A stretch of DNA of 64,000 bases from Stentor roeselii (taxonomy: Eukaryota > Ciliophora > Heterotrichea > Heterotrichida > Stentoridae), in NCBI GenBank assembly GCA_006503475.1, contig RSEH01000080.1, positions 1-64,000 of the forward strand. Direction: 5' to 3'. A program made the position numbers and the translations under genes. The notes under the pieces were generated by a model. The model had not been told where the DNA came from and made no database searches. It was given only the letters and a program-made list of their open reading frames with translations. Numbering within the stretch: the stretch's first letter is position 1; the number at the start of each line of letters is the position of its first letter. This document shows, in pieces, positions 1 to 64,000 of this stretch.

Positions 1-1035
1 TTTATAGAAATTGACTTCCATTTTCTATCAATTTTCTAATTTTCTCTACACATTTTTTAAGTATTTTAGATGATTAGTCAGCATGCAGCTTTGAATGATT
101 GTTTGCTAAACTTATTGAATCTTATATTCGAGTGTCTTTTTAGAAAAATTTAGATTTTATAATTCATACTTAATATATAGATCATGCTCTAGAGTATACA
201 TTATGAGTTAATCTTATATTAAGTTGATATTTTAAGCAACATAGAAAAAGATCAAATTTATAATTATCATAAGAGAAATGAGTTCTGTCAAGATTTTATC
301 CTCCTTTGAGGGTTTAGGTATAAATATAGTTAAAATTGTATAAATAATAATAAATTAAACTTAGTTCAGGATTCTTCAAAGACACTTTAACTAATCATTA
401 ATTGAAGGTAAATAGAGTCGTTTATGAGAAACAAAAATTAACCATGCTGATACCGAGAGTATTTCTTACAAAGATGATATCATATTAGGCTAGTTTTTAA
501 TAATATCTATAATTTTATTCGAATCGATAGACAAGTAAGAAATCTGAAGTAAGGTCTAGTTTAATTATATATAAGAATAGTGAACCTTTGACCTCTTATA
601 AGTTTTTAATTGTGTTAATTTTATAACATTTGTCAAGATTACTGAACTCTTGCTGTTCATCTTGAATTTTAGAAATTAGAGATGCTTATAAATGATATTC
701 TTAAATGGTTTTATTCTCTTATTCCAAGCATCAATTAGCTCTTATCTCTGTGATAATTGTACAAAATTACTAACCTTTGAAAATAATATAAAAATATGAG
801 TCTGCCCAATAGATTATGATCTTAATGTTTAATTTGTGAAATAGATTATACTTATAATATCGCCACTGGATCTGCCTATTTTTTAGATTTTTCCAATCAA
901 TACATAAATGAAAATCTCAAAGTACCTTCAGGATCATTTTTAACTCCTGAAAATCCTTTTCCAACAAAAGAAAGAGGGTTTTACTTTCCAAATTCTTATA
1001 TCATTGTAGTAAATCTTTCATCCCTTCACTAATTT
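1..1035. repeat. Long direct repeat, copy A
   Basis: This stretch recurs in the same orientation at 23935-24978, 23.9 kb away, with only scattered substitutions and small indels (well over 90% identical by eye). It starts at or before the window edge. Its right end is sharp: both copies share a short stretch around 'catcccttcac', after which this copy joins a piece of a WD40 gene in reverse orientation, while copy B continues into more of the polycystin-like gene relic. It holds AT-rich non-coding DNA plus the dead 5' end of a gene related to the intact 2966-11113 gene. Confidence 0.93.
692..1020 (+). pseudogene. Dead 5' end of a polycystin-1-like gene
   Basis: Reading from an ATG at 692 gives a signal-peptide-like start, then a Cys-x-x-Cys and a PFPTKERGFYF segment. 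These match the first ~100 residues of the intact 2715-aa protein encoded at 2966-11113 (SYLCSNC, VCP, NPFPTKERGFYF). The frame is broken by several in-frame stops and at least one frame change. One stop is a TGA standing where the intact paralogue has a glycine codon. The relic ends where the direct repeat ends. It is a host gene copy, not a mobile element. Confidence 0.88.
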
Positions 1036-1100
1036 GTTAATACTTTTATCTTATCTTGATTTAATTCAAAAACTACAACGAACTTGCCAATTCTAGAAAT
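1030..1100 (-). pseudogene. Fragment of the 3' end of a WD40 gene
   Basis: On the minus strand this matches the last ~25 codons of the 787-aa WD40 gene at 20280-22643. The shared blocks include 'aatacttttatctt' and 'aactacaa.gaacttgcca'. Only the tail of the gene is present, and it is fused directly to the end of the direct repeat, so it marks an illegitimate junction. No full WD40 copy is attached. Confidence 0.75.
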
Positions 1101-1189
1101 GAATGAAACTTTCATATACTTCTGGAAATTAAAGAAAAAAAACTTTTAAATGTCTTTTAATTCTTTCAATGAATTTCTTGCAAGACTCC

Positions 1190-2050
1190 ACCTTTCCTTA
1201 AGTGTTTCTGATGATAAAGGGATCTGAATTTGGAACAGGGTGAAAAGAACTATTTTTTATTTGTTTGAAACAGTATATTATGTAGTTTGTGCAGTATTAA
1301 AAAAGAGTACTTAATTAATGATCATAGGATATTACAATGGTTTATTCAAACTATTGAAGTAAGTAACTCAAAACTTTTAAATAGAACTTACTGAAAAATT
1401 TAGGAGTTTTAGGTGCGCTTTAGATTAGATGCATTTTTTAATGACTTGACATGAAAATTGATTAATTTTGTTAATTTTAAGACACTTTCCTTGTTTTTAA
1501 GGTTAAAGGTGCATTCAGGTCGAGTAAATTCAGCGGATAATGAGAAAAACAGATAAAAATTTCAAGCTGCTGATTAATAACTGTAAAGTTCTGGAATGCT
1601 AGACTCTAGAAACTTTGCAAATCTTCGAAATTTTTCTTGTTTTTAATGTTTTCTACCCAGCATTATTCAAAAATTCTACTCCTGAATTTTCTAACATTAA
1701 ATAACAGAGAAACCATCATCTTCGAGGATAATCTCTTGTCTGGCTGTCTTTAAAGCACCAAATAATCGCTTATGGTTCAAACAAACTAGTTTTATTCAGC
1801 TTTCAATTGATCAAAGATAAAAATCGAAGATTTTTACAGTAATTTTATTAATTTAACATTTATTAAATCCATCATTTTTTTCGGGGCAAAGAAGGGTGAA
1901 CTGTTTTTGTTAGATTCTGAAACTTCAGTTAAAAAGAAGGTTTTTATTGAAAAACCTGAAAAGGTTCAGGGTAAATTTTTTAAGTTTAAAGGGACTGAAA
2001 GGTGATAGTTTATTCTATTAAAATAATTTTTTTAATTGTGAAAATAAATC
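1190..2050 (+). pseudogene. Eroded WD40 gene, relative of the 35.8 kb gene
   Basis: Broken plus-strand frames here spell WD40-like strings. Near 1205-1370 there is a VSDDKGI-stop-IWN run followed by a second blade ending GLFKLLK. Near 1870-1980 there is FFGAKKGELFLLD. The order and wording match the 35815-37827 gene (SGSSDSSICIWN, GRVNLWS, LLCGTNKGKIFLTT). Many stops interrupt it. DNA from 2050 to about 2700 may be more of the same relic but could not be aligned by eye. Confidence 0.6.
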
Positions 2051-2965
2051 ATTTTTTATCGAGACCAATAAATATATTAATCATCACAGTGATTGGATTA
2101 AATTAGGAAAGTTTAATTGTAATTGTTTTCTTAAGTATTATGCTTGATTTCTATGTTTTTTGAAAATTTTTCAGTGATTTAGAGGATTGTTTATTGTGAA
2201 GGTTTTCAAATATTTCCTTGAAGTATATGTTTTTTTTTATTTGAGAGAATTGCTCAGGATTGACTTCAATCGACATAAACTGGGTTAAATTAAGAAAAAT
2301 GAAAAATTTGAAAGAGCTTCAAAATCAATAAATTTCAGTCAATGTAAAATGCAGTGGAAGAATTGATTTTACCATCATTTGAATATGGGCTAAAAATATA
2401 TTAGGTTAGTTGACAGTGATACCTATCTTTTAGATAATTTAAACCATAAGTTTATGTTTATAGTGCACTCAAGTGGATATAAGATGATTTATAGAAATCT
2501 TAAACCATAGGTATTTCGATTGAAGATGTTCTCTGTGTAAGTGGGTTTTATCTTCTAAAGAATTGATATTTTTCTCTTTCAAATACTATAAAATTATTTC
2601 AAATGAAAAATAAAGACCTAAAGATCATAGAATAAATATTCTACGAAACAGAAATATTCTTTATAAATGATAAATTATTAATCCATAAATCTTTTTACAA
2701 TAAAGCTAAACAACCCTAAATTATAATCATGAATCTCTCAAACCTATTTCTTCTCCGATTCTTCCTAATCCTCTCAAAACCAATTCTGTAACTCCAAAAA
2801 GTTTCCTAAAATTTTCAAAACTTTAATTCAATTTTTTCCACAAGCAATAAATGATTAATCCTAATTCAAATAACCATCTAACTAAAAGAATCCTTCTCCT
2901 CACATAATTAACTCTCTATTCTCCAAAACAACTAAACTAATTCCAATTCAAATAAAAACATATAA

Positions 2966-5900
2966 ATGTCTTTGATCCTCCAAGTTTTCATCCTGTTCCA
3001 GACCACATCAACTTCATACCTCTGCAGCAACTGTTCAAAATCACTGACCCTTTCAACCACCACAAAAGTAGGAGTATGTCCAACAGGTTTCACAACAAAC
3101 CTCTCAACCTGCATCTTTAAATCATCTTACCAAGTAGATCTTGATTTCACCAATTACATATCCTTTTCAAAATCAAGTATTTCCAGTTTTTCTTTACGTT
3201 CAGGAACCTTCCAAACAACAGGAAATCCATTTCCAACAAAAGAAAGAGGTTTTTACTTCCCTTTAAACTCTTTCTTAACAGGAACAAGTCCTTTTATCCC
3301 ATCTCCAACATTATCATTCAGCATGTTAATCCGAGTCTTCGACAACGGATCACTTTTTTCAATCTTCGGTAAGACCTCTTATCTAGAACTCAAAGGAAAA
3401 GACATAATTTCTCTTAACTATCGTTATTGTGGACCTGACCAACTTTGCAACTTTTCCGAAAATTTAATTCATTTCGAAATCACGAAAACAATAAAAAACC
3501 CTTGGATCTTAATTCTCTTTAACATAAAAGAAACTGAAATCATCGAAATTTCCCTTTTTTTAAACTTGGAAGAAACCTTTAAAATTTCCATCGATGGAGA
3601 AAATGCGATTGGAATCAAAGACCTCAGCGAAAAGTTTACTTTAAAAATCGCGAAAGAAACTGAAGGATTTAGTGGATTTTTTTATTATTTTCAATTGGAT
3701 AATCATTCACTTAACTATTTCACTGATTTCGGCCAAATTTCTACATGTGACCCTTTTTATTACCTGGAAAACAACAAGTGCTTTTATAAAAATTGCTCGA
3801 ATTTAAGTCCTTTGTGGACAGTGCGAGAAGAATGCTCGACATGCTACACAAATCAATGTTTAACTTGTAATTCTTTCAGTTCTGACTCTTGTTCATCTGC
3901 GACTTTTCGATGTGAAAAAGGATGCACAAGATGCTCTTTGAATTCCTGTGAAGTTTGTGATACGAGTTATTTTAAACTAAATAACGGAACCACTTATTGT
4001 AATGAATCAATTCAAGTGAATCTTCTTAGAAATCATCTTGACTTTCATATAGTTTCAGGAAAAAATGGAAAAACTGACTCGAAAAACAATCCTGAAAATG
4101 ACGACCCGGTCTTTGTAGAAGGTCGAGGATTTTATTTTGATGGAGACGCGTTTTTAACGACTGCTACGAGTTTTATCATTCCTCAGGATTTCTGTGTTTT
4201 TTTCTGGGTGCTTCCAGTCTCCGGGACGATTTTTAGCAAAGGTGCAGTTCTTGAAGTATTATTTGAAAAAAGATCAAATCAGCTGATTTCTTCGATATTT
4301 TTTGAAAATAATGAAAATTTCACTTCGACTTTAATTAAATTGACAACTGCTTCGAAGTCAACTTGGCAGTCGTTTTATCTCCAAGTTGAGAATAATTTAA
4401 AAGGAGAGATAAAATTCGGGTTTAAAGACCAGGCCAACGTCTTTTACTCAAAAGGCGCTTTGTTTGTAGATAGTCTTGAAAATCAGTTTTTTCTTGGAAA
4501 AGGATCTGAAGGGTTTATTGGTTTTATTGCGAATTTTGCAGTTTCTTCGAAAGTTTTTAACCATTTTTTAGACTTGTACTTTCTTTACTCTGCCTTCAGC
4601 TCCTTATATGGGACAAGGCTTAACTCTTGTTATGAGTCCGCAACGACCTCTTGCAACATCACCTGTGAAAATTGTGATCTTTGCAGTGATAGTTCAAATG
4701 GTCTTTGTTTTCTCTGCCCTGTTGGAAGTTTCTTTGATGAAGTGACTTGCGCTGCTTTAGAAGAGAAAAAAGGGTTTATTGCTTTTAAAGGAAATTTTTA
4801 CACTAATAGAGGCTCGTGTTCTTTGAGCTTTAAAGGACTTGAATGCACTTTTTGCTATTTTCCTTATGTTTTGTTTGAAAACCTCTGCATTTCCTTTTGT
4901 CCTTCAGGTTATGTGAATGATTCAAGTGTCTGTATTTTTCAATATTCTGAAGTTTTAAGCTTTTTTGGAAATAATTCGTTCAATGTCTCAGTTTTAGGAA
5001 ATATCAGTTTGGGTAGTAGTAGTCTTGAGTACCCGAATTTGGACTTTAATGACCCGATTCCAGCTTATAACAGGGGGTATTACTTTAAATCGAATTCTTT
5101 TATGAAAACTTCATTTGTTACTCTTGGCCCGAGGTTTAAGATCACTGCTTGGATTTTGAGTTTTTTACATGGTGTGATGTTGAGAAAGTACAAATCAGAT
5201 AATTCTACAAATTTAATGATAAATGTGACTAAAACTTATGATTTTTCTGCAAATGTTTCTACTTTGTTTCATAATATCTCACTTCTCATCACACGGTATT
5301 TAATTTATGAAAGGAAAACTTGGGATCTTATTAGTCTTACCGCTTCTTATGAACCTAACACCCTGACATCAACATTTTCAATGAAAATTAATGGAATTAC
5401 TTATTCATTGTTCTTTGCATCTCCAGTCAAAAAGATTGAATTCGATTTTTTTGAAGATGAGAAAAACTCTGAACTTTTTTTCGGCTCAAATAAAAATGAT
5501 GGATTTTTAGGATTTATTTACCTGTTAAAAATTTACAATAATGATATCCCTGAAGTAATTTATACAATTTCAATGAATAGAAGCCCATTTCCTAATATTT
5601 TTCCAGATCCTTGCAATATAACCCATTTCAATCAAATTTCAGGATCTTTTAATGTGATATGTCGAAAATGTTTAGAAACCTGCATCAACGGGTGTCTTCG
5701 AGCAACTGACTGTTCTTTATGTAAAAAAAAGCTCTGTAAAGACTGTTCAAGTTTTGAGTCTCAATGTTTATCTTGTAAAACAGGAGCATTTTTAGACTTT
5801 CAAGGAAACTGTGAATGTAAAGATCAATACTTTGAAAATTCTACTCTTAATGAATGTTTCAGTTGTGCTGATAATTGTTTGAAGTGTAACGGGACACTAG

Positions 5901-8900
5901 ATAAAGATTGTTTAGTATGCACCTCAGGTTACATGTTTTTCACAAACTTAAAAAAATGCATCGCAGCTGAAGTATGTCCAGGACTCGACTCATCATCTTC
6001 AATCTGCACAAAAAACGAAACCTTTTCGATTTATCGAGAATTCAATAGTTTCAGTAATATCTTCAATGATAGTTCAAATCAAATTTCTTTTAAAACTTTT
6101 GAAAATCCTTGGGTGATTATTGGTCGAGGACTTTACTTCAACAGTAGTAACTTTTTAATGATGGATGAAAAAAATAGATTTAAATTCGGGCCTGAATTCA
6201 CCATCACGATTTGGGCGAAGGTTTATGGTTCAGGAAGTTTATTTAAAAGAGTTGATCAGAACACTTTGATTGATATTCAAGTTGATTTTTTTTCTTTAAA
6301 TTCAAGTTTTCATGTTCGGAATCATCAACTTCAGATAAAAAATTCGGAATTTTCTTCATTTTCTGGAGAATGGAAATTTTTTCAGTCTTTTGTTGGTTCT
6401 TTGAATAGTTCTTTTGAATTTTTTTCTGAAAAGAGTTCTGTTCAAATGAGTATTTTTTTTGATTGGTTTAAAGATTCGAGATTTTCAGAGACTTTTATTG
6501 GAAAGTTTAAAGGGTTTATTTGGAGTATTGAAATTTGTAATGTTTTGCAACAGGTGTTTGAAAATTATGATGGAGGACCTTTTGGAATTGTTGGAAGAAT
6601 TAGTGAATGTGGAGTTTTACAGTTTGGAGATTATTGTGAGGATTGTCCGGATTTTTGTAATATGGGATGTAGAAGGTCTAAGAATTGTGAAATGTGTTAC
6701 GATGAGTTTTGTATGAAATGCTCTTTTGAGATGGTTTGTGATGAGTGTTTTCCAGGATATTTTTTATTATCAGGCACTTGCCATCAATGTCCAGAAGACT
6801 GTTTAACCTGCGACTCAAACTCCTCATGCACATCCTGCATCTCATCAAACACCGACCTAACAACCAAAAGATGCAAATGCCAAGATGGTTTCTTCAACGA
6901 AACCTCTCTAACCCTCCAAGATTCATGCAAAAAATGCGATTCAAGCTGCTTAAAATGCACTTCCTTAAAAACCTGCATCACATGTAGAGACCCCAATGCA
7001 GAAAAAGACGAAAATTCCGAATGTATCTGTAAATCAAATTTTTACTTAAATCCTTTAACTTCAAACTGCTCAGAATGTGAAAAAAACTGCGAAAAATGTT
7101 CAAATATTAAAAATTGCACATCATGTAAATACGAAAATTCACGACTTGACACAGGACAATGTTTTTGCAACGATGGGTACTTTGAAGACTCTGCCAATTG
7201 CATGAAGTGCGATTTTGACTGTCTTTCATGTAAAAACCTCAGCTTTTGTCTTATTTGCAAAGGAAATAAAGTATCAATAGAAGGAAACTGCCAATGCAAA
7301 AAAGGCTGGTTTTTGAAAGAAAATGAAAAAAATTGTAGTCCTTGTTTTTTCCTTTGTGAAGACTGCACATCTGAATTTAACTGCTTGTCTTGTACTTTAA
7401 ATTCTGAGTTAATAGAAAAAAAATGCACCTGCAAACTCGGCTTTTATCTAAAAAAAAATGAATGTGTTAAATATGACACTCTTTCTATGAAGTTCAAGGA
7501 AGGGTTTTTGAAAATCGACTTGAAATTCTCAAAAGATATGAAAAATCTCACTGTTGATAAAATTTTTGGAAATTCTTATGAAAGACTTTTTGGGCAAGGG
7601 TCTTTTTTGCTTCAGAATGATGAGAATAGATTTGTTTTGCATCTTGGAAAAAATTATAGCACGCGGTTGAATGATGAAAAAATTAAAATTGAATGTGAAG
7701 GACTTGAAAAAGAAGATTTTTTTTGCTATGAAGGGTATTCGGTTAGTGTTAAAAAAGAAAGTGATTTTCCGGCACCTGTCGCAAAAATTTTTATTGATGA
7801 AAAATGTGGAAGAAGAATTTTACTTGATGGAAGGTTTTCTGAAGGAGGATTGAATTTTGAACTGGGTTTTAAGTGGATGAGTGGAGAGGATCGGATTGTG
7901 TTTAGTGAAAAATCGGTTGTTGAATTGAATTTGGATGATATTGAAAAGATTTTTTTTAGGAATGAAGGTTTTATTAATGTTACTTTGCAGGTATTTAATG
8001 TTTATCAGAAAACAGACTCTAAGACTATAGCTGTTAAAATACCATCTGAAAGTTCATTTTATGTCACTCTCAACTCAAGCACGAAACTTGAATGTTATTA
8101 TTCCCAAACCTGCGAATTTTTCATATTAAAAGCCTTTTCTTGTCTAACTTCCCCATCACTCCAATTCAACTGGTCCCAAATTCCAGACCCTTCAAAAACT
8201 GCTTCAGAAAACCCAAAAGCCATTTCAACCCAATCACGCCAAAAGTCATCCCTTTTAATCCTCGGCAAATCTCTCCAACCAAAAACCTACAAATTTCAAC
8301 TAACCACTTTAAACTCATCAGGAATTGAAATATCAAAGAAAGAACTAGAAATAACAATAAAAAGAGAGAAGCCATTGATAGTCCTCGATAGAAGCTTTGG
8401 TGACGTAAGTCGCTTTGAAGACCTTTTGATAAACGCCTCTTTAAGTGTGAATCCAAATAACGATGCAGGTCTCAGGTACTTTTGGGAAGTATTTCTTGAT
8501 GAAGTTTTAAAATTTGAAAGTCCTTTCTTGAAGATATCAAAAGAAAGAATATCAAAATTTGACTTTTTTTTCATTTCTCTTCAAGTTTGTGACTCTGGAA
8601 GTGAAGACCTCTGCAGCTTGATCAGTGGAAGGGTTAATATCAAGAGTCATCTAACAGGAAAAGCAAGGATTTTAAACAAGTCGAATAAACTCTTGGAAAG
8701 AATTTCAAGTAATAAAGAAACTTTTGTGAAAGTGGAAATTGAGTCTTTTTTTCCGATAAAAGAACTTACATGGAGCCTGGATTCAAATAAAACGATTTTA
8801 AGCTCAAGTTTAAATTTTCTACTGTCACCATTAAATCTTTTCATAGGAAAGACTTATGTTTTGAACGTGAAAGTCAAGTTTTACTTGAGTGAAGTGTTGT

Positions 8901-11113
8901 TTTCTTCAAGTTTTCAGTTAAATCACGCTCCTGATTCAGGTGTTTTTTTGGTAGACCCGAAAACTGGAAATGAACTTGAAACGATTTTTACATTCTTGGC
9001 GATTGACTGGAAAGATGAAGAAGAAGACTACCCCTTGCTATACGAGTTCGGGTATAAAAGTTCAGAATCGAGTATGAGTTTTATTTCTCAGCAACAAAAT
9101 GTTTATTTCACGAAACTCTGTGATTTTGGAAGAAATCTTCAAGGAACTCTTTTTGTTTTTGACTCACTTGGAGACTTTGCAAGTCGAGAGGAAAGTTTTC
9201 AAATTGAGAAGTCAAATATTTATGGCAAAGATATTTTCAATGAAATTTTTAATGAAATTGTTCTTGATCATCAGTTGCCTGTTGTTGTTTTTAATCTTTT
9301 TCATTTTATTGCTTTGAATCATTCTGAGGAACTTGGACTGAGATTTGATGTTTTTGATTTTGCTGTGAAAAGTATGAAAAAATATCTAAATCATTCAGTT
9401 TTTAATGATTTTTTAGTTAAACAGTTCAGCAATGTTTTGAAAAATTTTGTATTGTCTGAGGATTTTTTTCATTTTGAGGAAAATGGAATTGGCAGAGTTG
9501 AAAGTAAAGAGGTTATGAGAAGATGTTTTTTTAATTCATTGGCAGTGGTCGAATTGATGGAAGACTTTCTGGAAAAGATCAAAGAAATAACATTGGAAAA
9601 AAATTATTTTGAAATTGGATTTGATAAGTTTCTAGTTACTTTATTAATTGGAGTGATAGATGCAATATTTACAGAAAACATGAAAGTTAACTCTCCAAAT
9701 GGTATTGAACTTTTTATTAGAATTAGAAAAAATATCAACTTGATCAATGATTTAGTTTTAGATAGATTGATTTTTGATTCAAGTTTTAGATACAGCTCTT
9801 CAAATATCTCTGTTCAAGTAGAAATTGTGGAAGGTGAAGAATTTAACAAAAAGTTCTTTGAACATGGTGAATATTTATTGAATTTCAACAATTTAACCTC
9901 AAATTTAAATAAATCTTCAGGGAATTACTGTGTTAATACTGGGGTGATAGTTGCAGAAACTGGAGATATTTTAACTGTCAGTGTTTTTGAGGTTGATAGC
10001 AGGTCTCAAGTTTATCTTAATGAAGGATTCAGCTCTTTTAAAGTAGAAATTTCCAATCTTGATGTAAAAGGATGCTATTATCTTGACTTTAAAAATAAAT
10101 TGTTTACTGATGAAAAGTGTAGATTGTATCAAGGTAAAAAATATTACTGTGAATGTGATTTTTCTGTTATAAATTCAGAGTTTTTTATCACTTTTAATTT
10201 GAGTTACTTGGATCATGATCTAAATTTTAAGAGATTTTATTGGAAAAAACCTGCGGTTTTTTTAATTTGCTCTTTTTATCTTTTGGGGGTGGCATTGGTT
10301 ATTTTCTGTTGGTATTTTGATTATAAAGAAAGTAAACAAATGATCAACATCAAGCCGATCTTTCCTAATGCTGAGATATCTTTTGCAGATAATCAGAATG
10401 AAGGTGCTAATTTCAACCAGAGTCATGATTCTACTTTTCATGAAAATTTCAAGAGTGAAAACAAGTTCTTGAAGGAACCTAAAATAACTCATAAATTTGA
10501 TAAATCACTTTCGGATAATCAGGAGATCATTTCTCATATTGAGCGAGAAGAGATTTCTTTAAAAATTGACGAAATTAATAACAAGATTGAACATAAATGT
10601 AAATATTCTGAAAATTTTCACCAGATTATGGCAAGATTACTTAATTTTTCAAAGAAACTAGCACTTGTTAAAGTCTTTCTGATAAATGAAGATTCCAGAC
10701 TGTCGAATTGTTTAAAGCTGACCCTCAAAATATCAATTCATCTTTTAATGTTATCATTTTATTTTGATAAAATTGTTGAAACTAACAATATGATTTCTTT
10801 CAGTCTTACCACAATCAGCATTATTCCTCTTCATATTTTGCTATCAGTTGGAATATCAGAGCTGAATAAAAGGGTATTTTGTTCAGATTTTAAAGTATTT
10901 ATAAAAATTTCCCTTCTCGGATTTCTTAATTTATCTATTGCTGCATCAACAATTTACATCCATTTAGAAATGTCTTTGCAGAAAAGCAGATTAAGTATCA
11001 TTCCCATCATATTTTGTGTTTTACTTGATTTAACTTTTATCGATTTGCTGGAAACGCTAGTAAAAGAATTTTTATTTACCCCGGTGTGGAGATTTCTTAA
11101 TAAAATGTTTTAA
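2966..11113 (+). CDS. Polycystin-1-like giant surface protein (LamG-like/Cys-rich/GPS/multi-TM)
   Basis: This 2715-aa protein starts with a signal peptide (about residues 1-17). Four laminin-G/concanavalin-like modules follow, each carrying an RG(F/Y/L)YF anchor at about residues 93, 387, 701 and 1053. They are separated by cysteine clusters and followed by a furin/growth-factor-receptor-type Cys-rich block (about 1220-1500). Next come PKD/REJ-like beta modules (about 1600-1700) and a GPS-like motif with a C...C.C pattern near 2369-2400. A TM helix lies at about 2427-2450, then a ~130-aa charged cytoplasmic linker, and four or so TM helices (about 2586-2709). This order resembles polycystin-1/REJ proteins, which act in mechanosensory or adhesion signalling; that role is inferred here. 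I see no PLAT domain. Two dead relatives lie in the window. The ATG follows an AC-rich leader and gives a good signal peptide. Confidence 0.8.
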   Translation: MSLILQVFILFQTTSTSYLCSNCSKSLTLSTTTKVGVCPTGFTTNLSTCIFKSSYQVDLDFTNYISFSKSSISSFSLRSGTFQTTGNPFPTKERGFYFPLNSFLTGTSPFIPSPTLSFSMLIRVFDNGSLFSIFGKTSYLELKGKDIISLNYRYCGPDQLCNFSENLIHFEITKTIKNPWILILFNIKETEIIEISLFLNLEETFKISIDGENAIGIKDLSEKFTLKIAKETEGFSGFFYYFQLDNHSLNYFTDFGQISTCDPFYYLENNKCFYKNCSNLSPLWTVREECSTCYTNQCLTCNSFSSDSCSSATFRCEKGCTRCSLNSCEVCDTSYFKLNNGTTYCNESIQVNLLRNHLDFHIVSGKNGKTDSKNNPENDDPVFVEGRGFYFDGDAFLTTATSFIIPQDFCVFFWVLPVSGTIFSKGAVLEVLFEKRSNQLISSIFFENNENFTSTLIKLTTASKSTWQSFYLQVENNLKGEIKFGFKDQANVFYSKGALFVDSLENQFFLGKGSEGFIGFIANFAVSSKVFNHFLDLYFLYSAFSSLYGTRLNSCYESATTSCNITCENCDLCSDSSNGLCFLCPVGSFFDEVTCAALEEKKGFIAFKGNFYTNRGSCSLSFKGLECTFCYFPYVLFENLCISFCPSGYVNDSSVCIFQYSEVLSFFGNNSFNVSVLGNISLGSSSLEYPNLDFNDPIPAYNRGYYFKSNSFMKTSFVTLGPRFKITAWILSFLHGVMLRKYKSDNSTNLMINVTKTYDFSANVSTLFHNISLLITRYLIYERKTWDLISLTASYEPNTLTSTFSMKINGITYSLFFASPVKKIEFDFFEDEKNSELFFGSNKNDGFLGFIYLLKIYNNDIPEVIYTISMNRSPFPNIFPDPCNITHFNQISGSFNVICRKCLETCINGCLRATDCSLCKKKLCKDCSSFESQCLSCKTGAFLDFQGNCECKDQYFENSTLNECFSCADNCLKCNGTLDKDCLVCTSGYMFFTNLKKCIAAEVCPGLDSSSSICTKNETFSIYREFNSFSNIFNDSSNQISFKTFENPWVIIGRGLYFNSSNFLMMDEKNRFKFGPEFTITIWAKVYGSGSLFKRVDQNTLIDIQVDFFSLNSSFHVRNHQLQIKNSEFSSFSGEWKFFQSFVGSLNSSFEFFSEKSSVQMSIFFDWFKDSRFSETFIGKFKGFIWSIEICNVLQQVFENYDGGPFGIVGRISECGVLQFGDYCEDCPDFCNMGCRRSKNCEMCYDEFCMKCSFEMVCDECFPGYFLLSGTCHQCPEDCLTCDSNSSCTSCISSNTDLTTKRCKCQDGFFNETSLTLQDSCKKCDSSCLKCTSLKTCITCRDPNAEKDENSECICKSNFYLNPLTSNCSECEKNCEKCSNIKNCTSCKYENSRLDTGQCFCNDGYFEDSANCMKCDFDCLSCKNLSFCLICKGNKVSIEGNCQCKKGWFLKENEKNCSPCFFLCEDCTSEFNCLSCTLNSELIEKKCTCKLGFYLKKNECVKYDTLSMKFKEGFLKIDLKFSKDMKNLTVDKIFGNSYERLFGQGSFLLQNDENRFVLHLGKNYSTRLNDEKIKIECEGLEKEDFFCYEGYSVSVKKESDFPAPVAKIFIDEKCGRRILLDGRFSEGGLNFELGFKWMSGEDRIVFSEKSVVELNLDDIEKIFFRNEGFINVTLQVFNVYQKTDSKTIAVKIPSESSFYVTLNSSTKLECYYSQTCEFFILKAFSCLTSPSLQFNWSQIPDPSKTASENPKAISTQSRQKSSLLILGKSLQPKTYKFQLTTLNSSGIEISKKELEITIKREKPLIVLDRSFGDVSRFEDLLINASLSVNPNNDAGLRYFWEVFLDEVLKFESPFLKISKERISKFDFFFISLQVCDSGSEDLCSLISGRVNIKSHLTGKARILNKSNKLLERISSNKETFVKVEIESFFPIKELTWSLDSNKTILSSSLNFLLSPLNLFIGKTYVLNVKVKFYLSEVLFSSSFQLNHAPDSGVFLVDPKTGNELETIFTFLAIDWKDEEEDYPLLYEFGYKSSESSMSFISQQQNVYFTKLCDFGRNLQGTLFVFDSLGDFASREESFQIEKSNIYGKDIFNEIFNEIVLDHQLPVVVFNLFHFIALNHSEELGLRFDVFDFAVKSMKKYLNHSVFNDFLVKQFSNVLKNFVLSEDFFHFEENGIGRVESKEVMRRCFFNSLAVVELMEDFLEKIKEITLEKNYFEIGFDKFLVTLLIGVIDAIFTENMKVNSPNGIELFIRIRKNINLINDLVLDRLIFDSSFRYSSSNISVQVEIVEGEEFNKKFFEHGEYLLNFNNLTSNLNKSSGNYCVNTGVIVAETGDILTVSVFEVDSRSQVYLNEGFSSFKVEISNLDVKGCYYLDFKNKLFTDEKCRLYQGKKYYCECDFSVINSEFFITFNLSYLDHDLNFKRFYWKKPAVFLICSFYLLGVALVIFCWYFDYKESKQMINIKPIFPNAEISFADNQNEGANFNQSHDSTFHENFKSENKFLKEPKITHKFDKSLSDNQEIISHIEREEISLKIDEINNKIEHKCKYSENFHQIMARLLNFSKKLALVKVFLINEDSRLSNCLKLTLKISIHLLMLSFYFDKIVETNNMISFSLTTISIIPLHILLSVGISELNKRVFCSDFKVFIKISLLGFLNLSIAASTIYIHLEMSLQKSRLSIIPIIFCVLLDLTFIDLLETLVKEFLFTPVWRFLNKMF

Positions 11114-11956
11114 AATTAGGATTGTCATTTAGGATTCAATAATTTAGGTATTTATGTTGATTAGTTTTAACAATTTTGAATATTTTTTTATGTGGCATTG
11201 AAAATTGTTGTAAAAAAGAATTTTCCAGAGGTAAGTTAAACTAAACTATTCTTATAAAAATAATTTTACTCAATTGTTTAATCAAAATAGCTTTTGAGTT
11301 TAATTAAAACTTGAATTGATATCCTAGTTTTACTTTCTGGGACCTGATGAAAATGAACACTGTTCTTAATTTTCAAGGAAAAATAAAAGGAATTTAACTG
11401 CTAAATTTCATTTTTAGGGTATTTTGATATGAAGATAGGTATTATTAGTCAAGGAATATGAAGATATATCTCGAGATTGCAGTCTTAAAGGCAATTAAGC
11501 TAAGTCTAAAAAATTTATAAAAAAATATCCCCAGACTGCAACCAAAGTAAAAAAAATCTTAACTTATTTTGTATTAACTTGTATAAACTCTCTTTACTCA
11601 TCTATATTTGATTATTTTTCTTATTTATGCATATACAGCAAATGAATTTCGGATAATAATTCAAGATTATCTTGTATTTCTTCTTTTTTGTTTAGATAAA
11701 TTAACCTTTGTTCTATAAAGACAACTATTAAAATATTCTACTACAATATCTCATCCTAAACAATAAAAATCTCAAATTACTTTAATAATAAAACAATCCA
11801 TCCATCAAACCCCTAAATCCCCAAAAAACAACCAAATCACCAACACCTAAACTACTCCCTCTCTAAAGCCCTCTAAACCCAATTAAAAACTCTCCTAAAC
11901 CCACTCAAATCCTTTTCCTAATCTTCAATCAACCCTCTAAACCCCTGTCCATAAAA
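11114..11956. other. Intergenic, nothing recognised; AC-rich leader at the end
   Basis: AT-rich DNA with no open frame or RNA gene that I can support. From about 11740 the plus strand becomes rich in A and C with very few G, up to the ATG of the ABCC gene. The same kind of G-poor leader precedes most core genes in the window. Confidence 0.6.
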
Positions 11957-14900
11957 ATGGATGAGATCTGTTCGCCCTACCCAGGCGGATCATCAATGAG
12001 CGAATACTGTTTCGGTGTCCTCGGAGTGCATTCAATCGATTCAGTCTTTTTCTCCTCACTGATCCTTCTCGAGCTGGTCCTTCACAAGCCGAAGTTTTTT
12101 TCAAAGCCAAGCCATCTTCTTCTGAGTCTGACCTTATCCCAAATCCTTTGGAACTTCCTAAGCTTATCCTTAGTCCTTTTCTACCTTCCAGTGTCACAAG
12201 TCTCCCTCGCAGAAGTGTCCAGTTCAATCCTTCAAGTCCTTTCTTGGATGCTAGTCTTCAACTGTTACTACAAATACAGTAGTCCTTATGAATTTTGTAA
12301 AACTTCCTTGTTTTCCTTGAAATTCTTCATGATCTTCAGGGTGCTTTTCGTGATTTTCACAATTTTTCAGATTTCTTCAGTGGAGCCGAAAAATCACAGT
12401 CAAAAAGTCGTCATGTGGATCAGGTCCTCAGGATGTCTTTTTTTAGTATTTTTAAGTTTTGTCACTTTCAAGAAAAAAAGACTTGAAATCGATGAAGCTT
12501 TACTTGGAGATGAAGAAATTACGAATAACTATGAAAAAGCTGGAATTTTCTCGAAACTTTTAATGAACTGGTCTTTTGATTTGTTGAAACTTGGGAATAC
12601 TCGACCTTTAGAACCTTCTGACATTGAAGATGTAAGAGAAGTTGATACTTCTGAGTATCAGCAAAGAACATTATCAACTTTTATGTCGAAGATTTATGAG
12701 ACTTCTGATAATTATGGATTGTTGAAGGTGTTATTTTTTAGGTTTAAGTGGGATATCTTGAAAATTACTTTGATTGGAATTTTTTCATCGTTTCTTGAGT
12801 TTTCGACTCCTATTTTTGTGGGACTTTTAGAAGATTATCTGAATAGTGATGAACCGATTTGGAAAGGGGTGAGTCTTGTGGTTTATTTGTTGATGACTAA
12901 ACTTTTTCATTGTCTTATCAGCAATCAATATGATTTCATTGATAGAGTCTTTTCAATGCATGTCAAGTCGGCTTTGTCTTGCGAGATTTATGAGAAATTA
13001 TTGAGAATTTCTATAAATAGCATTTCTCAGGCTTCTGATGATTCACTTTCATATGGGAAGATTGTTAATCTTATACAAGTTGATGTTGAATCTATTACTT
13101 CTGGAATTATTAGCTTGATGAATATGATCATCTTGCCTTTTACTTGGGGATTCGGGTTTTACTTGATTTTTGTTACTATTGGATGGAAGGGAGGCGTCAC
13201 TGGAACTGTTATTATTGTGGTGCTTATGATACTTAATCTGCTACTTGGAAGGAAAATGTCGAGCACTCAAAAGCAGCTTATGGAAATGAAGGATAAAAGG
13301 ATGAAGGCTTGCAATGAGTTACTTTCAAATATCAGGATTTTTAAATTGTATGGCTGGGAACAAAAACTCGCGGAAAGAATCTATATAGCGCGAGAGTTAG
13401 AACTAGAAAAGCAAAAAACAGTCTTCCACATAAACATCTTAAACATCTTCCTTAGCTGGGGAGCTCAAAACTACATCGCAGCCGGAATAATCATAACCTT
13501 AGCCCTATCCGGCAAAACTCTAACCCCAACAAACGTTTACGCAGGACTTGCAGTAGTTCGTGTTGTAAAGAACTCATTATACGTCCTTCCTTCAATCATA
13601 AATTCTTTCATCCAAACAAAAGTTTCCTTAAACCGTATCCAAGACTACCTTCGTTCAAAAGACCAAATGATTTACATTGAAAAGCGTTATTCAGGAGAAG
13701 CGATTTCGATAAAAAATTCCAGTTTTTCATGGGAAGTGAAAAAAGAAGGACAAGAAGGAGAACTTGTAGAAACTAGAAGGGTCTTGAAAAATCTTGAAAT
13801 AAAAGTCAAAAGAGGAGAACTTGTCGCTGTTGTCGGAAAATTTGCTTCAGGGAAGTCTTCTTTGTTGCAGGCTTTGATACAAAATATGGTCTTGGTTTCT
13901 GATGATGATTCTTCAGTTGTTGTTAATGGATCAGTTGCTTTTTGTAATCAAGAGACTTGGATATTGAATAAGACCATTAGAGATAATATATTGTTTTTTA
14001 AACAGTTTAATCAGGAAAGGTACTTGAAAACTCTTCAGGTCTGTCTTTTGAACTCGGATGTTAATGCCTTTCCTGGAGGAGATTTAACGGAAATTGGGGA
14101 AAGAGGGATTAATTTAAGTGGAGGGCAAAAGGCTAGGGTTTCGATTGCTAGGGCTGTTTATGCTGATGCTGATATTTATTTGTTTGATGATCCTTTAGCG
14201 GCTTTGGACCAGTACGTCGGCAAGTCATTATTCGAACAGTGCATATTAAGACATCTATCAGGTAAAACCCGTGTATTAGTAACAAACAATCAACAATACC
14301 TAAGCCATGCTGACCGAATCTTAGTCCTAAGAAACGGAGAACTAGTCCAAACAGGTAATTTCCATTCTCTTTCAAGTCAACCAGGTTACTTCTCAGATGA
14401 AGTGATGGTCCAAATGAAGCAAGCAACTCTAGGAACCGAAGTCCCAGATGAAAAAAAAGAAACGGCCGACACCGTCGGCCGAGTAAAGGAAAAAAAACTA
14501 GTCGAATCGGAAGAAAGAGCAATAGGAAGCGTTGACCTAAGAGTTTATCTAACTTACTTGAAATACGCTGGAGGTTCCACTATTATTTTCCTTGGAATTC
14601 TTTCAATGGTCCTCTGGCAAGTCGACAGAATGTTAACAGATATTTTTTTAGCAGACTGGACTGACCAAAGCGCAAAAGAACAAAGAAGAAATCTTGTAAG
14701 AAACATGGTGATTTTCACTGTTGGCTCTGTAAGTATAAATATTTTCATTCTTTTCAGAGCGGCTAATAATTTGTATGCTGGACTTCGAGCTGCAAGGAAG
14801 ATGTTCAATCAAATGATGACGTCATTGCTTGATGCTTCGATTCCTTTGTATTATGATGTTAATCCTATGGGAAGAGTTTTGAATCGGTTTTCAAAGGATC

Positions 14901-16234
14901 AGAATAATGTGGATTCAACTGTTTGCAACTCGGCGAATTGGGCACTTGCACAGATTTTTCAGGTTTTTATGTATATCACTTTTGCTATTTATACAGTTCC
15001 GATTGTACTTGTTACTATTCCTGTCACTCTTTATCTTGCTGGAAGGGTTCAGAGGTTTTATCTTGCTTCTTCTAGGGAACTTACAAGACTTGAATCTATG
15101 AGTCGTAGTCCGATTGTGCAGCATTTTTCTGAAACACTTTCTGGATTGGCTACTATTAGAGCTTTTGCTCACCAGTCATACTTAAAATCCCAATACTACT
15201 CCTTATTCAACAAAAACCTTTCTCTAATATTCTACAAGACCGGTACAAGTTGTTGGCTTTCCATTCTTCTAGAGTTAATCTCTGACATAGTGCTAGCCTC
15301 AAGCGCATTAATAATAGTTTTCTCACGAGATTCAATAGACCCAGGTCTAGCAGGTGCCTGCCTGACATACGTGATGATGATCCCTGAAGGAATTTACTAC
15401 TCAATGTTCGCCGTTGCAAACATGGAAAACGCGATGGTTTCAGTCGAGCGAGTCCACAACATGTCTTCAATTCCAACAGAAGAGTCAAGAACCGGTTTTC
15501 AAGATTCTTCATTATCTTCAAAAAACTGGCCTCAAGAAGGTCTCATCGAATTTATCAACTTTTCAGCCAGGTATCGACCAGACACAGAACTTGTCTTAAA
15601 AGACCTGAACCTCGTCATTCACGACAAGGAAAAAATCGGAGTCATGGGAAGGACTGGTTCAGGAAAGTCTTCTCTTGTTAACTCCTTGTTTCGGGTAATC
15701 AATGCGGAAAAAGGATTTATTTTAATATCTGGAGTTGATATTCAAGAAGTTGGACTTACTCTTTTAAGGCAAAAACTTTGTGTTATTCCACAAGACCCTG
15801 CATTGTTTAGAGGATCACTTCGGGATAATATCGACCCTTTGAAACAGTTTAATGATGAGCAGGTGGAAAATTCTTTGAAACTTGTTAGGCTTGAATTTTT
15901 GCCTTCTTTTGAGATTAATGATGGAGCTGCTAATCTTAGTGCTGGGCAAAAACAACTCATTTGCATCGCTCGCGCTCTGCTTAGAGGGTCTAAAGTTGTT
16001 GTTTTAGATGAAGCTACTGCGAGTATTGACTTTAAAACTGATTTAATTGTGCAGGAAGTTATTAAGCAGCAGTTTAAAGAATGTACTGTTGTTACTATTG
16101 CTCATCGAATTAATACTATTGAGGAAAGTGATAGGATCCTTGTCTTGGATGATGGAAGGGTCGTCGAATTTGATAGTCCTGAGAAGTTGAGAAAGATGAA
16201 TGGATTGTTTTGCAAACTTTCAATGAATCATTAG
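11957..16234 (+). CDS. ABC transporter, ABCC/MRP family (full transporter)
   Basis: A 1425-aa multidrug-resistance-protein type exporter of organic anions or conjugates. It begins with a hydrophobic N-terminal region (about residues 15-170), then TMD1 (about 250-575). NBD1 has Walker A near 626-634 (GKFASGKSS), signature LSGGQ at 720-724 and Walker B ending DDP near 744-746. TMD2 spans about 860-1170. NBD2 has GRTGSGKSS at 1231-1239, an LSAGQ signature at 1327-1331 and DEA near 1351-1353, followed by TIAHR. NBD1 carries D where NBD2 carries the catalytic E, as is usual for ABCC proteins with one degenerate site. Its Walker A reads KFAS where most ABCC have PVGS. The length is normal for a 'long' ABCC. 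Synonymous composition switches repeatedly between C/A-rich and G/T-rich blocks. Substrate and membrane are not predictable. Confidence 0.96.
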   Translation: MDEICSPYPGGSSMSEYCFGVLGVHSIDSVFFSSLILLELVLHKPKFFSKPSHLLLSLTLSQILWNFLSLSLVLFYLPVSQVSLAEVSSSILQVLSWMLVFNCYYKYSSPYEFCKTSLFSLKFFMIFRVLFVIFTIFQISSVEPKNHSQKVVMWIRSSGCLFLVFLSFVTFKKKRLEIDEALLGDEEITNNYEKAGIFSKLLMNWSFDLLKLGNTRPLEPSDIEDVREVDTSEYQQRTLSTFMSKIYETSDNYGLLKVLFFRFKWDILKITLIGIFSSFLEFSTPIFVGLLEDYLNSDEPIWKGVSLVVYLLMTKLFHCLISNQYDFIDRVFSMHVKSALSCEIYEKLLRISINSISQASDDSLSYGKIVNLIQVDVESITSGIISLMNMIILPFTWGFGFYLIFVTIGWKGGVTGTVIIVVLMILNLLLGRKMSSTQKQLMEMKDKRMKACNELLSNIRIFKLYGWEQKLAERIYIARELELEKQKTVFHINILNIFLSWGAQNYIAAGIIITLALSGKTLTPTNVYAGLAVVRVVKNSLYVLPSIINSFIQTKVSLNRIQDYLRSKDQMIYIEKRYSGEAISIKNSSFSWEVKKEGQEGELVETRRVLKNLEIKVKRGELVAVVGKFASGKSSLLQALIQNMVLVSDDDSSVVVNGSVAFCNQETWILNKTIRDNILFFKQFNQERYLKTLQVCLLNSDVNAFPGGDLTEIGERGINLSGGQKARVSIARAVYADADIYLFDDPLAALDQYVGKSLFEQCILRHLSGKTRVLVTNNQQYLSHADRILVLRNGELVQTGNFHSLSSQPGYFSDEVMVQMKQATLGTEVPDEKKETADTVGRVKEKKLVESEERAIGSVDLRVYLTYLKYAGGSTIIFLGILSMVLWQVDRMLTDIFLADWTDQSAKEQRRNLVRNMVIFTVGSVSINIFILFRAANNLYAGLRAARKMFNQMMTSLLDASIPLYYDVNPMGRVLNRFSKDQNNVDSTVCNSANWALAQIFQVFMYITFAIYTVPIVLVTIPVTLYLAGRVQRFYLASSRELTRLESMSRSPIVQHFSETLSGLATIRAFAHQSYLKSQYYSLFNKNLSLIFYKTGTSCWLSILLELISDIVLASSALIIVFSRDSIDPGLAGACLTYVMMIPEGIYYSMFAVANMENAMVSVERVHNMSSIPTEESRTGFQDSSLSSKNWPQEGLIEFINFSARYRPDTELVLKDLNLVIHDKEKIGVMGRTGSGKSSLVNSLFRVINAEKGFILISGVDIQEVGLTLLRQKLCVIPQDPALFRGSLRDNIDPLKQFNDEQVENSLKLVRLEFLPSFEINDGAANLSAGQKQLICIARALLRGSKVVVLDEATASIDFKTDLIVQEVIKQQFKECTVVTIAHRINTIEESDRILVLDDGRVVEFDSPEKLRKMNGLFCKLSMNH

Positions 16235-16399
16235 GTTAGTTTTTAGTAGTTTTAGGTGATTGTCTTGGAGATTTTTTATTTGGCGTGAGGTATTTTGGGT
16301 TTGGTGAAAGGAGAGGATTTTAAGTTTAATAATTTAGAGATTTTTATAATTAAATAAGAGAAAAGCTTTAGGAAAAGTTTATGTTATTATCATTTTTTA

Positions 16400-17450
16400 A
16401 GTGAATGAAATTGGATTTTATATTTACAGTTAGCCTAAAATTTCAATTAGTAATAAATTTGGAAAATTATTTGTTGATTATGATACAATTTGATTTCTAT
16501 CACTTAAATAAATTGAACATCCACATTCAAAAAATAAAAGTTTTTATAGTAATCCCAGAATCAACTACAAAAATATCGCCTGCCAAGGATCTGTATATAA
16601 TGATGGACTTCCACCAAAGAAATACTTTTTATATGAAGAAATGATTTGAATTTAGTTAAAGTGAAAAAATTAATTGACTTATAGAAGATTTCAATTTACC
16701 CACACCGCAACTCTTAAAGAAAGTAAATTTAGGGATTTGATAAAAAAATTACAAAGAAATGATGAAGAAATTACATGAAATGGTGACTTGAAATAATGAA
16801 AACTTGAATGATTTAATTTAAATATCCTAACTTATTTGCTTCGTACTTCGATTGAATATATAAATTTAGAATGGAAAAAACTGTTTCAAAATTTTAATTC
16901 TTAGCAGCTGGACTTTGATTACCTATCGAACAGTAAAAATTAGAAGATTTTCTACAAGATAGGTGGAATATTTCCTTATTTTGATAATAATATTGATTTT
17001 TTAAAACAAAATCATATCTAGAGGTAATCAATGTGTTCTGTATTGAAATTTGATATGACTCAATATTGGTGTTTATGTTGTGAGGCTAGATATTTTCATT
17101 TTCAGGGGTGCAATAATAAAGAAAAGAAGTAACTAATAATATTCTCCTTATTAATCTTAAAGAATTGCATCTTAATGTGAGAAACTTGATAAGATAAGGT
17201 ATGATATGGATTGGGTGTTAATATTCATAATATAATTGTGTTCTTATAAAAAATAGTTTAAGGGATTTAAGTGGTCCTTATTATTTTAATGAAATTAAAG
17301 AGATTCGTTATTAGTGTAAATGAGTTCAATGCAATCTTATATATTCTGTGAAAATGCTTTAAAGATCTGAATAGCATGCCTAAGTCTATTGTGGAATTTA
17401 TGAGGACAAGCATATAAGGTCTCATATTTTTTAAGATCCTAACATCTTCA
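16400..17450 (+). pseudogene. Eroded copy of the ZZ-finger gene
   Basis: DNA matches the 18391-19910 gene in the same order. 'gaatatttccttattttgataataatattg' at about 16968 matches 19400. 'atgactcaatattggtgtttatgttgtgagg' near 17053 matches 19502, and 'tgtgaaaatgctttaaagatctgaatagcatg' near 17347 matches 19801. Stops and indels run throughout. It lies immediately upstream in tandem, so it looks like an old tandem duplicate, far more eroded than its neighbour. Confidence 0.8.
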
Positions 17451-18390
17451 AGGAAAAGTAATTAGGCCCTAGATTTAGGAATTATGTTTATAGACTTGAT
17501 TATAGATCTTTCAGCTTTCAATCTAATAAATGAAAACAATATTAATTTCATTCATAAAAATTAAAGAAGACTTCAACAAACCCTGATAAATAAATATTCA
17601 GCAAGCGATAATATTAGATATTATTATTGCATTATGATATAGTTTGTATCTTTTACAAACTTTGATTATACTAATGAGAAAGAATCTTTATTGTAAGATG
17701 ACGATATTGACTTGAAGATAGTTATGATTAATTAAAGTTTTAAGATATTTATAATAGAAGTACAATAACTTGAGATAACTTATTTCGTCGAAGTTTTACA
17801 TGATTATCCCTTGATGCAAAGTATAGATGATCTATTTAATTTCCTTCTTCAAGATAATAAAATGTATTGTCTTCTTTTTATGAATTTGAAGTTATTTCTA
17901 TTTCCTTAAAAATGAGCAGCACTTGCTGGAACCTCGCTTAGTTGAAAAAGAACAAGTTCTAAAAAATCGTTCAGATATAAATCCTATGTTAATTTCTTAA
18001 CTTCGATTAGATAAGCTATGTTAAGGTACCTTAAAACATCTATAAAATAAACCTTTAAAATTACGAAATAATTTGTTCGAAAAACAAAATTCTTGATCCA
18101 TAATCAAATAATATTTTTGATGAATCTAACTTTGAAAAGTTTACTAAAGTATATTATTTGCTCTTATTAAAGTATATTTTTAAGCTAAAATCATTCAATT
18201 CTATCGAGTAAGTTTGCATAAAAATATTATGATTATTCATAAAATTCTATCCTAAGTATTTTAAACAAATAACAAACATTCATTTTTTAGTATATCGAGA
18301 GAAATATAATATTTTATAAAATACTCTTTAAGAAGAAAATAATTCTAAAAAATTTTCAAAATATTCAATAGTCTAATAAATCCTTATAAA
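17451..18390. other. Intergenic, AT-rich, nothing recognised
   Basis: No supportable frame, repeat or RNA gene was seen between the eroded and the nearly intact ZZ-finger copies. Confidence 0.5.
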
Positions 18391-19910
18391 ATGTCAGAGA
18401 AGCTCAGGAAATATTCCAAAAATCTCTTCAAAAGTACGGAGTCATCTAAAGAAATTCCAAAAGCATATGCATGCCGAGTTAGTCGTTACCTGTCTCGTCC
18501 AAACGAGCCTGATGGAGTCCGAACAACAACTTATAAAAAAAGCCTAAAAAAAAAGACCCTATTTCCTTAAAAGGTTTCTTCAAGCCTTTAATAAAGCTAA
18601 TAAATCCATTTAAATCAACTAACAACCAAATGAAATTGATTAAACACCAGGACGCGCGTGAAGATAATGAATCCACAGATTTTGAATACTTATATGAAAA
18701 AACTCCTGGATTTGAATGTCCTGAGATTCAAGTCAAGTCATTGGAAACCCAAGAAGACATTATTCTTCGCTTTAATGAAAATGACAATTGTTATAATCTA
18801 GTCACCTTTTGGCCATCTTTCACAATTTGTTCATCTCTCACATTGTCTCACCTTCAAATAGTTTTTCAAAGAAATCCACATTAGCAAGGGAATGTAAAGA
18901 TCTTTGCTTTGAATCATCAAAAAGACATTGAGTCAGTTAACAATCAAAACTATCCTGATATTGATTTTTATTGGATAGAACAACAGATTTTTAAATACTT
19001 GAATGATGAACTTTGTTTAAATGGCTTAGGCATTGCTTTTTGTCTTTTTCATAAAAATAAAGTTCTTTGGGTTGGCCGTGATTCAGATAGAAACTGGGAA
19101 AATTATATCAATTCACTAGTTCAAGGGTTTCCATTTGACCCTACGATACCAACTCCTGAAGAAAGTATTTTGAGGGACTTTGATTCTAAAACTCATATGG
19201 AAATGATGATTAGAGGATATGAGAAGTGGAAAGAATTTAAGTTAAAATATCCGAACTTGACTCCTCCGAACTTAGTCTCAATTCATAGTTTCAGAATGGA
19301 AAAAGATTCTGTGCCTGTTTCGAAGTTTTACTTCAGAGCCTTTGGTCGTTTATTATCTAACTATCAGTATGCAGTTGAAGGGTTTTTAAGAGAATTAAGT
19401 GAAATATTTCCTTATTTTGACAATAATATTGGCTATATTGAAACAACAACCATAGCTCGAGGGAATTGTTGTAGTTTATGCAGTAATAGGATTGACTCTA
19501 ACATGATTCAATATTTATGTGTTTCTTGTGAGCCTAGTTGTTATCTTTGTGAAACTTGCCATAATCAACAGAGAGAAGGAGATGATAATGATCATAATCA
19601 TTATTTTTATAGAATTGAACCTGAATCTGATAACCTTGATGAGGTTTTATATGGAAAAGACAGCGTTTTCAATTTAAATGATCATTATGGTCGTCCTAGA
19701 ATAAGTTATTGTAGAGGGTTTAAAAATCATAGTTCTGTTCAAGAAGGTGAAGTGAGTGGAAAATGGTATAAATGTGTTCAATGTGAATCTCTTAATTTCT
19801 GTGAAAATTGTTTTGAGGATTGGAATAGTATGTGCAAGCCTACTTTAGAAAGTTATTGGGAAAAGCACTTGAGGTCTCATGTTTTGGCTGTAAGATCTTA
19901 CCTTTCATAA
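18391..19910 (+). pseudogene. ZZ-type zinc-finger protein gene with two breaks
   Basis: An ATG at 18391 opens a frame that runs into nine A residues (18546-18554). After that run the continuing sequence lies in another frame, which stays open to 19910 except for a TAG at 18882-18884. No 15/16-nt intron removes either break. The protein would be about 505 aa: a basic N-terminus, then a possible thioredoxin-fold region (FWPS...C, then VKIFALN) lacking a clear CxxC, and two ZZ-like zinc fingers (CSLC...C..C...C..C, then CVQC...C..C) in the last 150 residues. ZZ fingers bind peptides or histone tails. A change from TGG (Trp) would explain the TAG. The A-run could be a sequencing error, but the TAG argues for recent decay. 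Confidence 0.7.
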
Positions 19911-20279
19911 AGGAAATAATAGGTTAAGTTTTAGTTTGATATTAAATAGTATCAGAGTTTTATTGAATGATATTGGGTTTAGTGATATATAAATATATTA
20001 CGTTCAACCACTTAGAGAAGTAATTAAACTCTATGAAACTTGCTAATATTTTAAAATATGATAAGATGAAAAATTATTTTTGTAATTCTTAACTGTTTAA
20101 ACCAAATTTCTGGATAATAAATTAAATCATTAAAATATCAATGTTTATCATTTATTATGGATTATTCATTTTAATGACAGGCTAAGGCAAAGAATTGATA
20201 TTATTTTGATAAGCGAATAATAATTTGTGAATAAATATTACAAATAAACCAATCAAGATTATTCATTACTAAATCTAAT
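19911..20279. other. Convergent gap between ZZ and WD40 genes
   Basis: Three hundred and sixty-nine AT-rich bases between the 3' ends of two converging genes. I see nothing else in it. Confidence 0.5.
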
Positions 20280-22643
20280 CTAAACCTTTAATACTTTTAT
20301 CTTTTCTTGAGTTGAATCAACAACTACAATGAACTTGCCACTTTTACAAAAGGAAATTGAATGAAGACTGTAATCAAAATTCCTAAAAGCTTTGACTTCA
20401 TGATCTGTTCCAACCTCCCATATTAAAATCACCTTATTATGTGACCCACTGACCACAAATTTCCCATCTCTTGAAAAAGCGACAGTTAACACCCAGCTAG
20501 AGTGCTGCGTAAAACATTGAAGTTCCTGTCCATTCAAGTCCCAAATCTTCACAAATCCATCATCAGCCCCACTGATAAAAAATCGAGAATCATAAGAAAT
20601 GGAAACAGCCCGAATCCACCCTTTATGAGCTTTGAAGCTTAAAATTTCATTTTTCTTTTCAACATTCCACAACTTTAAATGCTTTTCATGCCCACTAACA
20701 GCATATTTCTTATTATTCGAAATTTTAATAGGAACTATATTTTCGTAAGAATTATTTGATTCAAGTTCAGTAATTGTTAACAGCTTCCAAACATCGATGT
20801 GATCATCATTAATGACTGATGTGTATTTACCGTGATATGAGACATTTGAAATAGAGTATTGAATATAAATGTGAAATTCTCGATTTTTTTCCTTAAGGTT
20901 CCAAAGAGCTAAATTACTAATCAGACAAGGGGTTATCAAGTGATTTCCAAAATTATGTGAAATTCCTTCTTCGGCACTATGTGAATAAAAAGTATGGTGA
21001 AGAGTTTTATTGATTGTATTCCAGATTTTTATATTAGTATAGTCATCTTCATTTGACATACTTATAATAAACTTTTGGTCTTCTGTAAAAAGTATCTTTA
21101 AAATTTTTTCATTGTGAACTTTATAAAAATACTCTTGCCTCATGAGTGAAGTTTCTGATACTGTAATATTTCCATCTTCAAACCCGATTGCAATCAGTCT
21201 GCTATCATTTGAAAATCCAACGGCTGAGTGCTGATCAGTCTCTTGATCATGTAACATCTTTACATTTTTCATTGTGTTCCAAATACTTAAACAATCAGAA
21301 ATCTCAGAAATACCAACTATTGATAAATCTTCAGAGCAGTAAAATCTTTGTTGTTCTAAATTGATACAAACTTTAAAAATTTCAGTCTTAGTAGTCAAGT
21401 CCCAAATAATTAATTGATTAGAGGTGGTAGTCATTAAATACCGACGATCATCAGAAACCTTGATGTTTAAATTAATTTCTTTATTTTCACTTAAAACAAA
21501 TTCGACAGTATCAGTTTCAACATTGATTATCTTCAAGCCTTGGGTAATACTACTGAGGCCTAAATATTGTCTATCGTGTGAAACGTAGATTATTTCACTG
21601 AAATTTAGGTGATGGTGAAAACTGACTTGTTTTACTAGGTTATTGATTCTAAAAATAGTGATAAAGCCATTAGAATCCCCAGTAATTAAACTATTTTGAT
21701 CAGGACAATATTTAACAATTTTTCTCGTTGAATTATGATCGCAATTATAAAACTTTTTAAATATTTTTTGATTCACGTTCAAGACTCTAACAAAAGAATC
21801 ATCTGAAGCAAGTGCTAAGAACTCACTATTTGACGAAAATGAAATTGAATGGTTGATATGGGTATACTCAAAGGTAAAAAATTCACATTTTTTATCAAGA
21901 TCCCAAATTTTCAAACATTCTTCAGATATACTTGCTGCAAACTTTTTATTATTCGATATTGCGACAGAAATTATAGATTGATTATGAACCTGAAGCTTAA
22001 ATCTTTCTTGTCTTAATAAAGCATTCCAGATAACAATTATCCCATCAGAAGACCCACTAACTAAAACCATGTTATCTAAAGAAAGAGCGATTGAAGTAAC
22101 AGCATTTTTATGTCTATTTAGTTGAAATGTTTTCATTTCCTCAGAAAAACTCCAAAAATTTATTGATTCTTTTTCTGGACTTACTAAAAACTTTTCATCT
22201 GATGTGAAAAGGGCAGGAAGGGGGAATGAACTTGGTAAGATTGGAATTGAGAATAATAAATCTTTTTGGGAAAAATTGTAAATTTTTAGATATTCTTTAT
22301 CTCTGCAAAGGATAAACTTGCCACTAGGTGAAAAATTCAAAGAGACGATGCTTTTAAATCCTTTTATTTTAGCATCAATGATATATTCAGGGAATTTTAT
22401 GAGTATTAATACTCCCTTTGAATTTCCTAATACTAAGTATTTCCCACAGGGAGAGAAATCTATAGCTTGAATTAGTTTTTTATGGTATTTAGAGAAAACT
22501 AATATATTATTATTTTTTTCTATTTCTTGAGACTTTTTTATTTTTTGGTATAAACTTGTTTTGACTGGATCAAAAGTAGACATTAGTCTAAATGATATGA
22601 TTTTTTCTGTTAACGATTGACTGGAGAGCTCAGAGGTTGACAT
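20280..22643 (-). CDS. 787-aa WD40-repeat protein
   Basis: Nearly the whole protein is WD40 blades, about 14-16, enough for two propellers. They are recognisable as S/T-G-x-x-D-G...(I/V)W strings, such as SGSSDGIIVIW near residue 196 and SGADDGFVKIW near the C-terminus. There is no membrane segment and no added catalytic domain, so a scaffold role is likely; the partner is unknown. The last ~150 residues, which carry the cleanest blades, are very close to those of the 808-aa protein at 42350-44776 and mark them as paralogues. Base composition is uniformly AT-rich. The ATG at 22643 is the first in frame. A detached copy of its 3' end lies at 1030-1100. Confidence 0.93.
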   Translation of the reverse strand: MSTSELSSQSLTEKIISFRLMSTFDPVKTSLYQKIKKSQEIEKNNNILVFSKYHKKLIQAIDFSPCGKYLVLGNSKGVLILIKFPEYIIDAKIKGFKSIVSLNFSPSGKFILCRDKEYLKIYNFSQKDLLFSIPILPSSFPLPALFTSDEKFLVSPEKESINFWSFSEEMKTFQLNRHKNAVTSIALSLDNMVLVSGSSDGIIVIWNALLRQERFKLQVHNQSIISVAISNNKKFAASISEECLKIWDLDKKCEFFTFEYTHINHSISFSSNSEFLALASDDSFVRVLNVNQKIFKKFYNCDHNSTRKIVKYCPDQNSLITGDSNGFITIFRINNLVKQVSFHHHLNFSEIIYVSHDRQYLGLSSITQGLKIINVETDTVEFVLSENKEINLNIKVSDDRRYLMTTTSNQLIIWDLTTKTEIFKVCINLEQQRFYCSEDLSIVGISEISDCLSIWNTMKNVKMLHDQETDQHSAVGFSNDSRLIAIGFEDGNITVSETSLMRQEYFYKVHNEKILKILFTEDQKFIISMSNEDDYTNIKIWNTINKTLHHTFYSHSAEEGISHNFGNHLITPCLISNLALWNLKEKNREFHIYIQYSISNVSYHGKYTSVINDDHIDVWKLLTITELESNNSYENIVPIKISNNKKYAVSGHEKHLKLWNVEKKNEILSFKAHKGWIRAVSISYDSRFFISGADDGFVKIWDLNGQELQCFTQHSSWVLTVAFSRDGKFVVSGSHNKVILIWEVGTDHEVKAFRNFDYSLHSISFCKSGKFIVVVDSTQEKIKVLKV

Positions 22644-23934
22644 TTATTATTATAAAGATAACCATGATGATTATTTTCATTTTTAAAAAGTAGACATTAA
22701 AGGATTTATGGTATTGAAAGAGTTTAATGTAGTTTTAGATCATTTATAAAGTTAAACTGTTTTAAAAACAATAAATTTAATTCAATGAGATTTTCAGTGC
22801 TTTTTCTATATATATAATATTAACCTTACTTAAATAAAGACATTAAAGTTAATTTTTAGATTAAATATTTTAATTTAAGCCTTCTATTAAAGGCTATACC
22901 TACTCTTCAAAATAACTCAGTAGATGGAAGCATTTAATAATCAGAATATTTATTTCCACATTCACTTACCTTGTTGATGGTTACTTATGTATACTAATCA
23001 ATAATAACTTTTGATCAATAAATCTAGATTTCTCAGAATTAATTTATTAGTGATTTTATCGACTAAAAAATGATCTACCCTATATCTTTCATCTTTAAAC
23101 AAAGTTCTCTATTTAATCTTAAGCAATAATTTTATGGTATCCAGTGCGAGGGTTAAAAATTTAAAAAAACAATTGAACTTACTATCTTTTCTAATCATTT
23201 TTATCGAAATTTCATTTCGTTAAAATTTAAGTAGTTGATTAATATGTCAAAAGATCTATATTTTTCGGTTAAAGTATTTATCATGATTTCCAATTTTTTA
23301 TTTTAGATTAAATTTCACAAGATTAGCGCAAAATTTCAATACTGATTAAAGTTTGATCATAAAACTTTTTCAAGGTTACCCTAAATGAAGATTTCACTTC
23401 CAAACTGCTAATAATTTAATGATTTATTTTTGTGTATTTAATACGATTAGATATAATAAATATATTCGATTAATTTGCAGTAATAATTCAAAATAAATTC
23501 TAAATACATCTATAAGACTTTAATTTCAATATAACCTGAGAAGAATTGAACAATAATTTATAATTCTCTTAACTAAACTATTACATGATCAAATATGCTT
23601 ATTTTTTAAGTATATTTTATTTAAGAACTCTAGTCTCGTCCTAGATTCTTGCAATATTGAGTTACAATTAACTACATATTAAAATACTGATAGTTATTGA
23701 AGGATCATTTATTCCCAAAGAATAATTACTTAAATACTGCAATCATTGTAGAACTATTTCAACATTATCCAATTACTTAGAAATCCTCTAAGCTACAAAA
23801 ATTTATATGTTTTTAATCTAGGAATTTAACTCTAACAAAATATACTTTTCATATTTGAAATGATTTCAAATATTTTATTATGAAAAGGGTGTCTATGTTT
23901 TTCATATTACGTCTCTTTTTTAAGTCTACAAATT
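22644..23934. other. Intergenic, AT-rich, nothing recognised
   Basis: About 1.3 kb upstream of the 787-aa WD40 gene and before the long repeat. No frame longer than background and no relic that I could align by eye. Confidence 0.5.
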
Positions 23935-24978
23935 TTTATAGAAATTGACTTCCATTTTCTATCAATTTTCTAATTTTCTCTACACATTTTTTAAGTATTT
24001 TAGATGATTAGCCAGCATGCAGCTTTGAATGATTTTTTGCTAAACTTATTGAATCTTATATTCGAGTGTCTTTTTAGAAAAATTTAGATTTTATAATTCA
24101 TATTAATATATAGATCATGCTCTAGAGTATACATTATGAGTTAATCTTATATTAGGTTGATATTTTAAGCAACATAGAAAAAGATCAAATTTATAATTAT
24201 CATAAGAGAAATGAGTTCTGTCAAGATTTTATATCTTCCTTTGAGGGTTTAGGTATAAATATAGTTAAAATTGCATAAATAATAATAAATTAAACTTAGT
24301 TCAGGATTCTTCAAAGACAATTTACCTAATCATTAATTAAAGGTAAATAGAGTCGTTTATGAGAAAGAAAAATTAGCTATGCTGATACTGAGAGTATTCC
24401 TTACAAAATGAAATCATATTAGTTTAGTTTTTAATAATATCTATCATTTTATTCGAATCGATAGACAAGTAATAAATCTGAAGTAATGTCTTGTTTTAAT
24501 TTTATATAAGAATAGTGAACCTTTGACCTCTGATAAGTTTTTAATTGTGTCAATTTTATAGCATTTGTCTAGACTACTGAACTCTTGCTGTTCATACCGA
24601 ATTTTACAAATCAAAGATGCTTATAAATGATATACTTAAATGATTTTATTCTCTTATTCAAAGCATCAATTAGCTCTTATATCTGTGATAATTGTAAAAA
24701 TTACTTCTAACCTTTGAAAATAATATAAAAATATGAGTCTGCCCAACAGGTTATCATCTTAATGCTTAATTTGTGAAATAGATTATACTTATAATATCGC
24801 TACTGGATCTGCCTATTATGTAGATTTTTTCCAATCAATACATAAATAAACATCTCAAATTACCTTCATGAACATTTTTAACTCCTGAAAATCATTTTCC
24901 AACAAAAGAAAAAGGGTTTTTCTTTTCAAAAAATTTTTATATGATTTGTAATAAATCTTTCATCCCTTCACCAATTTG
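23935..24978. repeat. Long direct repeat, copy B
   Basis: This matches 1-1035 in the same orientation with a few percent differences, for example gattagCcagc here against gattagTcagc in copy A. The copies share the non-coding part and the dead start of the polycystin-like gene. No terminal inverted repeats, target duplication or transposase are visible, so I treat it as a segmental duplication. Confidence 0.93.
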
Positions 24979-25880
24979 AGTTTTCAATTTCACATACGTG
25001 TTTTTGATAATGGAATAATTTTTTCTATTGAAGGTAAAAACCCTTATATTCAATTGTTGGGAAAAGAATTGATTTTTCTGAACTATCGCTATTGTGGAAT
25101 CAATAGACTTTGTGATTTGGCTGAAAAACTATTGAATATCAATATCCTAATAAAGCTAAAATTCAGTGGATTCATATTCTAATAAATATAAATAAATCAG
25201 AAATTGGTATAAAAATAATATTATTTCTTAATTTAGTTGAAGAATTGAGAATTTTCTGAAACAATAATCCAGATGCCCATGATCCAATTTTCACTATCGG
25301 ACGAGGATATTATTTCAATGGAGATGCATTTTTAACAACTCAATCATCCTTTATAATTCCTTATTCCTCTGTTATAAATATGTGGGTATTACCAATATCT
25401 GTGTCAATTTTCAGTAAAGGTTCAATACTTGAAACAATATATAACGAAACTTCAAAACAATTAATAACATATATAAGTTTTGAAAGTAATGAAGAATTTA
25501 CCTCATCTTTAAAAAAATTAAAATTTGATGTTGTTGGATCAGAGTGGTTTTCATATATTATAGCTTGGTCCAATTATTATAATGGTATTATTTTTCATGG
25601 AACTCAATATAATAAAAATACATTCCCTGCAAAAATGAAATGTTTATTGATGATCTTGAAAATCAATTCTTTCTTGGGAAAGGATCGATAGGTTCACAGG
25701 ATATAGCTCATTTTAAAATTGAAAATTACTTTAATTCAAACAATTTTATAATTGTTACAATTATTTTATGCAAAATTATAGGATTATTTTTCTTTATGGA
25801 CTAAACTTAAACTCTTGTTATGAATCAGTAACAATGTTTTGTAATATTACCTGCGAAAATTGTGATAAATGCATGATTTA
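24627..25880 (+). pseudogene. Dead internally deleted copy of the polycystin-like gene
   Basis: It starts at an ATG-like position equal to 692 in copy A. It continues through a RVFDNG...NYRYCG stretch (from about 24995), then jumps to the second LamG module (GRGYYFNGDAFLTT from about 25300). It ends with ENQFFLGKGS (about 25660) and NSCYES...CNITCENCD (about 25810-25870). The intact gene has a Cys-rich region between modules one and two that is missing here, so one internal deletion plus several stops and frame changes separate it from a working gene. It covers only the first quarter of the family length. Confidence 0.9.
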
Positions 25881-26405
25881 AGTCATTTGAAAAAATAATT
25901 CATTTATTTGAGATAGTATTAACCTTGAAAAATAAAGTAATTAATTTATTCATCATCCGAAAAAATTTTTTATAAATAAACATATAAAGTTGAAAGATAC
26001 ACAATGATTTCATAACTAATCTCATTTAAATGGTTAAAAATGTGATATATTTAATTAAATTTGAAAAAGAGCAGGCTTCATATTTAAATTCTGTTAAGGA
26101 AAAATCATATACTAATCTATTCACCTTTAACAAGTTTTCAGTATTGAGAAACTATATTACTATAAAATGAACATACCTAAGTATGAAAGAAAATCACTCT
26201 CTAAAACTACAAAAACAACTAAAACAATAAAAAATTTCTAATATTCCACTTTTTCTATAATCAAAACCGCGAAATTTTTGCAGTTCAGAAAGTTGAAGTA
26301 ATTTCATCTTTAAAACTATGTGAATATCACTCATTATTCAATTGATATCTTTAATTGATAAATCTATCCTAAACAATTATTAATCTATTACTTCCATTCT
26401 GCCAT
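25881..26405. other. Intergenic, nothing recognised
   Basis: AT-rich DNA between the dead polycystin-like copy and the 3' end of the beta-propeller gene. No supportable feature. Confidence 0.5.
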
Positions 26406-27794
26406 TTAAAAATTCCTCACATTTAAAATTTGCAGTTCATAAGAAACAACTGAAAACCTCCAGACACCAAAAGTTTTCCTGTTATTAAAAACATCAACAG
26501 CAACAAAATAAATATAAGGAAAAACAAATTTTCCTTTTCCAGGACATCTAGAATTTTTTAGCTCTCTTAAATTCAAGCAGTTAAACTTAAAAATATCATC
26601 ATCTTCATACACTAAGATTTCTTTCCCAACAAAAAGAAATCGAGTAAGATTATAACAAAAAATCATTTTACTTCCTCTACCCAAAAAATTCGCTTTAAAA
26701 GTCCTGTTCAAAATATTAAATTCACAATAAAACTCCGAGTTATTCCCAACGAAATGCACAACATCATTAATCATGACACTATGAGTAATCCCTAATTTTT
26801 TAATTTCACCAGGAATTTTACAGATAGTTTTCCAGGACTTTTCATTATTATCAAGTGAAAGGATCTTGATTTTACTGGAATTTCCACCAATTAACAAGAG
26901 TTTTTGCTGAAAGACTTCTAAACTATGGAACTCTACATTGGGAAAAGTGAAAATTTTAGTGAACCAAGGGCGTTGATCAGTGCCTGCCGAGTACTGAATG
27001 GACCAGACGCCTCCTCGAGAAAAGATTCCAAGATATGCAGCATATAAAATAGTCCCTTCTTTGTATTCAATATAACTGCCACCTAACTCCCAAGTCATTT
27101 TTTTATTTTCCAATGAACTCACCTTCACTTTCTTCACTTTATTCAAGTAAATCCTCACTTGAGTTAAAATTGAATCTTCAGACAAATGAGACAAGTGGTT
27201 CAAAACTGGCTCTTTGAAGAAATCAAGAATATTATAACGAATTTTTACTGAAGAACTCGATATCCCTTCTAAGATCTTCTCTGGAATAAAGGTTATATTT
27301 AATATTTCATTGAATTTCAGAGATTTTTCTGAGATTATCGCTTTTATTATCCTTTGTTTCCTGATTTTTTCGTCGAGGTCAGTCAAGTGAAGCTGATTTT
27401 TTAAATCTGAGCTCAGTTCAAGAAGGTTTTTTTTTACTTTTTGTTGAAAATTTTCCAATGATTTTTTTTTTAAGTTGATCAGATCAGCGACTTTTCTAAG
27501 ATTTTTTGCGTTTTCAGAGACTTCTTCTCGGAATCTTTGCAAAACTGATAAAAGCTTGTCTGTTTTGATCCTTATGTCAGTGAAAGAAATCTGGGTGATT
27601 AGTGCCTCATGTGGAATTATGTCTAAAGACTGATATCGTCTATGGAATCGTCCCCCGTCGATTTGGCAGCTGGTGCAAGACTCTATGCTTATTTCATGAG
27701 AAGAGTAAAGGCAGGTTAAACATGATCGACAGACAAAGTTGCTTCGGTTGTTCAAGTTGGGAAATTCTTGATTTAAGACTATGACTGATCTCAT
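26406..27794 (-). CDS. Cys-rich / coiled-coil / beta-propeller protein
   Basis: A 462-aa protein. Its N-terminus has four cysteines in two CxxC pairs (CRSC, CTSC, residues ~22-40), like a small zinc-binding or degenerate B-box unit. A coiled coil follows (about 75-150). The C-terminal half (about 230-455) has repeated beta strands of the type LLLIGGNSSKIKIL and VHFVGNNSE, resembling kelch-like propeller blades with weak conservation. The order (Cys motif, coiled coil, propeller) recalls TRIM/B-box-kelch proteins that serve as scaffolds or ubiquitin-ligase parts, but no RING is visible and the role is inference. The next feature upstream is a dead WD40 copy on the other strand. Confidence 0.75.
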   Translation of the reverse strand: MRSVIVLNQEFPNLNNRSNFVCRSCLTCLYSSHEISIESCTSCQIDGGRFHRRYQSLDIIPHEALITQISFTDIRIKTDKLLSVLQRFREEVSENAKNLRKVADLINLKKKSLENFQQKVKKNLLELSSDLKNQLHLTDLDEKIRKQRIIKAIISEKSLKFNEILNITFIPEKILEGISSSSVKIRYNILDFFKEPVLNHLSHLSEDSILTQVRIYLNKVKKVKVSSLENKKMTWELGGSYIEYKEGTILYAAYLGIFSRGGVWSIQYSAGTDQRPWFTKIFTFPNVEFHSLEVFQQKLLLIGGNSSKIKILSLDNNEKSWKTICKIPGEIKKLGITHSVMINDVVHFVGNNSEFYCEFNILNRTFKANFLGRGSKMIFCYNLTRFLFVGKEILVYEDDDIFKFNCLNLRELKNSRCPGKGKFVFPYIYFVAVDVFNNRKTFGVWRFSVVSYELQILNVRNF

Positions 27795-27929
27795 TTTATA
27801 GACATTAAGAGTGATGATCAGTTAAAATAATTAGTTTTTTTTTATGTTCGGAAGAATTGAATAGAAGTTGAAAATTTTTAGATTTGGAAGATTCAGACTA
27901 TCGTAAAGTTATCAAAAGTCTTATCAACT

Positions 27930-28290
27930 ATTTGGTTATATCAATTTATGTAAGAAAAATATTGTTTGTGGTGATGAAAAGTTTGAATGTTTCGGATGTT
28001 TATGTGGGGATTTTAAGTCGCATAAGAATTTGATATGAAATTTCAAGTTTTCTTATGAGAATTAGATTATTTTTAGTGGATGTGATGATGGTTGTGGAAA
28101 TATTTGGAGTTTAAGAATTCTATGGATTTAGGGAAATTCAAGTTGGTTTATTTTGGCAGTTTTTTATTGAATCGTAGGATTTTTGTGAATGAGTTAAGTT
28201 ATAGAAGTGTTTTTAGTTAAGGAAGAAGGGTATGAAAGTTTTTGAAATTTTATTAGTGATAGATTTGTCTTTCACAAATAGTGGAAAGTT
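27930..28290 (+). pseudogene. Dead C-terminal piece of a WD40 gene
   Basis: Broken plus-strand frames spell VCGDEKF, FKSHKN, FSGCDDGCGNIWSL and NSSWFILAVF in sequence. These align in order with the last three blades of the 808-aa WD40 protein (SGDENFLKLW, FKAHENW, SGDDNGSVKIWDL, HSSWVVAASF). Several stops interrupt it, and one TGA sits where the intact gene has Trp. Only the C-terminal part of the gene is represented. Confidence 0.72.
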
Positions 28291-29410
28291 TGTAGAAGTT
28301 AATCAATTATAGGAGATCTAAGAGCTCAAATGTTTAGAATTGTTTGGGTTTTTATTATATGAAAAGATGCATTTTCTTTGAAGATTTGGATTTTCTTTAT
28401 TGATAACTTGTTGCTCTTATTTAGTTGATTCCCATAATATTTGAATCTGATCTCAATTTATCTTTATTTATTTTATTAACTTTCTTGCAGATATCAAAAT
28501 CTTTAAAGTTTATGTAATTACTTTCAAAACAAAAGATCTTTAAAGTCCTGTCTTCTAGTGGTAAAAACTTCAAACAATTTGAAAGTGCCAGTGAACAGCT
28601 TTTCAAAATAATTTTCTATAGAAATGTGCTGCATGTTTATATAATGAGTGATTTTCAAATATATTCAGATCAATATTTCTTTTTATTATTTAGCTACTGA
28701 CAAATATTCAATTGAGAAATTTTAGTAAACCTTATGTTTTGATTAATTTAAGGAGCTGCAAGATTTTTACTTTTAATTAAATAGAGAATTTATTTAGAAT
28801 ATGAATAATTATACTCAAATAATTTTTATTATATAACTATTCAACTTTATCTCAACAAATTTTTAATTTCATATGATATATCTAAAAGAACTCTGAAACA
28901 CTAAATATTTCTCTAATCAAAAGAAATCTTTCTTTGATTTACCAAACAACAAACAATACCTTGTTTAGAAGGTTTTCAGTGGTGAGTTAAGATTTAGCTA
29001 AGCTTGAAATTTTATCGATTTATTAGGTGCTTACACTATTTGTCTTTGGTGTCCATAGTTAATTATATGAAATAATCTAATATATCCAAATAAAATAAAT
29101 GCATTAGCAAAAGAGATAAACTATTAGAAGTTGATTTATGTTTAAATATTGAGATAATGACTAGATTATATTATTGTTAAAATTATGCAAATAACTCTAA
29201 TGTATATTTTAATAACATTAATTACAATATAAATTTAAAACCACTGATTTCAAATCTAATCTATTAAATCAACCAATCCAAATAATTAAACCTTTCCAAA
29301 ACTCACCAAATCCAAAATCTCTTCCTCAAATCTCATAAAAAAAATTCCAATATTCAATTCAATCCCTCAAACCCAATAACCACCTTCCCCAGCACTTCAA
29401 CATAAAACAA
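28291..29410. other. Intergenic; G-poor leader before 29411
   Basis: No supportable gene. A 61-codon minus-strand frame at 28421-28606 has no recognisable domain and sits next to decayed DNA, so I leave it out. From about 29230 the plus strand becomes AC-rich with few G, ending at the ATG of the 252-aa gene. Confidence 0.5.
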
Positions 29411-30169
29411 ATGAGTCAAAAAGGTTACCCAGGTTACCAATCAATCTTCTTCAAAAACTTATCAACAACCCAAAACAAGCGTCTCGAAAAAGACTCATAC
29501 CATCAAGTCCTCCTTCAAGTCTCTTCCCTCTGTTCAAAAATATCCCCTCGAGGTTGTTCTCAGAACACGCGAGTCTCATACGACGACATTGACCGAACAC
29601 AAGAGCAAATCCGTTCAAAAGTAAGAACTTCAAAGCAATTCGCAGAGCAAGAGCTGAGCAAGTTAAACAATCCGATGCGCTTTACAACTTCCAGTTCTCC
29701 TCGTGGAAGAAAAGTGACTTTTGTGGATAAGTTAAAACTTGAGAAAGTTCATCGAAATCGATGTTTTTGCAAAGAAGAGAAGCCAAAAGGGAACTGTTTA
29801 GATGAAGTCATTGATAAATGTGAGGTGTTCCAACCACTTATCTTACCTCAAAAGAAAGAAATAGTTTCTCATGCGTTTTATAGACTGAATACTTCAGGAT
29901 TCGCTTATAACTACATAGAAGACTTGTCGGAATGTCTGAAAAACACTGACGACCAGGAAAGGATCTGGAATATGATGAGTACTTTGAAGTATAATAGAAA
30001 TACTGATAAGAGTTTGAAGAATGAACTGAAGTTTATCAAAGGTGAATTGCTGCAGACTACTAAAAAAATCGTAAAAATGACGCCTTATAAACTTTGGAGA
30101 CAGAATAACATTGCTTTCATGTCAAATGCGGATAAAGTCATTTTTTCTTTGCCTACTGTAAAAAACTAA
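29411..30169 (+). CDS. Hypothetical basic protein, 252 aa
   Basis: I do not recognise a family. The protein is basic and mostly hydrophilic with no signal peptide or membrane helix. It contains an SPRGRKVTF segment near residue 95 and CFC...C...C cysteines around 117-138. The C-terminal third is helical and charged. Coding-like base usage, an AC-rich leader and a snug fit with its neighbour support it as real. Its TAA ends four bases before the stop codon of the converging coiled-coil gene, so the two 3' UTRs must overlap. Confidence 0.75.
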   Translation: MSQKGYPGYQSIFFKNLSTTQNKRLEKDSYHQVLLQVSSLCSKISPRGCSQNTRVSYDDIDRTQEQIRSKVRTSKQFAEQELSKLNNPMRFTTSSSPRGRKVTFVDKLKLEKVHRNRCFCKEEKPKGNCLDEVIDKCEVFQPLILPQKKEIVSHAFYRLNTSGFAYNYIEDLSECLKNTDDQERIWNMMSTLKYNRNTDKSLKNELKFIKGELLQTTKKIVKMTPYKLWRQNNIAFMSNADKVIFSLPTVKN

Positions 30170-30173
30170 AATA

Positions 30174-31100
30174 CTAATTTTTTTCTTTTTTTGTTTTTAA
30201 AGGTCTTTGGTATTTTTTTAACTTTTTCTTTGCCTCACTTAATGGCTGGAAAAAAGGACTTTTTTCGAAGCGACTTGAAGTTTTGTTTATTCGAGTTTTT
30301 TGCTTTTTTTTGGATTTTGAAATAGGTGATAAGGACTTCTCGATTCGATCAGGAGTTCTTGCCATGCGACTTGATTTTATCTCGAAACTTTCCTGGGTGT
30401 AGTCTTTGAAGTCCTTGTTAAAAGCAGTTAAATCAAGTTTGTAGTCAGAACGAGACTTTAGTTCAATAAACTCTGATCTGAGTTTTTCGTATTCTTTGTT
30501 AGTTGTTTCCAGTTCGCTTTTCATTTTTGAGTACTTTTTGAAGTTTTTTTCGTTATTTAAAGTGATTTCTTGAATGGCTTCAGATTCTTTTTTTACTTTT
30601 CCTTCGAAATTTTCTTTTTCTTGTTCGGAATTTCCGATTTTTTTTAGTTCCTCGATTTCTTGAGTCCTTTGACGGAGACTTTCTTTTAGTTTTTTGTTGG
30701 TTTGTATGAGACTTTCAATGGTTTTATAGTTCTGCTCAAGAAGAATAAGGTTTTCACTGTGAAAGTCCTTCATTTTTTCATCTAATCCATCGATTAAGAC
30801 CTTCATTTCAAGTTCATTTTTGAAGTGTTGTCTTATTTCTGAGTCAAGTTTTTGAAGTTCTTTTTGGTAAACTTCGTTTTCTTTGAATTTTTTGTTGTTT
30901 GCGCTGTTTTTTACAAGACTTTCGAAATTTTTTAAACTTTTGAACAGATCTGAAAAATTTGATAAGGTTTCGTTTGCGTCTTTTGAAAGGACTTGCACCA
31001 GGTCTTTGCCGAGAAGCTGCTGCTCTTGGGTGGAAAGGTCTGTGTACAATGATACACTCAGTTCTTTTATCATTAGAAGCAATTTTTCGTCTGTTTCCAT
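30174..31100 (-). CDS. Coiled-coil protein, 308 aa
   Basis: Residues ~55-225 are almost continuous heptad-type coiled coil rich in E, K, L and N. The last ~75 residues are very basic with several S-P and T-P sites (TPDRIEKS, SLSPIS, KSPF), so a phosphorylated, microtubule- or cortex-bound tail is possible (inference). No enzyme domain is present. It converges on the 252-aa gene with a 4-base gap. Its 5' flank holds ~107-bp tandem repeats that are C-rich on its coding strand. Confidence 0.8.
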   Translation of the reverse strand: METDEKLLLMIKELSVSLYTDLSTQEQQLLGKDLVQVLSKDANETLSNFSDLFKSLKNFESLVKNSANNKKFKENEVYQKELQKLDSEIRQHFKNELEMKVLIDGLDEKMKDFHSENLILLEQNYKTIESLIQTNKKLKESLRQRTQEIEELKKIGNSEQEKENFEGKVKKESEAIQEITLNNEKNFKKYSKMKSELETTNKEYEKLRSEFIELKSRSDYKLDLTAFNKDFKDYTQESFEIKSSRMARTPDRIEKSLSPISKSKKKQKTRINKTSSRFEKSPFFQPLSEAKKKLKKYQRPLKTKKEKN

Positions 31101-31159
31101 TGAAACTATATAGAAATTTTTATTTAAAATTAGAAGAAAGTGGAGTTTAGAGAGATTAA

Positions 31160-31490
31160 GGGAAAGTAAATGATTTTAGGAGAAGAAGGGTTTTAAAGTA
31201 GAAATTTTAGGAAAAATTAGAGAAGTTTATGAAAAGATTAGATTTTTTGATTGGAGAGGATTGAGAGAATGGTTAAATGATTTTAGGAGAAGAAGGGTTT
31301 CTAAAGTAAGAAATTTTAGGAAAAATTAGAGAAATTCATGAAAAGATTAGATTTTTTTATTGGGAGAGGATTAAGAGAATGGTTTAATGATTTTAGGAGA
31401 AGAAAGGTTTATAATGTGAGAAATTTTAGTAAAATTAGAGAATTTTATGAAAAGATTAGATTTTGATTAGAAGAAGATTAAGAGAATCTT
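31160..31490. repeat. Tandem repeat, about 107-110 bp x 3
   Basis: The block starting '(a/t)aatgattttaggagaaga' recurs at about 31168, 31275 and 31385, each followed by 'aaattttag.aaaa.ttagagaa' and 'atgaaaagattagattt'. It lies in the divergent region between the coiled-coil gene (minus) and the DUF229 gene (plus), closer to the coiled-coil start. No frame crosses it. Confidence 0.9.
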
Positions 31491-31637
31491 TGATGAGTGA
31501 ATCTTGGTAAGCTAAGAATATTAAATACTCAATCAATAAACTTTTATTATAAAAAAATTCACTCAAAAGATTATGTAACTTCTTCAATCTCTATAACACC
31601 ATCTAGTTCCATTTCTAAATCTCTCAATCCATAATTA

Positions 31638-33725
31638 ATGAAAAGTAAAAGTCTCGCAATAGCAGGACTTATTTACCTTCTATTCCTCCTTTTTTACTTT
31701 CCCAATCGAAACGAGTTAAAATCTTATCTTCAACCCCTCTTCCCAAAGCGTTACTCCTCAGAAAACCCATTCGAAAAGACCGTCTTTCGCCAAGTCAACT
31801 ACTTCCAATCAAACACATCTTCAGACGTGAATCCCTTAAACAACCAAGACTTTAAATACAGTCCAAAACGATTCGAAATCGACGATACCGACCTTTTACT
31901 TCAAGAAAACCTTGAATGCAAGCCAGATAGTTTCGGTTATTCAAAAACCCGTGGAAAAGAAGTCTTCAAAGAAAAAACTTACCCAAAATGTTCAAAAGTG
32001 AATAAACAAAACGAGACTTACGCTCATATTGACCGAGTTTCAAACAAGGCTTATATGAACTGTCCTGATAAAAACAAAAAAATCCTTCTTGGACCTTTTG
32101 ATCATCGAAAACTTATTCCAAGAGAAGAAGGCTACAAAGGGTGGAAAGTTGAAGACTACTCTTCTCCAATCAACGCCAGTGACTTTGAGTTCATCCTTGG
32201 AAGTTGCGAATCTGACGGTGAAGAACTTCTTCAAGGAAACATGGTACCTCGCTTTAACTCTTCTTCTTTCAAAGCAGCGAAAAAGTTAGTTTCAGGAAAA
32301 CCAAAATTGATTTTTTTTTTAAGTCTTGATAGCATTTCAAGAAGACACTTTTTTCGTAAACTTCCAGATTTGGTCGATTTTTTAAATGATTTAAATTCAG
32401 AAAAAAACTCGAATTTCTCAACGTTTGACTTTAAATTACAAAATGTGATGGGTGGAGACTCGCCTGATAATCAAGTTCCGATTTTTATTGGCCATCTTGG
32501 ATTTCCCAAGATGACTCCTGGAGAACAGGACAAGGATTTTTTAGGGGAAAAGGCGATTTGGCATAAGTTGAGGAAAAAAGGGTTTATTTCGGTTATTGGG
32601 TTTGAAAGTTGTGATGATAACTTTATTAAGACTATTGGAAGGGTACCGGATGTTGATTATTGTGTTGGACCTTTTTATTGTGCTGTTGAAAAATTCACTG
32701 CTAATAAGTTTGGAAAAGGATTTAGCTTGCAGAGATGTCTTGGAGGACATCAGACTCATTTTTATATTTTGAATTATACGAGGACTGTTGTGGAGATGAA
32801 TCGAGGCGCGAATGTTATGGCTTATTTGCATCTTAATGCTGGACATGAAGGGACTGGACTACATGCTGCGGTTTTGAATTTGGATATTAGGGATTATTTG
32901 AAGGACCTGTTAAAAACATACGAAGACTCATACGACATATTAATATTCCTAAACGGTGACCACGGTATGCGATACGGTTCATGGTACACAGAGCTGAGCG
33001 CATTCCAAGAGCAGAAACTTCCATCATTATTCATAATCGCAAGTAAAAGTCTTTTAAACAAGCATCCTCACTCTTACCACTCACTTTCCTCTAACACCCT
33101 AAGACTAGTCTCAAAACTCGACTACCGCAAAACAGCCTTGTCCTTAGCAGGTATCGAAGAAGACACCCCAGGAGGAATAAACCTTTTCACCCAAATCGCA
33201 TCACGTTCAAGGACCTGCACAGACCTCGGAGTCTCTCCATTCGACTGCGCTTGTTTAAAAATGAGTGAAATTTCAGTAATTGACTCAGAAACCTTATTTT
33301 TCCTGGAAAGTCTTAAAAATTACGCAGAAAACACTATCAATTCTTTAGGATTTTCAGAAAAAAAACATTTTTTAGGACAAACTTGTAAAAAAATCGTTTT
33401 AAAAGAGATAGAAAAGGTTTATCATATCGGAATTGATAATGTTAAAGAGATTTTTAAATTGGAATTGTCGTCGGATACTCGAAAGAACCTCAGGTTTGCT
33501 GTTAATTTTTATATTGCCGCTGATGGAGACAACATGGGCGCCAATGGGCTGAAATTTCGAGTGGAAAATTTGGTTTATAAGGCGAAACCTGTCAAGGCAA
33601 GGGTAAGAGTTAAACAGATCTTGTCGTTTATGAGGATGGATCAATATGCCGGTAGATGTGAAATTGAAGCGAGGAGGGTCGGCATCCAGGCTGATTTTTG
33701 TGCTTGCAATGAATTTGAGAATTAA
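31638..33725 (+). CDS. DUF229 family protein, alkaline-phosphatase/sulfatase fold
   Basis: A 695-aa type II membrane protein: a short basic N-terminus, one TM helix (about 6-22), then a lumenal or extracellular catalytic-like region. Signature strings fit the DUF229 (PF02995) family. LIFFLSLDSISRRHFFR near 225-240 is the metal/nucleophile site of the sulfatase superfamily. LHLNAGHEGTG is near 397, FLNGDHGMRYG near 437 and LAGI...GGINLF near 510. D, S and H metal-site residues are present, so it may be an active hydrolase on an unknown sulfate or phosphate ester. Length is usual for the family. The gene alternates between C/A-rich and G/T-rich blocks, with a sharp boundary near 32905. Confidence 0.88.
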   Translation: MKSKSLAIAGLIYLLFLLFYFPNRNELKSYLQPLFPKRYSSENPFEKTVFRQVNYFQSNTSSDVNPLNNQDFKYSPKRFEIDDTDLLLQENLECKPDSFGYSKTRGKEVFKEKTYPKCSKVNKQNETYAHIDRVSNKAYMNCPDKNKKILLGPFDHRKLIPREEGYKGWKVEDYSSPINASDFEFILGSCESDGEELLQGNMVPRFNSSSFKAAKKLVSGKPKLIFFLSLDSISRRHFFRKLPDLVDFLNDLNSEKNSNFSTFDFKLQNVMGGDSPDNQVPIFIGHLGFPKMTPGEQDKDFLGEKAIWHKLRKKGFISVIGFESCDDNFIKTIGRVPDVDYCVGPFYCAVEKFTANKFGKGFSLQRCLGGHQTHFYILNYTRTVVEMNRGANVMAYLHLNAGHEGTGLHAAVLNLDIRDYLKDLLKTYEDSYDILIFLNGDHGMRYGSWYTELSAFQEQKLPSLFIIASKSLLNKHPHSYHSLSSNTLRLVSKLDYRKTALSLAGIEEDTPGGINLFTQIASRSRTCTDLGVSPFDCACLKMSEISVIDSETLFFLESLKNYAENTINSLGFSEKKHFLGQTCKKIVLKEIEKVYHIGIDNVKEIFKLELSSDTRKNLRFAVNFYIAADGDNMGANGLKFRVENLVYKAKPVKARVRVKQILSFMRMDQYAGRCEIEARRVGIQADFCACNEFEN

Positions 33726-33860
33726 TGTAGAGTAGTATGGATAAGAAGCTGAATGAGTAATTGGTTAGGATTTTAGTTGGGATTCACTTTGGTATTGGAA
33801 AATTTTTTGGATTGTTGAAGTTTTGAAGGTAAATGAGATGGGTATATATATAAATTAATT

Positions 33861-34103
33861 TTCAAAAAGATTTTCAAGAATTATGGAGAGAAACTTTAGA
33901 AAAAAGAGAAGTAAAGAATAAAAATGATTATTGATAAAAATGAAAATAACTTATAATGTTCAAAGAGATTTTAAAGGATTATGGAGAGAAACTTTAGAAA
34001 AGGAAAAGTAAAGAATAAAAATGATTATTGACAAAAATGAAAGTAACTTATAATATTCAAAGAGATTTTCAAGAATTATGATAAAAAATGAAAATAACTT
34101 ACC
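33861..34103. repeat. Tandem repeat, about 97-98 bp x 2.4
   Basis: The block 'ttcaaa.agatttt.aagaattatg' recurs at 33861, 33959 and 34056, with 'aataaaaatgattattga.aaaaatgaaa.taactta' between. It lies between the 3' end of the DUF229 gene and the start of the astacin-like gene. No coding potential is seen. Confidence 0.9.
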
Positions 34104-34211
34104 TCAAAACTCTATATTCCTATTAAACAATAACTTTATTAAAAATTTCCTTCAAATCTCCTAATATTCCAATGGTAAATCCCAACACTAAACTTAATAT
34201 AATTTAAAACA

Positions 34212-35747
34212 ATGGGGCAATGTTCATGCATCTCTATCAAAAAAAGACCAACTACCTCTTCCACTTCAATAACTGAGCGTCAAGACAGCGACTCTTTCTA
34301 CGAGATAATCCAAACAGACGAAATTCTTGCAACTTCAACAAGACCTAAACTTCAACAAGACACATCTGAAGAAATTTCGATATTAAAGCAAAACGAGCAA
34401 GAGTCTGACTCTTCGTCAGACGTTTTCGCTTCGTTAAAAAATCAAAAAAATGCTTTAAAAAGAAAGACTTATGCAGCAGGGTACTTAGAAAAAGTTCAAA
34501 CTTTACGTAGAAATACTCCAAGATATAGCGATTTGGGTCAACATAGAGTTGTCGAGAATTTCTTCATGACTGCGAACCAGTCATTTGATTCTTTTCATGA
34601 ACAGGACTTGTCAATTGAGAAAATTGAGGAAAGAGAAATTTTAAGGAAATTTTTCTTATCAAAAAATCGAGAAATACAAAAGCAAGGAAGTTTGAAAAGT
34701 AAAAGACTGACAGGGTACCACAAAGCTGAAATTATTATGAAAGAACTGCTGTCATCCTCAATAACCACTTCAAAACCAATTCGAAAAGACTCAAAAGACT
34801 CCCCTAACCAACCCCAACGCTTACAGCTATTACGAAAGCCTTCAATATCCTCTCTTTACAGCCAAGACCTCGAAACTCTAAATCTCTCAAAAATCTTATC
34901 AAAAAGCAGTCCAACCGACAACATCCTAATATTCTCAGTTCCCTTCAAAAAGCAAGCAAAGTTAAATTTTGACTACAACATGCAAAGTTTCGACTTTTCA
35001 ACCTTCAACCGTTTTTACAAGACTTCAGAGATAAAGTCCGAAGTCTTAAAAAAAGAAAATCTTTACATTCAACTATTAGATCTTTTCCCTTCTCGATGGG
35101 AATTATGCATTCCTTTCGTCATCGACAAGCAATTATTGTTTCTGTCAAACAGCAGCAACTCTCCAATATACAACGTCGTGATGGAAAGTTTTCACGATAT
35201 TCAAAAAAATACAGTCTTGAAATTTGTGAGCTATTCACGTAAAAAACATCAGTCTTTCCTTTTTTTTACATTAGGACACTCGAACTCTTCATTCATCGGA
35301 CGACATGAAGGGAAAAATCTCGTGATTTTAAAGAAAAATGCGAAAAAAGCAGATATTTTACATCAAATTATGCATTGTCTTGGATTCATGCATATGCATT
35401 TTAAGTCTAATAATGAATTTTTCAGTTATTTATGCAAAGATCAGGTAAGGAATGAGAATCTTCTTCCGGATAATAAAAATGTCTGTATTTTTGGAGTTGA
35501 ATTTGGACCTCTTGACTTTAACTCGGTTCTTTATTGTAACAGCTGCTCGAATATGATTTCTTTTGTGGATCGAGATGATCTTGATTCGCTTAGTCTTTCT
35601 CCTGCGGATTATGCGAAAATCAACTTTTTTTATGATCCTTGCAATTTTTCGGCTAGTGAAGAAATCATTCGTCAGAAGTTGCATGATTTGAGAATGGTTT
35701 CGAATTCTTCTGGTAATGAGCTTAAGTTTAACTTAAGGAATAAATAG
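34212..35747 (+). CDS. Astacin-like protein lacking the catalytic Glu
   Basis: A 511-aa protein starting MGQCSC, a glycine-2 plus cysteine N-terminus typical of N-myristoylated and palmitoylated proteins. It has no secretion signal. A ~250-aa low-complexity region precedes a domain at ~290-490 that follows the astacin (M12A) plan. It has a TVLKFVSY strand, a GHSNSSFIGR stretch, then a zinc-site string HQIMHCLGFMH near 384-394 and a Met-turn-like region (SVLYC...NMISF). An LSPADYAKINFFY end corresponds to the LS..D...IN..Y of astacins. The usual HExxHxxGFxH has Gln (CAA) for the catalytic Glu, so it may bind zinc but not cleave. A cytosolic, membrane-tethered pseudoprotease is the reading; the fold call is moderately sure. 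Confidence 0.72.
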   Translation: MGQCSCISIKKRPTTSSTSITERQDSDSFYEIIQTDEILATSTRPKLQQDTSEEISILKQNEQESDSSSDVFASLKNQKNALKRKTYAAGYLEKVQTLRRNTPRYSDLGQHRVVENFFMTANQSFDSFHEQDLSIEKIEEREILRKFFLSKNREIQKQGSLKSKRLTGYHKAEIIMKELLSSSITTSKPIRKDSKDSPNQPQRLQLLRKPSISSLYSQDLETLNLSKILSKSSPTDNILIFSVPFKKQAKLNFDYNMQSFDFSTFNRFYKTSEIKSEVLKKENLYIQLLDLFPSRWELCIPFVIDKQLLFLSNSSNSPIYNVVMESFHDIQKNTVLKFVSYSRKKHQSFLFFTLGHSNSSFIGRHEGKNLVILKKNAKKADILHQIMHCLGFMHMHFKSNNEFFSYLCKDQVRNENLLPDNKNVCIFGVEFGPLDFNSVLYCNSCSNMISFVDRDDLDSLSLSPADYAKINFFYDPCNFSASEEIIRQKLHDLRMVSNSSGNELKFNLRNK

Positions 35748-35814
35748 TTTTTAGATGGATTGAGAATGGTTTTTAGTTTTAGATGGTTTGTTGTTTTGGG
35801 GTTATATAGGGAGA

Positions 35815-37827
35815 ATGAAGATGCGGATTAAGGCATTTTTATGTGTCTGTCAGATTGACCTTATACCTTTTTTCCTGATAAGGAATCATCTTCTTAAATC
35901 AGGAACGCATAGAGTAGTAAAAAAAATCTTTATTCCTTCAAAAATTGCAAAGAGAAATAAAATTAGAGAAAGATGTTCAGTTGTCAAGTCATCGCAACTT
36001 ATACTTCAGAAAGACTCTTATTTTTTAACACAAAAATGTATTCATAAAGTTCTGAGATTTTTTTGTGAGTTGATTAATCCGAACTACTTAAAAATATCTG
36101 AAAATATTTCAATATCTTTAACTTTAGGTATTTTATCATCTTCTGAATCAAAATCAAAGCTTCTTTCTGAACTTTCATCATTTTACTTAAAAGAAAACGT
36201 AAGAGAAATTACAATATTAAAATACGAAAAGCAAATCTTTACATTATCTTTAAATTATTTTCTTAAAAATCACTCTTCTCAAATCTTTTCACTCTGCTTA
36301 TCAAGAGACAATTCACTATTAATATCAGGAGAAATAGAAGGGTTAATGAGAATCTGGAACCCTTTAAATTTGGATCATAAAGCTTGTTTATTTTCTCACT
36401 CATCTGAAATAAGGTCACTGGATATTGATTTTTCATCGACATATTGAATATCAGGAAGCAGTGACTCCTCGATCTGCATATGGAACCTGAAGAAGCAGAA
36501 GTTAAAGGCAAGTTTCAAAGAATACTCAAATCCTGTGTATTCAGTGATGTTTTCAAGAAATTGGCAATATTTTCTAAGTGGTTCGCTTTACGGACGTGTT
36601 AATCTTTGGAGTTATTCTCAAAAAGTCCCTGTTTTCCAATTGAAATTATTTTCAAACATTTTGGTTTCATATATAAAGAACTATCAAGAGTTCCTCGTTC
36701 TCGACCTCAAAGGCCTTATCAAAATTTTTGATATTTCTGAAAAGAAAGAATTAAGAGAAAGGCAAACGAAGTCTAATGTAATATGCGGCCATTTTACCCC
36801 TGATCTTGAAATTTTATTCACAGGGAACAAAGAAGGTTTCATTCAAATAATTGAAATAAAAGACTTGAAAATAATCAAATCTTTTAAAGGTCATAAAGAA
36901 GAGGTGCGATCTTTAAGTTTTTGTAAAAAGAGTAAAAAATTCGCATCAGGATCTTTTGATAATAACATTATAATTTGGCGATTTCCCAACTGTTACCCTA
37001 TAGAAAAAATCATAGAAAATAACATTCAGGTATTTTCTGTAATATTAAAAAATAATCTACTTTATTCTGGCGGATCATCCTCGAAGATCTTTTTAAGAAA
37101 TGTTAGGAGAAAAAATAATGGAAAATTTGAAACAAATCTTGAAAAATTTTACATTTATTGCTTAGCTGTGTCTGTTAAACTCAATTTCATTGCTTATGGG
37201 TTCGAAAAAGTGAATTTATACAGTATGGAGATTGATTCTAATGTAAAATCTCGTGTTTTAGAAGGAGAAATCGCCAGTTTGACATTTTTTAAGACTTTTT
37301 TATTGTGTGGAACTAATAAAGGAAAAATCTTCTTAACCACTCCAGACCTTAACACCCTGCGACAGTATTTTTTTGAAACAGCTTGGATTTACTTTATTAG
37401 AATGTCAGAAGACTGCAAAACTTTAGCTTTTTCAACAAGGAGCAAATTACTTGTCATGGATATCAGAAAAAAATCGATTTTATTGAAACATCAAAGTCGA
37501 GTGGAAACTGGAAAGATTCGGAGGAAGTATTTTGTTTTTGTTGATGTTTATAACAAAATATTTCTTTCGATTGACTTTCAGCCTCAGGTGCAAATTCTTA
37601 CTGGTGAGATTTGCAATGTTTTTATTTTTAAAGATTTGAATTATATTCTTTTTAGGAATGTGGACTCTGGATTCTTAATTTTTGATTTAAAGAAAAAGTT
37701 GTCTTCGAAATTAGATAGAGGAACGAAAGAATTGAAAGAAATTGGTGGATGTTATAGGATTGAGTATTTTGATGTTTTTTTAATTCAGTGGATTATTGTT
37801 TATTCATTCATTAGTTTATTGTTTTAG
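35815..37827 (+). CDS. WD40-repeat protein with one in-frame TGA
   Basis: One frame is open from an ATG at 35815 to a TAG at 37827 (about 670 codons) except for a TGA at 36445-36447. On both sides the sequence continues in register as WD40 blades: SGEIEGLMRIWN before it and ISGSSDSSICIWN straight after it. The TGA falls just before the S-G of a blade, where a hydrophobic residue is usual, so TTA-to-TGA or TGG-to-TGA mutation or TGA read-through are all possible. No 15/16-nt intron removes it. About ten blades can be made out; no other domain. It starts 67 bp after the astacin-like gene on the same strand. A dead relative lies at 1190-2050. Confidence 0.65.
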
Positions 37828-37936
37828 CTTGAATATGTCTAAAATACTAATAAATAATTAAATCTCATTGATGCAAACAGTTTCTTGATCATTTTCAAAA
37901 AATAATTAATAAATTTTAGCTAATCTTAAATAATTT

Positions 37937-38800
37937 CTACTCATTAAATTCGCAACCTACTAGAAAAGTGAGGCAAAAATTCTTTAAATTTTTCCATTTA
38001 TCGACACAAACACTTGTGTGCTCAAAAAGATCTTCACAGCAACTAAAATTAAAAATATGAATAAGTTCCTGAAAGTCCACTTCAAATAAATAGTCAATAA
38101 AAGCTTTGTAGATTCCTCTTACGATTTCATCTTGAAATATAACTCTAATATACTTGTTGTTATAAGTCTTAGAATCAGTTCTAAATGATGTTGTGTCGCT
38201 GGAATCGTTATAAGTGGTTGATGATAGAGATTCTGTAAAGGTTCTCAGTTTTCGCTCTTTAAATTTTTTTGATTTCCCATCTGTCTCAGGTCCATATATT
38301 GTATCGCTAAAATTTCTCATTTTACTTGAGTAAGTGTTGCAGATGTGTTTTATAATGAGAAAATGTTTGACTTGCTCTGCATTTGCTTCGTTTAGACTAG
38401 GTTTGAAAATTTGAAAATTATTAAATAAAATAGTTCTTATCATTTTTTTCAATAGTCTTATCAAGAAAGTCCTAAAATATTCTATTTTAGGTTCTTTGTT
38501 TCTCTTGAAAAAATTGAAGAGCTGATTATCAGATCGATTCATCTTTGGTCTTCGATTATTATTTAAAGATGCTTGATCCAAGATTGTTTGCTTGATGTAA
38601 TTGAAAATATTTGGATCTGGACTGATTTCCAGAGGATTAATTCTATCAATTTTTAGTACTCCATCGCTATAGAGTCCAAATGAGTCTTCTTCCTTTTGAG
38701 GCCACTGAGATGGATATGATTCTTTCATAAAATAAAAAAAATCATCTAAATTGTGATATGATTCGTTTTCAGATTCGTTTGAAGAGTTCGGGTTTTCCAT
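37937..38800 (-). CDS. Unrecognised family with C-terminal CC-W motif, member 1
   Basis: About 287 aa starting at the ATG at 38800; the frame is open slightly further but without another ATG. The N-terminal ~90 residues are acidic and serine/asparagine-rich. A basic helical patch follows (LIRLLKKMIR near 116), then a conserved C-terminal end: RG(I/L)YKAFIDYLF, IF.F.CC, C..KWK.LK. The same blocks recur in the 39332-40153 and 41187-42044 proteins. No membrane helix or known domain. The paired cysteines followed by C and W suggest a small metal-binding or disulfide-like unit (inference). AT-rich, no intron seen. Confidence 0.85.
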   Translation of the reverse strand: MENPNSSNESENESYHNLDDFFYFMKESYPSQWPQKEEDSFGLYSDGVLKIDRINPLEISPDPNIFNYIKQTILDQASLNNNRRPKMNRSDNQLFNFFKRNKEPKIEYFRTFLIRLLKKMIRTILFNNFQIFKPSLNEANAEQVKHFLIIKHICNTYSSKMRNFSDTIYGPETDGKSKKFKERKLRTFTESLSSTTYNDSSDTTSFRTDSKTYNNKYIRVIFQDEIVRGIYKAFIDYLFEVDFQELIHIFNFSCCEDLFEHTSVCVDKWKNLKNFCLTFLVGCEFNE

Positions 38801-39331
38801 TTGAAAATTATAAGCCTCCAAATTATCTATTTTTAAAGTGTCTACTTTAGGTTTACATATTTTTATTAATCACAAACTTCTGTAGATAATAAAAAAATCT
38901 GAATTATTACTCTATTTTGTAGCTTGAGTGTAATAATTATTAGTTTTATTACTCATCATTATTATGATACATAAAAATTTTTACTTTAATAATAACTAAT
39001 TCTGTAAATAATAAAATCACTAGAGGCTATTATATTTTGTAGCTTGAACATAATACTTAATTAGGATTTATGAACTCAACTCTATTTGTTATTTTTGTAA
39101 CTTCGAGTGTTTCAGTACTGGCTAGAGAAGCAAATTAGATGATAAATGAATAAATCACATATTTTAGGTCTTTATTGTGTTTGAGAGAATTTTTTTTTAA
39201 AATGCATAGCTTTAAATAAATATTTTATCCGAATCTTCTAATTCACAAGTTACTATCAATTCAACATATAAGAAATTATTTAATAATAGAAATTCACCAT
39301 TTAATTACTTATACTCTTCTAAAGTGAATAG
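38801..39331. other. Intergenic between two paralogues, nothing recognised
   Basis: About 530 very AT-rich bases between the start of one CC-W family gene and the stop of the next, both on the minus strand. No feature seen. Confidence 0.5.
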
Positions 39332-40153
39332 CTAACTAGGAGATATGTACTTGCAATTTATAAGAGTTGTCATACTGAACATCTTCAAATCTTTCCATTT
39401 TTCTATGCAGCAGTCCTCCAAACCTAGTTGGCAACATTTAAAAGAAAATATTTCCATCAGTTTTTTTGGCCCAGATTGAAACAAATAGTCAATAAAAGCT
39501 TTGTAAAGTCCTCTTTTTATTGGATCTTTGAACATATTAACAATGCACTCATTATTGTAAGTTTTAAAGTTATATTGATTTGAATGTTTCATAAAGTTTG
39601 TATCTGCTCTATATCGATGTTTATACCTTCTTCCTTCAGTTTGCGGCCCTCTTACATTATCGCTAAATCTTTTTACCTTTCTTTTGAACAACAAGCAAAT
39701 TTCTTTCATTATGTTCAGAGCCTTAACTTGCTCCATATTTTCGGTGTTCAACTTAATTTTGAAGTTATAGAGATCATTACCCTGAATTTTTCGAATCATT
39801 TTTTTAAGTAGCCTAAAAAGACAATAACGAAAGTTTTCAACTTTCGGATAATCGTTATTTCTATGAACGAACCTTCTAAGCTGATTTTCGCTATAGTTCA
39901 TTTTAAATCTTTTAATTCCCTTTATTGGAATTCTACAAAGGTATAAGAATATAAAAGAATCATGAATCATATCACTAGAAAGTGTCACAATTGTATTTAA
40001 TGTCAAGTCTCCAGGATCTGAGTAGGTCTCATTATTTTGAAATTGATCATAGTTTCCTAATTCATAACCGTTATTATCAAAGTCAATTGAATTGAGTATG
40101 TCTAATTCTTCGACCTCGTTACTCGCTTCAGTTTTATCTTGGATTAATTTCAT
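39332..40153 (-). CDS. Unrecognised family with C-terminal CC-W motif, member 2
   Basis: A 273-aa protein and the closest relative of the neighbouring gene at 37937-38800. The RLLKKMIR patch (about 128), RFSDNVRGPQTEG (about 179), FKTYNNE (about 211) and RGLYKAFIDYLF...IFSFKCC...C.EKWKDLK (C-terminal 60 residues) all recur there in the same order. The acidic N-terminus differs. Tandem, same strand, 530 bp apart, so a duplication is likely. Function unknown. Confidence 0.87.
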   Translation of the reverse strand: MKLIQDKTEASNEVEELDILNSIDFDNNGYELGNYDQFQNNETYSDPGDLTLNTIVTLSSDMIHDSFIFLYLCRIPIKGIKRFKMNYSENQLRRFVHRNNDYPKVENFRYCLFRLLKKMIRKIQGNDLYNFKIKLNTENMEQVKALNIMKEICLLFKRKVKRFSDNVRGPQTEGRRYKHRYRADTNFMKHSNQYNFKTYNNECIVNMFKDPIKRGLYKAFIDYLFQSGPKKLMEIFSFKCCQLGLEDCCIEKWKDLKMFSMTTLINCKYISPS

Positions 40154-41186
40154 TTATAAATAAGATTTTTAGTATTAATGCAAAGACTGAAGATAATATT
40201 TTTGCTACAAAAATTTGTAACTTTTTGAAAAATGAAAAAATATAAAGAACTGAAAGATAGTATATAAACAACTATCTAAGGAGTATATAAGAATTAAACT
40301 CGCAGAAATTTTGTGAAATATTATTCTTTAGTCAAATTTTAAAGTATCGATTAAGTCTTAACTATTAAGTCTAATTTAGTCTCAACTTCATAATTTTTTT
40401 TTAATATCTATGATTTACTGCTATAAATTATAATATAAAAAGCTGGTTTGATATTTATTTTAAATCTTGATGCAGAAATATCCTTCAATGGGTGATTTGA
40501 ATATATGAGGATTATAAGATGATATAAAACATTTTAATCATGTATCATGCTCTTTTGAATTTTATTGTATCAATCATTATTCTAACTCAAATGGAATCAC
40601 ATCATCTAATCTAAATTTTGAGTTCGACTCTTCATCATTTCTATGAATCTGATCTGATTGATCTCTAATTAGAAATAATTATTTTTTCAGTGATCTTAGT
40701 TTGATTAAATATTCTAAGTATTATTAACTAATGGATCTATGAGATATATCAAGGAACTCATTAGTAAATGATTCATCAAGACCAACTACTTCATTCTTAT
40801 ATAAAACAAATAAAAACAAAAATCTAAGCTTATATAAAAATATCTTAATACTAAACAATTAACCTTCAAACAATAGATTTTATTATCCATACTAAAAAGA
40901 ATACCTTGTATTTCCTGACATCCCAATTACTTCTTATCTATATCAACCTTCAAAATATAAAATGAATTTAAAACCTTCTTCACTTAATCTAACCTAATCT
41001 TTCACCTATAAACCAAACCGATCAAGCAAAACTCCATAAAAAAACACCACCCAAAAATCTCTACTTCAAAATCTTTCCACAACCCACTCCAAAAATCCAA
41101 ACCCCAAAAATCCCAAACTTAACCTAAAATCTCAAATTCCAATAAAACCCGACTAAAAATCAAAGCGCAATCCATTTCTATAATAT
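40154..41186. other. Intergenic; G-poor leader from about 40960
   Basis: No supportable gene. A minus-strand stretch near 40580-40660 reads as a short charged peptide and might be a scrap of a CC-W family N-terminus, but it is too short to claim. From about 40960 to 41170 the plus strand is AC-rich and nearly G-free, leading into the 41187 gene. Confidence 0.5.
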
Positions 41187-42044
41187 ATGAACAGGCCCCA
41201 AATTATAGACACTTCCAAAACTCCAAAAACATCATCAAAAGACCTTCAGCTAGAAAAGCAATCAGAAGTTGCCGAAAGTCTAGTAATGATAGTTTCCGAC
41301 CTAAAAAGCATCTTCCTCGAAATGCAGAACAAATGCGACATGATTGGAAGCTACTTGGCAGAAATCGAGAAAGAACAAGCTCCAAGGGCAGTGCCGCTTT
41401 TGCAACTGATAACAAATGACCCTTCAAATCGTATGAGTTTAATTGACTTACTCACGAAAGGATCATCGTTGGCGAGAGACACTTCAAACTTGAGACCTGC
41501 AGAAGAAATCCCGATTCAACAATACAAAAAAGTCAAAATACTCAAAAAGTTTATTGACTTGAAAAGCCGAGAAGGAAAAAACCCTGAAAAGTCTTCTAAA
41601 AAAAGAAATACTATTCGACCTGCTTATTTTAGGTTAAAACTTTTCAGGATCTATGCAAAAGCTTTGAAATATACGATCAGAGCTTTGAATAGCGGTGGGA
41701 ATAACTCTAATGTCGCTTCTAATATCGATGTTTCGAATGATGACTTGTTTTATGAAAATACTATTAAGTATAAAAAGGAACTTGGTGATGTCAAAGTGAA
41801 TATCAATGAGAGCAAAGTTAATAATAACTGGTATCGCAAGTTATTCAAGGAAAGTGCTGTCAAAACTAGAAATTTCAAGATCTTTCTTGAAGAGTTCTTT
41901 GAAAGTGATATTGATAGACTTATTGAAAGGTTTCAGTTTAAGTGCTGTCAGGATCTTGATCATGATGATGACTGTCGCCAGATGTGGAGAGAACTTCGTG
42001 ATTGGAGTTTTAGTAACTTTACTGGTAAGAAGGTTAGAGATTAG
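41187..42044 (+). CDS. Unrecognised family with C-terminal CC-W motif, member 3
   Basis: A 285-aa protein on the opposite strand from the other two members. Its C-terminus keeps the family pattern (FKIFLEEFFESDIDRLIERF, F.CCQ.L....C..MW.ELR.W.) and a basic helical patch (FRLKLFRIYAKALKYTIR near 155), but overall it is distant. The N-terminal ~110 residues form a short coiled coil instead of the acidic tail. Unlike members 1 and 2 it has the richer base composition and AC-rich leader of the core genes, so it may be the conserved founder and the other two fast-evolving copies (inference). Confidence 0.82.
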   Translation: MNRPQIIDTSKTPKTSSKDLQLEKQSEVAESLVMIVSDLKSIFLEMQNKCDMIGSYLAEIEKEQAPRAVPLLQLITNDPSNRMSLIDLLTKGSSLARDTSNLRPAEEIPIQQYKKVKILKKFIDLKSREGKNPEKSSKKRNTIRPAYFRLKLFRIYAKALKYTIRALNSGGNNSNVASNIDVSNDDLFYENTIKYKKELGDVKVNINESKVNNNWYRKLFKESAVKTRNFKIFLEEFFESDIDRLIERFQFKCCQDLDHDDDCRQMWRELRDWSFSNFTGKKVRD

Positions 42045-42349
42045 AATTATTAAAATTATTTGATCAATTTAGTTGAGAGTTGGAATGATTTAATTAGTTT
42101 CTTTAGGGAGATGGTAAAGTATTTTGAAAGAAATTATATAAGATTATGGGTTTTTAGGGATTATTTGTAGTTTATGCTGAGTTCAGTTTTGGTATCGGTT
42201 TATTTTTGTTGAAATGTTAGATTTTTGGTGAAAATTCAGATAGAGATAGGCTTCTCAATATGCATCAAACTTATTTAGCAAAAATGAATAATCATAAAAA
42301 ACTCCAAAAAAAGTTACAACTTATTAATTCGATTTAAACTCTAACTATT
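42045..42349. other. Convergent gap, nothing recognised
   Basis: Three hundred and five AT-rich bases between the 3' ends of the third CC-W family gene and the 808-aa WD40 gene. Nothing seen. Confidence 0.5.
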
Positions 42350-44776
42350 CTAACCCTTTAAAACCCTCAAATCTCCTTTAATTGATTCAACTGCAATAAA
42401 TTTTCCATTATCTGTGATAGACACTGAATGTATCGCTTCCTGATATACTTCAAAAGCTTTCAATTCTTCATCTCTTCCAACTTCCCAAACTAAAACAATT
42501 CTATCATTTGACCCACTAACAACGAACCTTCCATTTCTAGAAAAACTTGCAGCGACAACCCAACTTGAATGCCCCTTAAAGCATTGAATATTTTTTCCTT
42601 TCAAATCCCAAATTTTGACACTTCCATTATCATCTCCACTAACAATAAACTTGTTATCATGAGAAAAGGCTAAAGTTCGTATCCAATTCTCATGTGCCTT
42701 GAAACTTAAAATTTCTTTTCCCTGTTCAAGATTCCATAACTTTAAAAAATTTTCATCTCCACTAACAACGTATTTTTTATCATTAGAAGAAAAAATAGGT
42801 ACATTGAGTTTGTATAAATTATTTAATTGGAATTTTTGATAATCTTGGATCTTCCAGATATCAGAATGAGTATTATAAATCATGAACAGAAATTTACCAT
42901 TATATGAAATATTTTCAGGTTTTGTTTGATAATCGACTTCGAATTCTTTAAATTTTCCTTTGATATTCCAAATAGTTAATATGTTATTGTTATCAGTTAT
43001 AATATATTTTTGATTTATCCATATGAATTTGTAAGAATAAATAGGTAATTCTTCAGAGTTTCCTTGAAAATTCCAAAAGTACGCTACCCTTTTAGAATTA
43101 TTATTTATTACGTCGATAATAAATGACTTCTGGTCAATTAAATAATAAATTTTATGTATACTTTTGTATTGGTCTTTCAAACTATACTCTTCACATTCAC
43201 TATCAATATTCCAGATTCCAATATATCTATCTTCAAATATAAATACCAAAGATCTGGAATTCCTAATAAATGAAGAATGTAAAATTCTAATATTTCCCCT
43301 ATTAATATCGAAAACTCTGATATTTTCAATTATACTCCAGACACTGCAAAAAGTATCATTTGTATAAAAAATAGCAAATAAATCATGTGATACTAAAAAT
43401 CTTAGATTTTGTCCTTTATTGTTAATAAAACTAAAAATAATATCATTTGTTTTCAAGTTAAAAACACTCAAATTTCTATCTCCTAGAGTAATCAAATATA
43501 TTTCTTGAGCGATCCATACATCATAAACATTTTCTTTAAATTCACTTAAAATAAACTCTATTTGATTTTTTTCAGTGTTAAAAATTTTCAAGCCTTGAGA
43601 ACTGCTTAGCCCCAAATATTTTTTATTGTTTGTAACTAAAACATTATTACCATCACCAGAATCTATATTATGAAAAAAGATGGATTGTTTAGGAATCTTT
43701 GAAATATTCCAAAGACAAATAGTCTCTCTAATCAAAATCTTTCCATCAATACTAAAAGCTACTTTAAATCCAACAGAAATTTCATCATAAAATATTTTTT
43801 CTATTCTTTTACTCATAATATTGATAAGATAAATATAACATTCACCTACAGAAACTGCTAGATTTTGATTATCAGGTGAAAATGACATTGAATAAACTTT
43901 TTCTTTACAATTTAAATTAAGCACTTCGCACTTTTCATCAAGATTCCAAATAGTTACAAAAGAAGTAAAAATACCTGCAGCATAAACACCGTTATTTGAA
44001 ATATTCACAATTGTTACCTGCTTTTGTTTGCTAATTAATTTGAATTCTTGTCTTTTTGATTTGAAATTCCATACAATCATCGATTTATCTAGTGACCCAC
44101 TGATTATAAATCGACCATCAGCTGAGCATGCTAATGACAAAACAACATTTTCATGTCCATTAAACTTGAATTCTTCGCTTTTATTTAAGAAACTCCAAAA
44201 AACTAAAGATTTTTTTACTGGGTATACTACAAAATTCCCATCTGCAGTAAAAATTGCTGTGAAGGGCCTGTCAGATGACGTCGGTATCTTTGAGTATAAA
44301 GTTTTCTGTTTAAAGTCTAAAATTTCTAGAAATTTTTTATATCCACATAGAAGAAATGAGCCATTTGGTGAAAAATATACGGATTTTAGATAATATGATG
44401 TTTCTAGATAGGGATCTAATTGATTTAGTGGAATATTGAGGGTTTGAATCAATTCTAGGCCTCCGAATACTACAAACATTCCACATGGTGATACGGCTAT
44501 TGAAATTATAGAATTCAAAGGAGTATGTCTTAATATTGTCCAATCAGATGCATGATTGTCTTGATGAGACTTTTTTATTTTTTGGTATAATTCCATTTGG
44601 GTTTGATTTTTAAGACCTTGAGTTTCTGATATATTGAATGTTTCACTTGCAGTCAGTGATCTAGGCAATTGATCATCGTACATATTATTTATAAGGGAGT
44701 TTACCATGTTTAGTATATCAGAGTTTTTAAAATTATAGATAATAGTCGAATGTGGTAAAAGTAAACTATTTAACAT
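42350..44776 (-). CDS. 808-aa WD40-repeat protein
   Basis: About 14-16 WD40 blades fill the protein after a ~60-aa N-terminus. Blades such as SGSLDKSMIVWNF (about 218) and SGDDNGSVKIWDL and SGSNDRIVLVWEV (last 100 residues) are clear; the middle ones are worn. The C-terminal three blades are near-copies of those in the 787-aa protein at 20280-22643 and also match the dead fragment at 27930-28290. Both proteins share the near-N-terminal LYQKIKKS string as well, so the relationship covers the full length. Likely a soluble two-propeller scaffold; partner unknown. Uniformly AT-rich. Confidence 0.93.
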   Translation of the reverse strand: MLNSLLLPHSTIIYNFKNSDILNMVNSLINNMYDDQLPRSLTASETFNISETQGLKNQTQMELYQKIKKSHQDNHASDWTILRHTPLNSIISIAVSPCGMFVVFGGLELIQTLNIPLNQLDPYLETSYYLKSVYFSPNGSFLLCGYKKFLEILDFKQKTLYSKIPTSSDRPFTAIFTADGNFVVYPVKKSLVFWSFLNKSEEFKFNGHENVVLSLACSADGRFIISGSLDKSMIVWNFKSKRQEFKLISKQKQVTIVNISNNGVYAAGIFTSFVTIWNLDEKCEVLNLNCKEKVYSMSFSPDNQNLAVSVGECYIYLINIMSKRIEKIFYDEISVGFKVAFSIDGKILIRETICLWNISKIPKQSIFFHNIDSGDGNNVLVTNNKKYLGLSSSQGLKIFNTEKNQIEFILSEFKENVYDVWIAQEIYLITLGDRNLSVFNLKTNDIIFSFINNKGQNLRFLVSHDLFAIFYTNDTFCSVWSIIENIRVFDINRGNIRILHSSFIRNSRSLVFIFEDRYIGIWNIDSECEEYSLKDQYKSIHKIYYLIDQKSFIIDVINNNSKRVAYFWNFQGNSEELPIYSYKFIWINQKYIITDNNNILTIWNIKGKFKEFEVDYQTKPENISYNGKFLFMIYNTHSDIWKIQDYQKFQLNNLYKLNVPIFSSNDKKYVVSGDENFLKLWNLEQGKEILSFKAHENWIRTLAFSHDNKFIVSGDDNGSVKIWDLKGKNIQCFKGHSSWVVAASFSRNGRFVVSGSNDRIVLVWEVGRDEELKAFEVYQEAIHSVSITDNGKFIAVESIKGDLRVLKG

Positions 44777-45139
44777 TTTATCTTAAATTATAAATCAGCT
44801 TATATTGATCAGAGATCTCATGAGAATATTAACAAATTATATCATTCTTGTAGTTTAAACAAAAGTAGTTACTACAGTTGATGATATAAGCAAAACTTCT
44901 TATATTTAAATAAACCTTTTTATGATATAACAATTTTTTACCAATTAGATTATTATATCAACATCAGGAACAATAATCATGCTCAGCTCATGACTCTATA
45001 TTTAAAGAAAAGTAGTTGTTTTATTATAGAATTATTTATCAAACTTCAATTTTGGTTAAATAAGTAAATTTCGATATTTACATATTCAGAATTTTAAAAT
45101 TTCTTAATTCCAATATTGTGAGGAAGGCTGGAGCTATCT
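44777..45139. other. Intergenic upstream of the 808-aa WD40 gene
   Basis: AT-rich DNA without a supportable feature, ending at the relic of the ZZ-finger family. Confidence 0.45.
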
Positions 45140-45325
45140 TTTGATTGTCAGGTGGTTACAAAGCAACCCGATTCTGAACTAATCAGTATATTCTAACATT
45201 TAGAAAAAAGTTGTTTAAATGACACTAGTATTCTTTTATCTGGCTGATAAAGCAAAGTTGTGCCATCAAACAGAGACTGGAAAAATGATATTGATTCACT
45301 TTTACATGTTATTCTATTAATAAAG
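45140..45325 (+). pseudogene. Fragment of a ZZ-finger family gene
   Basis: 'tgtttaaatgacactagtattcttttatc' and 'agagactggaaaaatgatattgattcactttt' match, in order and with similar spacing, 19012-19110 of the 18391-19910 gene (the GLGIAFCLFHKNKVLW...NWENYINSL region). Stops and indels break the frame. Only this central portion, which lacks the zinc fingers, could be aligned. Confidence 0.6.
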
Positions 45326-45675
45326 GTTATTAGAAGTGGATCAAGTTACTACAATCATTTTCTTTTCATCAGTTAATGTTATTTGTTAATCTTTAAATTT
45401 TAATCAATTGATAAACCATGGCTAATTAAATACACTACAAGCTTCAATCACTTTAAATTACCTTCAATCACTCATTTCCTAATAATAAGAATGTGATTGA
45501 ACTAAACTCCATCATATTTTATTAGTACCAAAATCCCATCCTTCAAAACCCTCAAAGACTAAAATCCAAAAAAAATCCCAATCTCAAAAAAATTCAATCC
45601 AAAAATTCCTACCCCTAAAAACCCTAACCCCAAATAAAAAACCTCCAAATCCACTTCGAAACCCAAAAACAAATA
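45326..45675. promoter_or_regulatory. AC-rich, nearly G-free 5' leader
   Basis: From about 45540 to the ATG at 45676 the plus strand is A and C with a few T and almost no G; a 120-base stretch contains about two G. It includes 'accctaacccc'. The same composition precedes most core genes here, on whichever strand is coding, so it is probably 5' UTR or promoter. No motif common to all leaders was identified by eye. Confidence 0.55.
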
Positions 45676-46515
45676 ATGGAGAGTCCGCTGCGAATTCGGT
45701 CAATCCAAGTAACCTCCTACAAAGTTCTATCCGAGCAGCAAGGAGGTTACGTGAAGTTATCAGTATCAGTAATCGGTCGAACTCGTTTCATGCATCCTTT
45801 AAGCACCTTAGAAGAATCTTGGCCCTCATTCAAGTTTTCAACTCGTTACTCAGTTCTCTTGAATTTTCACTTAGAGTTGAAAGAACTTCTTCCCGAGTCC
45901 AGTCTTCCTTCTTTTCCCAAGAAAAAGTGGCTTGGTTATCGATCAGAGGGTTTTCTACACAAAAGAATGACCCAGTTAAACGAGTACTTCACACAAATCC
46001 TTCTAAATCCTGCAGTCAACCCAAGCGAGCCTCTAATGCGATTGATTTCGCCCCCCAGGCCTCTTGACTTGATAGTCCTCGGCGGGCCAAGTGTCGGGAA
46101 ACAGTTTTTAGTTGAGTTGTTTGTAAAGAGCAGCAGTGAGAACTTTCCTGGACCAGCGAAAAACTCGATGTGTGGGCAGGATATTGTGAAAAGTACTCCT
46201 ATTGACTTGTTAGTTGATCAGAAACTTTATAGAATCGCTAGTCTTGATATCAGGACCTTTCATGCAAGTGAAGATCAGGAAAAGAATTTTTTGAATGAAG
46301 TACTTGCGGAAAAACATGCAGCGATTTTTATGTATAAAGAAAGAGGAACTGCTGGACATGGCATCGCGAATCGCATGTTTTCGAAGAAGAAGGAAAACTT
46401 TCCTTGTATTTTGGTTAATTGTGAAGGAGAGTATGTTGGAGAGTTCGTTGTTAGGAACCCTACAGAAGCGTATTCGGCATTTGTAGGACTGATCAAAGAG
46501 ATAAAATCAGGGTGA
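45676..46515 (+). CDS. PX domain fused to a degenerate Ras-like GTPase domain
   Basis: Two domains in 279 aa. Residues ~8-128 form a PX phosphoinositide-binding domain: FSTRYS...FH.EL, LPSFPKKKWLG and a final R...LN.YF..IL. Residues ~131-277 follow the Ras/Rab plan: PLDLIVLGG with P-loop GGPSVGKQ (136-143), a LDIRTF string (190-195) at the DxxG place, PCILVNCEG (243-251) at the NKxD place, and a final VGLIKEIK helix. Q143 replaces the Mg-binding S/T, T194 the DxxG glycine, and N-C-E-G the base-reading NKxD, so nucleotide use is doubtful: a pseudoGTPase. PX suggests endosomal membranes. It ends in TGA, a rare stop in this window. Confidence 0.78.
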   Translation: MESPLRIRSIQVTSYKVLSEQQGGYVKLSVSVIGRTRFMHPLSTLEESWPSFKFSTRYSVLLNFHLELKELLPESSLPSFPKKKWLGYRSEGFLHKRMTQLNEYFTQILLNPAVNPSEPLMRLISPPRPLDLIVLGGPSVGKQFLVELFVKSSSENFPGPAKNSMCGQDIVKSTPIDLLVDQKLYRIASLDIRTFHASEDQEKNFLNEVLAEKHAAIFMYKERGTAGHGIANRMFSKKKENFPCILVNCEGEYVGEFVVRNPTEAYSAFVGLIKEIKSG

Positions 46516-46822
46516 GGGTGTTGAAAGGGTATTTAATCATGGTTTATTCATTTTCAAGAGTTTCTTCTTTTTTCCAGCATATCTCTTAGATTTAACCTTT
46601 TTTCATCTTTCCCACACCTAATAAAATCCTGGATGACTTCCATTTTCTCATTTTTCAAAATAACTGGATACCACAAATCTCATCAACCCACCAAATCCCT
46701 TCCAACTCCCTTCCCTACCCCCTTGAAAACCCCAAAAAAATCCCTATAAACCAATCCACCTAATTTTAATTGTTAGATTTCGACCACAGTAACTTTCAGT
46801 ATTTTTCACTATAATTTAAACA
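46516..46822. other. Intergenic; AC-rich leader of the MORN gene
   Basis: No gene. From about 46650 to 46760 the plus strand is rich in A and C with few G, as in other core-gene leaders. Confidence 0.5.
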
Positions 46823-47872
46823 ATGGGAAACTGTTCATGTGTCTGTCCTCAATCTTCCGACAACAAACTTCCCGACACAAACGGAGGCCGGTTCAAAGTC
46901 ACCACCGACCTTCCAAACTGGAGCATCGACTCAGACGAGTCAATAATCCTAGACCCAGTCGATGTTCTTCCAAAAAGTCTCATCCGGCGATACCTGATCC
47001 AAAAGTTTTTCCGAGCCGTGCCACTTTTCCAAAGTTTTCTGAACCCTGGACGAGTGGCTTACGAGGCTCCTTCAAGTACAGCAGTAGTTGAAAAAATTGA
47101 ATCGAGTCTTCCTTGTTACAATGGAAAAAGAATCCGAGGAGCGACTATTGAGAACTTTCCGACTGTTTTTCTTAGTGAAGGAGGATGTTACTCGGGACAA
47201 TGGGATATTTCACAGCAAAGACCTGAAGGTTATGGAATAATGGTTTATCCAGATCATTCTAAATATCTTGGAGAGTTCAAAAGTGGAAAAAAATCTGGAT
47301 TTGGAAGAATGATTAAAAATGATGGATGTATTTATGAAGGCGAGTTTTATAATGATAAAATGCAAGGAATGGGAAAGATTAGAAAAGCTGATGGAACTGT
47401 TTATGATGGAGCGTTTTTGAATAACTTGGAACATGGAGAAGGCACTTTGGAGTATCTTGGGAAAGTTATTTATAAGGGAGGATTTGTTAGAGGACTCAAA
47501 CATGGAACTGGAAAACTCTACTTGGATGGAAATGTTTACCAGGGAGACTTTTTAGCTGATCAGATTGATGGAAATGGAAAATATGTCTGGGCAGATGGAA
47601 GGACTTATGATGGATCATGGAAATCTAATAAAATGCATGGGTATGGAACTTATCATTGGGCAGATGGAAAATCTTATGAAGGACATTTTGTTGAAGGTAT
47701 TAGGGAAGGATTCGGAAGTTTCAGGTGGAATGATGGAAGGGAGTACAAAGGGGGATGGTCTGCTGGAAAAATGCATGGAGAAGGAGCATATATTTATATG
47801 GATAAAGGAAAGAAAAGGAATTTCGTTGCGATTTATGAAATGGGAAAAAGAAAAAAAGTCCTGAGATATTAA
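46823..47872 (+). CDS. MORN-repeat protein with N-myristoylation signal
   Basis: A 349-aa protein. The start MGNCSC is a strong myristoylation plus palmitoylation site, as in the astacin-like protein at 34212. Residues ~130-340 hold about nine MORN repeats of the form Y.G.(W/F)....(H/G).G.G...., for example YEGEFYNDKMQGMG and YDGSWKSNKMHGYG. MORN repeats bind membranes or dimerise; in ciliates and apicomplexans such proteins scaffold cortical structures. No kinase or lipase domain is attached. Membrane-cortex scaffold is the likely role. Stop is TAA. Confidence 0.93.
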   Translation: MGNCSCVCPQSSDNKLPDTNGGRFKVTTDLPNWSIDSDESIILDPVDVLPKSLIRRYLIQKFFRAVPLFQSFLNPGRVAYEAPSSTAVVEKIESSLPCYNGKRIRGATIENFPTVFLSEGGCYSGQWDISQQRPEGYGIMVYPDHSKYLGEFKSGKKSGFGRMIKNDGCIYEGEFYNDKMQGMGKIRKADGTVYDGAFLNNLEHGEGTLEYLGKVIYKGGFVRGLKHGTGKLYLDGNVYQGDFLADQIDGNGKYVWADGRTYDGSWKSNKMHGYGTYHWADGKSYEGHFVEGIREGFGSFRWNDGREYKGGWSAGKMHGEGAYIYMDKGKKRNFVAIYEMGKRKKVLRY

Positions 47873-48037
47873 TTGTGAGTAAGTAAGAAATTTTCATGAT
47901 TAATAAGGATAAGTTGTTTTTTATTAGAAAGTTGTTTAATTGTAAGTTTTTTATTTAAGATCATTTTAAGGATATTAGAGATTTATGATTTAATTTCTGA
48001 AAATTTAATAATTTATTATAAGTTTGGTTGGAATATT

Positions 48038-48388
48038 ATGGAACATGTTAAAGTCACTTTAATGCCTAAAGGGTTCAACCCTGATCTTCAAAAAGTAGAA
48101 ATCTCTACTTTTTTAGCTGATTTTTCATCAAATACTCACCCAATCCTCACAAAAGCAGAAGTTGACCAGATAAAGCAAAAAATAGCAACTCGCCGTTCAT
48201 TAATCCAAGAAAAACAAGAAAAAAAACATGAATTCGAGGACTTAGCTGCTTTGATCTCTTCAACTAAATCAAAACAAGAAGAGCTCGATCGTTTAGCTTC
48301 CCTTTTAGAGCAAAAGGCGAAACCAGATCAAAAAAAAGAAAAAAATCTAAAGAAAAAGAAATCTTTTTTCGCTAAGCTTTTCGGTTGA
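48038..48388 (+). CDS. Small charged helical protein, 116 aa
   Basis: I recognise no family. Residues ~45-95 form a charged helix or coiled coil, and the last 20 residues are lysine-rich with an FFAKLFG end. It lies on the same strand between the MORN gene and the 198-aa gene, 165 and 142 bp away. It ends TGA-TAA: the TGA is one of only two TGA stops among 27 genes here, and if it were read as Trp the frame would close one codon later. Coding is supported by biased codon use and fit rather than homology. Confidence 0.6.
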   Translation: MEHVKVTLMPKGFNPDLQKVEISTFLADFSSNTHPILTKAEVDQIKQKIATRRSLIQEKQEKKHEFEDLAALISSTKSKQEELDRLASLLEQKAKPDQKKEKNLKKKKSFFAKLFG

Positions 48389-48530
48389 TAAAACATTAGT
48401 CTTTAAATTACTTAAAAAACTGAAATTCTTCAAATAAAAATCTTTGAATTCCCAAAAAATCCTTCATTCAAAACCTTCTCCAAAAAACCTTCAATCATCT
48501 CCAACAATCAAGTATCCTAATAATTAACTC

Positions 48531-49127
48531 ATGGAGCCCAAATCAAGAAAAGTCTACTCATCAACAGTAAACGAAATAATGTTAAAAGCCTCAAAGTTCA
48601 TGCCAGGGAATCCAGTTAACGTCAGCTACTGGGCAAGCACTAAAGACTTTTTCCCTGCACTGAAAGAATTCTCAGCAGACAGTCTTCGAGCGCACTGGAT
48701 CCTGCTCCAATCAAAAAAACCGAAGCCCAAGCCGAATAAAATCGTTTTACCAGTCAAATCAAACCAAAAACCTTCAGAAAATAAAAAACGAGAGTCAAAT
48801 AAAGACCCCCGCCTTTCAGAATATTTTAATGAACCGATTCCTGAAAATGATGTGAAAGAAGAGGAAACTACTTACTTTGAAAGTGATCAAGAAACTGAAA
48901 AAAAAAGGCTTTTTAAAGAAAAACCTGCTCAAAACTGTGAAAAGATTAAAAAAAATACTTTACCTGAAATGGACTCACAGGAGATTATCGACTGTTTTTA
49001 TGATTTAGTCGATATTTGCTCGTTTTGTGCTGGAAGAAGACTGCCTGAGAAAGTTGTTCTTCAAACGTTGATTGAGAATGATGGAGTTGTGAAGACCACT
49101 GTTGATTCTTTTAAAAGATTTAATTAA
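48531..49127 (+). CDS. Hypothetical protein, 198 aa
   Basis: Not recognised with confidence. The N-terminal ~60 residues (KEFSADSLRAHWILL) have the look of a single Myb-like helix set. The middle is disordered and rich in K, P and E. The C-terminal ~45 residues form a small helical unit (LVDICSFCAGRRLPEKVVLQTLIENDGVV). This order is reminiscent of Rap1-type telomere proteins (Myb, linker, small C-terminal domain), but the similarity is only by eye and weak. AC-rich leader upstream. It ends 10 bases from the stop of the converging 204-aa gene. Confidence 0.7.
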   Translation: MEPKSRKVYSSTVNEIMLKASKFMPGNPVNVSYWASTKDFFPALKEFSADSLRAHWILLQSKKPKPKPNKIVLPVKSNQKPSENKKRESNKDPRLSEYFNEPIPENDVKEEETTYFESDQETEKKRLFKEKPAQNCEKIKKNTLPEMDSQEIIDCFYDLVDICSFCAGRRLPEKVVLQTLIENDGVVKTTVDSFKRFN

Positions 49128-49137
49128 TAGTTCATGA

Positions 49138-49752
49138 TTAGTTATTTAAAGTGATAAAAGAATAGCAAGTGTATTTATGTTTCCTTGATTCCGCTATTTG
49201 AAAAAATAAATTCCTGTCTTTTGGGTTGAGGAAAATAGTGAAAAGTCTGATAATCGCGTTTTTATTCTTTTCAGTGAACTCTTCGATTAGTTCAAATAAG
49301 AGAAGGACGTATTTCACAGCAAGTTCCTCAGAGTCTTCTTGATTAATCTCGGAAAATATCACTGCTTCCATGTTCATTCTATTCAAATCGTTTAAAATCA
49401 CTGAAAGTTTTTCCTTAAGTTTGGAAAAGTCTAGATTTTCTAGAATGTTGAGTCTTGTTCGAACTATCTGCATTTCTACTGAGGCTTCATCGATTATGTA
49501 GTGAAAAGATGTGTCTTCTTTATGAGTGCGAATCAGAATTTCTAGACTTTTATGAACCTTTTTTTGGGTTTCTCTTGAAAGGGTTTTGTAAAAGTGTCTT
49601 TCGTTTAGTTCATCTATTAATACTATCATTGAAGTTGTTAAGTTGGTTCCGTGCTCCAGAGAAATGGATTTTTCTATTACCCAGTCGCCTGTTTTGACGA
49701 GGATTCCAGTGTTTTCGTACTCGATGTAGGCAAGGGTTGTGTTTTCAGTCAT
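49138..49752 (-). CDS. Hypothetical helical protein, 204 aa
   Basis: No family recognised. It is acidic and almost entirely helical, with no signal peptide, membrane helix or cysteine motif. Two or three amphipathic helices stand out near residues 45-75, 100-130 and 145-175. It converges on the 198-aa gene with a 10-base gap, and its 5' flank faces the Dicer-like gene 244 bp away, so it shares a divergent promoter region with that gene. Confidence 0.72.
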   Translation of the reverse strand: MTENTTLAYIEYENTGILVKTGDWVIEKSISLEHGTNLTTSMIVLIDELNERHFYKTLSRETQKKVHKSLEILIRTHKEDTSFHYIIDEASVEMQIVRTRLNILENLDFSKLKEKLSVILNDLNRMNMEAVIFSEINQEDSEELAVKYVLLLFELIEEFTEKNKNAIIRLFTIFLNPKDRNLFFQIAESRKHKYTCYSFITLNN

Positions 49753-49996
49753 TTTAATTAATTAGGCAGATATATTGTGAAGATTTCGAATATTTTATTA
49801 TAATAAACCTTGAGTCTTTGAGATAATTAACTTTCTATTACTTTAAAAAGGTTATAAGGTTAAAAAAGGCTAAAGGGCTTAAAAGTTTAGAAGGATAAAA
49901 AAGGTTAAATTTTAAAATCCTTAATTCTCAGAATCACTCTCTAAAAAATCAAAAACTTAAAATTTTAATCATTTCTCATTAAAAAATCTGAAATAA

Positions 49997-52021
49997 ATGA
50001 AAAGATCCAACAACAGCCAAAATATCCTCCCAACAAAAAAATTAAAAATCGATCGAATCAGAAGTAAAAACTATTCAAACCTTCTAAAGCAGATCTTCAT
50101 TCTCCAAGATTCAAACTATTCAGTTTTTCTTCATCAATTCACCCGATGCAAATCATTCGGTCTTTACCTTCCTCTAACCTACCCAGAAAATATGGAGTTA
50201 GAATTTTTAAAACCCGAGAAAATTTCTCAAAAATTTTTCGAAATCCTAAAAAAATTCCAAAACAAATTCTGGCACGACTTAAAAAAAGAAAAAATTCAGC
50301 CAGAATCAGGTCAATTATCCGAAGTGAACTATTTAGTAGTTCCTTTGAAATCAGGCGAAGTGAATAACAAGAAAATAGAAAAATGTCTAAAAGAATCCTC
50401 GAAACCATTCGACCAAATCCCAATCTTAAAGCGTGAAAAGTGCATCTGGACAAACATAAAAGATTTTTCCAAAGTAAAATTTCTCTCAATAGTCCCCAGT
50501 AACATTTTTTCTTTTTTTTCTTTGTTGATCGGGCCAAAGCATCCTGATTTTCTATCTTTTGTCTCTTCAGCGAAGGGTAAAAAAGTGATAGACCTGATCC
50601 AAAAAGAGCCTCTGGCAATTCAAGCCCTTGAAAAATTTCCATATAAAGAAGAGTCCCTGACTTTATCTGAATTAGCCTTCATCAAGAACACCCGTTCAGT
50701 AGTATACGATCCAGAAAGGTACTCGAAGCAGCCATGGTTCCCCCTGGGCACTCCAATAGTAAAAACTTCTCAGCTGTTTAAATTTTACCTGAACAAGCAT
50801 GAAATGAGCCAGGTGTTTACTTTGATTGACTCTTTGATAAAAATAGAACATCTTTCTTTAGCTATTGAGTTGTCTGCCAGAATCACTTATGAAGGTCGTG
50901 TGGACTTGATGAGAAAAGCGATGACTTCGAAAAGTGCTGATAAAAATTTTAATTATGAATCGCTTGAGACTGTTGGTGACACTGTTTTGAAGTTCTTGGT
51001 CAGTCTTAGTCTTTATTTGTATCAACAGGGACTTGATGAAGGAGACTATACAAGGTTGAGAGGATTTTTGGTTAGTAATAAGATGCTTGCTGAAATTGGC
51101 TCTAGACTTGAATTGAAGTATTGGATTAGAACTGCCTTTCCTAAACATGCGAAATATGTACCTGCTTATTATTACAATTTTCAAGTCAAAAACCTCGCAT
51201 TTTTAGATGTTGAGCAGAAAGTCACTGATAGTGTCTTAGCTGATTTCATGGAAGCGATTATTGGATGTGTTTATATTGGAGAAAATATTGAAAAAGCGGC
51301 GAGATTCTTGTCGAAAATTGGACTTATCAGCAACTTTTCTAGTATTTTTGAATATTTGACGAGGGATAAGATTGCGATTCAACTTAAAGAAGATACTTTT
51401 GGACTTTACACACAAGTAGGGACTCTTTTCGCTGGAAAGCAAGTTAATATCAATGAACCCTTCATCACAATCGGTGAATACAAATACAAATTCAAATCTC
51501 TCGAAACTTTCTTTAAAGTTTTCACACATTCAAGTGTAAATCGTTTAAAAAACTATGAAACTTTCGAGTTTCTTGGAGATGCTGTTTTGGACTTACTTGT
51601 TTTATCAAGTTTATACTTTTTTAAAGAATTTGACCCGAGTTTGCTCAGTTGTTTCAAGCAGCTGATAGTATGTAATCAAAATCTCAGTTGTATCTCGCTT
51701 GTCACAGGGCTTTATAAGTATTTGAAATCGATAACTCTTGAGAAGATCCCTCAAAGCTTTGTAGAAAGTGTCCTTGAACATGACATCCTAAAAATCACTT
51801 CATTAAGTCTTGATAAGCAACTAGGAGATATCCTCGAGTCACTAATCGGAGGAATTTTAATTGATTCTAAAAGTCTCCTCGAAGCCTCTCGATTAATATC
51901 CGAACTTTTCTCAAGGCAACTATCATTCACTTTAAAATTCCACAAAGAATACCTTTTCATCTCAACATTCACATCCCATCAAAAAACATCTCCACTGCCA
52001 AAGCAGTTCAAAAGGATTTAA
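49997..52021 (+). CDS. Short Dicer-like protein with two RNase III domains
   Basis: A 674-aa endoribonuclease that should cut double-stranded RNA into small RNAs. It has no helicase. Residues ~1-290 include a segment resembling the Dicer platform/connector region (LSELAFIKNTRS, then QLFKFYL near 257); a PAZ domain is not clear. RNase IIIa (~300-430) keeps metal ligands E324 and D328 (YESLETVGD) and D416 and E419. RNase IIIb (~505-645) keeps E524 and D528 (YETFEFLGD) and D611 and E614, so both sites look active. No dsRBD is seen. This size and layout match the development-specific Dicer-like proteins of Paramecium and Tetrahymena that make scan RNAs for genome rearrangement; that role is inference. 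Tail to tail with L11, 13 bases apart. Confidence 0.92.
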   Translation: MKRSNNSQNILPTKKLKIDRIRSKNYSNLLKQIFILQDSNYSVFLHQFTRCKSFGLYLPLTYPENMELEFLKPEKISQKFFEILKKFQNKFWHDLKKEKIQPESGQLSEVNYLVVPLKSGEVNNKKIEKCLKESSKPFDQIPILKREKCIWTNIKDFSKVKFLSIVPSNIFSFFSLLIGPKHPDFLSFVSSAKGKKVIDLIQKEPLAIQALEKFPYKEESLTLSELAFIKNTRSVVYDPERYSKQPWFPLGTPIVKTSQLFKFYLNKHEMSQVFTLIDSLIKIEHLSLAIELSARITYEGRVDLMRKAMTSKSADKNFNYESLETVGDTVLKFLVSLSLYLYQQGLDEGDYTRLRGFLVSNKMLAEIGSRLELKYWIRTAFPKHAKYVPAYYYNFQVKNLAFLDVEQKVTDSVLADFMEAIIGCVYIGENIEKAARFLSKIGLISNFSSIFEYLTRDKIAIQLKEDTFGLYTQVGTLFAGKQVNINEPFITIGEYKYKFKSLETFFKVFTHSSVNRLKNYETFEFLGDAVLDLLVLSSLYFFKEFDPSLLSCFKQLIVCNQNLSCISLVTGLYKYLKSITLEKIPQSFVESVLEHDILKITSLSLDKQLGDILESLIGGILIDSKSLLEASRLISELFSRQLSFTLKFHKEYLFISTFTSHQKTSPLPKQFKRI

Positions 52022-52034
52022 CCATTCTAACTAC

Positions 52035-52562
52035 TTAGTTAATGAGAATTCCTTCATATCTCTGCACAAACCACTGCATAGCTTCTTCTTTAGTGACTCT
52101 ATGTGACCTTCCAATGGTGGAGGTCGCATGTCTTCTCTTAGAAATTCTATAACCAGCCCTTTTCAAGACAACGTAAAAGTCCATTCCGTAAATACCCGTT
52201 CCTGGGTCGTACTTGATGCCAAGGTCGATGTGCTCTTGGATACCAAATCCGAAGTTTCCAGTATTACTGAAGTTTTTCTTTTTCAGCTCGAATTCCTTCA
52301 CCTTCAGACCTCGCTCCAAGATGTCTTCGGCCTTTGAACCTCGGACTGTCGCGTGAACTGCAATCTTGTCGTTTCTACGGATGCCAAAGGACCGGATGGT
52401 GTATGATGCTTTTGAGAATACTGGCTTCTGCTCTGTGAGGTCGGCTAAGACTTTACTTGCTCTGGTCACTCTGTCACCTGCCTCGCCTACACAGATGTTC
52501 AGAACAAGTTTGTCTATTTTTATGTTCCTCATAGGGTTTTCCTGCCTCTCAGCTTTCACCAT
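52035..52562 (-). CDS. RPL11: 60S ribosomal protein L11 (uL5)
   Basis: A 175-aa protein of normal eukaryotic L11 length. It carries the family blocks ENPMR.IKI.KLVLN (residues 7-21), AGDR..RA.KVL..L (32-46), [14 protein letters not shown] (58-72) and a [22 protein letters not shown] centre, then RRI-type C-terminal basic blocks. It is part of the large subunit central protuberance and binds 5S rRNA. No intron. The ATG at 52562 is the first in frame. The 3' end abuts the Dicer-like gene, and the upstream flank on its coding strand is C-rich. Confidence 0.98.
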
Positions 52563-52618
52563 TGAAATTGATTATTAGGAGTGGAATTGATGAGTTTTAG
52601 GAAAATTTTAAAAGATTT

Positions 52619-52733
52619 GGGGTTATTATGGGGTTTGGGGGTTTAAGGGTTTTAGGGGGTTTTTTGGAGGATTGGGATGGATTTTGGGTTGTTGAGGGTT
52701 TTGGGGATTTTTGATAGGTTTTTGGGGAGGGTC
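52619..52733 (+). promoter_or_regulatory. G-run tract upstream of RPL11 (G-quadruplex-prone)
   Basis: At least ten runs of three or more G, spaced by short T/A-rich loops (such as GGGG..TTTGGGGG..TTTAAGGG), lie 57-171 bases upstream of the L11 start, on the strand opposite its coding strand. On the L11 strand this is the C-rich leader seen at core genes, in its most extreme form. The G strand fits the usual intramolecular quadruplex pattern. It resembles telomeric repeats only in part and has no fixed repeat unit. Confidence 0.7.
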
Positions 52734-52881
52734 TTGAGATCTTTGATTGTTTTGGAGTTCTTAGATTTTCATATGCCTTTGATTCGATGATAAAATTTAT
52801 GAATCTCGTGAATATTTTTATTGTATTAAATTTTGAAAAGCTTGATTACATTATCCCTTTTTAATAGTTCGGAATTTATAA

Positions 52882-55254
52882 ATGGTGGATCAACTGGATG
52901 ATCTTCGAATCGTCGAATATGAGGAAGAATGCTATTATTGCTTCAATGTGAACCTTGAAACTCTTGTGCAATGTGTGATATGTGGAAAATGGCTTTGCAA
53001 TGAAATCTTTAACAATCGAAATTCAACTTGCTTAGTTCATCACCTGAAAAAGAGCAATCATAACTATTTAATGCTCAATAAAAAAATCAAATCCAACAAT
53101 AACCTTTTGTTTTGCACTGACTGTAATTACAGAAATTGTTTTTCTTTAGGATATTGCACAAAGACGTATAAAATTTACTGTAGACATCCCTGTGCAACAA
53201 AACGAGGACTGACTGAGGAAAATTGGGTTTCTTTATTTGAAAATAATTGCTTGTCGATACCTAACCATGATTTCTATTTCGGTCGTAACAGTAAATTACC
53301 AAAAGATTTTGGAAATGATAACGACTATAATGAATTTATGGAAAGTTTTAGAATACGAAAGATATATAAATCAAATGAGGAATATAGTTATGTTTTTATT
53401 AATTTACTTGAAATAGAAAAAGAAAGAGAAGAAAGTTTACGTAAAAGAGATAATATTTTTAATGTTATGTTATATTACAAAAATGGTAAAAATTACTTTT
53501 GGGGATATGAACATAACTGCTCATTTAAAGCCAATTCAAAAATTATTATAAAAATTGACCGATTTTCAATCAGAGGAAAACTAACACAAATAAAAGATCA
53601 AAAATACTATATAGAGAAATTAGAAGTTCCAATCACTACGAAAATCCAGGTGCACATAAGTCTTCATGATAATTATTCACCTATTCCAAAAATTCAAAGA
53701 GCTTTGACAAAATTTTCAGAAAACAATTTACTTGAACCTCATCTAAATAGAGCGATACTAGGTAAAGGTGTTGATGATTATAATTTCCCTTTAAAGAAAG
53801 ATTATTCAATACCGGATAATAAAAAATTGAATTCATCTCAAAACGAAGCTATATCATCTGCTTTGAGTCACAATTTAAGTCTAATTTCAGGACCACCTGG
53901 CACTGGAAAAACAGTAACAGCAGTAGCTTTAATTCATCATATTTATAATTTTAGTCAAGATAAAATATTAGTCTGTGCCTATTCCAATGTGGCGATAACA
54001 TTAATTTCAGAGAAGTTAATAGAAGCCAATATAGATATATTACAGATTGTTGCAATAGATAAAATCAAACAATTTGGTCAAGAGGAAAGGACTCTGGATT
54101 ATAAAACAAAAGAAATATTGAAAGTTGATGAAGAATATTTACAATTAAAAGAAGAAAAATTATCTCTAAAATCGAAAAGATCATGGGTAGATATTGAGAA
54201 AAGAGTAGGAGAAATTAATCAGAAAATGCAAAATTTGAAGGAAAAAGTGCAGAATTCAATTATTGATAAATATAGGGTCATTTGTGTTACATGTGTCACT
54301 TCATATCATAAAGCTTTAAATGATAGGAAATATGAGCATATTATTATTGATGAAGCTACTCAAGCGAAAGAACCTGAGACTTTCATCAGCTTTTTACATG
54401 AACCTGAACATATTGTGCTGATAGGAGATGTGCATCAATTAGGACCATTTGCAAAAAGCAAGGCATGTATAAAGCTTGGATTAGATATCTCTATGTTTGA
54501 AAGATTCAATGTATTGAAATACCCAAATTCCATACTAAAGATTCAATATCGAATGCATCCTGAAATTGCAAAATTTCCGAATAAAACATTCTATAACAAC
54601 GAATTAATTAATGGAGTGAGTGATAACGAAAGAAAGTTTGATTTTAGTTTACCACATCCAATAACAGATAATCCAGTTACATTTTATAACGTTAAAGGAT
54701 CAGAAGAAAATGTTTTTAGAACCAAAGTAAATAGATATGAAAAAAAAGCTTTAGTTGACATAATTGATTTTTTATATGAGAATTGGGTAGATAGCTCGAA
54801 AATTGGGATAATCACTTTTTATTCAGGCCAAGCAGGGTATATTCAAAGTTACCTCGATTATTATTTTGATTCAAAATATTATCAATATCATCAAGATATC
54901 CAAGGAGAAGATGATTTCATGAAAAAACTAAAAATTATGAGTGTTGATTCTTGTCAAGGGAAAGAATTTGATTTTGTTATTTTGTCTTGTGTTAGAAATA
55001 ATTTTGGTGATATTGGATTTCTCAAATCTTATAGAAGGTTCAATGTTTCTTTGACAAGAGCTAAAACAAAATTAATTGTCATTGGAAGTGTTAGTTTACT
55101 AAAAAATAAAGAACTGTGGGAAAATTTCTTGTATGAGAACAAGAACTCTATTGTTACAGGAAAGTTTAAAAATATATCAAAATATAAACTTAATATTTCA
55201 GAACCAAAGAAATATAATATACCGAATGATGATAAATTTTTGAAAAGTGATTAA
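52882..55254 (+). CDS. UPF1-like SF1 RNA helicase, copy 1
   Basis: A 790-aa protein collinear with UPF1/RENT1. The N-terminal Cys/His zinc domain (~15-115) has C17YYC20, KWLCN, CTDC and CR.PCA at the places expected for the UPF2-binding CH domain. A 1B-like insertion follows (~185-265), then the helicase core: GPPGTGKT 337-344, DEAT 490-493, GDVHQLGP, QYRMHP, SVDSCQGKE and SLTRAK. UPF1 drives nonsense-mediated decay. The usual N-terminal and SQ-rich C-terminal extensions are absent and it is AT-rich, so this may be a divergent paralogue rather than the canonical UPF1. A second copy follows 1.48 kb downstream in the same direction. Confidence 0.93.
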   Translation: MVDQLDDLRIVEYEEECYYCFNVNLETLVQCVICGKWLCNEIFNNRNSTCLVHHLKKSNHNYLMLNKKIKSNNNLLFCTDCNYRNCFSLGYCTKTYKIYCRHPCATKRGLTEENWVSLFENNCLSIPNHDFYFGRNSKLPKDFGNDNDYNEFMESFRIRKIYKSNEEYSYVFINLLEIEKEREESLRKRDNIFNVMLYYKNGKNYFWGYEHNCSFKANSKIIIKIDRFSIRGKLTQIKDQKYYIEKLEVPITTKIQVHISLHDNYSPIPKIQRALTKFSENNLLEPHLNRAILGKGVDDYNFPLKKDYSIPDNKKLNSSQNEAISSALSHNLSLISGPPGTGKTVTAVALIHHIYNFSQDKILVCAYSNVAITLISEKLIEANIDILQIVAIDKIKQFGQEERTLDYKTKEILKVDEEYLQLKEEKLSLKSKRSWVDIEKRVGEINQKMQNLKEKVQNSIIDKYRVICVTCVTSYHKALNDRKYEHIIIDEATQAKEPETFISFLHEPEHIVLIGDVHQLGPFAKSKACIKLGLDISMFERFNVLKYPNSILKIQYRMHPEIAKFPNKTFYNNELINGVSDNERKFDFSLPHPITDNPVTFYNVKGSEENVFRTKVNRYEKKALVDIIDFLYENWVDSSKIGIITFYSGQAGYIQSYLDYYFDSKYYQYHQDIQGEDDFMKKLKIMSVDSCQGKEFDFVILSCVRNNFGDIGFLKSYRRFNVSLTRAKTKLIVIGSVSLLKNKELWENFLYENKNSIVTGKFKNISKYKLNISEPKKYNIPNDDKFLKSD

Positions 55255-56729
55255 TATACTAGTCTTAGAGTAAATTTATTATTAATTCTATGAATATGTT
55301 GAATTCAATGATTTTAATTATATAAGTGTCAATAAGTTTTAGATTATTATTGATATAAGGATATTTATATTTCAAACATTTATGTGAATGATTACTTTCA
55401 ACAACTTACTGACTTATGTCAAAATAAATTTGAAATCTAATTGGCATATTCTATTTTCTATCAAGATTTTTCATTTTAAGTATCGAGGCAGATACCATAA
55501 GTGACTTAATAAATGAAGAAAACTCTAGAACTTTGAATTATTATGCAAGGTATTATCTCAAGTGGCGTACAATGATATAAAATATTATTATCAGCTCTCC
55601 TATATCATCAATTCTGTTGAGATAATTTCACTTTTCTATATAAATTAGTAGCTCAATAACTAGTTTCAAAATAAATATGCAATAAAGATGTTGAACAAGT
55701 TTACTAAATCAAAGCCTGCAGGTATTCGCTTAAAAACCATTTAATTCTTTCTTTTACTTAATACTCAATAAAAGAACTTGAACATTCATCGCCTCACTTT
55801 CTATGACAAGGTTGAATATTTTGGAGGCTTGTTATCTTCTAAAAGCTAGAGCTTCAATTTATGGATTAATTCAGAATGTGTTTGTTTAACACTCACTTAA
55901 TTTCTGATACTTCAGGATATATTAATCATTTCTCATTAGAACTGTGCTTAGATTCATTTACTCATGGATATCAACTGGTCTAGATCCTGGCAGTATTAAA
56001 TAAAGGTATTATCCTTCAGAGTTTGCCAAATATATATGCGCTAGAAAATTATATCTGCATTATGAGAAATTCTTTAACATTTAGAATACTTGAACATTGA
56101 TAAGATATTTTATGTTTCGAACTTTAAATTTAATATTTAATTATGATGTTGTTTTTCCCTATATGCCATATAAACTAATTTAAATTTAATATTTAATTAT
56201 GATATTGTTTTTCCCTATATGCCATATAAACTAATTATTTAAAGCTTTTTGGAATTATGGGTTCATCCAAAAGAGGACAAAGAAGACATAGCTATTCTAT
56301 TATCTAGCGATCATGAAGAAATACTGAGTAAAATTTATCTATTTTTAGTAATCATAAGTTTATTGATCCTAAGTGTTAATTATGTAAATGATTCTAACTA
56401 AATCACTTTCCTTATGGTAATTCGTTAGATGCAGATTGTAAATATATAGATTCATTCTTAAATATTAATTATATGTATATCTTTAGATTTAATCGAAATT
56501 ATATGAAGCCTAAACTTAATTTCATGGTTTTTCGGGTTAATGTTAGAAAGAAAGATTAGGCTAAAAGGCTAATATGATTCGGGAATATTTATAGAGATTT
56601 GAATTTTTTTAAAATTAGATTTTCATTAGAGTGATGAGTAGTATTTGTATTGATACTTCAAATCATTCTGAACTTGAAACAAATTGATTGAACTGAAAAA
56701 TTCTAAAAATTTCTTATAAAGGCTTGAAT
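55255..56729. other. Intergenic between the two UPF1-like genes
   Basis: About 1.5 kb of AT-rich DNA. Apart from the 56-bp tandem duplication at 56123-56234 I see nothing supportable: no third helicase relic, no RNA gene. Confidence 0.5.
56123..56234. repeat. Tandem duplication, 56 bp x 2
   Basis: Two adjacent copies starting 'tttaaatttaatatttaatt' and ending 'gccatataaactaa' (56123-56178 and 56179-56234), with one difference (gatGttg against gatAttg). A recent slip or unequal-exchange duplication in non-coding DNA. Confidence 0.95.
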
Positions 56730-59231
56730 ATGTCGGAATCTAGTGAAGAATCTGATCAACCTCAAAGATTTGAGTCATCTGAAGGTTTTGATTCATCTGA
56801 AGGACTACCCGCATGCTACTATTGTGAAAACCAGAACCAAGAAACACTTATTTACTGTGCAGATAATGAATGCTGCTTTTGGTTCTGCAATGAAAAATTT
56901 CTAAATAGATCGAAAAGCTGTCTATATATTCATCTAATGAGAACTTGTCACAGTTATTTGATACTCAACATAAATATCTTTAATGAATACATAGGTCTTG
57001 AATGCTTTCGCTGTGGCTGCAGAAATTGTTTTGTTCTCGGATATAAAACAGGAACATATGAATTATACTGCAGGTTTCCATGCGCAAGAAATCTTAGATT
57101 GCAAGGTGATCAATGGGCTTCTTTGTTTCCACATAAATTTCTTTCGATTCCAAATAAAAATTTTGATTTTCATAAAAGAAGTTCACTTCCGAATAATTTC
57201 GGAGAGTATAACGATTATACATATGAAATGGAGTCATTTAGGATTCGCAGAATGTATTCATCAAAATCTTTATATAACTTCATATTCAATAATTTACTAT
57301 TACTGGAAAGAGAAGAAGAAGAAAGATTACATAGGGCTGACAAGATTACAAATGTGATGCTTTATCAAACTAATAATCCTCATTCTGTTAAATTTTATGG
57401 AAATATGTATCACTGCAAGTTTAGGGTTTATTCAAAAATCACTCTGAAATATAATGAGATTCAAAATATAGAAAATACAGAAATTACAGAAAATACAGAA
57501 ATTACAGAAAATACACAAATTACACAAATTAGAGAAAATAGAGGAAGAATAAAAAGAATCAGCCAAGGAGTTTATTATGTAGATAGACTAATTCACCCTA
57601 TTAGAAGTATTACTCAGTGCGATATTTTTATTAAAGAATTTAAAAGTCCTACATTGAAATTGCAAATTGCTTTAAATACTTTTGAAATGAATTCTGAGAT
57701 GAATGTTTCTTTAGAAAAAGCAATTCTTGGAAATGGATCATCTCGATTTCATTTTCCCATTTTGAACAACTACTCAGTTCCAAATAGACTACCTTTAGAT
57801 AATTCTCAAAATCAAGCAATAACTAACGCTTTATCTCACAATTTGTCTATAATATCAGGACCTCCAGGTACAGGAAAAACTGAAACAGTAACAGCATTAG
57901 TTAATCATATATATAGGAAAAGTCAAGATAGTATCCTTGTGTGTGCATTTTCTAATGTTGCAATAACTTTAATAAAAAAGAAACTAATAGAATCGAAAAT
58001 TAAAGCTATTCAAGTAGTATCTCTAGACAAAAAAAAGGAATTTAGAAATGACAGAAATACTTTACATAAAAAAACGGCTTTCAGACTCAGAAATGATGAA
58101 GGCTACAAAAAACTTCTCGAAGAAAAAAAACAAATCAAACAAAGAATAAATAATCGTCAAAATATTAAACAAAATTTCATTCATTTAGAAAATGTTGAAA
58201 AACGCATAAAAGAATATGAAGAACCAACCGAAGAACAAATAATTCATGATTATCGAGTGATTTGTGTTACCTGCGTCACATCTAATTACAAACCCTTAAG
58301 TAGAAAGAAATTTACTCATATCATAGTAGATGAAGCAAGTCAGGCAAAAGAACCTGAATCACTTATTTCATTTCTACACAAAGCAGAGCATATTGTCCTC
58401 GTTGGTGATGAGCATCAACTCGGATCTGTTGTTAAAAGCAAAGCTGCTCTTAAACTAGGATTGGGAATTTCATTATTTCAAAGACTGATTTCGCAAGGGT
58501 ATCCAAACAGCTATTTAAATATTCAATATAGGATGCATCCAGTAATAGCGAAATTTCCTAATAAAACATTTTACGAAAATAGGTTGCGAAATGGTGTGAA
58601 TGATGCTCAAAGGGCTTTAAGTTTTGATTTTCCTTCTCCAATAAATAGGAATCCAATCACAATTATTGATATTCAAGGAATAGAAGAAAATACTTCAAGG
58701 ACAATGGTTAATAGATATGAAGTCGAAGCTCTTACTGATATTTTAGATTTTTTATATGAAAAATGGATCGATGGTTCAAATATTGGCATCATTTCTTTTT
58801 ACTCAGGGCAAGTCGGGTATATTCAGAATTATTTGAGACACTATTTCAAACATAATAATTACATTTATCATGTTGAAAACCAAAATGATAGATTTGTACA
58901 AGACTTAAATATTATGAGTGTTGATTCTTGTCAGGGAAAAGAATATGATTATGTTATTCTTTCTTGTGTTAGAAGTCACATGGATAATATTGGATTTCTT
59001 AATAATTACAAAAGAGTAAATGTTGCTCTGACTAGGGCAAAAAAAAAGTTGATAATTCTTGGAAATGTGACATCATTATTGAATAATGTGCTGTGGCATA
59101 ATTATTTATATTTATATCGATCATGTATAGTGACTGGAACGTTTTACAATTTAAGGCAGTCAAATATTCATATTAGAAAACCACGAAGATATGTATTGGA
59201 TAGAGATCTTCCGTTTTCAACACAGGTTTAG
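56730..59231 (+). CDS. UPF1-like SF1 RNA helicase, copy 2
   Basis: An 833-aa protein from the ATG at 56730, clearly a paralogue of copy 1 upstream. The same CH zinc domain is present (~28-140; CYYCEN, FWFCNE, CFRCGCRNC, CR.PCA). The helicase motifs follow: GPPGTGKT 377-384, DEAS 534-537, GDEHQLGS, QYRMHP, SVDSCQGKE and ALTRAK. It differs by an acidic serine-rich N-terminus (about 30 aa) and by a short ENTEIT repeat inside the 1B-like region. Motif II reads DEAS and motif III ends in S rather than P. RNA decay role inferred from family. AT-rich like copy 1. Confidence 0.93.
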   Translation: MSESSEESDQPQRFESSEGFDSSEGLPACYYCENQNQETLIYCADNECCFWFCNEKFLNRSKSCLYIHLMRTCHSYLILNINIFNEYIGLECFRCGCRNCFVLGYKTGTYELYCRFPCARNLRLQGDQWASLFPHKFLSIPNKNFDFHKRSSLPNNFGEYNDYTYEMESFRIRRMYSSKSLYNFIFNNLLLLEREEEERLHRADKITNVMLYQTNNPHSVKFYGNMYHCKFRVYSKITLKYNEIQNIENTEITENTEITENTQITQIRENRGRIKRISQGVYYVDRLIHPIRSITQCDIFIKEFKSPTLKLQIALNTFEMNSEMNVSLEKAILGNGSSRFHFPILNNYSVPNRLPLDNSQNQAITNALSHNLSIISGPPGTGKTETVTALVNHIYRKSQDSILVCAFSNVAITLIKKKLIESKIKAIQVVSLDKKKEFRNDRNTLHKKTAFRLRNDEGYKKLLEEKKQIKQRINNRQNIKQNFIHLENVEKRIKEYEEPTEEQIIHDYRVICVTCVTSNYKPLSRKKFTHIIVDEASQAKEPESLISFLHKAEHIVLVGDEHQLGSVVKSKAALKLGLGISLFQRLISQGYPNSYLNIQYRMHPVIAKFPNKTFYENRLRNGVNDAQRALSFDFPSPINRNPITIIDIQGIEENTSRTMVNRYEVEALTDILDFLYEKWIDGSNIGIISFYSGQVGYIQNYLRHYFKHNNYIYHVENQNDRFVQDLNIMSVDSCQGKEYDYVILSCVRSHMDNIGFLNNYKRVNVALTRAKKKLIILGNVTSLLNNVLWHNYLYLYRSCIVTGTFYNLRQSNIHIRKPRRYVLDRDLPFSTQV
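57471..57524 (+). repeat. In-frame 18-bp repeat x 3 inside UPF1-like copy 2
   Basis: The unit 'gaaaatacagaaattaca' (ENTEIT) occurs three times head to tail, the last with one change, and is followed by a partial copy. It lies in the 1B-like accessory loop, keeps frame, and is absent from copy 1, so it looks like a recent slippage insertion. Confidence 0.93.
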
Positions 59232-59463
59232 TTAATTAGTTTATTATCAATTATAGGCATACTTAATTAAAAAACAAAAGTAGTTATAAACAAATAAATC
59301 AAGAAAGAAATATATATAAAATCTTCTTATTTCTATAAGATACCAATTTATCCTCAATTTTCAAAATCAAATTTCCAATGATCCAAAAATAAATATTCCA
59401 TAATACCAATATTCATCTCTCATCTTCAATATCTAAAATTACATTAATTACTAATATTTACCG

Positions 59464-60921
59464 TTAATGATAATGTTTAAACTTCAATTTCCCCTCATTA
59501 GCAGGTTTAGGGCTATACTTACTTAAAGGAGCAAGTTCGATTCCTTTCATTCCAGGAGTTTTTCCCCTGACTTTAATCCCAGTTTTCTGCATACTCGGAG
59601 GCCTGGGCGTAGAGGCTTTTTTAAAAAGCAGTCGAAGTCCAAAGCTGATTTCATTCCTTCCACGACTCTGAGGAGATTCAGAGACTTTTCTCTGTTTCGA
59701 GCTTCTTTCAGAAGTATTTCTAAAGCTTTTGATATCAGCAGTATCAACATCTTTATTACCAGAGACACTTCCAGTGCGATTATTAACTTTAATGACCCTT
59801 TTTCTAGTAGGAAGTAAAAGTCCGCTAGTTTCAACAGACCTTTCCTGTTGATTATCAGGTCGATATCCATAATCCGCAACAGAAACACCTCCAAGTTGAA
59901 TATATTTCTTAAGCAACAAATAATAAGCAGTAGTGACATTATTATGCTTATTAGCTTCAAGGCACTTTTTGCAATAATCCAAGTTATACCCGTACTTTTC
60001 CAGTTGTTTCAAAATTTCAACATCGACGACGATATGATCATATCCAATCAATATCCCAGGTTGTATCTCTTCCTTCACAAGTCCAAACCAAAGATGTTGC
60101 CTGATTTCTTCAATGCCCATCCTCGCTTCAGGACTCGTGTTCAAAATGCCCTTCAACAAATCTTTCACTTCAGGTGAAATAAACTTTGGAAAATGGAAAT
60201 CGCCAGCTAATATCTTCTTATACAAGGTGTTCGTGTTTGAGTCTTCAAAAGGCAGATACCCACAAACCGCTGCGAATAAAATAACGCCACAACTCCACAA
60301 GTCAGCTTTTAACCCTTCATATCTTTTCCCAGCAATCATTTCAGGAGCAGCGTAACAAGGACTTCCACAGGCGGTCTTTAGTAGTTCTCCAGGTTTGAAA
60401 GTGTTACTAAGGCCGAAGTCCACTATTTTTATATTGAACTTATGGTCCAACAATAAGTTTTCAGGTTTCAAGTCACGATGAACGACGTTTAACTTGTTGA
60501 TATATTCAACTCCTGCTACAAGTTGTTGAAAAAATCGACAGGCTTCTTTTTCTTTTATTTTTTTGTGCTTTACGATGAATTCGAAGAGCTCTCCGCCACT
60601 TGCGTATTCCATGATAAGGTAAAGTTTCTTGGGAGTCTCGATTATCTGCTTAGGGTTTACCTCGTAGAGTTGAATGATGTTCGGGTGGCGGATCAGCTTC
60701 AGGATGTGAAGTTCTCTTGATACTCGCTCGATGTCTGACACGTCGCAGATTCGGTCTTTTTCTAAGATTTTTATTGCGACTTTTTCTTCTGTTTGGATGT
60801 GAACTCCAAGCTTTACCTTGCCGAATGTCCCTTCTCCGATTGTTTTGCCCAGGGAATAGTTCCCGATTATGTTTGATTTCTTCATGCCTGTGTCAGAGGG
60901 GTTCCTAGATATTTGGTACAT
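59464..60921 (-). CDS. SNF1/AMPK-type Ser/Thr protein kinase with UBA domain
   Basis: From the ATG at 60921 the protein is 485 aa. The kinase domain (~22-275) has G29EGTFG, an AIKIL lysine, H148RD, D168FG and an APE loop with GSPCYAAPE. A UBA-like helical unit follows (~292-335), as in AMPK/SNF1/MARK kinases, then a basic tail with S/P sites. All catalytic residues are present. Energy-stress or polarity signalling is the family role; the exact orthologue is not decided. The frame extends to an ATG at 61005, but that overlaps the ATG of the divergent gene at 61004. The next ATG (60921) leaves an 82-bp shared promoter, so I prefer it; 60885 is also possible. Confidence 0.93.
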   Translation of the reverse strand: MYQISRNPSDTGMKKSNIIGNYSLGKTIGEGTFGKVKLGVHIQTEEKVAIKILEKDRICDVSDIERVSRELHILKLIRHPNIIQLYEVNPKQIIETPKKLYLIMEYASGGELFEFIVKHKKIKEKEACRFFQQLVAGVEYINKLNVVHRDLKPENLLLDHKFNIKIVDFGLSNTFKPGELLKTACGSPCYAAPEMIAGKRYEGLKADLWSCGVILFAAVCGYLPFEDSNTNTLYKKILAGDFHFPKFISPEVKDLLKGILNTSPEARMGIEEIRQHLWFGLVKEEIQPGILIGYDHIVVDVEILKQLEKYGYNLDYCKKCLEANKHNNVTTAYYLLLKKYIQLGGVSVADYGYRPDNQQERSVETSGLLLPTRKRVIKVNNRTGSVSGNKDVDTADIKSFRNTSERSSKQRKVSESPQSRGRNEISFGLRLLFKKASTPRPPSMQKTGIKVRGKTPGMKGIELAPLSKYSPKPANEGKLKFKHYH

Positions 60922-61003
60922 TTTGATATTTGAATGTATTTTGAATACCTCAACGAAGAGACTGGATTTAATATGTGGGTTGGATATTGGCTTATTAATC
61001 TTC
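60922..61003. promoter_or_regulatory. Compact divergent promoter, kinase / coiled-coil pair
   Basis: If the kinase starts at 60921 and the coiled-coil gene at 61004, 82 bp serve both genes. The spacing is similar to that of the VTI1/syntaxin pair (96 bp). No TATA-like box shared by both was identified. Confidence 0.45.
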
Positions 61004-62317
61004 ATGGACGATAAAACATTTTTACAACAAAAAATCGAATTCCTAGAAATTCAATTGAAAGATTTCCAAACCCGAGAACAATCCTTGAAATCCCATTTCG
61101 AGTCAGTAATAAACTCACTACTCGCAGTAACCTCCCCAAACATTTCTCAAGAGTTTGCATTAAAACAAGAAGAGTTGAAGAAAAATCACTCTAACGAACT
61201 TTTGATTTTGAAATTTTTTTACAAGCAAAGAGTAGACCTGTTACTGTCTAAACTTGAAAAAACTAAGAATGGGATGGGCCGAGAAGTCACGAAACTAAAA
61301 AATGAAATAGAAACATTGACTGGCTTGGTGAAAGACTTGAATTTTGAATGTCAGCAGCTTAGGGTTCAGAAACAAATACTTGAAGGAAAAATGCAAAGTC
61401 TTGAAAGCAGAGAAGAAGAAATTGAAAAGATTAAGGAAAGGTTTTTTAGGAAGAAAGAAACTTGGAAGAAGAAAAAAGGGGAACTTAAAGAAGAGGCTTT
61501 TAAAACTAGAGAAAATTTGGAAAAATCTGTGGAAGAAATCAAAAGTTTTTATGAACTTAAGGGAAAATCTGAGGATACTTCGAGAAATATTAGGAATTTA
61601 GAGGATCTTATTGATAAGTTGACTGTTTGCCTGGAAGATTCCAAAGATCAAAACCCCTCTCAAAACTCCAGCGAGTTCAAATACTTCATGTCAGAAATCG
61701 ACAAAAAGTTATTAAAAATCCAATTTTCTCTCTACGAAAAAGAAAATTCCACTCCTCTACAGCCAAAGCCCTGTTCATCAAACCAAGTTCTTTCCCCGTC
61801 CTATTTTTCGCTGGCATCGCCTCCTCCTCAAAAGCTTTCAGAAGGTAATTCAACCTTATTAGAAACCTGTAAAAAATACCCTTCTTTCCCTCAAAAGCCT
61901 CCAATTTACAGTCCAAAGCACAGCAGATCCTTTACCCAAGCAAACCTGAGTCCTTTTTCATTCCAACACCCAGACCGTTTTTCCCTTCAATCAACTCAAG
62001 ACTCTTCCAAACAATACTTTCCAGAAAAATCCCAAAAAACAGAAGAGCCTCTTTTCACTCATCTTAAAATCCAGCTTTCAAGACTTCGAAACCAAAGAGA
62101 CCGAGGAAGAAATGAAAATGAAAAAATCTTGTTGGAGTTAAAAGACTCGAAATTTAACCTCGCAGCTGAAAAAGAGAAAAATTGTGAAAAATTACTAAAA
62201 GTTGAAAATGAAGTGAAAAGGATTTTAGCTGTTGTTAAAGTCATGCCTGCTGGACTTGAGAACTTTCAAAGGGAAATAGCGAAGTCAGTTTATTGTATTA
62301 CAAAAGTTATTAACTAA
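61004..62317 (+). CDS. Coiled-coil protein, 437 aa
   Basis: The ATG at 61004 (MDDKTFLQQ) is chosen over upstream in-frame starts because those would lie inside the kinase gene on the other strand. Residues ~5-30 and ~75-215 are strong coiled coil rich in E, K and L. A Pro/Ser/Gln-rich linker (~260-345) separates them from a final helical segment (~350-435). No enzyme motif. The layout fits a centrosomal/basal-body or cortical structural protein (inference). Its stop codon overlaps the stop codon of the converging 88-aa gene. Confidence 0.85.
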   Translation: MDDKTFLQQKIEFLEIQLKDFQTREQSLKSHFESVINSLLAVTSPNISQEFALKQEELKKNHSNELLILKFFYKQRVDLLLSKLEKTKNGMGREVTKLKNEIETLTGLVKDLNFECQQLRVQKQILEGKMQSLESREEEIEKIKERFFRKKETWKKKKGELKEEAFKTRENLEKSVEEIKSFYELKGKSEDTSRNIRNLEDLIDKLTVCLEDSKDQNPSQNSSEFKYFMSEIDKKLLKIQFSLYEKENSTPLQPKPCSSNQVLSPSYFSLASPPPQKLSEGNSTLLETCKKYPSFPQKPPIYSPKHSRSFTQANLSPFSFQHPDRFSLQSTQDSSKQYFPEKSQKTEEPLFTHLKIQLSRLRNQRDRGRNENEKILLELKDSKFNLAAEKEKNCEKLLKVENEVKRILAVVKVMPAGLENFQREIAKSVYCITKVIN

Positions 62318-62580
62318 TTTTTTTTCATTAGTTTTAAAACTTGTTGTTTTAGGTTTTGCTTTATGAGAGACTTCTGGGAGGCTTGAAGTTTTTGGTCGTT
62401 TTTTATCTGGCACATTAAAGAGATGAGGGAATCGGTTTTTAATGGATCTTGAATTGGTGGTAGGGTGAATTGGTTCATTTTGTGGGTTGAAGGGAAGATG
62501 TTTGGATGATTTAGGGATTTTGTTTCTTCATCTGATGAGATGTAGGTTGATTTCTCCTCTGTGATGTGAGTAGCAATCAT
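62314..62580 (-). CDS. Hypothetical protein, 88 aa
   Basis: A short hydrophilic protein with a helical C-terminal half ending in lysines, of no recognised family. It starts 42 bases downstream of the VTI1 stop on the same strand, and its TAG overlaps the TAA of the converging coiled-coil gene by sharing bases 62315-62316. The minus strand here has coding-like composition, which is the main support. Confidence 0.55.
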   Translation of the reverse strand: MIATHITEEKSTYISSDEETKSLNHPNIFPSTHKMNQFTLPPIQDPLKTDSLISLMCQIKNDQKLQASQKSLIKQNLKQQVLKLMKKN

Positions 62581-62621
62581 GTCGTATCTTTATATGCAAA
62601 CGTATCCAAAAAATTACATCT

Positions 62622-63287
62622 CTATGTCAACTTAATATAAACTAAAACGACTATCGCTACAATAAGTAGTGCAGCGATTCCAAACATAATCAATTTATTC
62701 TGCACATTCCTTCTAATCATTCCATTCAAAATCCTAGATCCCTGTGACAAATTATCTCCAATATCCCTATTATTCTGAATGGCATGTTCCAATTTATCCC
62801 TCTGCCCCTTAAGTTCATTCATACTCTGAACCGCATAACTTTCCGCTTCATATCCAGCCCTTTTGGCTTCTTCAAGTTTTGCAATATTCAACCCATTAGA
62901 ATTAAGCAATTTTTGCTTTTGATCCGTGAATCCCTTCATAATCCTTACATTGCTAAGATTAGCTCCCATAAGAGTTTCTCTACTTTTCAAGTCAGTAAAC
63001 TTAATTTCTTCTCTCCTTAGTTCTTTTTTCAACTCTTCCAGGTCCTCCTTATACCTTCTGCACTGTAAAGCAAGGGCAGCTTTGTTAGAAGGAGGCATGA
63101 CAGTTAATTCGATTTCCATTTGCCTTAACTAAGTATTTTTTACACATCTTTCCGCTTCTTCTACTTCTTTCACTCCTTCTGATACAGCTGACTGTCTTAT
63201 TTCATTTGGTTGAGTAGAGGCTGTCGATACTTTCTTTTGCAATGAATTGAGTATTCTGCAGAAGTCTTCTTCATAGCTTTGAAACAT
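62622..63287 (-). CDS. VTI1: VTI1-type Qb SNARE (one 15-nt intron)
   Basis: Splicing out 63129-63143 joins EEAERC to LRQMEIEL and gives 216 aa, the usual VTI1 length. The N-terminal helical bundle includes YEEDF...LNSLQ and RRYKEDLEELKKEL. The SNARE motif (~120-185) ends with LSQGSRILNGMIRR, matching the VTI1 pattern LG.SSRIL..M.RR. A C-terminal TM anchor (about 192-214) ends in a short lumenal tail. VTI1 works with syntaxins in Golgi-endosome-lysosome fusion. Without the intron, a TAG inside it would block the N-terminal 50 residues. The ATG at 63287 lies 96 bp from the start of a syntaxin on the other strand. Confidence 0.95.
63129..63143 (-). other. 15-nt spliceosomal intron in VTI1
   Basis: On the coding strand it reads GTAAAAAATACTTAG: GT start, AG end, 15 nt. 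It holds an in-frame TAG, and its removal restores a continuous VTI1 protein that aligns through the junction (ERC|LRQMEIEL). Length and GTA start match the tiny introns known from Stentor and other heterotrichs. Confidence 0.95.
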
Positions 63288-63383
63288 TTATAAGAACTAA
63301 TTAGTGATGTCAGGAGACAAAAGCACTTAAACTAATAAAAAGCCATCTCTTACATAATCACCTTTTTCCTCGATAATAAAGGA
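63288..63383. promoter_or_regulatory. Shared promoter region of VTI1 and syntaxin
   Basis: Only 96 bp separate the two divergent start codons, so both promoters and both 5' UTRs fit here. It is AT-rich; no specific motif was identified. Confidence 0.6.
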
Positions 63384-64000
63384 ATGTCGTCTTACGGAAG
63401 ACTTTCCACTGACATCGACGTCCTCGCGGGGATGATCCGGGAGTTCAACTCCCGGATACGCAAGTTAAAAGACCTGACCAGCTCCAGCCAGTCCCGAGGC
63501 TCACCCGCGACAATCTCTGAAGAATTCGAGGCCTGCTTAAAGACTCAAAAAGAACTTCAAGCGATGTTTCGACGTAACAGTCCAAACCGTGCTTCGAAGT
63601 CTCAACACGATAAACTTTTCTCTGAGTTTCAAGCTTTAACAAAAGCTTTCGAATCTATTAACAAAAATGTAAGTACTTCAAAAGTTGAGGTCCTCAGAGA
63701 AAAAGTAGAAGAAGAAGAAGAAGACCCGGAAATGATGAAAATTAAAACTGTTGGGCATTTAAATGATGTCGCGCTGAGGGAAAGAGATGAAACTATTGCG
63801 CAGGTTGAAAAAGATATGAATGAATTGAATAGTATGTTTAGAGAAGCTGGAGAAATGATTGTTGAACAAGGTGTTGTACTTGAAGAAGCTGATAGGAATA
63901 TGGAGGTTTCGGTGAAGGAGACTAAAAGAGCTGCTGATGATATGGGAGAAGCGAATAAACTGCAGCAGAAGGCAAAGGATAAACTTGTTCTTATGTGCAT
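63384..64000 (+). CDS. Syntaxin (Qa SNARE, syntaxin 7/12-like), runs off the window
   Basis: Open from the ATG at 63384 to the window end, 205 codons. The N-terminal half is a helical Habc-type region (~5-95). The SNARE motif begins near residue 133 (REREDETIAQVEKDMNELNSMF) and includes M(I)VEQG and the LEEADRNME stretch typical of endosomal syntaxins. It ends at ...KDKLVLMC, exactly where the C-terminal membrane anchor should begin, so the missing part is only the anchor. The central Q of the layer (EQG) is present. No intron seen. Divergent from VTI1, a known partner of this syntaxin class. Confidence 0.92.
   Translation, partial: MSSYGRLSTDIDVLAGMIREFNSRIRKLKDLTSSSQSRGSPATISEEFEACLKTQKELQAMFRRNSPNRASKSQHDKLFSEFQALTKAFESINKNVSTSKVEVLREKVEEEEEDPEMMKIKTVGHLNDVALRERDETIAQVEKDMNELNSMFREAGEMIVEQGVVLEEADRNMEVSVKETKRAADDMGEANKLQQKAKDKLVLMC

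What the first reader, a model, noticed from the sequence alone, without database searches (positions are those of the whole stretch)
11957..16234. Abrupt intragenic switches between C/A-rich and G/T-rich coding strand
In the ABCC gene the coding strand is C/A-rich at about 11957-12440, G/T-rich to 13350, C/A-rich 13370-13690, G/T-rich to 14205, C/A-rich 14206-14600, G/T-rich 14740-15170, C/A-rich 15175-15650, then G/T-rich. The protein stays conserved, so the change is mostly synonymous. Similar blocks occur in DUF229 (boundary near 32905), the polycystin-like gene (near 6775 and 8010) and the Dicer-like gene. Blocks of 300-600 bp with sharp edges are not ordinary codon bias. Patchy strand-asymmetric mutation, R-loops or gene conversion tracts could produce them.
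Basis: partly seen in the sequence, partly recalled or inferred. Interest (0 to 1): 0.72.

Follow-up and report, generated by a model that had tools for sequence, protein, structure and literature searches.

The report
Sawtooth strand bias within genes
In this ciliate-like genome, genes and spacers are cut into units of roughly one to two kilobases whose DNA strand composition flips abruptly at near-exact points, with the same polarity as the mutation scars that DNA breaks leave in the human germline, so the sequence may carry a readable map of recurrent breakage.

Summary
Third-position G/T-versus-A/C blocks exceed all 200 synonymous shuffles. The pattern is a sawtooth: only one polarity is sharp, G/T-rich left and C/A-rich right (49 edges against 9 reverse at z>=4.5; 24 against 3 inside ORFs). 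The skew fades over about 500 bp, is equally strong whichever strand is coding, and is absent from T4 and E. coli controls. C and A fall, G and T rise on one strand, with GC unchanged. Two ABCC paralogs have blocks at other places. The polarity is that reported beside human meiotic breaks (PMC7615360). Best explanation: recurrent germline double-strand breaks with 5' resection, leaving strand-specific substitutions. The genome looks Stentor-like and has Spo11-family, Rad51-family and Hop2-family matches. R-loops and replication origins fit poorly. No break map was available, and edges inside ORFs are sharper than human hotspots would give, which may mean that the break zone lies in DNA absent from the somatic genome.

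The parts
11957..16234 (+). ABCC-type ABC transporter ORF, 1425 aa
   Evidence: paralogs at 47% and 44% identity elsewhere in G000
11714..13358 (.). Sawtooth unit 1: edge in the 5' spacer at 11713/11714 (z 6.1), C/A-rich then G/T-rich to the edge at 13358
13359..14207 (.). Sawtooth unit 2: C/A-rich then G/T-rich; sharp edge at 14207/14208 (support 14203-14217)
14208..15169 (.). Sawtooth unit 3: C/A-rich then G/T-rich; edge at 15169/15170 (support 15129-15180)
15170..16425 (.). Sawtooth unit 4: C/A-rich then G/T-rich, continuing past the stop codon; weaker edge in the 3' spacer near 16425 (z 3.7)
6748..6771 (.). Sharp edge inside the polycystin-like (REJ domain) ORF 2966-11113
   Evidence: z 7.1 at 6770, ML 6752/6753; REJ
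8003..8065 (.). Second edge inside the polycystin-like ORF (ML 8008/8009)
   Evidence: z 4.8
32899..32912 (.). Sharp edge inside the DUF229 ORF 31638-33725 (ML 32910/32911)
   Evidence: z 5.6; DUF229
35853..35898 (.). Edge inside ORF 35788-36447
   Evidence: z 5.1
42227..42232 (.). Sharp edge in the spacer between the convergent ORFs 41187-42044 (+) and 42350-44776 (-)
   Evidence: z 5.8
45523..45529 (.). Sharp spacer edge 5' of the PX-domain ORF 45676-46515
   Evidence: z 5.1; PX
46602..46657 (.). Spacer edge between the PX-domain ORF and the MORN ORF 46823-47872
   Evidence: z 5.6; MORN
48049..48128 (.). Spacer edge 3' of the MORN ORF
   Evidence: z 4.6
52769..52829 (.). Spacer edge 5' of the UPF1-like ORF 52882-55254
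   Evidence: z 5.1
60985..60997 (.). Edge at the 5' end of the minus-strand protein-kinase ORF 59464-61005
   Evidence: z 5.0
62568..62598 (.). Spacer edge (ML 62595/62596)
   Evidence: z 5.8

Best explanation
Each sharp edge marks a place where germline DNA is repeatedly broken on both strands. 5'-to-3' resection leaves the top strand single-stranded to the left of the break and the bottom strand single-stranded to the right. The exposed strand gains C>T and A>G (mostly transitions), by damage or error-prone refilling, or by strand-directed mismatch repair in the heteroduplex. Over evolutionary time the left flank becomes G/T-rich and the right flank C/A-rich on the top strand, fading with the resection tract (about 500 bp) and meeting the footprint of the next break in a gradual return. 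SHOWN: one-way polarity, strand symmetry, decay length, near-exact edges, kind of base difference, lack of positional conservation between three paralogs, matches to Spo11/TopoVI-A, Rad51 and Hop2 families. INFERRED: that breaks cause it, that they are meiotic and in the germline (micronucleus), and the chemistry.
For: (1) One polarity: 49 down against 9 up edges at z>=4.5, and 24 against 3 wholly inside ORFs; without any gene annotation 33 against 8, with no such excess on the purine/pyrimidine or GC/AT axes. (2) Strand symmetry: intragenic edges +0.449/-0.464 on about 2000 third positions a side; the step is present on average in 30 tandem, 18 convergent and 8 divergent spacers. (3) Edge-centred, not gene-centred: the two flanks of a spacer correlate (rho 0.31, p 0.02, 56 spacers, 150-bp flanks), the two ends of one ORF do not (-0.05, 98 ORFs). 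(4) Around 68 down edges (z>=4) third-position skew is +0.50/-0.44 at 0-100 bp and gone by 500-600 bp. (5) Fourfold sites on the G/T strand within 100 bp G .22 C .05 A .20 T .52, against G .125 C .15 A .38 T .34 at 700-1000 bp; GC flat. (6) Same polarity and same two base classes as beside human meiotic breaks (PMC7615360, section 4). (7) One Spo11/TopoVI-A family match, two Rad51-family, one Hop2-family. (8) Same pipeline: T4 50 kb and E. coli 100 kb, 0 edges at z>=4.5.
Against: No break map or mutation data for this organism were available; base composition stands in for mutation. Edges inside ORFs fit a step, whereas human hotspots lose asymmetry in the central +/-100 bp. GC does not rise at edges. 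The cross-spacer correlation weakens with longer flanks (0.23, p 0.08 at 300 bp; 0.18, p 0.18 at 450 bp), is only 0.11 in the 18 convergent spacers, and the right (5') ends of minus-strand ORFs are only weakly G/T-rich (+0.05). By a third-moment measure within ORFs, the K/M axis is asymmetric (+0.28, flip p 0.003), but GC skew alone is not significant (+0.15, p 0.11) and AT skew alone is not asymmetric. Two pairs of about 92%-identical duplicates show no signed clustering of differences, though they lie in stretches with little skew. 10 of 28 loci have no down edge at z>=4.5. The human footprint is of new mutations; here it would have to be fixed and dominant.
Confidence: 0.55

Rival explanations
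1. Replication: forks converge at the sharp edges, so that the leading (G/T-rich) strand changes there, or origins of reversed polarity sit at the edges.
For: Also strand-symmetric; fork convergence would give the observed polarity if leading strands are G/T-rich (general knowledge).
Against: Median distance between down edges (z>=3.5, 81 distances) is about 1.6 kb, far below known replicon sizes (general knowledge). Ordinary origins give the opposite, C/A-to-G/T, jump. Termination is usually diffuse, yet the down edges are narrow and the up edges diffuse.
Confidence: 0.08
2. Transcription: the non-template strand is exposed in R-loops, with antisense or convergent transcription making the C/A-rich blocks.
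For: A GC skew at gene 3' ends of ciliate nanochromosomes has been explained by exposure of the non-transcribed strand (PMC7858049, passages). On average 90 ORFs here are C-rich at the 5' end and G/T-rich at the 3' end.
Against: Amplitude is equal on both sides of intragenic edges whichever strand is coding; intragenic down edges lie in plus (11) and minus (15) strand ORFs; the step occurs in all three spacer types. One gene would need several antisense units that stop exactly at the edges.
Confidence: 0.1
3. Strand-directed biased gene conversion at breaks: A.C mismatches in the heteroduplex are corrected against the invading strand, while G.T mismatches are not, so the invading strand's G and T alleles win. 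A variant of the break model without extra mutation (its odds overlap those of the best explanation).
For: Predicts mainly transitions, no GC change and the observed polarity.
Against: Needs steady heterozygosity and a repair bias that was not tested; fourfold sites also show a shift to pyrimidine (Y 0.49 to 0.57), which transitions alone do not give. PMC9001825 (abstract only) found a strand-dependent bias in single-strand annealing but little influence of the type of mismatch.
Confidence: 0.2
4. Selection on codon choice, mRNA structure or nucleosome positioning.
For: Third positions carry most of the signal in genes.
Against: Non-coding DNA and, weakly, first and second positions follow it. 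ABCC paralogs of 47% and 44% identity have blocks at unrelated places: correlations -0.11, +0.23 and -0.45, with 31, 6 and 46 of 47 circular shifts reaching them.
Confidence: 0.05

Closest known systems
Strand-asymmetric mutation beside human meiotic (PRDM9) breaks (Hinch et al. 2023, PMC7615360; passages and section 4 read)
   Same: C and A mutated on the forward strand on one side of the break, G and T on the other; attributed to strand-specific processes after resection.
   Different: Human data are rare variants averaged over 28,286 hotspots; here single sites are readable in one genome as strong composition (C about 5% of fourfold sites on the G/T strand). Human asymmetry is missing in the central +/-100 bp; here it runs up to the junction inside ORFs.
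Subtelomeric skews of ciliate nanochromosomes (Halteria PMC7858049, Nyctotherus PMC2633312; passages)
   Same: Ciliates; strand skew near gene ends.
   Different: Those lie at chromosome ends; Nyctotherus has a purine skew, Halteria a GC skew on the 3' side. Here it is a keto/amino skew, two-sided and also inside genes. The 24 contig ends printed (20 starts; one start and three ends) show no telomere-like repeat by eye.
Replication-linked skew (bacterial leading strands; human N-domains; recalled, not read)
   Same: Sawtooth of G+T against A+C, symmetric between strands.
   Different: Sharp edge has the opposite polarity to an origin; scale is 1-2 kb instead of tens of kb to Mb.

Membership tests
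Meiotic double-strand-break mutation footprint | C>N and A>N on one side, complements on the other, in the polarity of 3' overhangs | tested here: met
   By base composition, not by observed mutations; polarity as
Meiotic double-strand-break mutation footprint | Coincides with mapped breaks | not testable with these tools
   No break map of this organism at hand
Meiotic double-strand-break mutation footprint | Independent of gene orientation | tested here: met
Meiotic double-strand-break mutation footprint | No asymmetry in the central 100 bp or so (spread of break positions) | tested here: not met
   24 edges inside ORFs fit a step; 23 touching non-coding DNA a width near 40 bp
Meiotic double-strand-break mutation footprint | Organism has break-making and strand-exchange genes | tested here: met
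   PF04406 (Spo11/TopoVI-A) one match E 3.9e-18, PF08423 (Rad51) two, PF07106 (Hop2) one E 2.2e-19. By family only; Spo11 and Dmc1 were not told apart from relatives by a tree
GC-biased gene conversion at hotspots | GC rises at hotspot centres | tested here: not met
   Fourfold GC 0.26-0.30 throughout; non-coding GC falls slightly towards edges, 0.33 to 0.29
Replication-origin skew | Sharp C/A-to-G/T jump on the top strand at origins | tested here: not met
   Sharp edges are of the opposite polarity
Transcription / R-loop skew | Sign follows the coding strand | tested here: not met
Heterotrich ciliate (Stentor-like) genome | 15-nt introns with A at position 10; standard code | tested here: met
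   Intron-length peak at 15 (12 candidates; other lengths 0-8), 10 of 12 with A10 counted by eye (two of the 12 overlap); Stentor values in PMC9505925 (passages). 48 of 60 frames of at least 400 codons between TAA/TAG hold no TGA
Heterotrich ciliate (Stentor-like) genome | Place in an rRNA or protein tree | not tested
   Eukaryotic SSU search failed twice

The most novel reading that the evidence does not exclude
The near-exact edges inside ORFs are places where micronucleus-limited DNA (internal eliminated sequences) sits in the germline. Breaks fall inside that DNA, resection runs into the gene on both sides, and removal of the segment from the somatic genome joins the two flanks, giving a step of zero width. 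If so, a somatic genome alone would show the hidden map of both germline breaks and eliminated segments.
Probability: 0.17. Interest if true: 0.92.

Novelty: new variant of a known kind. Interest (0 to 1): 0.77.

Why it matters
If right, recurrent break sites of a germline can be read to within some tens of bases from one assembled genome, without population data or antibodies. It would show that break-associated substitution can dominate base composition inside genes, and would be evidence of past meiosis in a Stentor-like lineage; for the reference Stentor genome's cells mating has not been observed (PMC9942806, passage). It also warns that codon-usage, selection and phylogenetic models assume within-gene homogeneity that such a genome violates.

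Tried and rejected
Tried, with little or no result: (a) motif at edges: 4-mer counts within 25 bp of 68 edges gave GTAC 2.6-fold (20 counts, both strands), which is what a G/T-to-A/C junction gives by itself; no motif claimed. (b) TA at the exact junction, as for TA-bounded eliminated segments: 7 of 47 ML junctions are TA (GA 13, TC 10), no support, but positional error (median support span 15 bp) leaves little power. (c) Neighbour-base context of the change in non-coding DNA: no strong context. (d) Near-identical duplicates to see recent changes: no signed runs (permutation p 0.88 and 0.33), in stretches with little skew. (e) PiggyBac and ADAR-type deaminase searches: no match, but their controls rang nowhere, so absence is not shown. 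(f) rRNA: the eukaryotic SSU search failed twice; the bacterial SSU model gave no match. (g) First edge counts (53 against 4 at z>=5) were inflated by tied positions; the de-duplicated counts (34 against 3) are used. (h) The up edges at 11956 and 45676 sit on ATG codons and probably come from the change of weights there; they were not removed from the counts. (i) A first intron scan by splice-site words showed no peak; the frame-based scan did.

Limits: 28 loci, 324 kb of 44.4 Mb; 20 of them are the first 10 kb of contigs C1-C20, taken by number and not at random, and two are ABCC paralogs. L001-L008 were left out of the statistics. Control genomes are prokaryotic; no AT-rich eukaryote was tested. 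ORFs under 200 codons were treated as non-coding. Amplitudes and the decay length in the width fits were set by hand.

Literature: searches (listings, capped: 20 of 57, 6 of 7, 20 of 346, 1 of 1, 10 of 22 papers shown) showed no report of intragenic keto/amino sawtooth blocks in a ciliate; this covers only open-licence PMC papers and those terms.
Full report
OBSERVATION. The window (31% GC, counts) belongs to an assembly of 44.39 Mb in 522 contigs. 49 of 98 ORFs exceed every one of their own shuffles, so the effect is strong but not in every gene. The same pipeline on 50 kb of phage T4 and 100 kb of E. coli K-12 gives variance ratios of 0.96 and 1.01 and no edge at z>=4.5, against 2.1 and 49 down plus 9 up edges in the 28 loci.

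SHAPE. The blocks are teeth of a saw. Reading the top strand left to right, the switch from G/T-rich to C/A-rich ('down') is abrupt and the return is gradual. At z>=4.5 there are 49 down and 9 up edges, at z>=5 34 and 3; wholly inside ORFs 24 and 3, and 16 and 0. Ignoring all gene annotation, 33 down and 8 up (z>=4.5), while the purine/pyrimidine (8 and 15) and GC/AT (0 and 3) axes show no excess of down edges. 18 of 28 loci have more down than up edges at z>=4 and 5 the reverse. A third-moment measure agrees for the keto/amino axis (+0.51 over all, flip p below 0.0001; +0.28 within ORFs, p 0.003), but within ORFs GC skew alone (+0.15, p 0.11) and AT skew alone do not reach significance. Reversing and complementing a down edge gives a down edge, so this polarity does not depend on which strand is read. 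Around the 68 down edges at z>=4, third-position skew is +0.50 on the left and -0.44 on the right within 100 bp, falls steadily and is gone by 500-600 bp; non-coding DNA shows +0.30 and -0.28, fading by about 400 bp, and first and second codon positions about 0.1. In the ABCC gene the teeth are 11714-13358, 13359-14207, 14208-15169 and 15170 to about 16425; the outer edges lie in the flanking spacers.

SHARPNESS. Fits with a variable width, compared with simulations, put the 47 usable of 49 down edges at z>=4.5 at an effective width of about 20-40 bp. The 24 edges inside ORFs fit a plain step best, the 23 touching non-coding DNA a width near 40 bp, and 24 up edges (z>=4) 100-150 bp.

NOT TRANSCRIPTION. 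Oriented by coding strand, the upstream and downstream sides of intragenic edges have the same strength (+0.449 and -0.464). Intragenic down edges lie in plus-strand (11) and minus-strand (15) ORFs. The step occurs on average in tandem (30), convergent (18) and divergent (8) spacers. Third-position skews on the two sides of a spacer correlate (rho 0.31, p 0.02 for 150-bp flanks; 0.23, p 0.08 for 300; 0.18, p 0.18 for 450), whereas the two ends of one ORF do not (-0.05, -0.09, -0.14). Weaker points: the correlation is only 0.11 in convergent spacers, and the right ends of minus-strand ORFs are only slightly G/T-rich (+0.05, against +0.18 for plus-strand ORFs). On balance the unit of the process is the edge, not the gene. 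The average C-rich 5' end and G/T-rich 3' end of 90 complete ORFs would follow from edges in spacers.

NOT THE PROTEIN. Two ABCC paralogs (47% and 44% identity) have blocks of similar size at unrelated places.

KIND OF CHANGE. On the G/T-rich strand within 100 bp of an edge, fourfold sites read G .22, C .05, A .20, T .52; at 700-1000 bp G .125, C .15, A .38, T .34. G+C stays at 0.26-0.30. C+T rises from 0.49 to 0.57, so most but not all of the difference is of the transition kind. Edges were found on the keto/amino axis, so that axis is favoured by choice; the flat GC and the symmetric other axes are not.

MECHANISM. A double-strand break resected 5' to 3' leaves the top strand single on the left and the bottom strand single on the right. 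Loss of C and A from the exposed strand gives a down edge with decaying flanks. Hinch et al. [quoted passage not shown] Polarity and both base classes agree. The genome has one Spo11/TopoVI-A family match, two Rad51-family matches and one Hop2-family match; members were not told apart by trees. Spontaneous deamination of A is slow (general knowledge), so refilling errors or strand-directed mismatch repair are as likely as damage; this is open.

WHAT DOES NOT FIT. Human asymmetry is absent from the central 100 bp, yet edges inside ORFs here are steps. GC does not rise at edges. Two pairs of recent duplicates show no signed runs of differences, in stretches with little skew. 10 of 28 loci have no down edge at z>=4.5. 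One way out of the sharpness is that the break zone itself is missing from the sequence: if it lies in DNA that is removed from the somatic nucleus, the flanks would meet in a perfect step. In Blepharisma about 70% of such segments are intragenic (PMC9942856, passage). This is the novel case; TA at the ML junction (7 of 47) does not support TA-bounded segments, with little power.

ORGANISM. Candidate introns peak at 15 nt (12, against 0-8 at other lengths), and 10 of 12 have A at position 10 (counted by eye from that output; two of the 12 overlap). In Stentor, 15-nt introns with the branch-point A at position 10 make up 90.9% of introns, and the standard code is used (PMC9505925, passages). 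ORFs of at least 400 codons end in TAA 31, TAG 24 and TGA 3 of 58, and the three TGA codons are followed by stops within 1-11 codons, as true stops would be. I therefore read it as a Stentor-like heterotrich; rRNA could not confirm it.

VERDICT. A real and unusual pattern, seen in most of the contigs sampled; a break footprint is the best-supported cause, by polarity and symmetry, but not shown directly.

Noticed in passing
window 49997-52021, 52882-55254, 56724-59231: A gene with RNase III domains (Dicer-like) is followed by two UPF1-like helicase genes in a row (Pfam).
   Followed up: no
G000:C355:2026-2712: A fragment 52% identical to the ABCC protein (residues 832-1061) with eight in-frame stops: looks like a decayed copy.
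   Followed up: no
L015, L031, L032, L005, L006: Stretches near the ends of contigs C7, C455, C55 and C20 share 84.5-92% identical DNA: recent duplicates or diverged haplotypes.
   Followed up: partly
28 loci of G000: TGA is a rare stop (3 of 58 long ORFs, against TAA 31 and TAG 24).
   Followed up: partly
non-coding 100-bp windows of 28 loci: Purine/pyrimidine and GC content are also patchy (variance 2.1 and 2.6 times binomial), but without the one-way polarity; unexplained.
   Followed up: no
L010:1-130: Contig C2 begins with tandem copies of a roughly 21-bp unit (TTTTTCGATTCCTTATCCAG plus one base), seen when contig starts were printed.
   Followed up: no
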